Shown here: positions 1 through 64,000 of the stretch, one piece after another | Numbering within the stretch: position 1 is the stretch's first letter | Layout of the letters: each line of letters opens with the position of its first letter | Assembly: GCA_963971575.1 (NCBI GenBank) | Contig: OZ020625.1 | Span: forward strand, 21,380,474 to 21,444,473 | Source of the DNA: Liopterus haemorrhoidalis | Lineage: Eukaryota > Arthropoda > Insecta > Coleoptera > Dytiscidae | DNA: 64,000 nucleotides | Reading direction: 5' to 3' | Notes under the pieces: generated by a model | The model's input: the letters and a program-made list of their open reading frames with translations, nothing else | Database searches by the model: none | What the model was told of the DNA's origin: nothing | Position numbers and translations under genes: made by a program

Positions 1-543
1 CTATCGCATATAAACGAGTATTAACTTGCAAACTACAATATTTAAAAGGTTACGAACATGTTCAAACCTGCAAACGAAGCGCTTTTCTATTAAATATAAT
101 TAAAAACAATGTGTAAAAGTATTTTAATTTGGTTTCCTAAATAAAATTCGCATAAATTGCATTTATTTATTAATTAGATGTTCCAAGGGTGCCATACATA
201 TGAACAAGGCTGTATATATTTATATATATATATATATAATAAATATTCTATGAAATATATATATATAGTAAGTTTATTGACTACAATACATCATATCGTT
301 GTTTACAGTCAGTCAATTACATAGTTAGATATACAAATTATAAAAAAATAATAAGAATTTTATAAATATACACCAGTTTTGTGGTCTTATAGAGAAACTA
401 TTGATTTAGAAACTGTGATTATGTGTAGAAACGTGATTTAGTCCTCGTTATCGATAGATATATTTAAAAAATGTATTTTAGGAAAATCTTCTAATGAGAA
501 GACTGTCAAAATTGTGATTGACATGTCAAATATTTTGAATGTA
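1..543. other. AT-rich stretch without a recognisable gene
   Basis: No open frame with recognisable homology, splice-flanked exon or terminal repeat was seen. A TA-dinucleotide run lies at about 213-269. The sequence is as AT-rich as the introns and intergenic DNA elsewhere in the window. Confidence 0.6.
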
Positions 544-826
544 TAAGCAGTTCACTTTTGTAAGAACAAACTAGAACTGGTTATTTTGGCTACTTTTATG
601 GTGTGTTACTGACTTTAAATGTCAATTAAATATATTCCTTACGCTGTAAAACCGACTTTAGGTTGATAAGGTTATGATCATCATAATTAAGATATCATTT
701 TTCATTATGACATATGTTAAATGGATCGACATTTTAAAAAAGTGACATTTTTTAATACCAACATGACATACAGCTTCAAAGGTGCAAACTATTGTAATCA
801 AAATTCCCTCTTAGTATTCCCGCTTA
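544..826. mobile_element. TA-flanked MITE, family M1 (TAAGC.GTTCACTTT termini)
   Basis: The left end reads TAAGCAGTTCACTTTTG and follows a TA at 542-543; the right end is degenerate and is followed by TA at 827-828. The body is clearly homologous to the complete copy at 26047-26344 and to 30136 onwards. It has no coding capacity. TA duplication and short inverted ends are those of non-autonomous Tc1/mariner-type elements. Confidence 0.7.
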
Positions 827-944
827 TATATATTAATATTTATTTCATCAAACTTTCGATTATTACTCGTATAATAGTAAAAAAATATTACGATTATCAA
901 TGAAATATCGTGATAAAATATAAAAAACAAAAATACATATTATA

Positions 945-2181
945 CAAGGTGTCTCAAAAGAAATTTTATATTTAGTGGATCGATTAAAAAAAAAGTAAGC
1001 CGTATATAGAAAAAATGTTTATTAATTATTAAAATACACTTTTTGGGGATTTATTTCTTAAAAATAATATCGTCTAAATGTAGACCCTCGCGTTCTCGGC
1101 ACTCATTTAATCGAACAGTAAAATTACTTATGACGTCTCGGCAGGTGGACTCAGGGATGGCCGCCAGTGAAGTCGGTTTATTGGAGTAAACTTTAGATTT
1201 AAGATAACCCCATAGGAAAAAGTCCATAGGGGTTAAATCTGGACTGCGTGGAGGCCAATTTATGTCACCTCTCCGGGAGATCAATTTGCCTGAGAAAATT
1301 TCACGAACACGTGGCAGAGACATATTGGACGTGTGCGAAGTTGCTCCGTCCTGTTGGAACCATGTTCTTTGGTTATAGCCAGGAAAGTTTTGCAGTTCAG
1401 GTACCAAGAAGTTGTCTAACATCTCCACATAACACTCTGAATTCACTGTAACTGCACGCCCCCTTTCGTCTTCAAAAAAGTAAGGGCCGATAATTCCTCC
1501 CGCCGACATCGCAGCCCATACGGTCACTTTAGGCGAATGTAGGGGTTTCTGATGTTTGCGTTTCAGATTCGTTGCACTCCAGTAGCGGCATTTCTGCTTA
1601 TTTACGTGGCCATTAAGATGAAAATGAGTATCATCCGAAAACAAAATGTTGGTAAACTCTGACTGGCATCTTGGGGCTTTAATTCTTGCACCAATTGAAT
1701 TTTGTAGGGGTGCAGCTTTAGGTCTTTGTGCATAATGCGATGTAATGATGATCTATGCACATTTAAAGCACTTGCGCGCTTCCGAATTGAAAGGTTCGGG
1801 TCGTCACGAACCGACTGATTAACATTCTCCACGTTTTCTACCGTTCTTGATGACCTAGGTCGCCCGTATTTTGATTTATCCAGCGTTGTACCAGTCTCCT
1901 CAAACTTTTTAACCTAATGTCGAATGAGAGGAATGCTTGGCGCATCATTTAAGTGGCGAAAACCTCGAATACTGCAGAATTTTCTACGCGCTACAGTCGC
2001 CGAATCACCGTTTTTGTAAAACTCTCGCACGCATACCGCGCGGTCTTCTCCCGAGAAACGCTCCATAGCGACTGCATTCCCAAGAGCCAGGCTACCGATT
2101 GACATAACCCCCGCGCCCCTCGGATACGTTGCGTTCACGCAGTAAGCTAAATAAATATAAAATTTCTTTTGAGACACCTTG
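945..2181 (-). mobile_element. Mariner-like element of the DD41D type, decayed copy
   Basis: Inverted ends CAAGGTGTCTCAAAAG at 945 and its complement ending at 2181, about 30 bp long, flanked by TA at 943-944 and 2182-2183. Length 1237 bp against 1310-1318 bp for the better preserved copies at 15684-17001 and 47238-48547. It lacks two stretches present in those copies, one before the first catalytic aspartate and one near the C-terminus. Confidence 0.9.
1051..2105 (-). pseudogene. DD41D mariner transposase, frameshifted
   Basis: Three out-of-phase pieces (about 1914-2105, 1602-1832, 1051-1644) together correspond to the 375-378 aa transposase read intact at 15790-16926. The HTH region is in the first two pieces. 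The third keeps a first-aspartate motif (FSDDTHFHLNG), WFQQDGATSHT and SPDLTPMDFF. Residues between the HTH and the first aspartate are deleted, and about 17 residues after the third aspartate are missing. It is certainly inactive. It should once have cut at the inverted ends and inserted at TA. Confidence 0.85.
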
Positions 2182-2237
2182 TACATGATAGTGTGTTAAA
2201 ACGTATTATTCACAATTATGCTGTTTTGGTCACTTAC

Positions 2238-2416
2238 ATTCCAAGTTATAATATTCTTGATAGTTGTATACAGCAGTATGTCTTTTTCTCTTATTCTTGT
2301 TTTTAGATTTTAAAAATTTTCGGTTGTCGTCTTCATCTACTTCTCCACTTTCTGTGAACTTCCATAGTTTTGAATTCGAAGACACTGCTACAATATAAAA
2401 AGTACTATTTCGATAA
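2238..2416 (-). CDS. Candidate internal exon of an unidentified host gene
   Basis: On the minus strand a strong acceptor (TTTCTTTTGTTTTGCAG, AG at 2418-2417) precedes 179 bp of open frame, followed by donor GTAAGT at 2237-2232. The encoded segment, about 59 residues, contains KLWKFTESGEVDEDD and then a very basic run rich in K, R and N (KSKNKNKRKRH), followed by YNYQEYYNLE. The acidic-then-basic pattern could be a nuclear localisation signal, but no family is recognised. Flanking exons are not found in the window. It lies between a mariner and a MITE, outside the duplicated units. Could also be an exon captured in a TE. Confidence 0.45.
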
Positions 2417-2513
2417 CTGCAAAACAAAAGAAATTTATAATTAATATTTTTGCACAGAATTCAAATAACAAAGATATGGCAAAGAGTCAGATCAATTCTG
2501 TAAAAAGTTACTA

Positions 2514-3037
2514 TAGTCGGATTGCTGATAGGTGACTGTTACATGTATGTATCAAGTAGTACATCATATAATAATCTAGTTACCATTTTTCAGCGATTTT
2601 AAAAATGTTTTTTGTTATTTGTCTTAACTGTCAGTGTCTGGTAATAAATATTTATTAAAATATGGCTTGCCGCTAATTATAAAATTCACAAACTTTAATT
2701 TTAAATCTGCTGGAATAAACAACAAATTATAATCCAAAATTTACGTACGAGTATAAATTTTTCCTTATTTATAATTATTACCTTAAATTAATAATTTTGT
2801 TTGTTTGAGTACTGCTGTAAATTTATTTTAGCGCTCTAATTAGTAAAGATATCTACGAATCATGCCGTTTCTTTCTAATGCTTTGTTTTTTATTCAAATA
2901 ATTTTGAAGGTTAGTTGTCAACTTGGATCACTATACGTTACTATGGGTATGCAAATAATGATATAGACAGAGAAAGCATATAGTATTGAATATCGATACT
3001 TGTAGCAACGAACAGTCACTTATCAGCAATCCGTCTA
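2514..3037. mobile_element. TA-flanked MITE with ~28 bp inverted ends
   Basis: Left end TAGTCGGATTGCTGATAG after TA (2512-2513); right end is the complement of TAGACGGATTGCTGATAAG before TA (3038-3039). 524 bp, no coding capacity. TSD and end structure fit a non-autonomous Tc1/mariner element. Only one copy is seen in this window. Confidence 0.75.
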
Positions 3038-3094
3038 TATGAGGGTTGCCTTTTATATTTCTGGATTTGAGATAAAAGCATATTATTACTAGTC

Positions 3095-3300
3095 AGTGGC
3101 ACAGCCAAGGGGGGGGATGTCGATGGGCCTCGACCCCTCCCAGGGCCAGCAGAATGGGCAAAATTTTTATACAATACCAACAGATTACACGGCGCTGCTC
3201 GGGGAGTTGAAGATAAAATTTGTTAACCACAACAGTAATTAATTTTTAAATTACTTTATTGTAAACAATATTGGCATTTTTTTTTTTTTTTTTTCTTATA
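3095..3300. repeat. Degenerate interspersed repeat and poly-T tract
   Basis: A GC-richer islet at 3095-3215 with a run of eight G and a CTCGACCCCTCC-like segment stands out from the AT-rich surroundings and resembles decayed repeat ends; it is followed by a T18 tract near 3278-3295. No gene seen. The assignment to a repeat is inference from composition only. Confidence 0.3.
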
Positions 3301-3446
3301 AATAAACATTTTTTTAAGATAGCCTATTCTTGATAAAGCGACATAATTATTGTTCAAGTGAAAATACATCACTTTCCGAATATGCTCCAACGAATTATAT
3401 GAACGGGAGCTTTGATCCTTTTTCCCCCCTGACACATCGACTAAAC

Positions 3447-3625
3447 CAGTGTTTCTCAAACCTTAGACATATGCAGGCTACTTTACAGAATTCAACACTT
3501 ACCTCGGACCACCAACATCAAAAAAAACATTTTTTTTGCGTAAAGGCCCATTATTAATTCTAATGAAATTTTGTTTGCGCGGACCACCAAGAACTGCCCC
3601 ACGGATCACCTGTTTAGAAACACTG
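3447..3625. mobile_element. hAT-type MITE
   Basis: Termini CAGTGTTTCTCAAAC and (complement) CAGTGTTTCTAAACA. Flanking octamers gactaaac (3439-3446) and gagtaaac (3626-3633) agree at 7 of 8 positions, as expected for the 8 bp duplication of hAT elements, and CAGTG is a usual hAT terminus. 179 bp, non-coding. Confidence 0.75.
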
Positions 3626-3789
3626 GAGTAAACCATTCGCCCAGTAAAATGATAAAACTGTTTTAAACAACTAATTACTCGATTCAGGTAAGATAAAGTA
3701 GAAATCTAGCTGCGTTATTACCTTCATAATGTAATTTTAAAACGGCTCCTCGTGAAATAGAGAAGAAATAGCAGAAATATAATAAAAAA

Positions 3790-4514
3790 TTGATGTGATG
3801 TGTGAATTTTCACACATTTCAGAGTTTCGCAGGTATTTAGTAAGTGAATGATGATTATTTGGGATGCCAAAACAAATTTTATGTTAAAATATTTTTTTGT
3901 TTATTTTAATTCGAATGCCTCATTTCATTATTTAGGTTTCTAAATACATATGTGCAGTATTTTTTTTATATATAGCAAGGTTCATTAAGATTTTGAAAAT
4001 TGCGCCTATGGCTTCTATTGGTTGTTTTAAATCATAAGTTCCGCCCCTCTGATTTCGTATACATTAAAACAGAATTAAATTATAATTTCAACACTTTCCA
4101 GTGGTTATTAAATTTATGCTTTTAAGAATTAAATGGAACATTTGCCAAAATATAACTAGAATTTTGACAAAATAATTTAAACAAAATAAAAATTAAAAAA
4201 AAAAAACAGAAAGAATGAAATTGTGACAAGAAGCGAACTGTAATTTGCAACTTAGGAAGCGAGATCTCTAACCACTACACCATGAAGACAAACTGTTCTT
4301 GGTTCTTGAGTTATCGTGTATACATTCATACAGACACACACACAAACACAGACACACATACAAACACACAGGCACGCACACATACGGATGGCACTACGAA
4401 AATAGGTTTTTTGGATTCCCTGGACCATGAAACGTGGTCATCAGTCAAAATCTCGACATCGAAAATTTTCGCGATTACAATACTTGCCCCTTATATATTA
4501 AGGTCGGGCAAGTA
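3790..4514 (+). mobile_element. Family X repeat, copy X1 (variant 3' end)
   Basis: Starts after an A-run with TTGATGTG, then the palindrome-containing GTGTGAATTTTCACAC and a GTTTCGCAGGTATTTAG segment shared by all family X copies (3790, 5515, 7008-8065 reversed, 49149, 53045). Its distal half differs from X3-X5: it ends in ATATTAAGGTCGGGCAAG followed by A-rich DNA. A reverse-oriented tRNA-like segment is at 4223-4290 and a CA-rich run at 4330-4385. No transposase or RT is encoded; non-autonomous. Confidence 0.75.
4223..4290 (-). repeat. tRNA-like segment inside family X1
   Basis: On the minus strand TGGTGTAGTGGTTAGAG matches a tRNA A box, and about 45 nt later AGTTCGCTTCT approximates a B box. 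No full cloverleaf was verified. It is a tRNA-derived module within a repeat and probably not a functional tRNA gene. A near-identical segment lies in X2 (5930-5995). Confidence 0.55.
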
Positions 4515-4639
4515 AAAAAACAATTTACAACTTAATTAACGGTACATCAATATATACATAAGTTATTAATGTGAACAAGCAGTTACTATATAGTAGATGC
4601 AATAAAACTATTGTTTAAAATTCTGAACTTTTCAGCTCA

Positions 4640-5512
4640 AGAGATCCATATACTTGGACCTCTTTTCTTCCTCCTTGAGAGAGATATTCTTCTTAGCTGG
4701 ACTTGAGAATCACAAACATCTGTTTGGGGAAGGAGTAATTCCTATAAATACGGCACTTGGAATTTTCCACCACCGATTCTATGTCAGAACGGACGTACGG
4801 TATAACCGGTATTTGATCAATACCATAGGCATGTCTAAGATGATAGTAGAGCACGCGGAAAGCAGCATTATGTCGAAACACGTAGCTCGACGCTGCAAGA
4901 GATGGACAAGCAGACCGAATGTGCATAATCGTTTCAGAATGGTGGTGGCACAACCTACAGAGTGTGGACTCCGCTATTTGGAATATGCGGGCCCTGTACG
5001 CCAAAGTATTTATAACACCATCCTAACACGCAAACACAAAACCCTCTGTTTCCGATCTCAAACCAGCAGACTTAAGAAACGAAAACGTTAGTTCGGTGGA
5101 CAACTCTAGACTTTTAATATGTTTGAAGAACACAGAGTGCATACTTTTACTCATGTGTTCTTTTGTCAACATGTCTGTCTCGCCTCGTTTCACCGAACTG
5201 GTAACTCTGTTGTACTCCTGCCGAGAGAGTTGTACTCCAGCGTTTTCCCTGGCGGGACTCAAGTCTGCCAGGTTAAATCTCGTTGCTGCTCTTCGCGTTG
5301 CCTGGTAAAGAAACGCCCCTTTGCCACTAAATTCGTGCTCACTAACGAATTTTAATAGTGGGTCCTGACTTCTGAGGATACTGTTAGCTGTAACCAGGAC
5401 GAGTCGATCGTGCAAACACTCCAGATTTAGTAATCCCCGACCCCCATTTTTACGAGGGAGGTAAATGCGCTGCACAGAAGATTTCGGGTGAAGACTTCGG
5501 TTGATGTTCATT
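4640..5512 (-). pseudogene. RLE-LINE (R2/R4-Dong group) ORF fragment
   Basis: Two overlapping minus-strand pieces. Upstream part (5023-5512) has a LPRKNGGRGLLN motif typical of the region after the RT domain. The downstream part (about 4693-5004) has a CCHC knuckle CRLCHHHSETIMHIRSAC (CX2CX7HX4C), followed by the start of the restriction-like endonuclease region, where it is truncated. These LINEs cut target DNA with a restriction-like nuclease and copy RNA in place. The fragment lacks the RT domain and is shifted between the pieces near 5010. It is bracketed by X1 and X2 in the same orientation. Confidence 0.7.
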
Positions 5513-5514
5513 GT

Positions 5515-6208
5515 AAAGTGTGAATTTTCACACATTTCAGAGTTTCGCAGGTATTTAGTAAGTGAATGATGATTATTTGGGATGCCAAAACAAATTTTAT
5601 GTTAAAATATTTTTTTGTTTATTTTAAATCGAATGCCTCATATCATTATTTAGGTTTCTAAATACATATGTGCAGTAATTTTTTTATATAGCAAGGTTCA
5701 TTAAGATTATGAAAATTGCGCCTATGGCTTCTATTGGTTGTTTTAAATCATAAGTTCCGCCCCTCTGATTTCGTGTCCCCTTGATTATAATTTCAACACT
5801 TCCCACTGGTTATTAAATTTATGCATTTATTAATTAAATGCAAGATTTGCCGAAATATAACTAGAATTTTGACAAAATAATTTAAACAAAATAAAATTAA
5901 AAAAAAAAAAACAGAAAAAATAAAATTGTGACAAGAAGCGAACTGTAATTTGCAACTTAGGAAGCGAGATCTCTAACTACTACACCATGAAGACAAACTG
6001 TTCTTGGTTCTTGAGTTATCGTGTATACATTCATACAAACACACACACAAATACAGACACACATACACACACACACATACGGATGGCACTACGAAAATAA
6101 GTTTTTTGGATTCCCTGGACCATGAAACGTGGTCAGAAGTCAAAATCTCGACATCGAAAATTTTCGCGATTACAATACTTGCCCCTTATATATTAAGGTC
6201 GGGCAAGT
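5515..6208 (+). mobile_element. Family X repeat, copy X2 (5'-truncated)
   Basis: Begins with AAGTGTGAATTTTCACAC, lacking the first bases of the family, and runs collinear with X1 to the same GGTCGGGCAAG end. It carries the same tRNA-like segment (5930-5995, minus) and a CA-rich run (6040-6080). The LINE fragment upstream ends at its start. Non-coding. Confidence 0.7.
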
Positions 6209-6214
6209 AAAAAA

Positions 6215-6625
6215 ACAATTTACAACTTAATTAATGGTAAGCCTGCTCATTCTCAGCTACCTTTTCTGGAATATGGTCCCACCAGTTGTTGCCAGATGGT
6301 AACCCGTACTTTTTGCAGAGATTCCAGTGTACTGCGGTGGCCACTTTGTTGTGCCGCAAAAAGTAGTCTGTCTGGACGATTTTTTTGCAGCAACAAATAA
6401 GGTGTTCTACTGTCTCATCAGCTTCCTTGCATAGACGGCATTTACTGTCCTTCTGGGTCTTGTGAATTTTTGCGTTCATTGCATTCGTGGAGAGTGCTTG
6501 CTCTTGTGCTGCAAGTATGAGGCCTTCCGTTTCTTTCTTGAGCGTGCCTTTCTTCAGCCACTGCCAAGTTTCTCTTCATCTACTTTTCCTTTAATTGAGT
6601 TAAAGGGCAAGTTATTGTTATTGTA
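6215..6625 (-). pseudogene. Second RLE-LINE fragment with CCHC knuckle
   Basis: Minus-strand frame 6231-6620 encodes CRLCKEADETVEHLICCC (CX2CX7HX4C) followed by a segment alignable with 4693-5004 (FLRHNKVATAVHWNLCKKYG versus VFRHNAAF...). It diverges strongly from the Dong-like copies, so it is another lineage of the same LINE group. Truncated at both ends and abutting the long TTA microsatellite. Confidence 0.65.
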
Positions 6626-7003
<378 letters not shown>

Positions 7004-7007
7004 TTTT

Positions 7008-8065
7008 AGGGTTTTGTAGGTATGACCAAAAAACCCTTATACCGTCATTTTGTCGTCTGTCTGTCTGTCTGTCTGTCTGTCTGTTCGGTAAAAATTGTAG
7101 CCAAACGGCTAAACCTAGAGAGTTGAAATTTGGCATGCTTATACAACTCTTTGACCCGCACATAGGAAAAATACTAAAACATCTAAAAAACATATCCCCC
7201 TAAAAATATAAACAAACATGTGCTCATCGAAAAAAACAATATTTTTTTATAATTTTGAGTAGGGTATCAAATGAAAGCCCTTGATACGTGGATTAACGGT
7301 CAAATTTTTATTTTTGCAAAATAAATTATTTTGAAGCGTTTTTTGCCAAAATTGTGCAAAAATTTTTTTGTCCCACACCCTGTAGCCCAGAAGGTTTAAA
7401 CTAAAAATCTGAAAAAATTCTAAGTAATGTACATTGGTGTGAACCGGAATAGTACACAGGAATTTTTGATCAGATTACGTTTTTGGAAAAAAACGCATTT
7501 TTTGTGATTTTTGGCTAATAATGTACACAAGTTATAGCTTTGTAACACGCTACACTGGAACGTGTATGCTGGTGTAGTGGTATTTGTCGCTGATTTTTCA
7601 ACCAAGTAACCCGATCCGAAAGGGATCGAACCCTGTGAGAAGAGACTATATTATTTTTTGTTTTTTTTTTTAATTTTTATATTGTTTAAATTATTTTTTC
7701 AAAATTCTAGTTGTATTTTGGCAAATATTGCATTTAATTTTTAAAAGCGTAAATTTAACAACCAGTGGAAATTGTTTAAATTATAATTTAATTCTGTTTC
7801 AATGTACACGAAATCAGAGGGACGGAACTTATAACAACCAATGGAAGCCATAGGCGTAATTTTTAAAATTTTTAATGAACCTTGCTATATAAAAAAAATA
7901 CTACACATATTTAGAAACTTAAATAATGGTATTAGGAGTTCGAATTAAAATTAACAAAAAAAATATTTTAATATAAAATTTGTTTTCGCATCCAAAATAA
8001 TCATCATTCACTTACTAAATACCTGCAAAACCCTGAAATGTGTGAAAATTCACACTTCACATCAA
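7008..8065 (-). mobile_element. Family X repeat, full-length copy X3
   Basis: Reversed full-length copy: AGGGTTTTGTAGGTATGACC at 7008 and the complement of TTGATGTGAAGTGTGAA at 8065, bounded by T/A runs. Includes a GTCT tetranucleotide run (7051-7084). Inverted subterminal motif AGGGTTTTG(C/T)AGGTAT occurs near both ends. A tRNA-like segment with a good A box (TGGTGTAGTGG, near 7569) and perfect B box (GGATCGAACCC, near 7623) lies in the middle, about 7565-7640. No protein encoded. Confidence 0.8.
7565..7640 (+). repeat. tRNA-like segment inside family X3
   Basis: A-box match TGGTGTAGTGG followed after about 54 nt by GGATCGAACCC, which satisfies the B-box consensus GWTCRANNC. Sequence between the boxes differs from that in X1/X2, X4 and X5. 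Acceptor-stem pairing could not be demonstrated by eye. It may serve as an internal Pol III promoter or be a fossil. Confidence 0.5.
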
Positions 8066-8089
8066 TTTTTTTTATAAATAATCACGGAC

Positions 8090-8935
8090 TTAGTCCGGGA
8101 CTTACAACCGTACGGACCAAAGTCAAGTATCGGCTGCTTTCCTAAATTGTTCCTCGTCTAGTCTAGTATGGTGTGGTGGTATTTTATATTAACGAGGGCG
8201 GAGATTGTAGCGTTTCTGCTTTTGTGTTGTGTCGGGTTGTTTTGTTTGTTCTTCTGATGCTTCAGAAGTCGGTTCTCGATTTCTGGTTTTGGGTTGTGTT
8301 GTTCTGTGTAGTTTTTGTGTGTTTTGTGACGGTTGAACGTCTTGTTCCGTGTGGTTGGACTCTTGTGACGGTACTTGTGTAGGTTGTGTATGTGCCATTT
8401 GTTCGTCTTGTGTGGATATAGGGTGCTGTGATATGTGTTCTATATTGTGTAGAGCTATTCTCGGTGTATGTTGTGTGAAAGGTGTAATGTCGTGTGTTAT
8501 GTTTAAGAATTTTCTTACTATATGACATGTGTTTATAATTACAGCTTTTTGTGTCTGTATATATGTGTTCTGTTTAAGTTTAGTATGTGTAAGCTATTAT
8601 GTATTGTTTGTGGGATGACCCCCGTCGAACTGATAACTATTGGTACCCTGAAGACCTTCTCCATTTTCAGGAGAATTTTCAGTTCAACAGCAAGGTCAGT
8701 GTATTTTCTATGTTTTTCGACGTGTGTGTTGTGTAATTTGTGTGTATTGGGCACTGCTATATCGATAAGGTAGATGATTTTTTTCAGTTTTGTCAATGAG
8801 GTTGATGTCTGGTCTGTTGTGATGAATTGTTTTCTCTGTAAGTAAAGTTCTATCCCAGTAAAGTCTGTGCGTGTCATTTTCTAATATGTTGTTGGTGTGT
8901 ATTTGTAGTATGGTGTGTCGTCTGTAGAGATTATT
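8090..8935 (-). pseudogene. RLE-LINE C-terminus (restriction-like endonuclease domain)
   Basis: Minus-strand pieces, shifted relative to each other, encode WDRTLLTEKTIHHNRPDI followed by IIYLIDIAVPNTHKL, EKHRKYTDLAVELK and PIVISSTGVIP. The RPD...D arrangement is the nuclease core of R2/R4-group LINEs. A further C-terminal extension (8189-8398) is rich in T, Q and P and ends KRYNLRPR. Start and RT domain are absent; a short palindrome CGGACTTAGTCCG is at 8086-8098. A truncated, dead copy from a different lineage than the Dong-like pieces. Confidence 0.75.
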
Positions 8936-8944
8936 ATTATTATT

Positions 8945-10098
8945 TATGGGGTTTGTCAGGTCTTGACAAGCGTCCACTAATCTCAAACTTCAGCAACCTT
9001 TTGAGCCGCGGTCATACTAGAGACTAGTAGAGCTAAATACACACGACTGCATCCCAAACCCTGGCGATATGCAGCCGCGGAAATTACGCTAGATCCAGTG
9101 CCCGCACAATGCGGAGTGACCCTAGCAGCACTGCTTTCTGCATCCTGCAGATCAAAGAGTTGGCAGAAGATCTGCAGACGGGAATGGACTCAATTTCCCT
9201 TCGATAGGAGGTTTTCATACCACCCAAAACACCAACTATCAGGACTACAAGCTTAACTTTATACCCGGGATACAGGCTTTCTAAGCTCGGACAAGCGGTC
9301 CATATACTTGGATCTCTTNNNNNNNNNNNNNNNNNNNNNNNNNNNNNNNNNNNNNNNNNNNNNNNNNNNNNNNNNNNNNNNNNNNNNNNNNNNNNNNNNN
9401 NNNNNNNNNNNNNNNNNNNNNNNNNNNNNNNNNNNNNNNNNNNNNNNNNNNNNNNNNNNNNNNNNNNNNNNNNNNNNNNNNNNNNNNNNNNNNNNNNNNN
9501 NNNNNNNNNNNNNNNNNNCAATAAATTCGGCACTTGGAATTTTCCACCACCGATTCTATGTCAGAAGGGACGTACGGTATAACCGGTATTTGGTCAATAC
9601 CATAGGCATGTCTAAGATGATAGTAGAGCACGCGGAGAGCAGCATTATGTCGAAACACGTAGCTCGACGCTGCAAGAGATGGACAAGCAGACAGAATGTG
9701 CATTATCGTTTCAGAATGGTGGTGGCACAACCTACAGAGTGTGGACTCCGCTATTTGGAATATGTGGGCCCTGTATGCCAAAGTAGTTATAACACCATCC
9801 TGACACGCAAACACAAAACCTTCTGTTTCCGATCTCAAACCAGCAGACTTAAGAAACGAGAACGTGAGTTCGGTGGACAACTCTAGACTTTTAATATGTT
9901 TGAAGAACACAGAGTGCATACTTTTACTCATGTGTTCTTTTGTCAACATGTCTGTCTCGCCTCGTTTCACCGAACCGGTAACTCTGTTGTACTCCTCCCG
10001 TAAGAGTTGTACTCCAGCGTTTTCCCTGACGGGACTCAAGTCTTCCAGGTTAAATCTCGTTGCTGCTCTTCTTCTTCTTATTATTATTATTATTATTA
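8945..10098 (-). pseudogene. Dong-like RLE-LINE 3' portion, with assembly gap
   Basis: Minus strand: from the TTA run at 10075-10098 the frame encodes TRFNLEDLSPVRENAGVQL, the CCHC knuckle CRLCHHHSETIMHILSAC, then enters a 200 bp N gap (9319-9518). It resumes with the end of the nuclease domain (KVKLVVLIVGVLGGM...SLRIVRALDLA). A 3'UTR follows to 8945, next to TTA repeats. 5'-truncated; compare 40637-41720, which has no gap and shows the KPDITLLD nuclease motif. Confidence 0.75.
9319..9518. other. Assembly gap (200 N)
   Basis: Exactly 200 unknown bases inside the Dong-like LINE. The unit B counterpart covers this part without a gap, so the missing sequence is probably LINE. Confidence 0.99.
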
Positions 10099-11020
10099 TA
10101 CATGCACCAAAACGTGGCAACGTTGGATGTCACAAAGTACCCTGTGTAACACAGTACCCACACTTCCCTTACCCGTAAAGTGAACTAAACTTATGCGCGG
10201 GCGATAAAAATTGTATATTTTGAGAAATTTAACTATAAACAGTAAAGAGTTTTATGAAAACTTAATGAAAATGTTTTTCAATAATGCTATGAAATTTTTT
10301 TAAATAATACTTTCATTTTTTTAAACAAAAATTTCCATTTCAATGTTTTTAAAACGTCAATTAAATTAAAAAAAAAAAAACGCTAAAAAGTCGCTAGCAT
10401 TGGACAAAACCCCTACCGCCCACCAAAAAATTCCTACCGCCCACTAGTGGCCGGTAATAATGGATTACCCATTGCTAACCCAAATATCTATTTTAAATAT
10501 TTAATAAACAAAATATCTCTAAAATAAACTGTTATTAAGAATGAGAAAATGAGTGGACAATAATGGTGGTTTGATCGAACATTTGTAATTTTTTTTTTTT
10601 TTTCGTAAAATAATTTTTTTTTCTAAATAGTCAAATAGTTTATTTTAGAGATATTTTGTTTCTTTTTTTATTGTTTTCAAAGCTTGCTACGTTCAACTTT
10701 GTAAAACTTATGTTGATTATTATTTTGTAAATAAATGGTCGCCATTTTGAAATGGTTAACATAAAAATATGATTTTTTGGTGTCATTGTAAAGCTAATTT
10801 AATTTACTTTTTCGAAAAAAATATAAAATTATCGATTCCCTATGCTAGATCAAAAGTTGACATCATTTCCGGTGAAACCGGAAGTGCCTCAGAATTCTTA
10901 TAGTAACCTTTAGATGGGCCTTTTTGTCTAGTTTAACTTTTGTTCTGAAGATTTTTTGTATCTTTACAAATAAAGGAGATTTTCGGGGTGCCCCGTTTCA
11001 AACAAACACCCTGTATAATT
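10099..11020. repeat. Non-coding repeat block with 26 bp inverted repeat and a MITE half
   Basis: No gene. Holds a duplicated CCTACCGCCCAC motif (10411 and 10433), an inverted repeat ACAAAATATCTCTAAAATAA (from about 10508) with its complement near 10640-10662, and from about 10690 to 11018 the right half of the MITE family complete at 18344-18650, ending GGTGCCCCGTTTCAAAC...ACCCTGTA. Collinear copy in unit B at 41721-42640. Confidence 0.6.
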
Positions 11021-11292
11021 GTCAGGTAAGTTGGGTAAATTACACAGGTCTACAAAAAAAATATTTTTTTTTTGAGTCTTTTTTAATGACTATTTTCTGA
11101 TTCTTTATATCGAAAAATAACTAAAACCTTCGTTTATTTTTGAAAAACTTTGCTTTTGTACATTTTACAACGATCAATATATATTTATTTATTTTTATGA
11201 CCATATAAGGAGAAGCGCGTTATATTAAGTAAGGGTGGGGACGAGCGGGTGGAAAGCAAGTGGCATTTCACTTACGTGGTTCATAGTCGGTA

Positions 11293-11304
11293 TGCGCATG
11301 CGCA
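11293..11304. promoter_or_regulatory. NRF-1-like palindrome upstream of repeated gene
   Basis: TGCGCATGCGCA matches the NRF1 consensus exactly and lies 43 bp before the ATG at 11347 in a locally GC-richer segment. Same in unit B at 42896-42907. That it drives the following pseudogene's ancestor is inference. Confidence 0.4.
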
Positions 11305-11346
11305 TTGCAGCAATACAACGCATTTTGTGTGGCGGCAGATCCAAAA

Positions 11347-12073
11347 ATGGCGTCAAAAAGTTGTAAACACGAGGTAGACTCATCCTGCTATATTTGCGGC
11401 GAATTTATCAAAACAAAAGAATGGTTGGATTTCTGGTGGGAATGCATCCCATCAGAAATCCAACCATCTTAAAATCCCGTATCACTGGCCAGGTATACTC
11501 ATCATAATTTAAACTCTCAAGCACCATTTTCACACTTTCGTAATTTTCTTTGAGCATTACGGAATGAGCCAAAGGAAGAGTTGGAAATTTATTTCCATTG
11601 TGAAGAAGGGCAGCTTTTAAACTTTTTGTTGAACTGTCTATGAAAAGGCCAGTCAGAAGGAATGCATGAGATTCCGACCGCCTTGCATAGGCGGTTATAC
11701 TAAATATCCTTGCTACCTTTATTTTTGTCGGACCACAAATAAAGAAAATAATGGCCAGTGACGAATTTTCACAGTTACTCAATACTCATGAAATGAAAAC
11801 CTGAAAGCAGTTGTTCATGGTTTTCTCGGAAACAACAGAGCAGACAATTAAAAAGAGCTTATTGTAACTATGCTTGATAACTTTAAACTCATTGGTTGCA
11901 GAATGTCCCTTAAAGTGCATATGTTACATGCGTACTTAGACCAATTTAAAGATAACATGGGAGCCAATTCGGAAGAACAAGGTGAACGTTTTCATCAAGA
12001 CGTGATGGAATTTGAACCTCGTTATCAGGGGCAATACAATGATAGTATGATGGGGGACTATATTTGGGTCTAA
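11347..12073 (+). pseudogene. Rearranged copy of a repeated arthropod gene (CYICGEF protein)
   Basis: Start codon at 11347 opens MASKSCKHEVDSSCYICGEF, with a zinc-binding-like CX2C. After about 80 bp the sequence folds back through a palindrome (11421-11467). Then 11430-11700 encodes on the minus strand a middle part (LLHNGNKFPTLPLAHSVM...DEYTWPVIRDFKMVGFLMG). At 11870-12073 the plus strand resumes with a C-terminal part (MSLKVHMLHAYLDQFKDN, EEQGERFHQDVMEFE, GQYNDSMMGDYIWV). I recall similar uncharacterised proteins being multicopy in arthropods, probably TE-derived; function unknown. Large internal deletion plus inversion make it inactive. Confidence 0.65.
11421..11467. repeat. 47 bp near-perfect palindrome at inversion point
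   Basis: ATGGTTGGATTTCTG and its complement flank a short GGGAATGCATCCC-type centre. It marks the point where coding sense flips in the gene above. Same palindrome in unit B at 43024-43070. Confidence 0.85.
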
Positions 12074-12390
12074 TACGAGAAAGTCCATACAATCACAGAA
12101 GAAATACGAAAAATAATCATTTCTAAACATTTTTATATATTCTGTTACAGTAGTTGTTGGTTTCGAATGGTTTTCTTGTAAATAAAACTGATTCAAATTC
12201 ATAACAAAAGTTTGTATTATTTTTACATACAATAAAGGTCTGATAAAAGGGGAATTTTCTTAAAATGTGTAATTTCATTCTGATAGCTACAAAAGCAAAC
12301 TTTTTCGGGTAAAACTAATGTTTCTTTAATTAATAATGTGGAAAAAATAAAAATCAGATATGCAGAACCCAGACTCAAAATTCTTGTTAC
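12074..12390. other. 3' flank of the rearranged gene, no further feature
   Basis: AT-rich DNA following the stop of the rearranged gene, probably its 3'UTR, with an AATAAA at about 12231. No other open frame of interest. Confidence 0.4.
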
Positions 12391-12410
12391 CGAGGGTCAA
12401 TCAAATATAA

Positions 12411-13025
12411 TACCCTTTTCACACTAGATCTTTAAGATCGGATGTTTAAGTGAATGGATCTTTAAACGCTAATGTGAAACCGTACGGCTTCGTCTAAACA
12501 CGACCGATGTTTAAGACAGAGATCTGCGTCTTAAACTTCGCCCGCATTGCCAACTTAATTCCCATTATAAAAAAATACTCCTTGAATTTGTGCTACTCTT
12601 CTTTTATCTATGTTCAGCTGTTATCATTTTATATATCGAGGTTATGAGAAGATTATTTGCGTTATTATTTAAATAAATATAATATATATATTATAGTTAT
12701 TATTAGTTTATTAATTATTTTAGTTATTCAGTTATTAGTTTATTCATTATTTTAGTTATTCAGTTATTAGTTTATTAATTATTTTAGTTATTCGGTTATT
12801 AGTTTATTAATTATTTTAGTTATTTAAGTAATATTGCAAATAAACTTCTCCTAACCTCGATATACAAAATAATGACAGAATAAATTCAAACGATATGAAA
12901 TTATGTTGGCAATACATACCGGAGATTTCTTCTTCAAATTAAACATCAAGTGTGAAAGCAAACCGCTATTAAACATCGATGAAGTTTAAGTTCAATCGTC
13001 TTAAAGATCTAGTGTGAAAAGGGTA
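12411..13025. mobile_element. Nested MITE with TACCCTTTTCACAC ends and TAA duplication
   Basis: Ends TACCCTTTTCACACTAGAT and its complement, about 27 bp, flanked by TAA on both sides (12408-12410, 13026-13028). A 3 bp TWA-type duplication suggests PIF/Harbinger; a TA reading (Tc1/mariner) is also possible. Inside are about four copies of a 32 bp AT-rich tandem unit (12698-12826). Unit B: 43987-44601, same length. Confidence 0.7.
12698..12826. repeat. 32 bp tandem repeat, about 4 units
   Basis: Unit beginning TTATTAGTTTATTAATTA and ending TTCAG repeats about four times with one or two changes each; it is internal to the nested MITE. Counterpart at 44275-44402. Confidence 0.8.
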
Positions 13026-13161
13026 TAAACAAGCCTTTCGCGACTGAGCGGCGGGAAAGGCAACAATGTGTGTTGTGGCGGTTGGGGTCGTTAGGTATGG
13101 GCTACGTAGAGAGGGAAAACCAGCCCAATTGGTTTCTTTGTTATGTTTACTAGCCCTTACG

Positions 13162-13855
13162 ATGGATGTGAAGAGTGTGCCAATCTCTGTTGCGCAAAGC
13201 ATTATTATAAAATTTCTAGCCCGTGAAAACGTGAAACGAGCCGAAATTGACCGCAGACTGCAGTCCCAGTTCGGGCAAGACACCCTTTCATGGCCAAGGG
13301 TGAAAGTTTGGTGCAACGAGTTCAAGCAAGACCGTGAACGAGTTGAAAATCAAAATCATCCTTCCCGTTCTCGCATCATTGATGAAAACATTGCTCGTGT
13401 TTGTGAGTTAGTGGAACGGGATTGACAATTAGCAGTGCTTGAAATTTCGGAGGAACTTGGTGTCAGCTGTGGAAGTGTCCAATCAATCATCCGAAAGCAC
13501 TTGGGCTTCAAAAAAATCTCAGCACGTTGGGTTCCAAAGCGGCTGAGTGATGATCTTTCACAACAACGCCAGGTCCCACTTTTCAGATCAAACGCAACAT
13601 AAACTGGTGGATATGCACTGGAAAACGCTTGAACATCCACCTTATAGTCCAGACTTATGACTATGCGATAACCACATGTTTGGGCCCCTCAAAGAAGCAC
13701 TTGGAGGCGAGCTATTGTAGAAACGTTCGTGCGCAACATGTTAGATACTCGTCTAGTTTCTTTCTACAAGAACAATATAAAGAAACTGTCCAAACGTTGG
13801 GAAAAATGCACCCTAGAAGGAGGAGACTAAATGGAAAAATAATTTGTAGAAATGT
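13162..13855 (+). pseudogene. Mariner transposase, internally deleted
   Basis: From ATG at 13162 the frame gives an N-terminal HTH (QSIIIKFLARENVKRAEIDR, RSRIIDENIARVCELVERD) to a stop at 13423-13425 (VERD*QLAVLEISEELGVS), then a second HTH and KKISARWVPKRL. The central catalytic part is deleted; the sequence jumps to LEHPPYSPDL and MFGPLKEALGG, the region of the third aspartate, with further stops, to 13855. Full-length relatives have about 340-350 aa. The product cannot be catalytic, as the first two aspartates are gone. Confidence 0.8.
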
Positions 13856-14050
13856 ATAAATATTGCTTGTAAAATAAGTTGTTAAAATAAAAGACTCCTT
13901 TATATTTGATTGCCCCTCGTATCAATAATATTTTTAAAAACAAATGAATCTTTAACATCATAATTATTGTTGGTGTCTGAAAAATTGTTTAAAATAGGTA
14001 CTATAAATTTAGCTAATTTATATGATGGAGAATTTATATTGCTGACTATA

Positions 14051-15335
14051 CCAGGTCTACAAGTATGAAATGCGGATTTTTTTCAAACTTGCCGCGCAAA
14101 CAGAGTCTATAGTTCAAAGTTTCAACACATATGGCGTTTTGTTAAGTTATCATTAAGTGTCAAATGCGTATAGGTTATAATTTGAAAAGTGATCATATAG
14201 TTTTGTTTTACTGTGTTAAAAATGTCAAATTTTGTGCCAAATAAAGAGCATTCGCGGCCAATACTACTGTTTTGTTTTCATTTGAAAAAAACTGCTGCTG
14301 AATCATACCGACTGCTTCGAGAAGCTTATGGTGAATATGCTCCATCGCAAGATAAGTGTGAACGATGGTTTCGGCGTTTCAAAAGTGGTGACTTTGATCT
14401 TACAGACAAAGAACATAGAAAACCTCCAAAAAAATATGAAGATACAAAATTGGAAACATTGCTACAGGAAGACGATAGTCAATCACAAAAACAACTAGCA
14501 GAGCAGTTAGGCGTTAGTCAACAAGCTGTTTCCAATCGCCTACGAGAGATGGGTAAGATCCAGAAAGTCGGCAGATGGGTTCCACATGCATTGAATGAGA
14601 GGCAGATGGAAAAACACAAAAACATTTGTGTAATTTTGCTTGCACGGTACAAAAGAAAGTCTTTTTTGCATCGTATCATTACTGGCGATGAAAAATGGAT
14701 TTATTTTGAAAATCCCAAACGCAAAAAATCATGGGTGAACCCAGGCTTACCATCCACATCAACTGCAAGACCGAATCGCTTTGGCAAAAAGACAATGCTC
14801 TGTACTTGGTGGACCCAAAAGGGTGTGGTCTATTATGAATTGTTAAAACCTGGTGAACAGTTAATACCCAACGCTACCAACAACAACTGATCGAAATGAA
14901 CCATTCGCTGCTCATAAAACGACCAGAATACGAAAGGAGACTGCATAAGGTAATCTTTCTTTACGATAACGTTCCATCACATAAGGCAAAAGCAGTTTGC
15001 AACACATTGGAGGCCCTCAAGTGAGAAGTGCTACCCCATGCCGCTTACTCACCAGACTTGGCCCCTTCAGATTACCACTTGTTCGCATCGATGGGTCACG
15101 CACTTACCGAGCAGCACTTTTGTTTATATGAAAATGTGAAAGAATGGCTAGATGAATGGTTTGCGGGGAAAGGGGAAGAGTTCTACTGGCGAGGTATTCA
15201 CAAATTGCCTGAAAGATGGGAAAAATGTATATCTTCTAATGGAGCATACTTTGAATAAATAAACTTTTACTGTGCTTTTGAATTTAATGTGTTTTATTTT
15301 TTAAAAAAATCCGCATTTCATACTTGTAGACCTGG
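14051..15335 (+). mobile_element. Mos1-like mariner, copy A1
   Basis: Perfect ends CCAGGTCTACAAGTATGAAA and complement, TA on both sides (14049-14050, 15336-15337), 1285 bp, the size and layout of Mos1. Identical position and defects in unit B (45604-46888). Two more copies in opposite orientation occur at 24101-25382 and 56159-57444. Confidence 0.95.
14222..15258 (+). pseudogene. Mos1-like (mauritiana group) transposase, frameshifted
   Basis: ATG at 14222 starts MSNFVPNKEHSRPILLF, as in Mos1. HTH motifs are in residues about 10-110, with the typical WVPHALNERQ and first-aspartate motif ITGDEKWIYF. A one-base loss near 14852 (compare the minus-strand copies) shifts the frame, and a TGA replaces the conserved Trp at 15021-15023 before LPHAAYSPDLAPSDYHLF, the third-aspartate motif. 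Remaining C-terminus to 15258 is intact. Not functional; same lesions in unit B. Confidence 0.92.
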
Positions 15336-15683
15336 TAGGTCTAACAGGAAAATTATTTTAATCAACCCTTTCCACTCCAAGCCTTTTTTCTTTTTATTCC
15401 ACCAGCTCCACGCCAAAACTGCGTTTTTTTAACTTTTAGTTTTTTTTTTTTTATTTTGTAAATAAAATTGATTTTTTCTTATCTGATAACCTTTATTTTA
15501 CGAGTTATTACATGATACTACATTATAATTCTGAATTCTAATCTTTATAATTCCTTCTGGTATGGTATTTTTCAAAACAAATCCCGGGGTGAAGCGAAGG
15601 TTTTGCCTCACATGTTTTGCAAAAATAGAATGTTTCTTTTCTACCACATTTTATTTATTAAAAAAGAAGAAAAAAAAGAAGTA

Positions 15684-17001
15684 CAAGGTGTCTCAAAAGA
15701 AATTTTATATTTAGTGGATCGATTAAAAGAAAAGTAAGCCGTATATAGAAAAAATGTTTATTAATTGTTAAAATACACTTTTTGGGGATTTATTTCTTAA
15801 AAATAATATCGTCTAAATGTAGACCCTCGCGTTCTCGGCACTCATTTAATCGAACAGTAAAATTACCTATGACGTCTCGGTAGGTGGACTCAGGGATGGC
15901 TGCCATTTCGTGACGGATATTTTCTTTCAAATGCGCCAGTGAAGTCGGTTTATTGGCGTAAACTTTAGATTTAAGATAACCCCATAGGAAAAAGTCCATA
16001 GGGGTTAAATCTGGACTGCGTGGAGGCCAATTTATGTCACCTCTCCGGGAGATCAATTTGCCTGAGAAAATTTCACGAACACGTGGCAGAGACATATTGG
16101 ACGTGTGTGAAGTTGCTCCATCCTGTTGGAACCATGTTCTTTGGTTATAGCTAGGAAAGTTTTGCAGTTCAGGTACCAAGAAGTTGTCTAACAAGGAGAT
16201 GTTAGCCACATAACGCTCTGAATTCACTGTAACTGCACGCCCCCTTTCGTCTTCAAAAAAGTAAGGGCCGATAATTCCTCGCGCCGACATCGCAGCCCAT
16301 ACGGTCACTTTAGGCGAATGTAGGGGTTTCTGATGTTTGCGTTTCGAATTCGTTGCACTCCAGTAGCGGCAGTTCTGCTTATTTACGTGGCCATTAAGAT
16401 GAAAATGAGCTTCATCCGAGAACAAAATGTTGGTAAACGTTGAAAATCGCTCAATCACCTGATTTACGAAATTAAGCCTCTGACTGGCATCTTGGGGCTT
16501 TAATTCTTGCACCAATTGAATTTTGTAGGGGTGCAGCTTTAGGTATTTGTGCATAATGCGATGTAATGATGATCTATGCACAATTAAAGCACTTGCGCGC
16601 TTCCGAATTGAAAGGTTCGGGTCGTCACGAACAGACTGATTAACATTCTCCACGTTTTCTACCGTTCTTGATGACCTAGGTCGCCCGGATTTTGATTTAT
16701 TCAGAGTTGTACCAGCCTCTTCAAACTTTTTAACCCAATGTCGAATGAGAGGAATGCTTGGCGCATCATTTAAGTGGCGAAAACCTCGAATACTGCAGAA
16801 TTTTCTACGCGCTACAGTCGCCGAATCACAGTTTTTGTAAAACTCTCGCACGCATAACGCGCGGTCTGCTCCCGAGAAACGCTCCATAGCGACTGGATTC
16901 CCAAGAGCCAGGCTACCGATTGACATAACCCCTGCGCCCCTCGGATACGTTGCGTTCACGCAGTAAGCTAAATAAATATAAAATTTCTTTTGAGACACCT
17001 T
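15684..17001 (-). mobile_element. DD41D mariner, copy with open transposase (unit A)
   Basis: Ends CAAGGTGTCTCAAAAGAAAT and its complement (last base changed), TA duplications at 15682-15683 and 17002-17003, 1318 bp. It sits inside the piggyBac-like element. Same insertion in unit B (47238-48547), so it predates the duplication. Confidence 0.93.
15790..16926 (-). CDS. DD41D (rosa-type) mariner transposase, intact ORF
   Basis: 378 aa from ATG at 16926 (MSIGSLALGN); an earlier in-frame start in the terminal repeat has no ATG. N-terminal HTH region about 15-140 with SKSGRPRSSRTVENV. Catalytic residues D171 (NILFSDEAHFHLNG), D269 (WFQQDGATSHT) and D311 (SPDLTPMDFFLWG); 41 residues separate the last two, the DD41D spacing described for rosa-like elements. 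The protein should cut at the 30 bp inverted ends and insert at TA. A 9-base in-frame insertion distinguishes it from the unit B copy (ANISLLDNF against EMLDNF). All three aspartates being present, activity is possible. Confidence 0.9.
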   Translation of the reverse strand: MSIGSLALGNPVAMERFSGADRALCVREFYKNCDSATVARRKFCSIRGFRHLNDAPSIPLIRHWVKKFEEAGTTLNKSKSGRPRSSRTVENVENVNQSVRDDPNLSIRKRASALIVHRSSLHRIMHKYLKLHPYKIQLVQELKPQDASQRLNFVNQVIERFSTFTNILFSDEAHFHLNGHVNKQNCRYWSATNSKRKHQKPLHSPKVTVWAAMSARGIIGPYFFEDERGRAVTVNSERYVANISLLDNFLVPELQNFPSYNQRTWFQQDGATSHTSNMSLPRVREIFSGKLISRRGDINWPPRSPDLTPMDFFLWGYLKSKVYANKPTSLAHLKENIRHEMAAIPESTYRDVIGNFTVRLNECREREGLHLDDIIFKK

Positions 17002-17013
17002 TTATTACACTAT

Positions 17014-17077
17014 GTCGAGTGTCACTCGACATTGGAGCTGGTGGAACAAAATCAATGTCGAGTGACACTCGACATTG
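17014..17077. repeat. Twin 19 bp palindromes TGTCGAGTG.CACTCGACA
   Basis: Two near-perfect palindromes about 43 bp apart, one with central T and one with central A. They lie just inside the right end of the piggyBac-like element, where such elements carry subterminal repeats that may bind transposase. Unit B (48556 onward) has one C-to-T change in the second. Confidence 0.75.
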
Positions 17078-17093
17078 GAGTGGAAAGGGTTAA

Positions 17094-17420
17094 ACCATAC
17101 ATTATGGGAATAGTAGAATTGTTTGTTACTAATGAATTATATGTTTTTTTGTCTATAGTGTTTTGGTTAAATAATTTTTTTATGATTTTATTATTTTTGT
17201 TTTGCGTTTTTGTAGTTACATCAATGTTTATGGGAATATAGGTAGTATTTCTTGTCTTCAAGTAATTTAACCATTTTTTCTTTGTAATCTTCGATATTAA
17301 TTATAACTGTTACATTAGTTTTGTCTGATTTAGTGACTAAAATTTCTTTGTTATTTTTTAAAAATAATTTAGTTTCATTATATGAGTGTAACATATCTTT
17401 GTCAAAGGTATTAAAATTTT
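17094..17420 (-). pseudogene. Penelope-like RT fragment
   Basis: Minus strand, reading from 17420 down, encodes KEILVTKSDKTNVTVII and DYKEKMVKLLEDKKYY, then after a frame change NQNTIDKKTYNSLV and IPIMYGL. These match the pre-RT and first RT motifs of Penelope-like elements (compare ILCKADKGNTITILEKTDY and LYGLPKLHKP in the intact copies at 34588-39294). It ends where the piggyBac-like end begins. Truncated and not functional. Confidence 0.7.
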
Positions 17421-17610
17421 GAGGTTTATTGATAAAATTAGTTATAATATTAAAAATAAAATAGACAGTAATAGAAGTAATAATTCAATAGTAGAACATG
17501 CTAATAATTTAAAACATGAATTTGATTTTCAAAATGCTAAAATTCTAAACAACGAAAAAATTTTAACAAAACGACTGCTTCTAGAAATGATTTATATAAA
17601 AAAAAGATAA
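17421..17610 (+). pseudogene. Penelope-like GIY-YIG C-terminal fragment
   Basis: Plus-strand frame encodes NSIVEHANNLKHEFDFQNAKIL and KRLLLEMIYI, which align with the end of the GIY-YIG nuclease domain of Penelope-like proteins (SNIAEHMISNNHNLSVNDFK). It abuts the RT fragment above in opposite orientation. In unit B a family X copy interrupts it at 49149. Confidence 0.6.
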
Positions 17611-17661
17611 AAACAACATAAATACGAAAACTGACAGAAAATTTAAGTGAAATATATTGTA

Positions 17662-18069
17662 AAGTCTGTTCCAAACGGTTAGGCGGAACTAGATTTTGCA
17701 ATTTAGTTACTTTCATCGTTTAAATCATGCTTTTCGGCCGTTTTGTTTAAGCTTTGTAAATCATACTTGCAACAAATATTTTTTGGTTAAGGTTAATATC
17801 ATTTTAAAATGTCATTTTCTTTATATTTTGATTTTTTGTGTCATTCTTAATACAAATATCCCATTTATTTATGTTTTTGTCATTAAAATATGTAAGAAAA
17901 TTAATTTAAGTTTGACATATGTCATTCGTTTCCATGGTTTCATTGTTGGAATTTTAAATTTTGACATTCCAACGTGAAAAATGAAATAACCCAAGCAAGG
18001 TCCCTTTTCGTGACAACTTAAAAGAACGAAATTCCCATTTAGTTCCGCCTAACCGTTTGAAACAGACTG
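17662..18069. mobile_element. TA-flanked MITE, family M2 (AGTCTGTTCCAAACGGTTAG ends)
   Basis: Ends AAGTCTGTTCCAAACGGT and complement of CAGTCTGTTTCAAACGGT, about 30 bp including GGCGGAACTA; TA at 17660-17661 and 18070-18071; 408 bp. Other copies: 32628-33033, 33659-34065, 50141-50539 and partial inside the hAT element at 20340-20720. Non-coding. Confidence 0.88.
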
Positions 18070-18343
18070 TAATTTAATAAAAAACAATTAATAACTCCAT
18101 CTATTGATCTTGTAACTGACTTCATTTGCAAATTCATTATGTCTTTAAAAAATATTTAATATTCATTTAGTCGACATGCACACTTAATTGTCCAAACAAG
18201 TAGGAAGATTTTAAAAAAATGTCCGTTTAATTGAAATATATTCAATGTGTATTTTAACTATTTATCTATTTACTTTTTTAACATTTTATCAACAATTTTT
18301 ATATACCTTTTATATTTGCAAGTAAGTTTATTTTATATATATA

Positions 18344-18650
18344 CAGGGTGTTTGTTTGAAACGGGGCACCCCGAAAATCTCCTTTATTTGTAAAGATTAG
18401 AAATTAATAGATTAGAAATTAGCTTTGTAAAGCTAATTTAATGTACTTTTAGGAAAAAAATATAAAATTATCGATTCCCTATGCTAGATCAAAAGTTGAC
18501 ATCATTTCCGGTGAAACCGGAAGTGCATCAGAATTCTTATAGTAACCCTTACATGGGCCCTTTTGTCTAGTTTAACTTTTGTTCTGAAGATTTTTTGTAT
18601 CTTTACAAATAAAGAAGATTTTCGGGGTGCCCCGTTTCAAATAAACACCC
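18344..18650. mobile_element. TA-flanked MITE, family M3 (CAGGGTGTTTGTTTGAAAC ends)
   Basis: Inverted ends of about 50 bp beginning CAGGGTGTTTGTTTGAAAC, followed by GGGGCACCCCGAAAATC, flanked by TA and a TA-dinucleotide run. 307 bp, non-coding. The right half also occurs at 10690-11018. In unit B (50814-50955) its right half is lost at the TA repeat. Between M2 and M3 (18070-18343) nothing else is seen. Confidence 0.8.
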
Positions 18651-18731
18651 TATATATATATATATATCTAAAAGCCTTCTACCATAGTATGGTGTAGGCT
18701 GTATTTCTTTGTTTTCTCCTTCTTTTCTATA

Positions 18732-19025
18732 TTATGGCAGTACGGGTTCATGTACGAATTTTGCCCAGTCTTTTTTGTTTCTTGTCATTCTTTTAGCTTC
18801 TATAATCGTTTTTCCTCTTTTCTCTATTATCCCTTTTACTGTTCTGTCCCATGTATTTCTTGGTCTTTCTATTCTTTGCTTTCTGTACGTTCTGGTCTCC
18901 CAGATCTGCTTCACGTGTCTTGTGTCTTTCAGTCTTTGTATGTGTCCCCACCAGGCCAGTTGTCTGTTTTCTATGAATTGTTCAATCGGTTCGATATCGA
19001 GTTCTTTTCTTATATCTGTACCAAA
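18732..19025 (-). pseudogene. LINE ORF2 C-terminal fragment (GRPRNTW type)
   Basis: Minus strand: a frame with ELDIEPIEQFIENRQLAWW, GHIQRLKDTRHVKQIW, then RPRNTWDRTVKGIIEKRGK and ends KFVHEPVLP. RGRPRNTW followed by W near the end is the usual C-terminus of many insect LINE ORF2 proteins. The 3' flank ends in a TA run at 18650-18668. Only the last ~95 residues remain. Unit B: 51044-51337. Confidence 0.75.
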
Positions 19026-19369
19026 AAATTAATACTTAACCAAACTATTTAATACGGTCAAAAAAAATTATTTATACAATTTGTAGAATTAGGTTTTAAT
19101 TAGGCCTTAAATTATATAATAGTATAATTACATTAATGAGACGTGCAGCGTTCAGCTAATTGATATTTATGCAAAATCTCGTAAAATATATTAGTCGTAA
19201 AATCTGCTACTGATTATATTTGTATATCTTACAGCAATGTCATGCTCACTAACTACAATGAGAGTTAAAGCATAAATATTTTAAAATTGTTTAAAGATAT
19301 ATAATTGATATTAAAATATCAGTACACTCACAATTTATTTCTGAGAGGTTTCAGATCTAGAAAGTGGTC
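19026..19369. other. Upstream region of the secreted-protein gene
   Basis: AT-rich, no repeat ends recognised, almost identical in unit B (51338-51681). It must hold the promoter and 5'UTR of the exon that follows if that exon is first. No TATA box can be told from the AT-rich background. Confidence 0.35.
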
Positions 19370-19712
19370 ATGTATATATTAACGATTTTGATTTTTTCTT
19401 CGAGTATATATTTTCAGGGACTCTCCTTGGAACTTATCCCTGGAGAGGAATCACAAACCATATTATCAGCTGTCAGAAAATATATATGGAGAGAAATAAA
19501 TAAAAATAGTAATTTAAAAAACGGTGAGACCCATTCGAAAAGAATAAAAGGCTATTATAGTGAACCGGATGATGAAATAAATCAGAACAATTTAAAGAAG
19601 TACCATGATACTTTGAATGAATTAAATGACTTCTACGATAAAGTATACAGATATAAATCACAGAGAAGAAAGAAAAGACACCACAAACACAAAACACACC
19701 ACCATAAAAAGG
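19370..19712 (+). CDS. Secreted-protein gene, exon 1 (unit A)
   Basis: ATG at 19370 begins MYILTILIFSSSIYFQGLS, a typical cleavable signal peptide of about 19 residues, so the product should enter the secretory pathway. Then LELIPGEESQTILSAVRKYI and a hydrophilic stretch; the last third is strongly basic with a His-rich run (RRKKRHHKHKTHHHKK). The exon ends in phase 1 at GG|GTAAAT (donor at 19713). It joins in frame to the exon at 26652-26968 (G|GT makes Gly), giving 219 aa. The last 45-50 codons differ completely from the unit B exon 51682-51931, although the signal peptide is the same. Family not recognised. Confidence 0.6.
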
Positions 19713-19738
19713 GTAAATATGCGACAAAACTCTTTTTG

Positions 19739-19772
19739 ACGATTTTTTATGTATTCTTACATAAAAAATCGT
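19739..19772. repeat. Intronic hairpin just after the donor
   Basis: ACGATTTTTTATGTA, loop TTCT, and the exact complement: a 15 bp perfect stem 26 bp downstream of the exon 1 donor. Conserved in unit B at about 51958-51991. An RNA structure could influence donor use; function unproven. Confidence 0.55.
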
Positions 19773-19854
19773 TACAAACGGTTAAATTACGTAAAAAACG
19801 GCCACAAAGTATACATAAAATAGCACCGTTCTCATACAAAAAATTGATGTGAAG

Positions 19855-21034
19855 TAGGTATGGGAAAAAAACATCGATGTATCGAAAACATCGATGTTTG
19901 TTTTTAAAACATCGATGTTTTTACCATCGATGGTCAGCTGGCGATAGTATCGATAAAACATCGATGTCTACTACCGATGTCGATGTTTAAACTTTGAAAT
20001 TCAGAAACTACCGCTAGAGGCGCTGGAATCTTAAAAATTTAATTTTTATTAAATTACTACACAAAATATAAGCGCCATCTATTGTGATATAACAATACTA
20101 ATAGTGTTAGTTTTTATTCTTCTTAGCAGTTAGCAGAATACGAAAAAATAAGAAGAAACTTCTAATTTTTGCAAACAATGCGAACGACCAACGACGCCAA
20201 CACACTTTTTCTTTTTGAGTCTTGTTGACACTTTCCCAGTTGTTATTCCTCCAATCCCTGGATTTTTGTAAGTTGTCATTAGCTATTTTTTTATATATTG
20301 AAGTTGGCTTTTCCTGAACAAAATGATCAAAAGCTTCAATTAATCGGTAAAAGTAACTAGAATTGAAAATCTAGTTCCGCCTAAAACAAAGGAACAGACT
20401 TTATTTCAACTTAAAAAAGTATAAAAATAATTGTGTATGACAGTGTTATTTTTATGTTAAATAATATAAAATTAACATTAAGATTACTATATTAGTATTG
20501 TAATAAAATCCAATATTTCATTTTAGAAATGCAAAAATAGTAAGGTCTGTTCCTTTGGTTTAGGCGGAACTAGATTTTCAATTCTAGTTACTTTTACCGA
20601 TTGATTGAAGCTTTTAGTCATTTTGTTCAGGAAAAGCCAACTTCAATATATAAAAAAATATCTAATGACAAAATGAAAATTGCGGTTAGTTCCGCCTTAT
20701 CGTTTGGAATAGACTGTAGGTACAAATTAGTATTATTATATTGGGTATAATAATATTAATGTGAAATTAATTACTATTAAAAAGGAATATTTCTATTTCA
20801 AAATCTAATAAATGCTTTTTGTGTATTAAGTGTTACTTTCTTCGTATTTTATCTTTACATTATTAAATAAAACCTATATAATATAAATAAATAGCTTTTT
20901 TTAATATTAATAAAACATCGATGTTTCCGATACATCGATGTTTTTCCTTCGATGTTTTTTCAACATCGATAGTAAGGCGCCGATGTTAACATCGATGTTA
21001 AACATCAATGTTTTGCCTTCGATGTACAACCCTA
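19855..21034. mobile_element. hAT non-autonomous element with exact 8 bp duplication
   Basis: Ends TAGGTATGGGAAAAAAACAT and complement of TAGGGTTGTACATCGAAGG; 8 bp duplication ATGTGAAG at 19847-19854 and 21035-21042. Unit B has the empty site with one ATGTGAAG (52066-52073), so insertion postdates the A/B split. Both ends are packed with CATCGATG repeats. Inside, 20340-20720 holds two M2-like MITE ends in inverted orientation. 1180 bp, non-coding. Confidence 0.93.
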
Positions 21035-21042
21035 ATGTGAAG

Positions 21043-21096
21043 TGAGTGTTCTAAACGACGATAAAGTATACAGATATAAAGCAAAGAGAGCAATGG
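21043..21096 (+). CDS. Possible 54 bp cassette exon of the secreted-protein gene
   Basis: The segment encodes SVLNDDKVYRYKAKRAM, which resembles the end of exon 1 (LNDFYDKVYRYKSQRRKK), so it looks like a duplicated exon piece. It has AAG before it and GG|GTAATT after it, and both boundaries are phase 1, so it could be skipped or included without frame change. The acceptor lacks a good pyrimidine tract, and the downstream sequence merges with an RT fragment (GNYNLTFYADDT), so the donor may be fortuitous. Same in unit B at 52074-52127. Confidence 0.3.
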
Positions 21097-21107
21097 GTAA
21101 TTATAAC

Positions 21108-21921
21108 TAGAGATGGGAATTTCGGCTCAGTTTGCGGAACCGGATCAGTGGAGGTCGTTCAGTTTGTTGAGCCGGTTCATTGATCCGGCTCAGGGATCTG
21201 GTTAAGTAAACATGTTTCCGAGACACAGGTCGGTCGTTAGTTCGGAGGTAGAACGTCGTTTAGAGCCGGCTCTTGCTTAGAGCCGGTTCTTGCAATATAT
21301 GAACTGTAAACATGATCCCGAGACACAGGTCGGTCGGTTGTTCGGTCGTAGGTAGAACGTCGCTTAGAGCCGGTTCTTGCAATATATGAACTGTAAACAT
21401 GATCCCGAGACACAGGTCAGTCAGTTGTCGGTCGTTCGCTCGTAGGTAGAACGTCGCGTAGCCCCGGTTCTTATCTAACATTTTTGAAACAATCAATTCA
21501 CTTTATGTAGCTACTGTATTTTAAACCAGTTGTGTTAAGTTTATCGCAATGTTTATTGCCCTTATAAATCGGACATCTGGGATTTGGGCAATATTTTTAA
21601 TATTTTTATATAGTATGGTTGTTAGAAAATACAGACTAGTAAGCCTATTAGTTTCAAATAAACTGCCCTACAAATTGATGACAAAATACACTTTATGATA
21701 ATACATTACAAGCCGAGTTCTCGCGAAGTTCATCATGACATCGATCCAGATCCGGATCACTCCGGTCACTGCTCACATCGCCCGACCAATCGTATCCTTG
21801 AAACTTGAAACTATACAGTGAGCCGTGAGCCGGCTCATTTCAATTTGGTGAACCGTGTCACTTCGGTCAGTGTACTGAGCCGGCTCAGTGAGCCGGTTCG
21901 TTCATGAACGACCCATCTCTA
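21108..21921. mobile_element. hAT-type MITE with TAGAGATGGG ends
   Basis: Ends TAGAGATGGGAATTTC and complement of TAGAGATGGGTCGTTC; exact 8 bp duplication ATTATAAC (21100-21107, 21922-21929). 814 bp with many GAGCCGG/CCGGCTC blocks. It is inserted in a LINE RT fragment. Unit B copy (52139-52862) is 90 bp shorter, having one internal tandem unit less. Non-coding. Confidence 0.93.
21270..21470. repeat. ~87 bp tandem repeat inside the hAT MITE
   Basis: Unit containing TTCTTGCAATATATGAACTG, CATGATCCCGAGACACAGG and GGTAGAACGTCGC occurs about two and a half times here and one unit fewer in unit B. It is the only large length difference within this MITE between units. Confidence 0.8.
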
Positions 21922-21929
21922 ATTATAAC

Positions 21930-22192
21930 CTCACGTTCTATGCCGATGACACTGTTTTATATATTTCTGGAGCTAATTGGCAGCATGTAATTGATAGGAC
22001 TTCTAAACAAATGACATTAATTAAAGATTGGTTAGATAATAATTATCTTACCTTAAATTATAGCAAAACTAATTTTATAACCTTTTCTTGTAATAAAAAA
22101 TTATACCCGAATATACTGAATATTATAATACATGAAAAAATATGCACGTTGCAAAACTGTAAATGTAACATCTCTATTAACAGAAAGGAATA
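21930..22192 (+). pseudogene. LINE reverse-transcriptase fragment (YADD), part 1
   Basis: Read across the hAT MITE, the frame is GNYNLTFYADDTVLYISG, then LIKDWLDNNYLTLNYSKTNF. FYADD is the RT active-site motif of non-LTR retrotransposons, and the LTLNYSKT segment is the usual next block. It is cut at 22193 by a DNA transposon; part 2 begins at 23564. 5' end not recognised. In unit B a family X copy (53045-54116) also splits it. Confidence 0.8.
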
Positions 22193-23561
22193 TACAGTGA
22201 ATTTATTTTTGAATGCAACATATAATATGTCATTACCATGAATACAGTTTTTGACAGCAATATAAATCGTGTTCATTTTCATTTGCAACATAGAAAAAAC
22301 CATATTTACTAGCAAAATAAAAATATTTTGTTGAAAATACAAATAAAAAAAAATTATAATAAATAAATAACTAATAAAAACTTATAATAAATGTTCAAAA
22401 GTTTCTCCGTTTACTTGCATACAAAATGTTAAGCGATCATAAAAATGATTCAAAACATTCAGCAATTGCTCTTGAGGTATATTGTTGGATGCTTGAACAA
22501 TTTTGTTTTGTAGTTCAGCAACATTTCTAAGTTCTCCATTATATACTTTGGCCTTTAAATATCCCCAATAAAAAAAATCATTGGGTGCCAAATCCGGAGA
22601 TCTCGCTGGCCAATTCATCGACTCTCCTCTTCCAATCCAGCTATTTGGGAAAGTTCTATGTAAATATTCTTTAACTATTCTAGAATAATGGACTTGTGCG
22701 CCGTCATGTAGAAACAATACTTGTACATTAATATTCAGGTTTCGCAACGCAGCTAATATTTGGTTTTGCAAAAGGGCTAGATATTTTGCGGCATTAAGGT
22801 TACCGTCAATAAAAAAAGGCCCTATAATATTGGTTCCTATTATCCCTGCCCAAACATTTAATTTTTGCGGCCTTTGAGTTCAGGAGGAATGAAACAAATG
22901 TAAATTTTCTCGACTCCAGTACCTAAAATTTTGTCTGTGCACTTCACCATTTAGAGTAAACGTTGCTTCATCAGTAAATAAAATTCTTACAAAAAACATT
23001 TCAAAACAAAAATCCATACGTACTGCTGCGTCCCTTTCTAACAATTCTTGATGATTTTGAAATTTGTATGATCGAACCTTTTCTTTTTTTTAAGAAGTTA
23101 AAAACAGATCCAATACTGACACCAACGGTTTGTGCAATTGATCTTAAAGTATTTTGATTGTTTTCTTCCACTTGTAATAATATTTCCAACTGCTTCTCTT
23201 CTGTAAGCACGTGGGATGTTGTTCTTTTTTTATTATGTTTTGACTTAAGACATCCTTCGCAATGAAATTTATTAACTAGTCTTGAAATTGTAGAGGGATT
23301 TGGTATTGGCCGATCTGGATAAGTTGCACTAAATACAGCAGAAACTTCTCTTAAACTCATTTGGGAGTTATACCAAGTTACCATCATTATTTTTTCTTCA
23401 TCTGTATACATGTTGATTAATTTTTAAATCAGCAATGAGCAAAAGTATATACACTAATTGTCTATGTTGCAAATGAAAATGAACACGATTTATATTGCTG
23501 TCAAAAATTGTATCCATGGTAATGACATAGTACATTTGCATTAAAAAATATATTCACTGTA
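22193..23561 (-). mobile_element. Second DD41D-type element with inverted ends over 100 bp
   Basis: Inverted ends beginning TACAGTGAAT and extending more than 100 bp (they include GACAGCAATATAAATCGTG and TTCATTTTCATTTGCAACAT), with TA on each side (22191-22192, 23562-23563). 1369 bp. It splits the LINE RT fragment. Unit B: 54214-55570. Such long ends are unusual for mariner. Confidence 0.85.
22382..23411 (-). pseudogene. DD41D-type transposase, second family, broken
   Basis: From ATG at 23411: MYTDEEKIMMVTWYN, HTH blocks (NPSTISRLVNKFHCEG, LRSIAQTVGVSIGSVFNFL), a frame change near 23085, the first-aspartate block [18 protein letters not shown], an in-frame stop near 22880, then VLFLHDGAQVHYS and SPDLAPNDFFYWGYLK. 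The last two aspartates are 41 residues apart, as in the family at 15790, but overall similarity to that family is low. Inactive in both units. Confidence 0.82.
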
Positions 23562-23563
23562 TA

Positions 23564-23660
23564 AGATATTTGGGTATTTATATTGATTGCCATTTAAAAC
23601 AGAGAGTCGAACCGGAACCGAACCGTGTTAAAAACCACAGTTTTTAACTTCGAGTTGACT
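23564..23660 (+). pseudogene. LINE reverse-transcriptase fragment, part 2
   Basis: AGATATTTGGGTATTTATAT encodes RYLGIYI, then DCHLK, the block that follows the YADD region in LINE RTs. It continues the fragment ending at 22192, showing that the DNA transposon inserted into a LINE. It decays after about 30 codons. Confidence 0.6.
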
Positions 23661-23790
23661 ACGTGGTGATTTTATTTTATCTGATTGACTGACTGAAGAT
23701 GTGCATACTACCCATGTACGAAACGTTTCATATTTTATAAATTGACAAGAACATTTTAATAAACTGACGAATAAAAGAACACCTGCGTTT

Positions 23791-23824
<34 letters not shown>

Positions 23825-24100
23825 TAGGTTATTACCCGTCAATAATGACGGATTTATAATATAAAAATTTCAATTGTTTGTTGTGTATTTGGTTTTATTT
23901 TTTATTTTTTAACGTATCTTAATTTCATCGCCGGTCAGCGAATCACGGGACAGGATATCACCCGTTAGCCAATCACGGGAGAGGGTGTCACCTGTCAGCC
24001 AATCAAGAGACAGGGTGTCCCCAGTTAGCCAATCATGAGAACCTTAGGAAAAATTTACGTCATAATGTTACCGACACTACATACAGACACTTGCTAATTA
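23660..24100. repeat. TA run and 33 bp tandem repeats, non-coding
   Basis: A TA microsatellite (23793-23820) precedes CTAGGTTATTACCCGTCA, an end-like motif after TA. At 23932-24035 about three copies of a 33 bp unit with AGCCAATCACGGGA-type core follow. A related ~100 bp stretch recurs at 25945-26046. No gene seen. Unit B has a longer, interrupted TA run (55805-55880). Confidence 0.65.
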
Positions 24101-25382
24101 CCAGGTCTACAAGTATGAAATGCGGTTTTTTTTTTAAATAAAACACATTAAACTCAAACGAACAGTAAAAGTTTATTTATTCAAAGTATGCTCCATTAGA
24201 AGTTATACATTTTTCCCATCTTTCAGGCAATTTGTGAATACCTCGCCAGTAGAACTCTTCCCCTTTCCCCGCAAACCATTCATCTAGCCATTCTTTCACA
24301 TTTTCATATGAACAAAAGTGCTGCTCGGCAAGTGCGTGACCCATCGATGCGAACAAGTGGTAATCTGAAGGGGCCAAGTCTGGTGAGTAAGCGGCATGGG
24401 GTAGCACTTCCCACTTGAGTGCCTTCAATGTGTTGCAAACTGCTTTTGCCTTATGTGATGGAGCGTTATCGTGAAGAAAGATTACCTTGTGCTGTCTTCT
24501 TTCGTATTCTGGTCTTTTAAGAGCAGCGAATGGTTCAATTAGATCAGTTGTTGTTGGTAGCGTTGGGTATTAACTGTTTCACTAGGTTTTAACAATTCAT
24601 AATAGACCACACCTTTTTGGTCCCACCTAGTACAGAGCATTGTCTTTTTGCCAAAGCGATTCGGTCTTGCAGTTGATGTGGATGGTGAGCCAGGGTTCAC
24701 CCATGATTTTTTGCGTTTGGGATTTTCAAAATAAATCCATTTTTCATCGCCAGTAATGATACGATGCAAAAAAGTCTTTCTTTTGTATCGTGCAAGCAAA
24801 ATGTTACAAATGTTTTTGCGTTTTTCCATCTGCCTCTCATTCAATGCATGTGGAACCCATCTGCCGACTTTCTGGATCTTACCCATCTCTCGTAGGCGAT
24901 TGGAAACAGCTTGTTGACTAACACCTAACTGCTCTGCTAGTTGTTTTTGTGATTGAATATCGTCTTCCTGTAGCAATGTTTCCAATTTTGTATCTTCATA
25001 TCTTTTTGGAGGTTTTCCATGTTCTTTGTCTGTAAGATCAAAGTCACCACTTTTGAAACGCCGAAACCATCGTTCACACGTATCTTGCGATGGATCATTT
25101 TCACCAAAAGCTTCTCGAAGCAGTCGATATGATTCAGCAGCAGTTTTTTTCAAATGAAAATAAAACAGTAGTACTGTCCGGGAATGCTCTTTATTTGGCA
25201 CAAAATTTGACATTTTTAACAAAATAAAACAAAACTATATGATCACTTTTCAAATTATAACCTATACGCATTTGACACTTAATGATAACTTAACAAAACG
25301 CCACATGTGTTGAAACTTTGAACTATACAATCTGTGTGCGCGGCAAGTTTGAAAAAAATCCGTATTTCATACTTAGACCTGG
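24101..25382 (-). mobile_element. Mos1-like mariner, copy A2
   Basis: CCAGGTCTACAAGTATGAAA at 24101; right end with a 2 bp deletion in the inverted repeat (ACTTAGACC). TA flanks. 1282 bp, opposite orientation to 14051-15335, so the two form inverted copies about 9 kb apart. Unit B: 56159-57444. Confidence 0.93.
24177..25213 (-). pseudogene. Mos1-like transposase with one frameshift
   Basis: ATG at 25213 starts MSNFVPNKEHSRTVLLF; the frame is open through the HTH domain and ITGDEKWIYF until about 24530, where a small deletion (compare 56575-56585) shifts it. The C-terminal part (24177-24428) keeps LPHAAYSPDLAPSDYHLF with its third aspartate and ends with ITSNGAYFE. Apart from the shift it is nearly complete against the 345 aa of Mos1. 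Confidence 0.9.
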
Positions 25383-25485
25383 TATATAGTTAGATTATTT
25401 ATTCATGAACTTTCTAAGATGGAAAAACGATTCATTTTTACCCAGTACATTACATTTATATTGTTAAAACTAAAAATAATTTGAG

Positions 25486-25950
25486 ATGTTAATTTATGCC
25501 TACGAAACCCAAGACATTTATGTATGTAATTATATTCGTAGATTCTTAGAGAATAAATCTGCAAAATATTGTTCATATCGGTCAAAGGATGAGTATCTAA
25601 AGTTTCTTTTTATGCTTACGAAATCCTACATATTTTTATATATAATTATATTCGTAGATTCTCAGAAAATAAATCTGCAAAATATTGTTCATATCGGTTA
25701 AAGGATATAGGCGTGTCTAGGGTTTCTCTTTTATGCCTAGAGTTTCTCTTTTATGCCTACGAAACCCTAAACATTTCTAGATATAATTATATTCGCAGAT
25801 TCTTAGAGAATAAATTTGCAAAATATTATTCATATCGGTTAAAGGATATAGGGGTGTCTGAGTCCATTTATGCCTACGAAACCCTAAACATTTCTATATT
25901 TAATTATATTCGTAGATTCCTAGAGAATAAATCTGCAAAATACCTGTCAA
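25486..25950. repeat. Minisatellite of about 115-140 bp, four units
   Basis: Units start TTTATGCCTACGAAACCC (25493, 25608, 25749, 25866) and contain TAATTATATTCGTAGATTC and GAGAATAAATCTGCAAAATA. Open frames through it (YIRRFLENKSAKY repeats) are a by-product of the repeat. Present in unit B at 57548-57990 with the same unit number. Confidence 0.85.
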
Positions 25951-26046
25951 TCAGGAGACCTCAAGAGTCCCCAGTAAGCCAATCACGAGAACCTTAGGAA
26001 AAAATAACGTCACAATGTTACCCAGATCACATACATACACTTGCTA

Positions 26047-26344
26047 TAAGCTGTTCACTTTTGTAAGAACACACAAGATCAGGTTATTTTGGTTACTTTT
26101 ATGGTGTGGTACTGACTTTAAATGTCAATTAAAAATATTCCTTACGCTGTAAAAACGACTTTAGGTTGATAAGGTTATGATCATTATAATTAAGATATCA
26201 TTTTTCATTGTGACATATGTCAAATGGATCGACATTTTAAAAAAGTGCCATTTTTTAATACCAACATGACATACAGCTTCAAAGGTGCAAACTATTGAAA
26301 ACAAAATTCCCTCTTGGTTTGTTCTTACAAAAATGAACTGCTTA
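26047..26344. mobile_element. M1 MITE, complete, absent from unit B
   Basis: Ends TAAGCTGTTCACTTTTG and complement of TAAGCAGTTCATTTTTG; TA at 26045-26046 and 26345-26346. Unit B has the uninterrupted TTGCTAATTATATATG at 58086, so the TA duplication and element limits are proven. 298 bp, non-coding. It lies in the intron of the secreted-protein gene. Confidence 0.95.
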
Positions 26345-26651
26345 TAATTATATATGTACGATTAGGAAATATTGAAAGGAAAATATTTAAAAAAAACATG
26401 ATAACTGAAATATGCAAAATATGCAAAGTATGCAAAACAAAACTACTGTCAAAATAGAACAATTTTTTTGATTCGAAGATATTTGAAAATCATTTGAGTG
26501 CACATCAAGCTTCAGAATATGCAAACGCATATTTTCCTAGTTGTCTTCACTTGCCTGCGGCTCGTGTTGAGAAACTTTCCACTCACACAAAAATATGATA
26601 TTTTACGGAATATTATATAAATTACTACTTTTTCACTAATTTTCTTTTTAG
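26345..26651. other. 3' part of the intron of the secreted-protein gene
   Basis: No TE ends recognised. Ends in a pyrimidine-rich acceptor TTTTCACTAATTTTCTTTTTAG. Nearly identical to unit B (58085-58391) except for a 5 bp indel near 26570, in contrast with the exon that follows. Confidence 0.5.
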
Positions 26652-26968
26652 GTTATGGTAAAAGGGTTAGTTTTCGTGTACCTGTGAAGAAAAAGTATAA
26701 TATGGCAGTTACATTGTTTAACACGTTCCTACCGTTTCCATTTCTAACTGATGTGATAGGACAGACTGCACTAAATATAGGAAGCGTAATAGGAACACAA
26801 CTGAAAGGAATGGCCGATTTAGTATGCTGCGGTAGTCGTAGTGTTGTAAATCAGGCTTCCAAAGAACTTGATTCTATATTGACAGATATGAGCCGAATGC
26901 TATCATTGTTAAGATCCAGAAAAAAACCCAAGCTCAAACAAATATCTGATACCAGATCCAGAAACTGA
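26652..26968 (+). CDS. Secreted-protein gene, terminal exon (unit A)
   Basis: Follows an AG acceptor and begins with GT, completing the Gly codon opened by exon 1 (phase 1). 105 codons including stop: GYGKRVSFRVPVKKKYNMAV, LFNTFLPFPFLTDVIGQTA, VCCGSRSVVNQ, then a basic tail RSRKKPKLKQISDTRSRN. A moderately hydrophobic first half and two adjacent cysteines are visible. Compared with the unit B exon, nearly every difference changes an amino acid, while the flanks are identical. Family not recognised; role as an effector-like secreted protein is inference from the signal peptide and evolution pattern. Confidence 0.6.
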
Positions 26969-27062
26969 AACACGACGGAAACAATGAAGAAAATAATGGA
27001 ACTGAGGCAAACGAAAATGAAAATAGTAATTTTAATTTCTCCTTCTCTTCTTGGGAATTATC

Positions 27063-28073
27063 ACTCAGCTTGGCCTGTATCCTCACTCATAAAGTCCATT
27101 GGGATAGACTGTACTAGTTTTCTACAAACTTCTGCCGGTATATTATTCCACTCTTCTTGAAGTTTCGTTTTAAAATCATTTTTATTAGAAAATTTGTTTT
27201 TATCCGAACTTTTAATTCTCACCATAAATTTTCAATTGGATTGAGATCAGGCGATTGTGGCGGTGTTTTGAGTAATTTTGGTGAATTGTATAACAGCCAA
27301 TCCTTTACAATAAGCGCAGTATGTTTGGGATCGTCATCTTGTTAGAAATAATAAACTGGTGGCGTATCTAATTTTGCTGCAGTAGCCGTAAGATTATTTT
27401 TCAAGATGTTTAGATATTTCCATTTATCCATGATGCCTTATATAAATTCTTAATTACCTGGGCCGTTTGAGCTCATAGCACCCCACAACATAACTGATCC
27501 GCCTCCGTGTTTTACTGTCGGAACAGTATTAATTTTTTTAAATTCTGTATTGGGCTTCCGCCAAACAATTTGTCTGCCGTCCGACCCAAAAAATTTAATT
27601 TTCGTCTCGTCAGAAAAAATAACTTTATTCCAGAAGCTAATTGGTTTGTTTACATACATTTTTGCAAATTCTAAGCGTTTCTTTTTATTCGTTTTTGAAA
27701 TCAATGGTTTCTTGCGTGCAATTCGACCATTGTAGTTATTTTTTCGGAGTACTCAGCGGACTGTTTCTACTGAAATTTGTTTATTTAATCTTTGTGACAA
27801 TTCTGACGTTAACTGGGGTACACTAATTTTAGGATCTTGCTTGATTTTTCGCAAAATAAATCTTTCATCCACAGTTGATAACAATTGTTTTCTGCCTCTG
27901 CCCGTTTTGTTTTGGATTGTACCTTCATATTTAAATTTATTTATTATTTTTTGAATTGTGGTATGTCTTCGGTTTACTATATCACCTATTTCACGCATTG
28001 TATGACCCCGGGCGTATAATTTAACTATTAGTTTTCGTGTAAATTCGTCAGTCTGTTTACGTTTATTTTCCAT
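27063..28073 (-). pseudogene. Tc1-type transposase (DD34E), decayed, unit A
   Basis: ATG at 28073: MENKRKQTDEFTRKLIVKLY, two HTH motifs (MREIGDIVNRRHTTIQKII; VPQLTSELSQRLN), a TGA at about 27752-27754 where unit B has CGA, then VIFSDETKIKFFGSDG with the first aspartate and HGGGSVMLWGAMSSNG. Beyond a degraded stretch come [12 protein letters not shown] and [14 protein letters not shown], whose D and E are 34 residues apart. Typical Tc1 length is about 340 aa. Inverted ends were not identified. Confidence 0.85.
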
Positions 28074-28486
28074 TATAATAAAAACAAAATCACTGTACTT
28101 GAATGTGGCCTAATGCAAACTAAACTAATGAGAAAAACATCTGTTGGAAGATAAAACCTATGCAATATAGTTTCAGGAAAAGACAAGACTTAAATCAAAC
28201 GAAATTAACTAGTACGCTCAATCTTGTGTCAAAAAAAAAATATTTTTTTAGTTTTCCTTAAATTTTTTTTTTTATAATATCTGTCTAATTTTTTAATACG
28301 AAACTAAGAGGAAAATTTCATTTTTTATGCTGTCTATTTAAAATATCATCTTCGGGTGGTACTGCTGAAATGGCACCTTTCAAAACATTTGACAATTCAT
28401 ATTTGACATTAAATTATATGTGAATTTATTTTTTTAATTGAAAAGTATTTTTATACAACCAAAATAAGAACATAACATCAGAAAAT

Positions 28487-28807
28487 ATGCATAACAGACA
28501 ACAATTAGATAAATATACAAAAAAACACATATATAAGGCTTATGGAAAACTTTTAGAAAAAAATGGAACAAAACTAAAAAGAAGCGAAATTATAGACCTT
28601 GTGGCAGATATTTTTTCAGTAAATTTTGGTGTCCTTTTTGTTGTGAAATATAAAATAATTTACCCATTTCAATTTCTTTAGATTTCTGAAGGAGAAGTAA
28701 GAAAAATTGGGAGTCTAAATTTGTTTCCTTATTATTCCCTCTTCACATGTATAATATTATATTATATTAAAATATCTATACCAATTATATTATTATTGTA
28801 TATTAAA
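28487..28807 (+). CDS. Small two-exon candidate gene, unrecognised (unit A)
   Basis: ATG at 28487: MHNRQQLDKYTKKHIYKAYG, KLLEKNGTKLKRSEIIDLVADIFS. A GTAAAT donor (28619) and TTTCAATTTCTTTAG acceptor (28680) define a 62 bp intron of normal insect size; exon 2 continues in frame ISEGEVRKIGSLNLFPYYSL and, if not spliced again, runs to a TGA at about 28822 through a hydrophobic AT-rich tail. A further possible donor GTAAGA at 28695 is destroyed in unit B. Mostly basic, lysine-rich, no signal peptide. Nearly unchanged between units (one replacement, V to L). No family recognised. Confidence 0.4.
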
Positions 28808-28829
28808 TACAAAATAAAATGATAAATTA

Positions 28830-29960
28830 TTATTATATGATATGTATTTTTGTTTTTTATATTTTATCACGATATTTCATTTGACATGTCAATCACAATT
28901 TTTACATGTCAATTTAGTCACAAATTATAAAACAAGGAAGATAGCGGACTCCCACGTTACGGCTTTGGACAGCGATAGTTGCGACATTCGTGGTTGTAAT
29001 ATGAACTAGGATTAGATAGTATGCAACCCGCAGTGCACACAAATATATTTTTATATTTTAAATTGCTATTGGCATCTGACACTACCGATAGAGGCGCTAC
29101 TGCATTCACATCATGGCTGACTTTGGTAGGATATTTTTGACAGGTTCAATGGTAAATTCATGTGATATTTATTGAAACACACGGGAACACACTCTAAAAT
29201 GGTCTTTAACTGTCTTTCCACTTCTAAGAACATATTCCCATGCTTGTCACAAACTCGACTATCCTACAAACGTCAGTTTCTCAAAATCTCACTAGAGGCG
29301 CTTCAGTTATTGTCAGTTGACAATGATCATTAATTTTCTACCAAAATTGAAAAATATAATGTAATTTTGGTAGAAAATTAAAGATTGTCTTGAACCGAAA
29401 ATTATGATTAATTTATTTACAACTCTCATAATTAATTTCCTAAAATTAAAATTAATTACAATTGTTAAAAGTTAATACTTCAGTAAGCATTAAGTTTTAT
29501 TATTTTATTTGCAAGCAAGCATATGAAATAAATAAACAAGTATTTATTTTTTACTTTTATATTTACTTTTATTGTACATATTAAATTTAGTCTGTGCCAT
29601 TTTTATTATTACACTATTTATATTTCTTTTGCATTTTCCATTTAAAATATTATTAATTACACTACACCATTTGAAAATAAAAAATGTGGTGCTAATATTT
29701 AAAATTTCTTATAAAATTCATCACTGTCACAATCACAATTGCCGCAAATTGCCGATAATGAAGTGTTCTCAAAATGTTGGTTAAAAAAAAACGCTTTTAG
29801 CGCTATCGGTGGATGGAATATAACTTAAAACCGTTTCAAGGCCGTGTATATGAGTTTCATACCCCTGAATTTAGTAATAACCTATGATGAAACTTAACTA
29901 TACTTTTAAAAGCCAGATTTACAAGTTCACATGATTCTACAAAAGTCTATTTACACCACA
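28830..29960. other. Non-coding stretch with hairpin; no gene recognised
   Basis: Contains two blocks with a TAGAGGCGCT motif (29089, 29294) and a strong hairpin at 29330-29381. The 70-residue frame at 29572 has no support. Nearly identical in unit B (60460-61600), where an extra ~35 bp is present near 61370. No TE ends found. Confidence 0.45.
29330..29381. repeat. Perfect 19 bp stem hairpin
   Basis: TTAATTTTCTACCAAAATT, 14 nt spacer, and its exact complement. Unchanged in unit B (about 60960-61011). Could be a fused pair of short TE ends or a structured RNA. Confidence 0.8.
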
Positions 29961-30135
29961 ACAGTCACTAAAGTAACCAGATCTATGGTCTATTTCAAAG
30001 TAGAAAAATGTGTGTAAGAAGATAGGAGCTGTTTGTCCTTGCTTCGGATTGGTTTAGATCGTCATCCCTATTACACTGTAAAAATATTGTTTTTAGTCCA
30101 AGTTGACAGATGTTCAGTGTCGTACATTGGAAATA

Positions 30136-31815
30136 TAAGCTGTTCACTTTTGTAAGAACAAACTAAGAGGTAATTTTGTTTTCAATAGTTTGCACCTTTG
30201 AAGCTGTATATCATGTTGGTATTAAAAAATGTCACTTTTTTAAAATGTCGATCCATTTGACATATGTAATAATGAAAAATGATATTTTTATTATAATGAT
30301 CATAACCTTATCAACCTAAAGTCGGTTTTACAGTGTAAGGAATATTTTTAATTGACATTTAAAGTCAGTAACACACCATAAAAGTAACCAAAATAACCAG
30401 ATCTAGGGTCTATTTCAAAGTAGAAAAATGTGTGTAAGAAGATAGGAGCTGTTTGTCCTTGCTTCGGATTGGTTTAGATCGTCATCCCTATTACACTGTA
30501 AAAATATTGTTTTTAGTCCAAGTTGACAGATGTTCAGTGTCGTACATTGGAAATATATATTATTTATATTATTTAATTTTTCTCATATATTTTGTTATTA
30601 TTTACATATTTAGACTTTTATTTATATTCTTGGCGTAGATTTTATGGAGAAAATTCTCCATGTAATTTGTTTTTACATAGTTATACAATTTTAGGTTATC
30701 TGACATAAAAATATTTTTCTCCACGACCACTATAGAATTTACCAATTCTAAAACCGATTTTGACTACAGAAAGTTAATATTCTAACACAAGAGTTGGAAT
30801 GTTATTCTAAAGCACTTATCTCCTTATGCATTTTGCGTGTATTTCATTCCATCACTTGTTACGGAATAACTATTCCATACTTGTTGTCTTTTGTTTTAGT
30901 AGGGTTACATTAAGATATATGCAACGTTTACATTAAATAAATGCAACATAACTTCCTAACCTAAAATAGTGGCCGATGTGCGGCAAATTAAATTAAAATT
31001 AAACAAATAATGATTAAAAAATATAGTTTAATTAATTGATTAATTTGTTATGTATATAAATTATGTGTTAAGATAAAATGTTTGTTAAAATAATTATTTG
31101 TTATTTTTTTTTCCTTTCTGGTAGTCGTGGAGAAAGTAGGGTCTGTGACTCGGTTGGAAGAGAAAATTCGATGCTCGTGGTTCCTCACGCTCGCCTGCGG
31201 CTCGCGCTCGGAATTTTCCACTCGCATCGAATTTTCTCATTCCAACCTTGTTACAGAATATACTATTTGACACTTGACATTTAACAGATCAAGAGAGAGG
31301 ACTAATGTGAGGCCAAAAGACAGCCCAGCTGATTGTGCCCAAAGAAGAAGTTATTGATATAATTTTTAGACCTTCATATATACATATATTTTTAATTTTT
31401 ATTTACAATAATTATTTAAATAAGAAACTTTAGCTCTGAAGATATATTGTTTGTTTTATTGATTTGTTTCAACTCTTTTAGCCAAATCTCTCTTTTTATA
31501 TATAGTACATAATTTTTAAAATTAATATTTTTTTAACTTTTTCAAATTTCACATTAAACTGAATTTATTTCGTATAAATAACGTAAGTGTATTATCTGCC
31601 TTGTTTATTTCAATATCTTATTAACCTTTTTTATATTAAAAAAAAAAAAACACTTTCTAACCCAGTTGCTACGCCCATGCCCTAGTTGTAACTTATTTTA
31701 AATTTACCGCTATACTGTATTTGATCAGTGTAAATCGTACTCGGTTCGCAGCGCTATCTACTTTTTTCTACTTTGAAATAGACCATAGTGTGTTCTTACA
31801 AAAGTGAACAGCTTA
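30136..31815. mobile_element. M1-type element carrying an inner M4 copy
   Basis: Ends TAAGCTGTTCACTTTTG (30136) and exact complement (to 31815), TA duplications (30134-30135, 31816-31817). The empty target, GGAAATATATATTATTTATA, is present at 30550 within the inner M4 copy. M4 (30406-31785) sits inside this element, so the two families are nested in each other. Unit B: 61807-62933. Confidence 0.75.
30406..31785. mobile_element. TIR element M4, inner copy
   Basis: Inverted ends GGTCTATTTCAAAGTAGAA (30406) and complement ending at 31785, TA flanked. About 1.38 kb, non-coding. A segment at about 30716-31285, bordered by TTCTCCACGACCAC and its partial complement GTAGTCGTGGAGAA at 31121, is absent from unit B. 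Confidence 0.65.
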
Positions 31816-32627
31816 TATATATTATTTATATTATTTAATTTTTCTCATATATTTTGTTATTATTTACATATTTAGGGCCGGTTTCTGGAACATTTTTTTA
31901 TTGACACGATATCGCCTCAATAGTTATCGATACAATAAACCTTATCGAGTCGATAACTTTTTGACGGTTTCTCGATACTCATCTGACATGTTTATTGTAT
32001 CCAATAACTTAAAGTCACTGGATTATACAAAGTACCGCAACGGCGGCCATGCTGGGGTTAAAAATGTCGCCAACACAAATGATGTTCAGTGATTCCAACA
32101 TTACAAAAATAAGAAACTAGTTTTTATTTTAAACATTGTAATCACGATTTTTTTAATCAAAGATGCACTATAACAAAATTAAATTAAAATTAAATTAAAT
32201 TAAATATTCAACCCGCTGACAAAGAAGGTTATTAAATGAGAGCGAGAGAGGGAGATGTGACAGCGCAGACGTAAACTTAAGAACGTAAAAATTGCTGCTT
32301 TAGTTTGCTTAACAGGGGAACCAATGTTGCCAATCAAACCCTGGGGTCTGTCGGCTTCTTCAAAGGCTTGCGGTACTTTGTGTAATCCAGTGACTTTACA
32401 ATAACTATTGTAGCGATATGTATGCATTTTAATTCACACAGCCAAAATATTTACAAAATCTCTTGTCATTTATGTGATTAATTGTTTACAAATGACAATA
32501 GTCAATGTCAGTTTCAAAAATAATTTACAAAAATATATATTTTGAACAATTAGTTTAAAAATAGATTGTTAAAAAATGGCAGAAAAAATGTGTAAAAATT
32601 TCACATGGAAAATTTGCAAAAGACATA

Positions 32628-33033
32628 CAGTCTGTTTCAAACGTTTAGGCGGAACTAAATGGGAATTTCGTTCTTTTAGGTTGTCAGGACAAGGGACCTT
32701 GCTTGGGATATTTCTTTTTTCACGTTGGCATGTCAGAATTTAAAATTACAACAATGAAACCATGGAAACGAATGACCTATGTCAAAATTAAATTATTTTT
32801 TTATATATTTTAATGACAAAAAAATAAATAAATGGGAAATTTGTATTAAGAATGACACAAAAAATCAAAATATAAAGAAAATGACATTTTAAAATGATAT
32901 TAACCTTAACCAAAAATGTTTATTGTAAGTATGATTTACAAAGCTTAAACAAAACGGTCGAAAAGCACGATTTAAACGATGAAAGTAACTAGATTGCAAA
33001 ATTTAGTTCCGCTTAACCGTTTGGAACAGACCG
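32628..33033. mobile_element. M2 MITE inside Harbinger, absent from unit B
   Basis: Ends CAGTCTGTTTCAAACG and complement of CGGTCTGTTCCAAACGG; TA at 32626-32627 and 33034-33035. In unit B the flanks run together at 63741-63750 with no insert. 406 bp, non-coding. Confidence 0.92.
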
Positions 33034-33062
33034 TATTTTTTTTTATTTTCAAAATTTCCTCA

Positions 33063-33452
33063 TTATTTTCCGGCATATGAAATAAACTGCGGTCTCAACA
33101 GAGCAATTCGATGTATTACTTTTTTAACAATTTTGCAAACTGTACTTTTATGTACATGCACATCATCACCAACTAGCATTTGAAAAGCCCCTGTTTCCAG
33201 AAATCTCAAAGCAATTAAAATTTGAAGCTGTGCCGTAATAGATTTACTTCTTTGGGCCATGGGTTCTAAATCACCTCCAATTAGACAGCATAATTGCATG
33301 CATTTACATTTGCTTAACCGGTATTGTTGAATAAATTCTAATTCGCTATAAATGCGGAATGGATCACTTTTATCTCTGATAGTTCTCCGATGGAATAAAC
33401 ATACTGCAATTACAACAGCCTCATCAAATTCATCAGAACTTGAATTGTCCAT
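33063..33452 (-). pseudogene. Harbinger (HARBI1-like) transposase, N-terminal part
   Basis: ATG at 33452 gives MDNSSSDEFDEAVVIAVCLF; then IRDKSDPFRIYSELEFIQQY, LQILIALRFLETGAFQMLVG, HVHKSTVCKIVKKVIHRI and LRPQFISYAGK to a stop. These are the N-terminal blocks before the catalytic domain of PIF-Harbinger nucleases (HARBI1 is about 350 aa). The DDE region is absent downstream, so the 130 aa product cannot catalyse. Partial copy in unit B with D to A in VGDAVHVH. Confidence 0.85.
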
Positions 33453-33658
33453 TTTACCTCCATAACAGTATAAGAATATCTTAATATATATGATTTTAAG
33501 AAGCAATTACTATTATATCTTGTAATAAAAATATATATTTTTTTAAAATATATTGCAATTGCAAAATAACCTTATCTGTCATATGTCAGAACTGACATTA
33601 GATGACAATTCTCATATTTATCGATACGATAAAGGGTGCTCATTGGCAATATAACGTA

Positions 33659-34065
33659 CAGTCTGTTCCAAACGGTTAAGCGGAACTAAATGGGAATTTA
33701 GTTCTTTTAGGTTGTCACGAGAAGGGACCTTGCTTGGGATATTTCATTTTTCACGTTGGGATGTCAAAATTTAAAATTCCAACAATGAAACCATGGAAAC
33801 GAATGACATATGTCAAAATTAAATTTTTTTTATAGATATTTTCATGACAAAAAAATAAATAAATGGGAAATTTGTATTAAGAATGACACAAAAAATCAAA
33901 ATATAAAGAAAATGACATTTTAAAATGATATTAACCTTAACCAAAAAATGTTTATTGTAAGTATGATTTACAAAGCTTAAACAAAACGGCCGAAAGGCAC
34001 GATTTAAACGATGAAAGTAACTAGATTGCAAAATCTAGTTCCGCTTAAGCGTTTGGAACAGACTG
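33659..34065. mobile_element. M2 MITE, second copy inside Harbinger
   Basis: Ends CAGTCTGTTCCAAACGG and complement of CAGTCTGTTCCAAACGC, TA flanks (33657-33658, 34066-34067), 407 bp, over 90 percent similar to the copy at 32628. The corresponding place in unit B is beyond the window. Confidence 0.92.
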
Positions 34066-34331
34066 TATCAATAAGTTATTGGTTCGATATCTCATCGATA
34101 AATAGAAAAATACATTCCAGAAACCCAAATTCTGCTATTGCGTCGATAAGTTTCGGTATCCATGGATATGGATACTATATCGATACGATATCTACAACTG
34201 AATTTTTCAAGAAACCGGCCCTTAGACTTTTATTTATATTCTTGGCGTAGATTTTATGGAGAAAATTCTCCATGTAATTTGTTTTTACGCAGTTATATAT
34301 TTTTTAGGTTATCTGACATATAAATATTTAT

Positions 34332-36931
34332 AATTGACAGAGGAGTCCGTGTATTCTCGGTGAAACATATTTAAAATAAGATTAATAAATAAAACACTCG
34401 GTAAGTTTCACAAATATCAGTTTAATATACTCTATACGTATTTCGGCAGTGACGCCATCAACAGGAGTTTCAATTACAAACTAAACTTATTTTTTTTAAC
34501 AAATACATTTAGTGGGAACAAATATTATGGTAGGGAATACAAGTGTAAACCATATTGGCAGATAAGGGAAAAAAGAGAAAAAGTTATTTACCGATTTATT
34601 AGGGGTGAGTTGTAAACGTCAATCTGGTCATTCATTAAGGGAATTCCAGAGTTAATATTTTTGTGAATTTCTCGGTATTCTAAAAGGTTCAGTTTAAGGC
34701 TTTTATTGTGTATGTGTAGGATTTTGAAGTCATTGACGGAAAGGTTATGATTATTGGAAATCATATGTTCTGCTATGTTGGACTGTTCTACTTTATTATT
34801 TTGGATGGCTTTCAAATGTTCACCAAATCTTGTAGCAAATTTTCGACCAGTTTGGCCTATATATATTGTTGAGCAATCTTGGCACGATGCTTGATAAACT
34901 CCACTTTTGTTGTGTAAATCAGTTTTATCTAATTTATTATTAACGAGTAAATTTTTAATTGTATGTTTATTATAAAAGGCTGGGGTTATATTTGATTTCT
35001 TTAATTTTGATCCTATTTTGAAACTAACCTGACCGTAAAAGGGTATTTTTTTATAAATTTTTGTATCAGGTATACTTGGGGGATAAAAATATGTTAATAA
35101 AAGTTTTTTGCGCTTTTTTCTAATAATTTTGTCAATTTCAGCCTTGTTATAACCGTTATTAATTGCAATTTTGTAAATAGTTTGTAATTCCAGATTGTAG
35201 TCTTCATCAGAGAGTGGAACTTTTAATAATCGGTCTACATAACAATTGAAAGCAGTCATTTTAGTATTATAAGGATGTGAAGATGAAGCAGGAATGATGG
35301 TGTCAGTATATGTCGGTTTTCTATAGATTTTGAAGTTGAGTTTAGAACAAGAATGTGAGATGGAAAGGTCTAAGAAATTTAAAGAGCGATTATTTTCTAT
35401 CTCCATAGTAAATTTTATTGAAGGATTGATATCGTTAATGTGGTTGAAAAATAATTTTAATTGCCTATTACTACCTTCCCAAAGACAAATAATATCATCA
35501 ACATAACGATACCAGAATTTAATACAGTGACGGAATTTGTTGGAACTACTAAAAATAATTTTCTCCATATGATCCATAAATATTTCTGACAATAGGGGGG
35601 AGAGAGGAGAACCCATAGGCAAACCATCTTTCTGAGCATAAATTAAGTCGTTAAAAATAAAATAATTTTGGTCTAAACACATTGTTTGCACACTATTTTG
35701 AAGATAAGTTTGGACAATATGTTTTACCTCATTAATGGGAATAGAAGAAAATAAGTTGACTACATCAAAAGAAACTAAAATTACGTTTTGGTTAATAGGG
35801 ATATTCTTGATTTTATTAACCAGATATAAACTATTTTTTATGGCAAATTTGGATTTAAAGTTTAAAATTGAGGGTAATTCGTTATTAAGTTTCTTGCATA
35901 ACTTGTAAGACGGGGCATTAACATACGAAGCAACTGGTCTAATGGGACAGTGGGGTTTATGTAGTTTCGGTAAGCCATATAAAACTGGAGGAGAAGGATT
36001 CATAGAGATATATTTGAATTTTTCATTTTTGTTAAGAACCAATTCACACTTGCTTAACAGAGATTTTAATTTGCTTTGAAAATTACTTGTTGGATCTTTA
36101 GTTAAAATTTGTAAATTATTAGTGTTTAAAAAATCATTAACCTTCGACACATAATCAGTTTTTTCAAGAATGGTTATTGTGTTTCCCTTATCTGCCTTAC
36201 ATAAAATAAGATCGTTATCATTAATTTTTTGTTTAATATTTTTTAAAGTCAAAATTTCTTTCTTAGAATTATTACATTTATTATTGAATTTAATAGAATT
36301 ATTAATAATAGAGGAACAATTATGTTTTAAAAACATTTTTTGTTCTAATATGGCTATCTCAGTATCAATACGTAGATTGTCTATATCTTTATTATTGAGC
36401 AGTTTTTTAGGAGCATAGGACAAACCTTTAAGTAGGAGATCGTTCTCCGATTTTGAAAAAACAGTAGATGAAATGTTGGATATCCTAGGGTGGAAGTTGA
36501 TATCTGGTATAATATTCGTATTCGATGTGTGGGATGAAACAGGCAGAATTTGTAGCTTGCAGAGGTTGAGTAGTTTCTTATTCTGTCTCAAGTACATCTT
36601 ATGCACTTGAAACTGAATTTCTTCTCTTACATCTCGGTCCAGTACGTCGAATTCTATGGGATGTAGTAACATCGTCAATCGATTGTGAATCAGCTTCAAA
36701 TGTTGATTTAGATGGAATCTAGTTGAGTACCATCTTTTAATTTCTTCCTGAACCCAAGCTTTTTTGGCTGTTTGGATAACTTTTTCGGCGGACGTAGATG
36801 TATTTTTGCATCGCAGATGAACGTAATTAGGAAAGACACGTTTTTTTAAGCACTCTTTGTTAAACCACAGATGATTGTTGCAAAATTTTTGTTTATGTTT
36901 CACCGAGAATACACGGACTCCTCTGTCAATT
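34332..36931. repeat. 36 bp inverted flanks of the left Penelope-like copy
   Basis: AATTGACAGAGGAGTCCGTG... at 34332-34367 is the exact reverse complement of 36896-36931. The left Penelope-like copy is therefore enclosed by inverted copies of one short sequence, whose inner copy also lies in the reading frame upstream of the right copy. Confidence 0.85.
34588..36894 (-). CDS. Penelope-like reverse transcriptase/GIY-YIG protein, left copy
   Basis: Open for about 768 codons from the arm boundary (KQKFCNNHLWFNKEC) to the stop at 34588. No ATG lies at its beginning; the 5' end appears truncated relative to the right copy. RT motifs LYGLPKLHKP, VSFDVVNLFSSIP, DGLPMGSPLSP and YRYVDD are all present, followed by GVYQASCQDCSTIYIGQT, the GIY-YIG nuclease, and its C-terminal FGEHL and AEHM. 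Penelope-like elements use this pair for target-primed insertion. Three replacements from the right copy: A for D, S for N and Y for D. Confidence 0.9.
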   Translation of the reverse strand, partial: KQKFCNNHLWFNKECLKKRVFPNYVHLRCKNTSTSAEKVIQTAKKAWVQEEIKRWYSTRFHLNQHLKLIHNRLTMLLHPIEFDVLDRDVREEIQFQVHKMYLRQNKKLLNLCKLQILPVSSHTSNTNIIPDINFHPRISNISSTVFSKSENDLLLKGLSYAPKKLLNNKDIDNLRIDTEIAILEQKMFLKHNCSSIINNSIKFNNKCNNSKKEILTLKNIKQKINDNDLILCKADKGNTITILEKTDYVSKVNDFLNTNNLQILTKDPTSNFQSKLKSLLSKCELVLNKNEKFKYISMNPSPPVLYGLPKLHKPHCPIRPVASYVNAPSYKLCKKLNNELPSILNFKSKFAIKNSLYLVNKIKNIPINQNVILVSFDVVNLFSSIPINEVKHIVQTYLQNSVQTMCLDQNYFIFNDLIYAQKDGLPMGSPLSPLLSEIFMDHMEKIIFSSSNKFRHCIKFWYRYVDDIICLWEGSNRQLKLFFNHINDINPSIKFTMEIENNRSLNFLDLSISHSCSKLNFKIYRKPTYTDTIIPASSSHPYNTKMTAFNCYVDRLLKVPLSDEDYNLELQTIYKIAINNGYNKAEIDKIIRKKRKKLLLTYFYPPSIPDTKIYKKIPFYGQVSFKIGSKLKKSNITPAFYNKHTIKNLLVNNKLDKTDLHNKSGVYQASCQDCSTIYIGQTGRKFATRFGEHLKAIQNNKVEQSNIAEHMISNNHNLSVNDFKILHIHNKSLKLNLLEYREIHKNINSGIPLMNDQIDVYNSPLINR

Positions 36932-39294
36932 ATATTTTAAATGCTAGGGAAGCAAGATTGTCCGTTTTATACAAGAAGTTACTAACTAAACAAAAATTTT
37001 GCAACAATCATCTGTGGTTTAACAAAGAGTGCTTAAAAAAACGTGTCTTTCCTAATTACGTTCATCTGCGATGCAAAAATACATCTACGTCCGCCGAAAA
37101 AGTTATCCAAACAGCCAAAAAAGCTTGGGTTCAGGAAGAAATTAAAAGATGGTACTCAACTAGATTCCATCTAAATCAACATTTGAAGCTGATTCACAAT
37201 CGATTGACGATGTTACTACATCCCATAGAATTCGACGTACTGGACCGAGATGTAAGAGAAGAAATTCAGTTTCAAGTGCATAAGATGTACTTAAGACAGA
37301 ATAAGAAACTACTCAACCTCTGCAAGCTACAAATTCTGCCTGTTTCATCCCATACATCGAATACGAATATTATACCAGATATCAACTTCCACCCTAGGAT
37401 ATCCAACATTTCATCTACTGTTTTTTCAAAATCGGAGAACGATCTCCTACTTAAAGGTTTGTCCTATGCTCCTAAAAAACTGCTCAATAATAAAGATATA
37501 GACAATCTACGTATTGATACTGAGATAGACATATTAGAACAAAAAATGTTTTTAAAACATAATTGTTCCTCTATTATTAATAATTCTATTAAATTCAATA
37601 ATAAATGTAATAATTCTAAGAAAGAAATTTTGACTTTAAAAAATATTAAACAAAAAATTAATGATAACGATCTTATTTTATGTAAGGCAGATAAGGGAAA
37701 CACAATAACCATTCTTGAAAAAACTGATTATGTGTCGAAGGTTAATGATTTTTTAAACACTAATAATTTACAAATTTTAACTAAAGATCCAACAAGTAAT
37801 TTTCAAAACAAATTAAAATCTCTGTTAAGCAAGTGTGAATTGGTTCTTAACAAAAATGAAAAATTCAAATATATCTCTATGAATCCTTCTCCTCCAGTTT
37901 TATATGGCTTACCGAAACTACACAAACCCCACTGTCCCATTAGACCAGTTGCTTCGTATGTTAATGCCCCGTCTTACAAGTTATGCAAGAAACTTAATAA
38001 CGAATTACCCTCCATTTTAAACTTTAAATCCAAATTTGCCATAAAAAATAGTTTAGATCTGGTTAATAAAATCAAGAATATCCCTATTAACCAAAACGTA
38101 ATTTTAGTTTCTTTTGATGTAGTCAACTTATTTTCTTCTATTCCCATTAATGAGGTAAAACATATTGTCCAAACTTATCTTCAAAATAGTGTGCAAACAA
38201 TGTGTTTAGACCAAAATTATTTTATTTTTAACGACTTAATTTATGCTCAGAAAGATGGTTTGCCTATGGGTTCTCCTCTCTCCCCCCTATTGTCAGAAAT
38301 ATTTATGGATCATATGGAGAAAATTATTTTTAGTAGTTCCAACAAATTCCGTCACTGTATTAAATTCTGGTATCGTTATGTTGATGATATTATTTGTCTT
38401 TGGGAAGGTAGTAATAGGCAATTAAAATTATTTTTCAACCACATTAACGATATCAATCCTTCAATAAAATTTACTATGGAGATAGAAAATAATCGCTCTT
38501 TAAATTTCTTAGACCTTTCCATCTCACATTCTTGTTCTAAACTCAACTTCAAAATCTATAGAAAACCGACATATACTGACACCATCATTCCTGCTTCATC
38601 TTCACATCCTTATAATACTAAAATGACTGCTTTCAATTGTTATGTAGACCGATTATTAAAAGTTCCACTCTCTGATGAAGACTACAATCTGGAATTACAA
38701 ACTATTTACAAAATTGCAATTAATAACGGTTATAACAAGGCTGAAATTGACAAAATTATTAGAAAAAAGCGCAAAAAACTTTTATTAACATATTTTTATC
38801 CCCCAAGTATACCTGATACAAAAATTTATAAAAAAATACCCTTTTACGGTCAGGTTAGTTTCAAAATAGGATCAAAATTAAAGAAATCAAATATAACCCC
38901 AGCCTTTTATAATAAACATACAATTAAAAATTTACTCGTTAATAATAAATTAGATAAAACTGATTTACACAACAAAAGTGGAGTTTATCAAGCATCGTGC
39001 CAAGATTGCTCAACAATATATATAGGCCAAACTGGTCGAAAATTTGCTACAAGATTTGGTGAACATTTGAAAGCCATCCAAAATAATAAAGTAGAACAGT
39101 CCAACATAGCAGAACATATGATTTCCAATAATCATAACCTTTCCGTCAATGACTTCAAAATCCTACACATACACAATAAAAGCCTTAAACTGAACCTTTT
39201 AGAATACCGAGAAATTCACAAAAATATTAACTCTGGAATTCCCTTAATGAATGACCAGATTGACGTTTACAACTCACCCCTAATAAATCGGTAA
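36871..39294 (+). CDS. Penelope-like reverse transcriptase/GIY-YIG protein, right copy
   Basis: 807 aa from an ATG at 36871, which lies in the left arm and spacer; the family's own start may be elsewhere, since the first 38 residues include the 36 bp inverted flank. RT core about 260-560: CKADKGNTITILEKTDY (about 271), LPKLHKP (347), SFDV (414), DGLPMGSPLSP (462), YVDD (503-506). GIY-YIG nuclease about 704-780: GVYQ...YIGQTGR, R728, E731. No inactivating change is seen; it appears intact and young. Host integration at telomeric or random sites cannot be judged. Confidence 0.92.
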   Translation: MIVAKFLFMFHREYTDSSVNYILNAREARLSVLYKKLLTKQKFCNNHLWFNKECLKKRVFPNYVHLRCKNTSTSAEKVIQTAKKAWVQEEIKRWYSTRFHLNQHLKLIHNRLTMLLHPIEFDVLDRDVREEIQFQVHKMYLRQNKKLLNLCKLQILPVSSHTSNTNIIPDINFHPRISNISSTVFSKSENDLLLKGLSYAPKKLLNNKDIDNLRIDTEIDILEQKMFLKHNCSSIINNSIKFNNKCNNSKKEILTLKNIKQKINDNDLILCKADKGNTITILEKTDYVSKVNDFLNTNNLQILTKDPTSNFQNKLKSLLSKCELVLNKNEKFKYISMNPSPPVLYGLPKLHKPHCPIRPVASYVNAPSYKLCKKLNNELPSILNFKSKFAIKNSLDLVNKIKNIPINQNVILVSFDVVNLFSSIPINEVKHIVQTYLQNSVQTMCLDQNYFIFNDLIYAQKDGLPMGSPLSPLLSEIFMDHMEKIIFSSSNKFRHCIKFWYRYVDDIICLWEGSNRQLKLFFNHINDINPSIKFTMEIENNRSLNFLDLSISHSCSKLNFKIYRKPTYTDTIIPASSSHPYNTKMTAFNCYVDRLLKVPLSDEDYNLELQTIYKIAINNGYNKAEIDKIIRKKRKKLLLTYFYPPSIPDTKIYKKIPFYGQVSFKIGSKLKKSNITPAFYNKHTIKNLLVNNKLDKTDLHNKSGVYQASCQDCSTIYIGQTGRKFATRFGEHLKAIQNNKVEQSNIAEHMISNNHNLSVNDFKILHIHNKSLKLNLLEYREIHKNINSGIPLMNDQIDVYNSPLINR

Positions 39295-39506
39295 ATAACT
39301 TTTTTCTCTGTTTTCCCTTATCTGCCAATATGGTTTACACTTGTATTCCCTACCATAATATTTGTTCCCACTAAATGTATTTGTTAAAAAAAATAAGTTT
39401 AGTTTGTAATTGAAACTCCTGTTGATGGCGTCACTGCCGAAATACGTATAGAGTATATTAAACTGATATTTGTGAAACTTACCGAGTGTTTTATTTATTA
39501 ATCTTA

Positions 39507-40020
39507 TAATAGAAAGTTGATTAATATTCCTACCGTCTTGTGTTTTATTCATTTTTTTTTAAATAACATGACATTTACTTAAATAGGATCAGCCATTTTT
39601 GCAAACTAAACACCAGCGATAACTTTTAAAGCCACCGTCTTAGTAGGCGCTTATTGTAGAACGTTAACTGGCTATTTTAACGCCACCGCGCTATAATTTT
39701 AACACATATATGTTTAGCGAATAGCAGAATACGTTAAAAATGGTGTTAAAGAAATTAACGTCAGTTTCTGACGCTAAGATTTTAACATCATGCTTAGAGA
39801 ATAGACCCGAAAGGAGGTTATTAAATTAGAGCGAGAAAGAGAGATGTGACAGCGCAGACGCAAACTTAAGAATGTAAAAATTGCTGCTTTAGTTTGCTTA
39901 ATAGGGGAAACAATGTTGCCAATCAAACCTTGGGGTCTGTCGGCTTCTTCAAAGGCTTGCGCTACTATGTATAATCCAGTGACTTTAGTTTGAAGTTGCC
40001 CGAATTGCATACTTCTCTTT
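39507..40020. repeat. Fragment shared with the Harbinger interior; otherwise no feature
   Basis: 39812-39990 (GAGCGAGAAAGAGAGATG, GGGGTCTGTCGGCTTCTTC) is about 90 percent similar to 32225-32400 inside the Harbinger element, so it is a solo fragment of it or of a relative. The rest has no recognisable feature. Confidence 0.6.
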
Positions 40021-40021
40021 A

Positions 40022-40482
40022 ATAAACTGCCACCTCTCTTACGGTATTTTATTATGGGGCGCCAGTCCAAGTGCTATTGGGGTTTTGCAAGCACAAAAAA
40101 GAGCCTTGCGTGTTTTATGTAAGGTCCCTTCACGTGAATCTTGTAGGCCTCTCTTTAAACAGAATAAAATTAAAACTGTACCTTGTTTGTACATTTTTCA
40201 CTGTTTACTTTATGTCAAGCAAAATATTACTAAATTTTGTACCGTCTCAGATGGAAAATATTGAGCAACTAGATATGGTACCCATCTTAAAACTCCAAAA
40301 TTAAGACTGGAAATGGGAAAGAATTCACCTCTTTACTGGGGACCTAAATTTTATAATAAGCTCCCAAAGCAAACGATAAATCTTAATCTTGGTAATTTTA
40401 AGAAGAGTATCAAATCGATGTTGCTTGAAAATGTATATTATTGTTTTAATGAATTTCTGGATAGTACATGTCTAAATTGTTA
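40022..40482 (+). pseudogene. CR1/Jockey-superfamily LINE ORF2 tail
   Basis: Encodes YGILLWGASPSAIGVLQAQ, KRALRVLCKVPSRESCRPLF, VPCLYIFHCLLYVKQN, and after a frame change KTPKLRLEMGKNSPLYWG and NLGNFKKSIKSMLLEN. W-G..., Q.KRA.R and RLE blocks are standard for the end of CR1/L2/Daphne-like ORF2. At least one frameshift. The 3'UTR ends at the ATT microsatellite at 40614-40636. Only the last ~140 residues remain; it lies outside the A/B homology. Confidence 0.75.
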
Positions 40483-40636
40483 ATGTTCATGAAATTTATA
40501 TGTATTCTTTTGTCATGTATATGTAAAAATTTTTATATGTAATTTTCATTAATTATTTATTGTAACACCTTGACATATTCCATAATGTAATTTTCATTTC
40601 ACGGAAATAAATACATTATTATTATTATTATTATTT

Positions 40637-41720
40637 TAGGGTTTGTCAGGTCTTGACAAGCGTCCACTAATCTCAAACTTCAGCAACCTTTTGAGCCGCG
40701 TCATACTGGAGACTAGTGGAGCTAAATACACACGACTGCATCCCAAACCCTAGCGATATGCAGCCGCGGAAATTACGCCAGATCCAGTGCCCGCACAATG
40801 CGGAGCGACCCGAGCAGCACTGCTTTCTGCATCCTGCAGATCAAAGAGTTAGCAGAAGATCTACAGGCGGGAATGGACTCGATTTCCCTTCGATAGGAGG
40901 CTTTCATGCCACCCAAAACACCAACTATCAGGACTACAAGCTTAACTTTATACCCGGGATACAGCTTTCTAAGCTCGGACAAGAGGTCCATATACTTGGA
41001 CCTCTTTTCCTCCCCTCCTTGAGAGAGATATTCTTCTCAGCTGGACTTGAGAATTCGATCACAAACATCTGTTTGTCTCGATATCCAGGAGGGTTATGTC
41101 CGGCTTAGTGGCTGTCAGTAACCTCGAGGTGGGGAAGGAGTAATTCCAATAAATTCGGCACTTGGAATTTTCCACCACCGATTCTATGTCAGAAGGGACG
41201 TACGGTATAACCGGTATTTGGTCAATACCATAGGCATGTCTAAGATGATAGTAGAGCACGCGGAGAGCAGCATTATGTCGAAACACGTAGCTCGACGCTG
41301 CAAGAGATGGACAAGCAGACAGAATGTGCATTATCGTTTCAGAATGGTGGTGGCACAACCTACAGAGTGTGGACTCCGCTATTTGGAATATGTGGGCCCT
41401 GTATGCCAAAGTAGTTATAACACCATCCTGACACGCAAACACAAAACCTTCTGTTTCCGATCTCAAACCAGCAGACTTAAGAAACGAGAACGTGAGTTCG
41501 GTGGACAACTCTAGACTTTTAATATGTTTGAAGAACACAGAGTGCATACTTTTACTCATGTGTTCTTTTGTCAACATGTCTGTCTCGCCTCGTTTCACCG
41601 AACCGGTAACTCTGTTGTACTCCTCCCGTGAGAGTTGTACTCCAGCGTTTTCCCTGACGGGACTCAAGTCTTCCAGGTTAAATCTCGTTGCTGCTCTTCT
41701 TCTTTTTATTATTATTATTA
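40637..41720 (-). pseudogene. Dong-like RLE-LINE 3' portion (unit B, no gap)
   Basis: Between ATT runs at 40614-40636 and 41704-41720. Minus strand: TRFNLEDLSPVRENAGVQL, CRLCHHHSETIMHILSAC (CX2CX7HX4C), KPDITLLDIETNRCL (nuclease core), then in another frame YPGYKVKLVVLIVGVLGGM and SLRIVRALDLA. This supplies the part hidden by the N gap in unit A. 5'-truncated, with one frame change near 41060. Confidence 0.8.
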
Positions 41721-42949
41721 TACATGCACCAAAACGTGGCAACGTTGGATGTCACAAAGTACCCTGTGTAACACAGTACCCACACTTCCCTTACCCGTAA
41801 AGTGAACTAAACTTATGCGCGGGCGATAAAAATTGTATATTTTGAGAAATTTAACTATAAACAGTAAAGAGTTTTATGAAAACTTAATGAAAATGTTTTT
41901 CAATAATGCTATGAAATTTTTTTAAATAATACTTTCATTTTTTTAAACAAAAATTTCCATTTCAATGTTTTTAAAACGTCAATTAAATTAAAAAAAAAAA
42001 CGCTAAAAAGTCGCTAGCATTGGACAAAACCCCTACCGCCCACCAAAAAATTCCTACCGCCCACTAGTGGCCGGTAATAATGGATTACCCATTGCTAACC
42101 CAAATATCTATTTTAAATATTTAATAAACAAAATATCTCTAAAATAAACTGTTATTAAGAATGAGAAAATGAGTGGACAATAATGGTGGTTTGATCGAAC
42201 ATTTGTAATTTTTTTTTTTTTTTTCGTAAAATAATTTTTTTTTTCTAAATAGTCAAATAGTTTATTTTAGAGATATTTTGTTTCTTTTTTTATTGTTTTC
42301 AAAGCTTGCTACGTTCAACTTTGTAAAACTTATGTTGATTATTATTTTGTAAATAAATGGTCGCCATTTTGAAATGGTTAACATAAAAATAAGATTTTTT
42401 GGTGTCATTGTAAAGCTAATTTAATGTACTTTTTCGAAAAAAATATAAAATTATCGATTCCCTATGCTAGATCAAAAGTTGACATCATTTCCGGTGAAAC
42501 CGGAAGTGCCTCAGAATTCTTATAGTAACCTTTAGATCGGCCTTTTTGTCTAGTTTAACTTTTGTTCTGAAGATTTTTTGTATCTTTACAAATAAAGGAG
42601 ATTTTCGGGGTGCCCCATTTCAAACAAACACCCTGTATAATTGTCAGGTAAGTTGGGTAAATTACACAGGTCAACAAAGTCTTTTTTAATGACTATTTTC
42701 TGATTCTTTATATCGAAAAATAACTAAAACCTTCGTTTATTTTTGAAAAACTTTGCTTTTGTACATGTTACAACGATCAATATATATTTATTTATTTTTA
42801 TGACCATATAAGGAGAAGCGCGTTATATTAAGTAAGGGTGGGGACGAGCGGGTGGAAAGCAAGTGGCATTTCACTTACGTGGTTCATAGTCGGTATGCGC
42901 ATGCGCATTGCAGCAATACAACGCATTTTGTGTGGCGGCAGATCCAAAA
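41721..42949. repeat. Unit B copy of the 10099-11346 non-coding block
   Basis: Same CCTACCGCCCAC motifs, 26 bp inverted repeat (about 42120-42290) and M3 right half (to about 42640). NRF-1-like palindrome at 42896-42907. One small deletion near 42675 relative to unit A. Confidence 0.6.
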
Positions 42950-43649
42950 ATGGCGTCAAAAAGTTGTAAACACGAGGTAGACTCATCCTGCTATATTTGC
43001 GGCGAATTTATCAAAACAAAAGAATGGTTGGATTTCTGGTGGGAATGCATCCCATCAGAAATCCAACCATCTTAAAATCCCGTATCACTGGCCAGGTATA
43101 CTCATCATAATTTAAACTCTTAAGCACCATTTTCACACTTTCGTAATTTTCTTTGAGCATTACGGAATGAGCCAAAGGAAGAGTTGGAAATTTATTTCCA
43201 TTGTGAAGAAGGGCAGCTTTTAAACTTTTTGTTGAACTGTCTATGAAAAGGCCAGTCAGAAGGAATGCATGAGATTCCGACCGCCTTGCATAGGCGGTTA
43301 TACTAAATATCCTTGCTACCTTTATTTTTGTCAGTTACAGTTTTACACAGTTACTCAATACTCATGAAATGAAAACCTGAAAGCAGTTGTTCATGGTTTT
43401 CTCGGAAACAACAGAGCAGACAATTAAAAAGAGCTTATTGTAACTATGCTTGATAACTTTAAACTCATTGGTTGCAGAATATCCCTTAAAGTGCATATGT
43501 TACATGCGTACTTAGACCAATTTAAAGATAACATGGGAGCCAATTCGGAAGAACAAGGTGAACGTTTTCATCAAGACGTGATGGAATTTGAACCTCGTTA
43601 TCAGGGGCAATACAATGATAGTATGATGGGGGACTATATTTGGGTCTAA
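42950..43649 (+). pseudogene. Rearranged CYICGEF gene copy (unit B)
   Basis: Same three-part structure as 11347-12073: plus-strand start MASKSCKHEV, palindrome 43024-43070, minus-strand middle part to about 43320, plus-strand C-terminal part 43446-43649. About 27 bp at 43330-43345 differ from unit A. The shared inversion predates the duplication. Confidence 0.65.
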
Positions 43650-43966
43650 TACGAGAAAGTCCATACAATCACAGAAGAAATACGAAAAATAATCATTTCT
43701 AAACATTTTTATATATTCTGTTACAGTAGTTGTTGGTTTCGAATGGTTTTCTTGTAAATAAAACTGATTCAAATTCATAACAAAAGTTTGTATTATTTTT
43801 ACATACAATAAAGGTCTGATAAAAGGGGAATTTTCTTAAAATGTGTAATTTCATTCTGATAGCTACAAAAGCAAACTTTTTCGGGTAAAACTAATGTTTC
43901 TTTAATTAATAATGTGGAAAAAATAAAAATCAGATATGCAGAACCCAGACTCAAAATTCTTGTTAC

Positions 43967-45472
43967 CGAGGGTCAATAAAATATAATACCCTTTTCACAC
44001 TAGATCTTTAAGATCGGATGTTTAAGTGAATGGATCTTTAAACGCTAATGTGAAAGCGTACGGCTTCGTCTAAACACGACCGATGTTTAAGACAGAGATC
44101 TGCGTCTTAAACTTCGCCCGCATTGCCAACTTAATTCCCATTATAAAAAAATACTCCTTGAATTTGTGCTTCTCTTCTTTTATCTATGTTCAGCTGTTAT
44201 CATTTTATATATCGAGGTTATAAGAAGATTATTTGCGTTATTATTTAAATAAATATAATATATATATTATAGTTATTATTAGTTTATTAATTATTTTAGT
44301 TATTCAGTTATTAGTTTATTCATTATTTTAGTTATTCAGTTATTAGTTTATTAATTATTTTAGTTATTCGGTTATTAGTTTATTAATTATTTTAGTTATT
44401 TAAGTAATATTGCAAATAAACTTCTCCTAACCTCGATATACAAAATAATGACAGAATAAATTCAAACGATATGAAATTATGTTGGCAATACATACCGGAG
44501 ATTTCTTCTTCAAATTAAACATCAAGTGTGAAAGCAAACCGATATTAAACATCGATGAAGTTTAAGTTCAATCGTCTTAAAGATCTAGTGTGAAAAGGGT
44601 ATAAACAAGCCTTTCGCGACTGAGCGGCGGGGAAGGCAACAATGTGTGTTGTGGCCACGTAGAGAGGGAAAACCAGCCCAATCGGTTTCTTTGTTATGTT
44701 TACTAGCCCTTACGATGGATGTGAAGAGTGTGCCAGTCTCTGTTGCGCAAAGAATTATTATAAAATTTCTAGCCCGTGAAAACGTGAAACCAGCCGAAAT
44801 TCACCGCAGACTGCAGTCCCAGTTCGGGCAAGACACCCTTTCATGGCCACGGGCGAAAGTTTGGTGCAACGAGTTCAAGCAAGACCGTGAACGAGTTGAA
44901 AATCAAAATCATCCTTCCCGTTCTCGCATCATTGATGAAAACATTGCTCGTGTTTGTGAGTTAGTGGAACGGGATTGACAATTAGCAGTGCTTGAAATTT
45001 CGGAGGAACTTGGTGTCAGCTGTGGAAGTGTCCAATCAATCATCCGAAAGCACTTGGGCTTCAAAAAAATCTCAGCACGTTGGGTTCCAAAGCGGCTGAG
45101 TGATGATCCTTCACAACAACGCCAGGTCCCACTTTTCAGATCAAACGCAACATAAACTGGTGGATATGCACTGGAAAACGCTTGAACATCCACCTTATAG
45201 TCCAGACTTATGACTATGCGATAACCACATGTTTGGGCCCCTCAAAGAAGCACTTGGAGGCGAGCTATTGTAGAAACGTTCGTGCGCAACATGTTAGATA
45301 CTCGTCTAGTTTCATTCTACAAGAACAGTATAAAGAAACTGTCCAAACGTTGGGAAAAATGCACCCTAGAAGGAGGAGACTATATGGAAAAATAATTTGT
45401 AGAAATGTATAAATATTGCTTGTAAAATAAGTTGTTAAAATAAAAGACTCCTTTATATTTGATTGCCCCTCG
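43967..45472 (+). mobile_element. Mariner-like element with nested MITE (unit B)
   Basis: Counterpart of 12391-13919: inverted ends CGAGGGTCAAT and complement of CGAGGGGCAAT, nested TACCCTTTTCACAC MITE at 43987-44601 with TAA flanks. The deleted transposase is at 44714-45408, with the same stop after VERD. About 23 bp are lost near 44655 relative to unit A. Confidence 0.8.
44714..45408 (+). pseudogene. Mariner transposase, internally deleted (unit B)
   Basis: ATG at 44714 (MDVKSVPVSVAQRIIIKFLA), stop at 44976-44978, then KKISARWVPKRL, the internal deletion, and LEHPPYSPDL. Lesions shared with 13162-13855, with several replacements between them (S/R, R/P, D/H). Not functional. Confidence 0.8.
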
Positions 45473-45603
45473 TATCAATAATATTTTTAAAAACAAATGA
45501 ATCTTTAACATCATAATTATTGTTGGTGTCTGAAAAATTGTTTAAAATAGGTACTATAAATTTAGCTAATTTATATGATGGAGAATTTATATTGCTGACT
45601 ATA

Positions 45604-46888
45604 CCAGGTCTACAAGTATGAAATGCGGATTTTTTTCAAACTTGCCTCGCAAACAGAGTCTATAGTTCAAAGTTTCAACACATATGGCGTTTTGTTAAGT
45701 TATCATTAAGTGTCAAATGCGTATAGGTTATAATTTGAAAAGTGATCATATAGTTTTGTTTTACTGTGTTAAAAATGTCAAATTTTGTGCCAAATAAAGA
45801 GCATTCGCGGCCAATACTACTGTTTTGTTTTCATTTGAAAAAAACTGCTGCTGAATCATACCGACTGCTTCGAGAAGCTTATAGTGAATATGCTCCATCG
45901 CAAGATAAGTGTGAACGATGGTTTCGGCGTTTCAAAAGTGGTGACTTTGATCTTACAGACAAAGAACATGGAAAACCTCCAAAAAAATATGAAGATACAA
46001 AATTGGAAACATTGCTACAGGAAGACGATAGTCAATCACAAAAACAACTAGCAGAGCAGTTAGGCGTTAGTCAACAAGCTGTTTCCAATCGCCTACGAGA
46101 GATGGGTAAGATCCAGAAAGTCGGCAGATGGGTTCCACATGCATTGAATGAGAGGCAGATGGAAAAACACAAAAACATTTGTGTAATTTTGCTTGCACGG
46201 TACAAAAGAAAGTCTTTTTTGCATCGTATCATTACTGGCGATGAAAAATGGATTTATTTTGAAAATCCCAAACGCAAAAAATCATGGGTGAACCCAGGCT
46301 CACCATCCACATCAACTGCAAGACCGAATCGCTTTGAAAAAAAGACAATGCTCTGTACTTGGTGGACCCAAAAGGGTGTGGTCTATTATGAATTGTTAAA
46401 ACCTGGTGAACAGTTAATACCCAACGCTACCAACAACAACTGATCGAAATGAACCATTCGCTGCTCATAAAACGACCAGAATACGAAAGGAGACTGCATA
46501 AGGTAATCTTTCTTTACGATAACGTTCCATCAAATAAGGCAAAAGCAGTTTGCAACACATTGGAGGCCCTCAAGTGAGAAGTGCTACCCCATGCCGCTTA
46601 CTCACCAGACTTGGCCCCTTCAGATTACCACTTGTTCGCATCGATGGGTCACGCACTTACCGAGCAGCACTTTTGTTTATATGAAAATGTGAAAGAATGG
46701 CTAGATGAATGGTTTGCGGGGAAAGGGGAAGAGTTCTACTGGCGAGGTATTCACAAATTGCCTGAAAGATGGGAAAAATGTATATCTTCTAATGGAGCAT
46801 ACTTTGAATAAATAAACTTTTACTGTGCTTTTGAATTTAATGTGTTTTATTTTTTAAAAAAATTCGCATTTCATACTTGTAGACCTGG
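45604..46888 (+). mobile_element. Mos1-like mariner, copy B1, with broken transposase
   Basis: Same length (1285 bp) as 14051-15335, TA flanks. Transposase pieces 45775-46443 and 46581-46811 have the same frameshift (near 46405) and the same TGA for Trp (46574-46576). B-specific changes are few (G to S in REAYSEY, G to E in NRFEKK). Confidence 0.92.
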
Positions 46889-47237
46889 TAGGTCTAACAG
46901 GAAAATTATTTTAATCAACCCTTTCCACTCCAAGCCTTTTTTCTTTTTATTCCACCAGCTCCACGCCAAAACTGCGTTTTTTTAACTTTTAGTTTTTTTT
47001 TTTTTATTTTGTAAATAAAATTGATTTTTTTCTTATCTGATAACCTGTATTTTACGAGTTATTACATGATACTACATTATAATTCTTAATTCTAATCTTT
47101 ATAATTCCTTCTGGTATGGTATTTTTCAAAACAAATCCCGGGGTGAAGCGAAGGTTTTGCCTCACATGTTTTGCAAAAATAGCATGTTTCTTTTCTACCA
47201 CATTTTATTTATTAAAAAAGAAGAAAAAAAAGAAGTA

Positions 47238-48547
47238 CAAGGTGTCTCAAAAGAAATTTTATATTTAGTGGATCGATTAAAAGAAAAGTAAGCCGTATAT
47301 AGAAAAAATGTTTATTAATTGTTAAAATACACTTTTTGGGGATTTATTTCTTAAAAATAATATCGTCTAAATGTAGACCCTCGCGTTCTCGGCACTCATT
47401 TAATCGAACAGTAAAATTACCTATGACGTCTCGGCAGGTGGACTCAGGGATGGCTGCCATTTCGTGACGGATATTTTCTTTCAAATGCGCCAGTGAAGTC
47501 GGTTTATTGGCGTAAACTTTAGATTTAAGATAACCCCATAGGAAAAAGTCCATAGGGGTTAAATCTGGACTGCGTGGAGGCCAATTTATGTCACCTCTCC
47601 GGGAGATCAATTTGCCTGAGAAAATTTCACGAACACGTGGCAGAGACATATTGGACGTGTGTGAAGTTGCTCCGTCCTGTTGGAACCATGTTCTTTGGTT
47701 ATAGCTAGGAAAGTTTTGCAGTTCAGGTACCAAGAAGTTGTCTAACATCTCCACATAACGCTCTGAATTCACTGTAACTGCACGCCCCCTTTCGTCTTCA
47801 AAAAAGTAAGGGCCGATAATTCCTCGCGCCGACATCGCAGCCCATACGGTCACTTTAGGCGAATGTAGGGGTTTCTGATGTTTGCGTTTCGAATTCGTTG
47901 CACTCCAGTAGCGGCAGTTCTGCTTATTTACGTGGCCATTAAGATGAAAATGAGCTTCATCCGAGAACAAAATGTTGGTAAACGTTGAAAATCGCTCAAT
48001 CACCTGATTTACGAAATTAAGCCTCTGACTGGCATCTTGGGGCTTTAATTCTTGCACCAATTGAATTTTGTAGGGGTGCAGCTTTAGGTATTTGTGCATA
48101 ATGCGATGTAATGATGATCTATGCACAATTAAAGCACTTGCGTGCTTCCGAATTGAAAGGTTCGGGTCGTCACGAACAGACTGATAAACATTCTCCACGT
48201 TTTCTACCGTTCTTGATGACCTAGGTCGCCCGGATTTTGATTTATTCAGAGTTGTACCAGCCTCTTCAAACTTTTTAACCCAATGTCGAATGAGAGGAAT
48301 GCTTGGCGCATCATTTAAGTGGCGAAAACCTCGAATACTGCAGAATTTTCTACGCGCTACAGTCGCCGAATCACAGTTTTTGTAAAACTCTCGCACGCAT
48401 AACGCGCGGTCTGCTCCCGAGAAACGCTCCATAGCGACTGAATTCCCAAGAGCCAGGCTACCGATTGACATAACCCCTGCGCCCCTCGGATACGTTGCGT
48501 TCACGCAGTAAGCTAAATAAATATAAAATTTCTTTTGATACACCTTT
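47238..48547 (-). mobile_element. DD41D mariner, copy with open transposase (unit B)
   Basis: 1310 bp, TA at 47236-47237 and 48548-48549. One inverted end has a G to T change (TTTTGATACACC). Counterpart of 15684-17001. Confidence 0.93.
47344..48471 (-). CDS. DD41D (rosa-type) mariner transposase, intact ORF (unit B)
   Basis: 375 aa from ATG at 48471. Catalytic aspartates in NILFSDEAHFHLNG, WFQQDGATSHT and SPDLTPMDFF are intact, 41 residues between the last two. It lacks the 3-residue insertion of the unit A copy, matching 1051-2105 (EMLDNF), so the insertion is the derived state in A. Replacements against A include N/Y, R/H and Y/C. Could be functional. Confidence 0.9.
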   Translation of the reverse strand: MSIGSLALGNSVAMERFSGADRALCVREFYKNCDSATVARRKFCSIRGFRHLNDAPSIPLIRHWVKKFEEAGTTLNKSKSGRPRSSRTVENVENVYQSVRDDPNLSIRKHASALIVHRSSLHRIMHKYLKLHPYKIQLVQELKPQDASQRLNFVNQVIERFSTFTNILFSDEAHFHLNGHVNKQNCRYWSATNSKRKHQKPLHSPKVTVWAAMSARGIIGPYFFEDERGRAVTVNSERYVEMLDNFLVPELQNFPSYNQRTWFQQDGATSHTSNMSLPRVREIFSGKLISRRGDINWPPRSPDLTPMDFFLWGYLKSKVYANKPTSLAHLKENIRHEMAAIPESTCRDVIGNFTVRLNECREREGLHLDDIIFKK

Positions 48548-48638
48548 TATTACACTATGTCGAGTGTCACTCGACATTGGAGCTGGTGGAACAAAATCAA
48601 TGTTGAGTGACACTCGACATTGGAGTGGAAAGGGTTAA

Positions 48639-49148
48639 ACCATACATTATGGGAATAGTAGAATTGTTTGTTACTAATGAATTATATGTTTTTTTGTCTA
48701 TAGTGTTTTGGTTAAATAATTTTTTTATGATTTTATTATTTTTGTTTTGCGTTTTTGTAGTTACATCAGTGTTTATGGGAATATAGGTAGTATTTCTTGT
48801 CTTCAAGTAATTTAACCATTTTTTCTTTGTAATCTTCGATATTAATTATAACTGTTACATTAGTTTTGTCTGATTTAGTGACTAAAATTTCTTTGTTATT
48901 TTTTAAAAATAATTTAGTTTCATTATATGAGTGTAACATATCTTTGTCAAAGGTATTAAAATTTTGAGGTTTATTGATAAAATTAGTTATAATATTAAAA
49001 ATAAAATAGACAGTAATAGAAGTAATAATTCAATAGTAGAACATGCTAATAATTTAAAACATGAATTTGATTTTCAAAATGCTAAAATTCTAAACAACGA
49101 AAAAATTTTAACAAAACGACTGCTTCTAGAAATGATTTATATAAAAAA
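48639..49148. pseudogene. Opposed Penelope-like fragments (unit B)
   Basis: Minus-strand RT piece (48639-48965) and plus-strand GIY-YIG tail (48966-49148) as in 17094-17610. The tail is cut at 49148 by a family X insertion that is absent in unit A; the remaining bases follow after 50078. Confidence 0.65.
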
Positions 49149-49985
49149 TTTATGTGAAGTGTGAATATTCATACATTTCAGGGTTTCGCAGGTATATAAT
49201 AAGTGAAGGCGGTATGCTGAGTGTGTAGGACAAATTTTACTTTGTAGTAATCACGGCAAAATGAACGATATTTTTAAAATAATTTATCGTCTGTTAATCA
49301 TATAATAAGACTGGTTATTAAATTTACGCTCATAAAAATTAAGTACAACATTTGTCAAAATATAACTAGAATTTTGACAAAATAATTTCAACATAATAAA
49401 AATGCAAAAAAAAAACTGAAAAAATAAAATTCACTCCGTACTCGAACTCGAAACCCTTCGTCTTCCAGCCAGTTTAAGAGCGCTCTAACGCATGTAGCCA
49501 TCGAACGCTATGCATGTGAGTGTCTTACATTGATATAACTTTTGTACTTTGTGAACCAAAAACCACAAAAAATGCGTTATTTTCCAAAAACATAATCTGA
49601 TCAAAAATTCCTGTTGTACTATTTCGGTTCACACCAATATACATTACTTAGAATTTTTTTAGATTTTTAGTTTACACCGTCTGGGCTACAGGTGTGGGAC
49701 AAAATTTTTTTTTCACATTTTTGGCAAAAGTCGCTTCAAAATAATTTATTTTGCAAAAATAAAAATTTGATCGTTAATCCACGTACTAAGAGCTTTCATT
49801 TGATACCCTACTCAGAATTTAAAAAAAATATTTTTGTTTTCGATGAGCACATATTTGTTTATATTTTTAGGGGGGTATGTTTTTTAGATGTTTTAGTATT
49901 TTTCCTATGTGCGGGTCAAAGAGTTGTATAAGCATGCCAAATTTCAACTCTCTAGGTTTAGCCGTTTGGCTACAATTTTTACCGA

Positions 49986-50031
<46 letters not shown>

Positions 50032-50078
50032 GACAAAATGACGGTATAAGGGTTTTTTGGTCATACCTACAAAACCCT
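49149..50078 (+). mobile_element. Family X repeat, copy X4 (unit B only)
   Basis: Inserted in an A-run: unit A has TATAAAAAAAAGATA at 17598, unit B has six A on each side of the element. Starts TTTATGTGAAGTGTGAA, ends CATACCTACAAAACCCT. Includes an AGAC tetranucleotide run (49985-50032) and a tRNA-like segment of yet another sequence (49430-49505, minus). 930 bp. The youngest X insertion along with X5. Confidence 0.9.
49430..49505 (-). repeat. tRNA-like segment inside family X4
   Basis: Minus strand: ATGGCTACATGCGTTAGAGC, then an anticodon-arm-like region and GTTTCGAGTTCGAGTAC, close to a B box. Sequence differs from X1/X2, X3 and X5. Folding was not verified. Confidence 0.5.
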
Positions 50079-50140
50079 AAAAAAGATAAAAACAACATAA
50101 ATACGAAAACTGACAGAAAATTTAAGTGAAATATATTGTA

Positions 50141-50539
50141 AAGTCTGTTCCAAACGATTTCCAAAAGATTTTGCAATCTAGTTACTTTCATCGTTTAAAT
50201 CATGCTTTTCGGCCGTTTTGTTTAAGCTTTGTAAATCATACTTGCAACAAATATTTTTTGGTTAAGGTTAATATCATTTTAAAATGTCATTTTCTTTATA
50301 TTTTGATTTTTTGTGTCATTCTTAATACAAATATCCCATTTATTTATGTTTTTGTCATTAAAATATGTAAGAAAATTAATTTAAGTTTGACATATGTCAT
50401 TTCCATGGTTCATTGTTGGAATTTTAAATTTTGACATTCCAACGTGAAAAATGAAATAACCCAAGCAAGGTCCCTTTTCGTGACAACTTAAAAGAACGAA
50501 ATTCCCATTTAGTTCCGCCTAACCGTTTGAAACAGACTG
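50141..50539. mobile_element. M2 MITE (unit B), left end altered
   Basis: Counterpart of 17662-18069. The left end reads AAGTCTGTTCCAAACGATTT and then TCCAAAAGATTTTGC, so the GGCGGAACTAG part of the inverted end is lost. Right end intact. Probably no longer mobilisable. Confidence 0.8.
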
Positions 50540-50813
50540 TAATTTAATAAAAAACAATTAATAACTCCATCTATTGATCTTGTAACTGACTTCATTTGCA
50601 AATTCATTATGTCTTTAAAAAATATTTAATATTCATTTAGTCGACATGCACACTTAATCGTCCAAACAAGTAGGAAGATTTTAAAAAAATGTCCGTTTAA
50701 TTGAAATATATTCAATGTGTATTTTAACTATTTATCTATTTATTTTTTTAACATTTTATCAACAATTTTTATATACCTTTTATATTTGCAAGTAAGTTTA
50801 TTTTATATATATA

Positions 50814-50955
50814 CAGGGTGTTTGTTTGAAACGGGGCACCCCGAAAATCTCCTTTATTTGTAAAGATTAGAAATTAGTAGATTAGAAATTAGCTTTGTAA
50901 AGCTAATTTAATGTACTTTTAGGAAAAAAATATAAAATTATCGATTCCCTATGCT
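50814..50955. mobile_element. M3 MITE (unit B), truncated at TA run
   Basis: Left half as at 18344; from CCTATGCTA it runs directly into a TA repeat (50956-50980), losing about 165 bp. The break coincides with the TA run, suggesting slippage or recombination there. Confidence 0.8.
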
Positions 50956-51043
50956 ATATATATATATATATATATATATCTAAAAGCCTTCTACCATAGT
51001 ATGGTGTAGGCTGTATTTCTTTGTTTTCTCCTTCTTTTCTATA

Positions 51044-51337
51044 TTATGGCAGTACGGGTTCATGTACGAATTTTGCCCAGTCTTTTTTGTTTCTTGTCAT
51101 TCTTTTAGCTTCTATAATCGTTTTTCCTCTTTTCTCTATTATCCCTTTTACTGTTCTGTCCCATGTATTTCTTGGTCTTCCTATTCTTTGCTTTCTGTAC
51201 GTTCTGGTCTCCCAGATCTGCTTCACGTGTCTTGTGTCTTGCAGTCTTTGTATGTGTCCCCACCAGGCCAGTTGTCTGTTTTCTATGAATTGTTCAATCG
51301 GTTCGATATCGAGTTCTTTTCTTATATCTGTACCAAA
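51044..51337 (-). pseudogene. LINE ORF2 C-terminal fragment (unit B)
   Basis: Same as 18732-19025, with the consensus-like GRPRNTW (unit A has ERPRNTW). Only the last ~95 residues; inactive. Confidence 0.75.
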
Positions 51338-51681
51338 AAATTAATACTTAACCAAACTATTTAATACGGTCAAAAAAATTTATTTATACAATTTGTAGAA
51401 TTAGGTTTTAATTAGGCCTTAAATTATATAATAGTATAGTTACATTAATGAGACGTGCAGCGTTCAGCTAATTGATATTTATGCAAAATCTCGTAAAATA
51501 TATTAGTCGTAAAATCTGCTACTGATTATATTTGTATATCTTACAGCAATGTCATGCTCATTAACTACAATGAGAGTTAAAGCATAAATAGTTTAAAATT
51601 GTTTAAAGATATATAATTGATATTAAAATATCAGTACACTCACAATTTATTTCTGAGAGGTTTCAGATCTAGAAAGTGGTC

Positions 51682-51931
51682 ATGTATATATTAACGATTT
51701 TGATTTTTTCTTCGAGTATATATTTTCAGGGACTCTCCTTGGAACTTATCCCTGGAGAGGAATCACAAACCATATTATCAGCTGTCAGAAAATATATATG
51801 GAGAGAAATAAATAAAAATAGTAATTTAAAAAACGGTGAGACCCATTCGAAAAGACTAAAAGGCTATTATAGTGAAACGGATGATGATATAACTTTACAG
51901 CACGATTTACAGGTGTTTAAAAAACAAATAG
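51682..51931 (+). CDS. Secreted-protein gene, exon 1 (unit B)
   Basis: ATG at 51682; signal peptide MYILTILIFSSSIYFQGLS and following 40 residues are identical to unit A up to GYYSE. After DDDI the sequence is unrelated: TLQHDLQVFKKQI replaces about 44 residues of the A copy including the His-rich run. Donor at 51932 (ATAG|GTAAAT), phase 1, as in A. Spliced to 58392-58708 it gives 188 aa with Glu at the junction. Upstream and downstream non-coding DNA is nearly identical to unit A. Confidence 0.6.
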
Positions 51932-52138
51932 GTAAATATTCGACACAATTCTTTTTGACGATTTTTTATGTATTCTTACATAAAAAATCGTTACAAACGG
52001 TTAAATTACGTAAAAAACGGCCACATAGTATACATAAAATAGCACCGTTCTCATACAAAAAATTGATGTGAAGTGAGTGTTCTAAACGACGATAAAGTAT
52101 ACAGATATAAAGCAAAGAGAGCAATGGGTAATTATAAC

Positions 52139-52862
52139 TAGAGATGGGAATTTCGACTCAGTTTGCGGAACCGGATCAGTGGAGGTCGTTCAGTTTGTTG
52201 AGCCGGTTCATTGATCCGGCTCAGTGATCCGGTTAAGTAAACGTGTTTCCGAGACACAGGTCGGTCGTTAGTTCGTAGGTAGAACGTCGCTTAGAGCCGG
52301 CTCTTGCTTAGAGCCGGTTCTTGCAATATATGAACTGTAAACATGATCCCGAGACACAGGTCAGTCAGTTGTCGGTCGTTCGGTCGTAGGTAGAACGTCG
52401 CTTAGCCCCGGTTCTTATCTAACATTTTTGAAACAAACAATTTACTTTATGTAGCTACTGTATTTTAAACCAGATGTGTTAAGTTTATCGCAATGTTTAT
52501 TGCCCTTATAAATCGGACATCTGGGATTTGGGCAATATTTTTAATATTTTTATATAGTATGGTTGTAAGAAAATACAGACTAAGCCTATTAGTTTCAAAT
52601 AAACTGCCCTACAAATTGATGACAAAATACACTTTATGATAATACATTACAAGCCGGGTTCTCGCGAAGTTCATCATGACATCGATCCAAATCCGGATCA
52701 CTCCGGTCACTGCTCACATCGCCCGACCAATCGTATCCTTGAAACTTGAAACTATACAGTGAGCCGTGGGCCGGCTCATTTCAATTTGGTGAACCGTGTC
52801 ACTTCGGTCAGTGTACTGAGCCGGCTTAGTGAGCCGGTTCGTTCATGAACGACCCATCTCTA
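52139..52862. mobile_element. hAT-type MITE with TAGAGATGGG ends (unit B)
   Basis: 724 bp, 8 bp duplication ATTATAAC (52131-52138, 52863-52870). One tandem unit shorter than 21108-21921. Preceded by the empty target of the A-specific hAT at 52066-52073 and the possible cassette exon at 52074-52127. Confidence 0.93.
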
Positions 52863-52870
52863 ATTATAAC

Positions 52871-53044
52871 CTCACGTTCTATGCCGATGACACTGTTTTA
52901 TATATTTCTGGAGCTAATTGGCAGCATGTAATTGATAGGACTTCTAAACAAATGACATTAATTAAAGATTGGTTAGATAATAACTATCTTACCTTAAATT
53001 ATAGCAAAACTAATTTTATAACCTTTTCTTGTAATAAAAAAAAA
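52871..53044 (+). pseudogene. LINE RT fragment (YADD), unit B, part 1
   Basis: LTFYADDTVLYISGANWQHV and LIKDWLDNNYLTLNYSKTNF as in unit A, cut at 53044 by family X5. It continues at 54117-54213 and, beyond the DD41D element, at 55573. Three insertions of different age split this one LINE fragment. Confidence 0.8.
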
Positions 53045-54116
53045 TTGATGTGAAGTGTGAATTTTCACACATTTCAGGGTTTTGCAGGTATTTAGTAAGT
53101 GAATGATGATTATTTGGGATGCCAAAACAAATTTTATGACAAAATATTTTTTTATGAATTTTAATTCGAATGCCTATTACCATTATTTAAGTTTTTAAAG
53201 ATGTGCAGTGTTTTTTTTTTATATATATCAAGGTTCATTAAGATTTTGAAAATTGCGCCTATGGCTTCCATTGGTTGTTTTTAGTCATAGCTCCTCCCCT
53301 TTGATTTCGTGTACATTCAAATATATAATTAAATTATAATTTCAACAATTTCCACTGGTTATTAAATTTACGCTATTAAAAATTAAATGCAACAATTGCC
53401 AAAATATAATTAAAATTTTGAAAAAATTATTTAAACAATATAAAAATGCAAAAAAAAAATAAAAAATAATATTGTCTCCTCACGTAGACTCGAACATGAG
53501 TTCGATTATGAATTCTTGGACAGAACGCAAGTATCTTAGCCACAGCACCAAGAAACAAGTTACTGTTTAGCGTATTATATAACTATAAGTTGTCAACATT
53601 ATTAGCAAAAAAACACAAAAAATGCTTTTTTTTCCAAAAACATAATCTGATCAAAAATTCCTGTTGAACTATTCCGGTTCACACCAATGTACATTACTTA
53701 GAATTTTTTCAGATTTTTAGTTTAAACCATCTGGGCTACAGGGTGTGGGACAAAATTTTTTTTTTGCACAATATTGGCAAAAATCTTTTCAAAATAATTT
53801 ATTTTGCAAAAATAAAAATTTGAGCGTTAATCCACGTACCAAGGGCTTTCATTTGATACCCTACTCAGAATTAAAAAAAAATATTTTTTTTTTCGATGAG
53901 CACATATTTGTTTATATTTTTTGGGGGATATGTTTTTTAGATGTTTTAGTATTTTTCCTATGTGCGGGTCAAAGAGTTGTATAAGCATGCCAAATTTCAA
54001 CTCTCTAGGTTTAGCCGTTTGGCTACAATTTTTACCGAACAGACAGACAGACAGACAGACAGACAGACGACAAAATGACGGTATAAGGGTTTTTTGGTCA
54101 TACCTACAAAACCCTA
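53045..54116 (+). mobile_element. Family X repeat, copy X5 (unit B only), full length
   Basis: Inserted in an A-run of the LINE fragment; unit A has TAATAAAAAATTATACCC at 22091. Starts TTGATGTGAAGTGTGAATT, ends CATACCTACAAAACCCT. Contains AGAC repeats (54041-54069), and a tRNA-like segment (53475-53555, minus). No coding capacity. It sets the family's limits precisely. Confidence 0.93.
53475..53555 (-). repeat. tRNA-like segment inside family X5
   Basis: Minus strand: GCTGTGGCTAAGATACTTGC (A-box-like TGGCTAAGATA) and, about 45-50 nt later, TGTTCGAGTCT (perfect B box GTTCGAGTC). Different in sequence from the other X copies. Adjacent to a T-rich stretch. Full cloverleaf not shown. Confidence 0.55.
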
Positions 54117-54213
54117 AAAAATTATACCCGAATATACTGAATATTATAATACATGAAAAAATATGCACGTTGCAAAACTGTAAATGTAACATCTCTATTA
54201 ACAGAAAGGAATA

Positions 54214-55570
54214 TACAGTGAATTTATTTTTGAATGCAACATATAATATGTCATTACCATGGATACAGTTTTTGACAGCAATATAAATCGTGTTCATTTT
54301 CATTTGCAACATAGAAAAAACCATATTTACTAGCAAAATAAAAATATTTTGTTGAAAATACAAATAAAAAAAAATTATAATAAATAAATAACTAATAAAA
54401 ACTTATAATAAATGTTCAAAAGTTTCTCCGTTTACTTGCATACAAAATGTTAAGCGATCATAAAAATGATTCAAAACATTCAGCAATTGCTCTTGAGGTA
54501 TATTGTTGGATGCTTGAACAATTTTGTTTTGTAGTTCAGCAACATTTCTAAGTTCTCCATTATATACTTTGGCCTTTAAATATCCCCAATAAAAAAAATC
54601 ATTGGGTGTCAAATCCGGAGATCTCGCTGGCCAATTCATCGACCCTCCTCTTCCAATCCAGCTATTTGGGAAAGTTCTATGTAAATATTCTTTAACTATT
54701 CTAGAATAATGGACTTGTGCGCCGTCATGTAGAAACAATACTTGTACATTAATATTCAGGTTTCGCAACGCAGCTAATATTTGGTTTTGCAAAAGGGCTA
54801 GATATTTTGCGGCATTAAGGTTACCGTCAATAAAAAAAGGCCCTATAATATTGGTTCCTATTATCCCTGCCCAAACATTTAATTTTTGCAGCCTTTGAGT
54901 TCAGGAGGAATGAAACAAATGTAAATTTTCTCGACTCCAGTACCTAAAATTTTGTCTGTGCACTTCACCATTTAGAGTAAACGTTGCTTCATCAGTAAAT
55001 AAAATTCTTTCAAAAAACATTTCAAAACAAAAATCCATACGTACTGCTGCGTCCCTTTCTAACAATTCTTGATGATTTTGAAATTTGTATGATCCAACCT
55101 TTTCTTTTTTTTAAGAAGTTAAAAACAGATCCAATACTGACATCAACGGTTTGTGCAATTGATCTTAAAGTATTTTGATTGTTTTCTTCCACTTGTAATA
55201 ATATTTCCAACTGCTTCTCTTCTGTAAGCACGTGGGATGTTGTTCTTTTTTTATTATGTTTTGACTTAAGACATCCTTCGCAATGAAATTTATTAACTAG
55301 TCTTGAAATTGTAGAGGGATTTGGTATTGGCCGATCTGGATAAGTTGCACTAAATATAACAGAAGTATAAAAGAAAATATACCAAGTTACCATCATTATT
55401 TTTTCTTCATCTGTATACATGTTGATTAATTTTTAAATCAGCAATGAGCAAAAGTATACACACTAATTGTCTATGTTGCAAATGAAAATGAACACGATTT
55501 ATATTGCTGTCAAAAATTGTATCCATGGTAATGACATAGTACATTTGCATTAAAAAATATATTCACTGTA
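54214..55570 (-). mobile_element. Second DD41D-type element (unit B)
   Basis: Same long inverted ends as 22193-23561 with TA flanks. Transposase remnants at 54403-55420 share the frame change and in-frame stop of unit A. Its N-terminus is further altered: MYTDEEKIMMVTWYIFFYT replaces MYTDEEKIMMVTWYNSQMS. Confidence 0.85.
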
Positions 55571-55589
55571 TAAGATATTTGGGTATTTA

Positions 55590-55799
55590 TATTGATTGCC
55601 ATTTAAAACAGAGAGTCGAACCGGAACCGAACCGTGTTAAAAACCACAGTTTTTAACTTCGAGTTGACTACGTGGTGATTTTATTTTATCTGATTGACTG
55701 ACTGAAGATGTGCATACTACCCATGTACGAAACGTTTCATATTTTATAAATTGACAAGAACATTTTAATAAACTGACGAATAAAAGAGAACCTACATTT

Positions 55800-55843
<44 letters not shown>

Positions 55844-55844
55844 A

Positions 55845-55881
<37 letters not shown>

Positions 55882-56158
55882 TAGGTTATTACCCGTCAAC
55901 AATGACGGATTTATAATATAAAAATTTCAATTGTTTGTATGTGTATTTGGTTTTATTTTTTATTTTTTAACGTATCTTAATTTCATCGCCGGTCAGCGAA
56001 TCACGGGACAGGATATCACCCGTTAGCCAATCACGGGAGAGGGTGTCACCTGTCAGCCAATCAAGAGACAGGGTGTCCCCAGTTAGACAATCATGAGAAC
56101 CTTAGGAAAAATTAACGTCATAATGTTACCGACACTACATACAGACACTTGTTAATTA
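55590..56158. repeat. TA runs and 33 bp tandem repeats (unit B)
   Basis: Counterpart of 23660-24100; the TA run is interrupted and about 50 bp longer (55803-55880). 33 bp units at 55985-56095. No gene. Confidence 0.65.
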
Positions 56159-57444
56159 CCAGGTCTACAAGTATGAAATGCGTTTTTTTTTTTTTTTAAA
56201 TAAAACACATTAAACTCAAACGAACAGTAAAAGTTTATTTATTCAAAGTATGCTCCATTAGAAGTTATACATTTTTCCATCTTTCAGGCAATTTGTGAAT
56301 ACCTCGCCAGTAGAACTCTTCCCATTTCCCCGCAAACCATTCATCTAGCCATTCTTTCACATTTTCATATGAACAAAAGTGCTGCTCGGCAAGTGCGTGA
56401 CCCATCGATGCGAACAAGTGGTAATATGAAGGGGTCAAGTCTGGTGAGTAAGCGGCATGGGGTAGCACTTCCCACTTGAGTGCCTCCAATGTGTTGCAAA
56501 CTGCTTTTGCCTTATGTGATGGACCGTTATCGTGAAGAAAGATTACCTTGTGCTGTCTTCTTTCGTATTCTGGTCGTTTTATGAGCAGCGAATGGTTCAA
56601 TTCGATCAGTTGTTGTTGGTAGCGTTGGGTATTAACTGTTTCACCAGGTGTTAACAATTCATAATAGACCACACCCTTTTGGTCCCACCAAGTACAGAGC
56701 ATTGTCTTTTTGCTAAAGCGATTCGGTCTTGCAGTTGATGTCGATGGTAAGCCTGGGTTCACCCATGATTTTTTGCGTTTGGGATTATCAAAATAAATCC
56801 TTTTTTCATCGCCAGTAATGATACGATGCAAAAAAGACTTTCTTTTGTATCGTGCAAGCAAAATTTCACAAGTGTTTTTGCGTTTTTCCATCTGCCTCTC
56901 ATTCAATGCATGTGGAACCCATCTGCCGACTTTCTGGATCTTACCCATCTCTCGTAGGCGATTGGAAACAGCTTGTTGACTAACGCCTAACTTCTCTGCT
57001 AGTTGTTTTTGTGATTGAATATCGTCTTCCTGTAGCAATGTTTCCAATTTTGTATCTTCATATTTTTTTGGAGGTTTTCCATGTTCTTTGTCTGTAAGAT
57101 CAAAGTCACCACTTTTGAAACGCCGAAACCATCGTTCACACGTATCTTGCGATGGATCATATTCACCAAAAGCTTCTCGAAGCAGTCGGTATGATTCAGC
57201 AGCAGTTTTTTTCAAATGAAAATAAAACAGTAGTACTGTCCGGAAATGCTCTTTATTTGGCACAAAATTTGACATTTTTAACAAAGTAAAACAAAACTAT
57301 ATGATCACTTTTCAAATTATAACCTATACGCATTTGACGCTTAATGATAACTTAACAAAACGCCACATGTGTTGAAACTTTGAACTATACACTCTGTGTG
57401 CGCGGCAAGTTTGAAAAAAATCCGCATTTCATACTTAGACCTGG
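56159..57444 (-). mobile_element. Mos1-like mariner, copy B2
   Basis: Ends CCAGGTCTACAAGTATGAAA and the shortened right end (ACTTAGACC), TA flanks, 1286 bp. Counterpart of 24101-25382, but with a much longer open frame. Confidence 0.93.
56265..57275 (-). pseudogene. Mos1-like transposase, open but catalytically dead
   Basis: ATG at 57275 (MSNFVPNKEHFRTVLLF) gives 336 aa, near the 345 of Mos1. HTH, WVPHALNERQ, ITGDEKRIYF (first aspartate present, usual W is R) and FLHDNGPSHKAKAV (second aspartate) are in one frame. The third-aspartate motif reads SPDLTPSYYHLF: the catalytic D (PSD) is Y, where the A copy has D. A one-base loss near 56275 replaces the last residues (RWKNV instead of RWEKCITSNGAYFE). 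It could still bind DNA. Confidence 0.9.
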
Positions 57445-57547
57445 TATATAGTTAGATTATTTATTCATGAACTTTCTAAGATGGGAAAACGATTCATTTT
57501 TACCCAGTACATTACATTTATATTGTTAAAACTAAAAATAATTTGAG

Positions 57548-57990
57548 ATGTTAATTTATGCCTACGAAACCCAAGACATTTATGTATGTAATTATATTCG
57601 TAGATTTTTAGAGAATAAATCTGCAAAATATTGTTCATATCGGTCAAAGGATATGAGTATCTTAAGTTTCTTTTTTATGCTTACGAAATCTTACATATTT
57701 TTATATATAATTATATTCGTAGATTCTCAGAAAATAAATCTGCAAAATATTATTCATATCGGTTAAAGGATATAGGCGTGTCTAGAGTTTCCCTTTTATG
57801 CCTACGAAACCCTAAACATTTCTAGATATAATTATATTCGCAGATTCTTAGAGAATAAATTTGCAAAATATTATTCATATCGGTTAAAGGATATAGGGGT
57901 GTCTGAGTCCATTTATGCCTACGAAACCCTAAACATTTCTATATTTAATTATATTCGTAGATTCCTAGAGAATAAATCTGCAAAATACCT
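57548..57990. repeat. Minisatellite of about 115-140 bp units (unit B)
   Basis: Four units as at 25486-25950, with small indels. The downstream segment (57991-58085) continues to TTGCTAATTATATATG, the empty site of the A-specific M1 MITE. Confidence 0.85.
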
Positions 57991-58391
57991 GTCAATCAGG
58001 AGACTTCAAGAGTCCCCAGTAAGCCAATCACGAGAACCTTAGGAAAAAATAACGTCACAATGTTACCCAGATCACATACATACACTTGCTAATTATATAT
58101 GTACGATTAGGAAATATTGAAAGGAAAATATTAAAAAAAACATGATAACTGAAATATGCAAAATATGCAAAGTATGCAAAACAAAACTACTGTCAAAATA
58201 GAACAATTTTTTTGATTCGAAGATATTTGAAAATCATTTGAGTGCACATCAAGCTTCAGAATATGCAAACGCATATTTTCCTAGTTGTCTTCACTTGCCT
58301 GCGGCTCGTGTTGACTTTCCACTCACACAAAAATATGATATTTTACGGAATATTATATAAATTACTACTTTTTCACTAATTTTCTTTTTAG

Positions 58392-58708
58392 AACATACTA
58401 AAAAGGCTATGTATCTTATAAATTTGAAGAAAAAGTATAATCTGGCAGTTACATTGTTTAACACGTTCCTAGCGTTTCCATTTCTAACTGGTGCGATAGG
58501 ACGTACTGCAGTAAATATAGGAAGCCGAATAAGAAGACAACTGAAAGGAATGGCCAAAATTGTATGCTGCGGTAGTCGTAGTGTTGTAAAACGGACTTCC
58601 AAGGAACTTGATTCTATAATCAAAGATTTAAGGCGAGTGGGATTAATATTTAGATCCAGAAAAAAACCCAAGCTCAAACCAATATCTGATACCAGATCCA
58701 GAAACTGA
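58392..58708 (+). CDS. Secreted-protein gene, terminal exon (unit B)
   Basis: AG acceptor at 58390-58391 with the same pyrimidine tract as unit A. Starts AA, completing a Glu codon after exon 1; then HTKKAMYLINLKKKYNLAV, FLAFPFLTGAIGRTAVNIG, KIVCCGSRSVVKR, KDLRRVGLIFRSRKKPKL, and stop at 58708. Same length as A (105 codons). The first 12 residues are unrelated to A; thereafter 24 replacements and one silent change in 95 codons, many adding Arg or Lys. The CC pair and basic tail are conserved. Secreted, function unknown. Confidence 0.6.
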
Positions 58709-58799
58709 AACACGACGGAAACAATGAAGAAAATAATGGAACTGAGGCAAACGAAAATGAAAATAGTAATTTTAATTTCTCCTTCTCTTCTTGGGAATT

Positions 58800-59784
58800 A
58801 TCACTCAGCTTGGCCTGTATCCTCACTCATAAAGTCCATTGGGATAGACTGTACTAGTTTTCTACAAACTTCTGCCGGTATATTATTCCACTCTTCTTGA
58901 AGTTTCGTTTTAAAATCATTTTTATTAGAAAATTTGTTTTTATCCGAACTTTTAATTCTCACCATAAATTTTCAATTGGATTGAGATCAGGCGATTGTGG
59001 CGGTGTTTTGAGTAATTTTGGTGAATTGTATAACAGCCAATCCTTTACAATAAGCGCAGTATGTTTGGGATCGTCATCTTGTTAGAAATAATAAACTGGT
59101 GGCATATCTAATTTTGCTGCAGTAGCCGTAAGATTATTTTTCAAGATGCTATTTTCTAATTTTGATGCAGTAGCCGTTTGAGCTCATAGCACCCCACAAC
59201 ATAACTGATCCGCCTCCGTGTTTTACTGTCGGAACAGTATTAATTTTTTTAAATTCTGTATTGGGCTTCCGCCAAACAATTTGTCTGCCGTCCGACCCAA
59301 AAAATTTAATTTTCGTCTCGTCAGAAAAAATAACTTTATTCCAGAAGCTAATTGGTTTGTTTACATACATTTTTGCAAATTCTAAGCGTTTCTTTTTATT
59401 CGTTTTTGAAATCAATGGTTTCTTGCGTGCAATTCGACCATTGTAGTTATTTTTTCGGAGTACTCGGCGGACTGTTTCTACTGAAATTTGTTTATTTAAT
59501 CTTTGTGACAATTCTGACGTTAACTGGGGTACACTAATTTTAGGATCTTGCTTGATTTTTCGCAAAATAAATCTTTCATCCACAGTTGATAACAATTGTT
59601 TTCTGCCTCTGCCCGTTTTGTTTTGGATTGTACCTTCATATTTAAATTTATTTATTATTTTTTGAATTGTGGTATGTCTTCGGTTTACTATATCACCTAT
59701 TTCACGCATTGTATGACCCCGGGCGTATAATTTAACTATTAGTTTTCGTGTAAATTCGTCAGTCTGTTTACGTTTATTTTCCAT
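58800..59784 (-). pseudogene. Tc1-type transposase (DD34E), decayed, unit B
   Basis: 211-residue N-terminal frame from 59784 is open (CGA, not TGA, in VRRVLRK), covering both HTH motifs, VIFSDETKIKFFGSDG and HGGGSVMLWGAMSSNG. A deletion around 59150-59180 then removes the link to the C-terminal block ([26 protein letters not shown]). The region upstream of the ATG is replaced by a T18 tract at about 59803-59821, unlike unit A. Confidence 0.85.
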
Positions 59785-60116
59785 TATAATAAAAACAAAA
59801 TCACGTTTTTTTTTTTTTTTTAAATCAAACGAAATTAACTAGTACGCTCAATCTTGTGTCAAAAAAAATATATTTTTTTAGTTTTCCTTAAATTTTTTTT
59901 TTTATAATATCTGTCTAATTTTTTAATACGAAACTAAGAGAAAAATTTCATTTTTTATGCTGTCTATTTAAAATATCATCTTCGGGTGGTACTGCTGAAA
60001 TGGCACCTTTCAAAACATTTGACAATTCATATTTGACATTAAATTATATGTGAATTTATTTTTTTAATTGAAAAGTATTTTTATACAACCAAAATAAGAA
60101 CATAACATCAGAAAAT

Positions 60117-60437
60117 ATGCATAACAGACAACAATTAGATAAATATACAAAAAAACACATATATAAGGCTTATGGAAAACTTTTAGAAAAAAATGGAACA
60201 AAACTAAAAAGAAGCGAAATTATAGACCTTGTGGCAGATATTTTTTCAGTAAATTTTGGTGTCCTTTTTGTTGTGAAATATAAAATAAATTACCCATTTC
60301 AATTTCTTTAGATTTCTGAAGGAGAATTAAGAAAAATTGGGAGTCTAAATTTGTTTCCTTATTATTCCCTCTTCACATGTATAATATTATATTATATTAA
60401 AATATCTATACCAATTATATTATTATTGTATATTAAA
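60117..60437 (+). CDS. Small two-exon candidate gene, unrecognised (unit B)
   Basis: Same model as 28487: ATG at 60117, donor GTAAAT at 60249, acceptor TTTCTTTAG ending 60311, exon 2 ISEGELRKIGSLNLF. The alternative donor seen in A (GTAAGA) reads TTAAGA here, supporting exon 2 running on. One replacement (V to L) between units and one intron indel-like change. Function unknown. Confidence 0.4.
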
Positions 60438-60959
60438 TACAAAATAAAATGATAAATTATTATTATATGATATGTATTTTTGTTTTTTATATTTTATCAC
60501 GATATTTCATTTGACATGTCAATCACAATTTTTACATGTCAATTTAGTCACAAATTATAAAACAAGGAAGATAGCGGACTCCCACGTTACGGCTTTGGAC
60601 AGCGATAGTTGCGACATTCGTGGTTGTAATATGAACTAGGATTAGATAGTATGCAACCCGCAGTGCACACAAATATATTTTTATATTTTAAATTGCTATT
60701 GGCATCTGACACTACCGATAGAGGCGCTACTGCATTCACATCATGGCTGACTTTGGTAGGATATTTTTGACAGGTTCAATGGTAAATTCATGTGATATTT
60801 ATTGAAACACACGGGAACACACTCTAAAATGGTCTTTAACTGTCTTTCCACTTCTAAGAACATATTCCCATGCTTGTCACAAACTCGACTATCCTACAAA
60901 CGTCAGTTTCTCAAAATCTCACTAGAGGCGCTTCAGTTATTGTCAGTTGACAATGATCA

Positions 60960-61011
60960 TTAATTTTCTACCAAAATTGAAAAATATAATGTAATTTTGG
61001 TAGAAAATTAA
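60960..61011. repeat. Perfect 19 bp stem hairpin (unit B)
   Basis: Identical to 29330-29381. The surrounding 60460-61650 has no recognisable gene; it carries about 35 bp (near 61365-61400) not in unit A. Confidence 0.8.
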
Positions 61012-61654
61012 AGATTGTCTTGAACCGAAAATTATGATTAATTTATTTACAACTCTCATAATTAATTTCCTAAAATTAAAATTAATTACAATTGTTAAAA
61101 GTTAATACTTCAGTAAGCATTAAGTTTTATTATTTTATTTGCAAGCAAGCATATGAAATAAATAAACAAGTATTTATTTTTTACTTTTATATTTACTTTT
61201 ATTGTACATATTAAATTTAGTCTGTGCCATTTTTTTCATTACACTATTTATATTTCTTTTGCATTTTCCATTTAAAATATTATTAATTACACTACACCAT
61301 TTGAAAATAAAAAATGTGGTGCTAATATTTAAAATTTCTTATAAAATTCATCACTGTCACAATCACAATTTACTGTCACCTATCGTTACAACGTCAAAAA
61401 CAATCGCCGCAAATTGCCGATAATGAAGTGTTCTCAAAATGTTGGTTAAAAAAAAAAACGCTTTTAGCGCTGTCGGTGGATGGAATATAACTTAAAACCG
61501 TTTCAAGGCCGTGTATATGAGTTTCATACCCCTGAATTTAGTAATAACCTCAATATGATGAAAGTTAACTATACTTTTAAAAGCCAGATTTACAAGTTCA
61601 CATGATTCTACAAAAGTCTATTTACACCACAACAGTCACTAAAGTAACCAGATC

Positions 61655-62992
61655 TATGGTCTATTTCAAAGTAGAAAAATGTGTGTAAGAAGATAGGAGC
61701 TGTTTGTCCTTGCTTCGGATTGGTTTAGATCGTCATGCCTATTACACTGTAAAAATATTGTTTTTAGTCCAAGTTGACAGATGTTCAGTGTCGTACATTG
61801 GAAATATAAGCTGTTCACTTTTGTAAGAACAAACTAAGAGGTAATTTTGTTTTCAATAGTTTGCACCTTTGAAGCTGTATATCATGTTGGTATTAAAAAA
61901 TGTCATTTTTTAAAATGTCGATCCATTTGACATATGTAATAATGAAAAATGATATTTTTATTATAATGATCATAACCTTATCAACCTAAAGTCGGTTTTA
62001 CAGTGTAAGGAATATTTTTAATTGACATTTAAAGTCAGTAACACACCATAAAAGTAACCAAAATAACCAGATCTAGGGTCTATTTCAAAGTAGAAAAATG
62101 TGTGTAAGAAGATAGGAGCTGTTTGTCCTTGCTTCGGATTGGTTTAGATCGTCATCCCTATTACACTGTAAAAATATTGTTTTTAGTCCAAGTTGACAGA
62201 TGTTCAGTGTCGTACATTGGAAATATATATTATTTATATTATTTAATTTTTCTCATATATTTTGTTATTATTTACATATTTAGACTTTTATTTATATTCT
62301 TGGCGTAGATTTTATGGAGAATTTTCTCCATGTAATTTGTTTTTACGTAATTATACAATTTTAGGTTATCTGACATAAAAATATTTTTTGACACTTGACA
62401 TTTAACAGATCAAGAGAGAGGACTAATGTGAGGCCAAAAGACAGCCCAGCTGATTGTGCCCAAAGAAGGAGTTATTGATATAATTTTTAGACCTTCATAT
62501 ATACATATATTTTTAATTTTTATTTACAATAATTATTTAAATACGAAACTTTAGCTCTGAAGATATATTGTTTGTTTTATTGCTTTGTTTAAACTCTTTT
62601 AGCCAAATCTCTCTTTTTATATATAGTACATAATTTTTAAAATTAATATTTTTTTAACTTTTTCAAATTTCACATTAAACTGAATTTATTTCGTATAAAT
62701 AACGTAAGTGTATTTATCTGCCTTGTTTATTTCAATATCTTATTAACCTTTTTTATATTAAAAAAAAACACTTTCTAACCCAGTTGCTACGCCCATGCCC
62801 TAGTTGTAACTTATTTTAAATGTACCGCTATACTGTATTTGATCAGTGTAAATCGTACTCGGTTCGCAGCGCTATCTACTTTTTTCTACTTTGAAATAGA
62901 CCATAGTGTGTTCTTACAAAAGTGAACAGCTTATATATATTATTTATATTATTTAATTTTTCTCATATATTTTGTTATTATTTACATATTTA
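61655..62992. mobile_element. Nested M4/M1/M4 block (unit B)
   Basis: Same nesting as in unit A: outer M4 from about 61655, M1-type element 61807-62933, inner M4 about 62075-62903. The inner copy is uninterrupted because the ~570 bp of 30716-31285 are absent. A 14 bp palindrome centre (GGAGAATTTTCTCC near 62316) is inverted relative to unit A (GGAGAAAATTCTCC). Confidence 0.65.
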
Positions 62993-64000
62993 GGGCCGGT
63001 TTCTGGAACATTTTTTTATTGACACGATATCGCCTCAATAGTTATCGATACAATAAACCTTATCGAGTCGATAACTTTTTGACGGTTTCTCGATACTCAT
63101 CTGACATGTTTATTGTATCCAATAACTTAAAGTCACTGGATTATACAAAGTACCGCAACGGCGGCCATGCTGGGGTTAAAAATGTCGCCAACACAAATGA
63201 TGTTCAGTGATTCCAACATTACAAAAATAAGAAACTAGTTTTTATTTTAAACATTGTAATCACGATTTTTTTAATCAAAGATGCACTATAACAAAATTAA
63301 ATTAAAATTAAATTAAATTAAATATTCAACCCGCTGACAAAGAAGGTTATTAAATGAGAGCGAGAGAGGGAGATGTGACAGCGCAGACGTAAACTTAAGA
63401 ACGTAAAAATTGCTGCTTTAGTTTGCTTAATAGGGGAAGCAATGTTGCCAATCAAACCCTGGGGTCTGTCGGCTTCTTCAAAGGCTTGCGGTACTTTGTG
63501 TAATCCAGTGACTTTACAATAACTATTGTAGCGATATGTATGCATTTAAATTCACACAGCCAAAATATTTACAAAATCTCTTGTCATTTATGTGATTAAT
63601 TGTTCACAAATGACAATAGTCAATGTCAGTGTCAAAAATAATTTACAAAAATATATATTTTTAACAATTAGTTTAAAAATAGATTGTTAAAAAATGGCAG
63701 AAAAAATGTGTAAAAATTTCACATGAAAAATTTGCAAAAGACATTCTTTTTTATTTTCAAAATTTCCTCATTATTTTCCGGCATATGAAATAAACTGCGG
63801 TCTCAAAAGAGCAATTCGATGTATTACTTTTTTAACAATTTTGCAAACTGTACTTTTATGTACATGCACAGCATCACCAACTAGCATTTGAAAAGCCCCT
63901 GTTTCCAGAAATCTCAAAGCAATTAAAATTTGAAGCTGTGCCGAAATAGATTTACTTCTTTGGGCCATGGGTTCTAAATCACCTCCAATTAGACAGCATA
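62993..64000 (-). mobile_element. PIF-Harbinger element (unit B), cut by window end
   Basis: Left end GGGCCGGTTTCTGGAA after TTA (62990-62992). Interior as in unit A but without the M2 MITE at the place matching 32628. The transposase N-terminal frame (63771-64000, minus) is visible up to LEPMAQRSKSISAQLQ. Continues beyond the window. Confidence 0.9.
63771..64000 (-). pseudogene. Harbinger transposase fragment (unit B, partial)
   Basis: Encodes LQILIALRFLETGAFQMLVG, DAVHVHKSTVCKIVKKVIHR and ends LRPQFISYAGK at the same stop as 33063. Upstream part is beyond the window. The DDE domain is again absent. Confidence 0.8.

What the first reader, a model, noticed from the sequence alone, without database searches (positions are those of the whole stretch)
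19370..26968. Hypervariable secreted-protein gene in duplicated units (with 51682-58708)
Two exons with matching phase-1 boundaries encode a signal peptide and a basic mature protein in each unit. Signal-peptide part, intron ends and 3' flank are nearly identical between units. Yet in the 95 aligned codons of the last exon (from KKKYN) I count 24 replacements and one silent change, and the first 12 residues plus the end of exon 1 are unrelated. Conserved signal and introns with a divergent mature region is the pattern described for gall-midge salivary effectors and other arms-race secreted proteins. Alternatives: conversion from a paralogue, or balanced haplotypes.
Basis: partly seen in the sequence, partly recalled or inferred. 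Interest (0 to 1): 0.88.

Follow-up and report, generated by a model that had tools for sequence, protein, structure and literature searches.

The report
Secreted-protein gene with remodelled twin copy
Two neighbouring copies of a gene predicted to make a small secreted protein are about 99% identical in their noncoding DNA but differ at 15% of the bases of a predicted last exon, nearly always changing an amino acid, which is likely the mark of selection for protein novelty; splicing, tissue and function are untested.

Summary
In two tandem units (about 25 kb) aligned noncoding DNA differs at 193 of 20,153 bases (0.96%), exon 2 at 48 of 317 (15.1%). The change starts at the first exon base; 0 of 295 aligned intron bases before and 0 of 300 bases after it differ. 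Pairwise omega is 17 (p = 0.0014). The own-genome search (1.02 Gb) gave six exon-1 and four exon-2 places. Each exon-2 place lies downstream of an exon-1 copy on the same strand, and those four exon-1 copies are the four that share one donor segment, so a two-exon gene is likely. New: copy A and a C25 copy are 94% identical in exon 2; B is 86-87% identical to both. B is the remodelled copy, and no donor for it was found. Likely a fast-evolving orphan secreted protein, like Hessian fly SSSGPs in pattern, not in sequence. Host, tissue and any gall link are not shown. Import of a divergent block, perhaps from a spliced message, stays open.

The parts
9519..34213 (+). Duplicated unit A (aligned part)
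   Evidence: Self-BLAST, 98-99.8% for most pieces; right end from the flank
41147..64000 (+). Duplicated unit B; runs 919 bases past the window
19298..19323 (+). TATA-like (19298) and TCAGT initiator-like (19319) pair of copy A; identical in B, only partly kept in the other four copies
   Evidence: motif names recalled
19370..19712 (+). Exon 1 of copy A: predicted signal peptide, conserved head, family-typical basic tail; phase 1
51682..51931 (+). Exon 1 of copy B: same head, its own short tail; phase 1
19713..26651 (+). Predicted intron of A, with several transposable elements
51932..58391 (+). Predicted intron of B
19713..19837 (+). Intron-start segment with a palindrome; found with four of six exon-1 copies and nowhere else in the 344 kb searched; open in frame to a TGA at 19850
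21043..21105 (+). Orphan piece that resembles an exon-1 tail and ends G|GT, inside the intron; identical in B at 52074-52136
26652..26968 (+). Exon 2 of copy A
58392..58708 (+). Exon 2 of copy B, the outlier

Best explanation
This is a small family of genes predicted to encode secreted basic proteins from two exons, and in one of two tandem copies (B) the mature coding part was likely rewritten by strong selection for amino-acid change after the duplication. Shown by sequence: a unit of about 25 kb exists twice on one stretch and its noncoding DNA differs by about 1%; exon 2 and the end of exon 1 differ far more, and the changes in exon 2 nearly all replace residues. Shown by genome search: the exons recur together; copy A still resembles its C25 relative, B does not. 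Inferred: splicing of 19712 to 26652 (likely), secretion, and a target that rewards novelty (a host or enemy molecule, or a mating partner). Inferred mechanism: duplication made a spare copy; the first 58 residues (with the predicted signal peptide) and the last 8 stayed, while residues between them changed under positive selection, mostly in B.
For: 48 of 317 differences in exon 2 against 193 of 20,153 in noncoding DNA, with 0 of 295 and 0 of 300 in the adjoining bases. 34 replaced and 1 silent of 104 codons; P(at most 1 silent of 35) = 0.0005 under the noncoding spectrum; omega 17.0, LRT p = 0.0014 for 104 codons, and omega 5.5, p = 0.036 for the 93 codons from KKKYN. Substitution types do not differ from noncoding ones (ts:tv 18:30 against 97:96, p = 0.15), so no special mutator is seen. 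No paralogue near B: with A or with B as query the exon-2 search gives the same 4 places; B is 87% to C25, 86% to A, 74% to C1; none of the other five exon-1 copies has the B tail. At the 4 aligned exon-1 differences A agrees with L002, L003 and L004, so B is derived at 4 of 4. Edges at exon boundaries are what selection on codons gives.
Against: The rate asked for is extreme: 43 of 237 replacement sites (18%) in the time of about 1% noncoding change, 19-fold. Silent sites are perhaps raised (3 of 75 by path counting, p = 0.036; 1 of 75 by whole codons, p = 0.5), which would fit an older origin of the B block. From rounded identities the exon-2 branches are about 3.5% (A), 10.5% (B), 2.5% (C25) (by hand), so A would be sped up too, or B is an older lineage. 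In the 148 bases after the donor B is nearer C25 (3 differences) than A (6, two of them at the edge of an insert in A). The B tail of exon 1 is shorter by 93 nt and hard to derive by point changes. Exon 1 over the family shows no strong selection (pN/pS 0.61-2.38 over 15 pairs). The omega test rests on one pair. All six exon-1 copies are also open as single-exon frames of 129-160 codons.
Confidence: 0.5

Rival explanations
1. The B block was imported: gene conversion replaced the end of exon 1 and exon 2 of B with those of an older, divergent family member or allele; the donor itself had diverged under selection. If the template was a spliced message (cDNA), the exon-exact edges follow.
For: In exon 2 A groups with C25 (94%) and B stands apart (86-87%), although noncoding DNA puts A with B (99%) and C25 at 95.7% of A upstream of exon 1. 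Silent differences A-B are about 4% by path counting, like A-C25 upstream. The changed block is one stretch in message order, from exon-1 base 175 to 26940. Of the 3 early intron differences two are changes on the A side and at the third B agrees with L002 and A with L003, so B's intron start looks native.
Against: No donor in the assembly by searches with A exon 1, A exon 2 and B exon 2 (counts are lower bounds by the tool's statement). A DNA tract would have to end by chance near exon edges three times. A cDNA tract usually removes the intron (recalled).
Confidence: 0.3
2. Wrong gene model: exon 1 is a one-exon gene ending at the TGA at 19850, and exon 2 belongs to another transcript.
For: All six exon-1 copies are open for 129-160 codons without splicing; in the four copies that share the segment after the donor, 8 of 9 variable codons before that stop are replacements (its tenth row lies after the stop and is left out); L004 has no phase-1 donor at the aligned place and 5 stops before it.
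Against: Exon 2 has no start codon at its front (first Met at residue 17 in A, 6 in B) and a good acceptor (13 of 1,504 AG sites on both strands score at least as well, these two included). All 4 exon-2 places lie downstream of an exon-1 copy on the same strand (about 6.9, 6.5, 39 and 55 kb), and these 4 exon-1 copies are the 4 that carry the shared phase-1 G|GTAAATAT donor segment.
Confidence: 0.15
3. Divergent alleles kept by balancing selection recombined into the two units; flanks were homogenised by recombination.
For: A replacement-rich exon with plain flanks resembles MHC-like loci (recalled).
Against: Noncoding sites next to exon 2 show 0 of 595 differences (P = 0.003 even at the 0.96% rate); alleles this old should carry linked change.
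Confidence: 0.08
4. Pseudogene drift, sequencing error or an assembly artefact.
For: The intron holds several transposable elements and a 200-N gap lies just before unit A.
Against: 46 random changes leave the frame open in 16-17% of trials, and of those 0.2-0.3% have at most 1 silent codon; no indel in exon 2 between A and B; frame-specific pattern; the C25 copy resembles A.
Confidence: 0.02

Closest known systems
Hessian fly small secreted salivary gland protein (SSSGP) genes, Chen et al. 2010, PMC2955719 (read: abstract, sections 6 and 7, part 1 of 3 of section 4)
   Same: Conserved promoter, signal-peptide part, intron and 3' region with a diversified mature part; pairs with dN/dS up to 18.8; clustered copies; groups without detectable relatives in other species
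   Different: No sequence relation found; there seven genes within 15 kb, here one pair of 25-kb units with a 6.5-7 kb intron holding transposable elements, and two further copies that span about 39 and 55 kb; here one copy is the outlier; expression unknown
Pea aphid KQY/KHI cassette effectors, PMC7495047 (abstract read)
   Same: Shared signal-peptide coding part with divergent remainder
   Different: Those genes are built of miniature exons (KQY1a: 37 exons, 33 of 15 bp or smaller); two exons here
Aphid bicycle genes, PMC9168663 (12 passages read)
   Same: Predicted secretion, fast evolution, no likeness to known proteins
   Different: No CYC motif here (one CC); their many small exons are recalled, here two exons
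Conotoxin precursors, PMC3862624 (abstract read)
   Same: Conserved introns, changes concentrated in the mature-peptide exon
   Different: No cysteine framework: 2 Cys in exon 2, none in exon 1

Membership tests
Hessian fly SSSGP-type genes (pattern) | Mature coding part diverges while signal part, intron and 3' region are conserved | tested here: met
   A against B; but A against C25 in exon 2 (94%) is near the upstream noncoding level (95.7%)
Hessian fly SSSGP-type genes (pattern) | dN/dS above 1 in the mature part | tested here: met
   Exon 2, A against B: omega 17, p = 0.0014
Hessian fly SSSGP-type genes (family) | Sequence relation to a described family | tested here: not met
   No match at E <= 10 to the exon-1 frame or the exon-2 frame of A among 5.8 billion proteins, within that tool's word and length limits; no Pfam family above cut-off for A and B frames; best PDB match E 0.23 (exon 2 of A only)
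Hessian fly SSSGP-type genes (family) | Salivary-gland expression in a gall midge | not testable with these tools
   No RNA data; organism unnamed
Aphid bicycle genes | CYC motifs in the protein | tested here: not met
   No CYC in the exon peptides of A or B
Aphid KQY/KHI cassette genes | Many miniature exons | tested here: not met
   Predicted exons of 343 and 317 nt in A; no transcript seen
Conotoxin precursors | Cysteine framework in the mature exon | tested here: not met
   Two adjacent Cys only
Transposable element | Exons recur as many dispersed repeat copies | tested here: not met
   6 and 4 places in 1.02 Gb (lower bounds by the tool's own statement; no TE library searched)

The most novel reading that the evidence does not exclude
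Copy B was remodelled by message-templated gene conversion: a spliced transcript of a diverged relative, copied into DNA, overwrote the mature coding block across two exons and left the 6.5-kb intron untouched. This would be a way to renew an arms-race protein in one step with exon-exact edges.
Probability: 0.12. Interest if true: 0.85.

Novelty: new member of a known kind. Interest (0 to 1): 0.62.

Why it matters
The two units give a built-in clock: about 1% noncoding change beside 18% change at replacement sites, with a third copy to tell which unit changed. That makes it testable whether such 'super-diversified' secreted proteins change in place by selection or by import of blocks; the homogenising mechanism is called not fully understood for the gall-midge genes (PMC2955719, abstract and section 7). 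No described protein family matched in the searches named here.

Tried and rejected
Protein homologues of the exon-1 and exon-2 frames of A: none at E <= 10 (32 and 5 candidates). Viral contigs: none. Structure of exon 2 from two sequences: three helices, pLDDT 67, pTM 0.46; Foldseek best E 1.1, so no fold claim. Helix periodicity of changed residues: shuffle P 0.32-0.52, none. A nearby open piece after exon 1 in L003, L004, L006 was tested against exon 2: P 0.04-0.65 over six tests, not accepted. Exon 2 within about 20 kb of the four other exon-1 copies: one weak hit, E 0.59; later found at about 39 and 55 kb for two of the four, not for L004 and L006. Another copy within 100 kb of the window on either side: only a weak match of exon 1 (26%, E 0.004-0.02), not accepted. 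Equal net charge of A and B (+21 each, summed by hand plus the junction residue) was noticed and not tested.

Full report
What was checked. The two units are real. Unit A (9519-34213) and unit B (41147 to 919 bases past the window) align at about 99% over most of their length. The window has one run of N (9319-9518) and 100 kb on either side has none, so A and B lie on one stretch without N. Each carries an exon with a predicted signal peptide (by eye; no predictor was on hand) and, 6.5-6.9 kb on, a second open stretch with an acceptor. Both exon-1 ends are phase 1.

How unusual it is. Aligned noncoding DNA differs at 193 of 20,153 bases, exon 2 at 48 of 317 (Fisher p = 3e-39); 2,961 noncoding positions did not align and were left out. 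By part: 0.71% before exon 1, 1.65% in the intron, 0.71% after exon 2. The last 295 aligned intron bases and the first 300 bases after the stop have no substitution; the intron end has two small indels. The other five frames have 6-8 silent codons and 2-18 codons that are a stop in one or both copies. GY94 omega is 17.0 (p = 0.0014), or 5.5 (p = 0.036) without the first 11 codons. The substitution spectrum does not differ from the noncoding one (p = 0.15). I read this as selection for change in a coding frame, not drift or a mutator.

The family. The own-genome search placed the window at C14:21380474-21444473 of a 1.02-Gb assembly and gave six exon-1 places: A, B (96%), one on C25 (95%) and three on C1 (84-91%). 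All six start with ATG and are open for 129-160 codons. Five have a phase-1 G|GTAA donor; L004 does not at the aligned place. Exon-2 searches with A and with B gave the same four places: A, B, C25 and C1. On C25 exon 2 lies about 39 kb downstream of exon 1, on C1 about 55 kb downstream of the L003 exon 1, each on the same strand. The four exon-1 copies with an exon 2 are the four that carry the donor segment GTAAATAT; for L004 and L006 neither was found, though a more distant exon 2 could be missed. I take this as good, indirect support for the splice. No transcript was seen.

Which copy changed. In exon 2, A and C25 are 94% identical, B is 86% to A and 87% to C25 (310 of 317 bases aligned), and C1 is 74% to A and to B over a shorter part. 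Upstream of exon 1, A and C25 are 95.7% identical over 349 bases. So A has moved at about the noncoding pace since C25, and B is the outlier. The tail of exon 1 is of one kind in five of six copies; B alone has the short one. At the 4 aligned exon-1 differences the base of A is found in L002, L003 and L004. Against a simple picture: of the three differences just after the donor two are A-side changes and one is unresolved, and over the 148 bases after the donor B is nearer C25 (3 differences) than A (6, two at the edge of an insert in A).

How it likely works. A tandem duplication, perhaps between copies of a non-LTR element that sit at both unit starts (inferred), made a spare gene. The predicted signal peptide and the first 58 residues stayed the same, so delivery was likely kept. 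The end of exon 1 and much of exon 2 changed, so what the protein touches likely changed. In place this needs about 19 times the noncoding rate at replacement sites. Import of a block would need less, and the tree conflict and perhaps raised silent change fit it; but no donor was found in the assembly, and the edges match exon ends. I keep selection in place first (0.5), import second (0.3).

What is not shown. Secretion, tissue, target, host. The gall-midge idea has no support beyond the pattern, and the genome is large for a gall midge as far as I recall. No protein relative of copy A was found among 5.8 billion sequences at the sensitivity and length limits of that search, and no Pfam family passes its cut-off. 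Papers: PMC2955719 abstract, sections 6 and 7 and part 1 of section 4; PMC7495047 and PMC3862624 abstracts; PMC9168663 twelve passages; others only as search listings. I make no claim that this gene is absent from print: those five searches were about the pattern.

Noticed in passing
window 34588-36903 (-) and 36871-39294 (+): Two inverted, open Penelope-like ORFs of 771 and 807 codons, nearly identical by eye (Pfam RVT_1 and GIY-YIG in the first), in the non-duplicated stretch between the units.
   Followed up: partly
window 21043-21105 and 52074-52136: An orphan exon-1-tail-like piece ending G|GT inside the intron of both units, 97% over 34 bases to the C25 exon-1 tail; a possible spare or lost exon.
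   Followed up: partly
window 19728-19783: A palindrome just after the donor, kept in four gene copies and open in frame.
   Followed up: partly
window 19856-21031: Insert in unit A only, with a duplicated flank; a 96.5% copy lies about 37 kb past the window, so likely a transposable element younger than the duplication.
   Followed up: partly
L003, L004, L006 (C1): In L006 a stretch of 63 bases after exon 1 looks like a short intron; an open piece of 24-31 codons follows a like acceptor in L003, L004 and L006: these copies may use another last exon.
   Followed up: partly
window 24300-25299: The mariner copy in the intron differs 2-3% between units, more than most of its surroundings; possible exchange with other mariner copies.
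   Followed up: no
window 8930 and 40621: Element copies preceded by ATT repeats sit at the start of both units and may have mediated the duplication.
   Followed up: no
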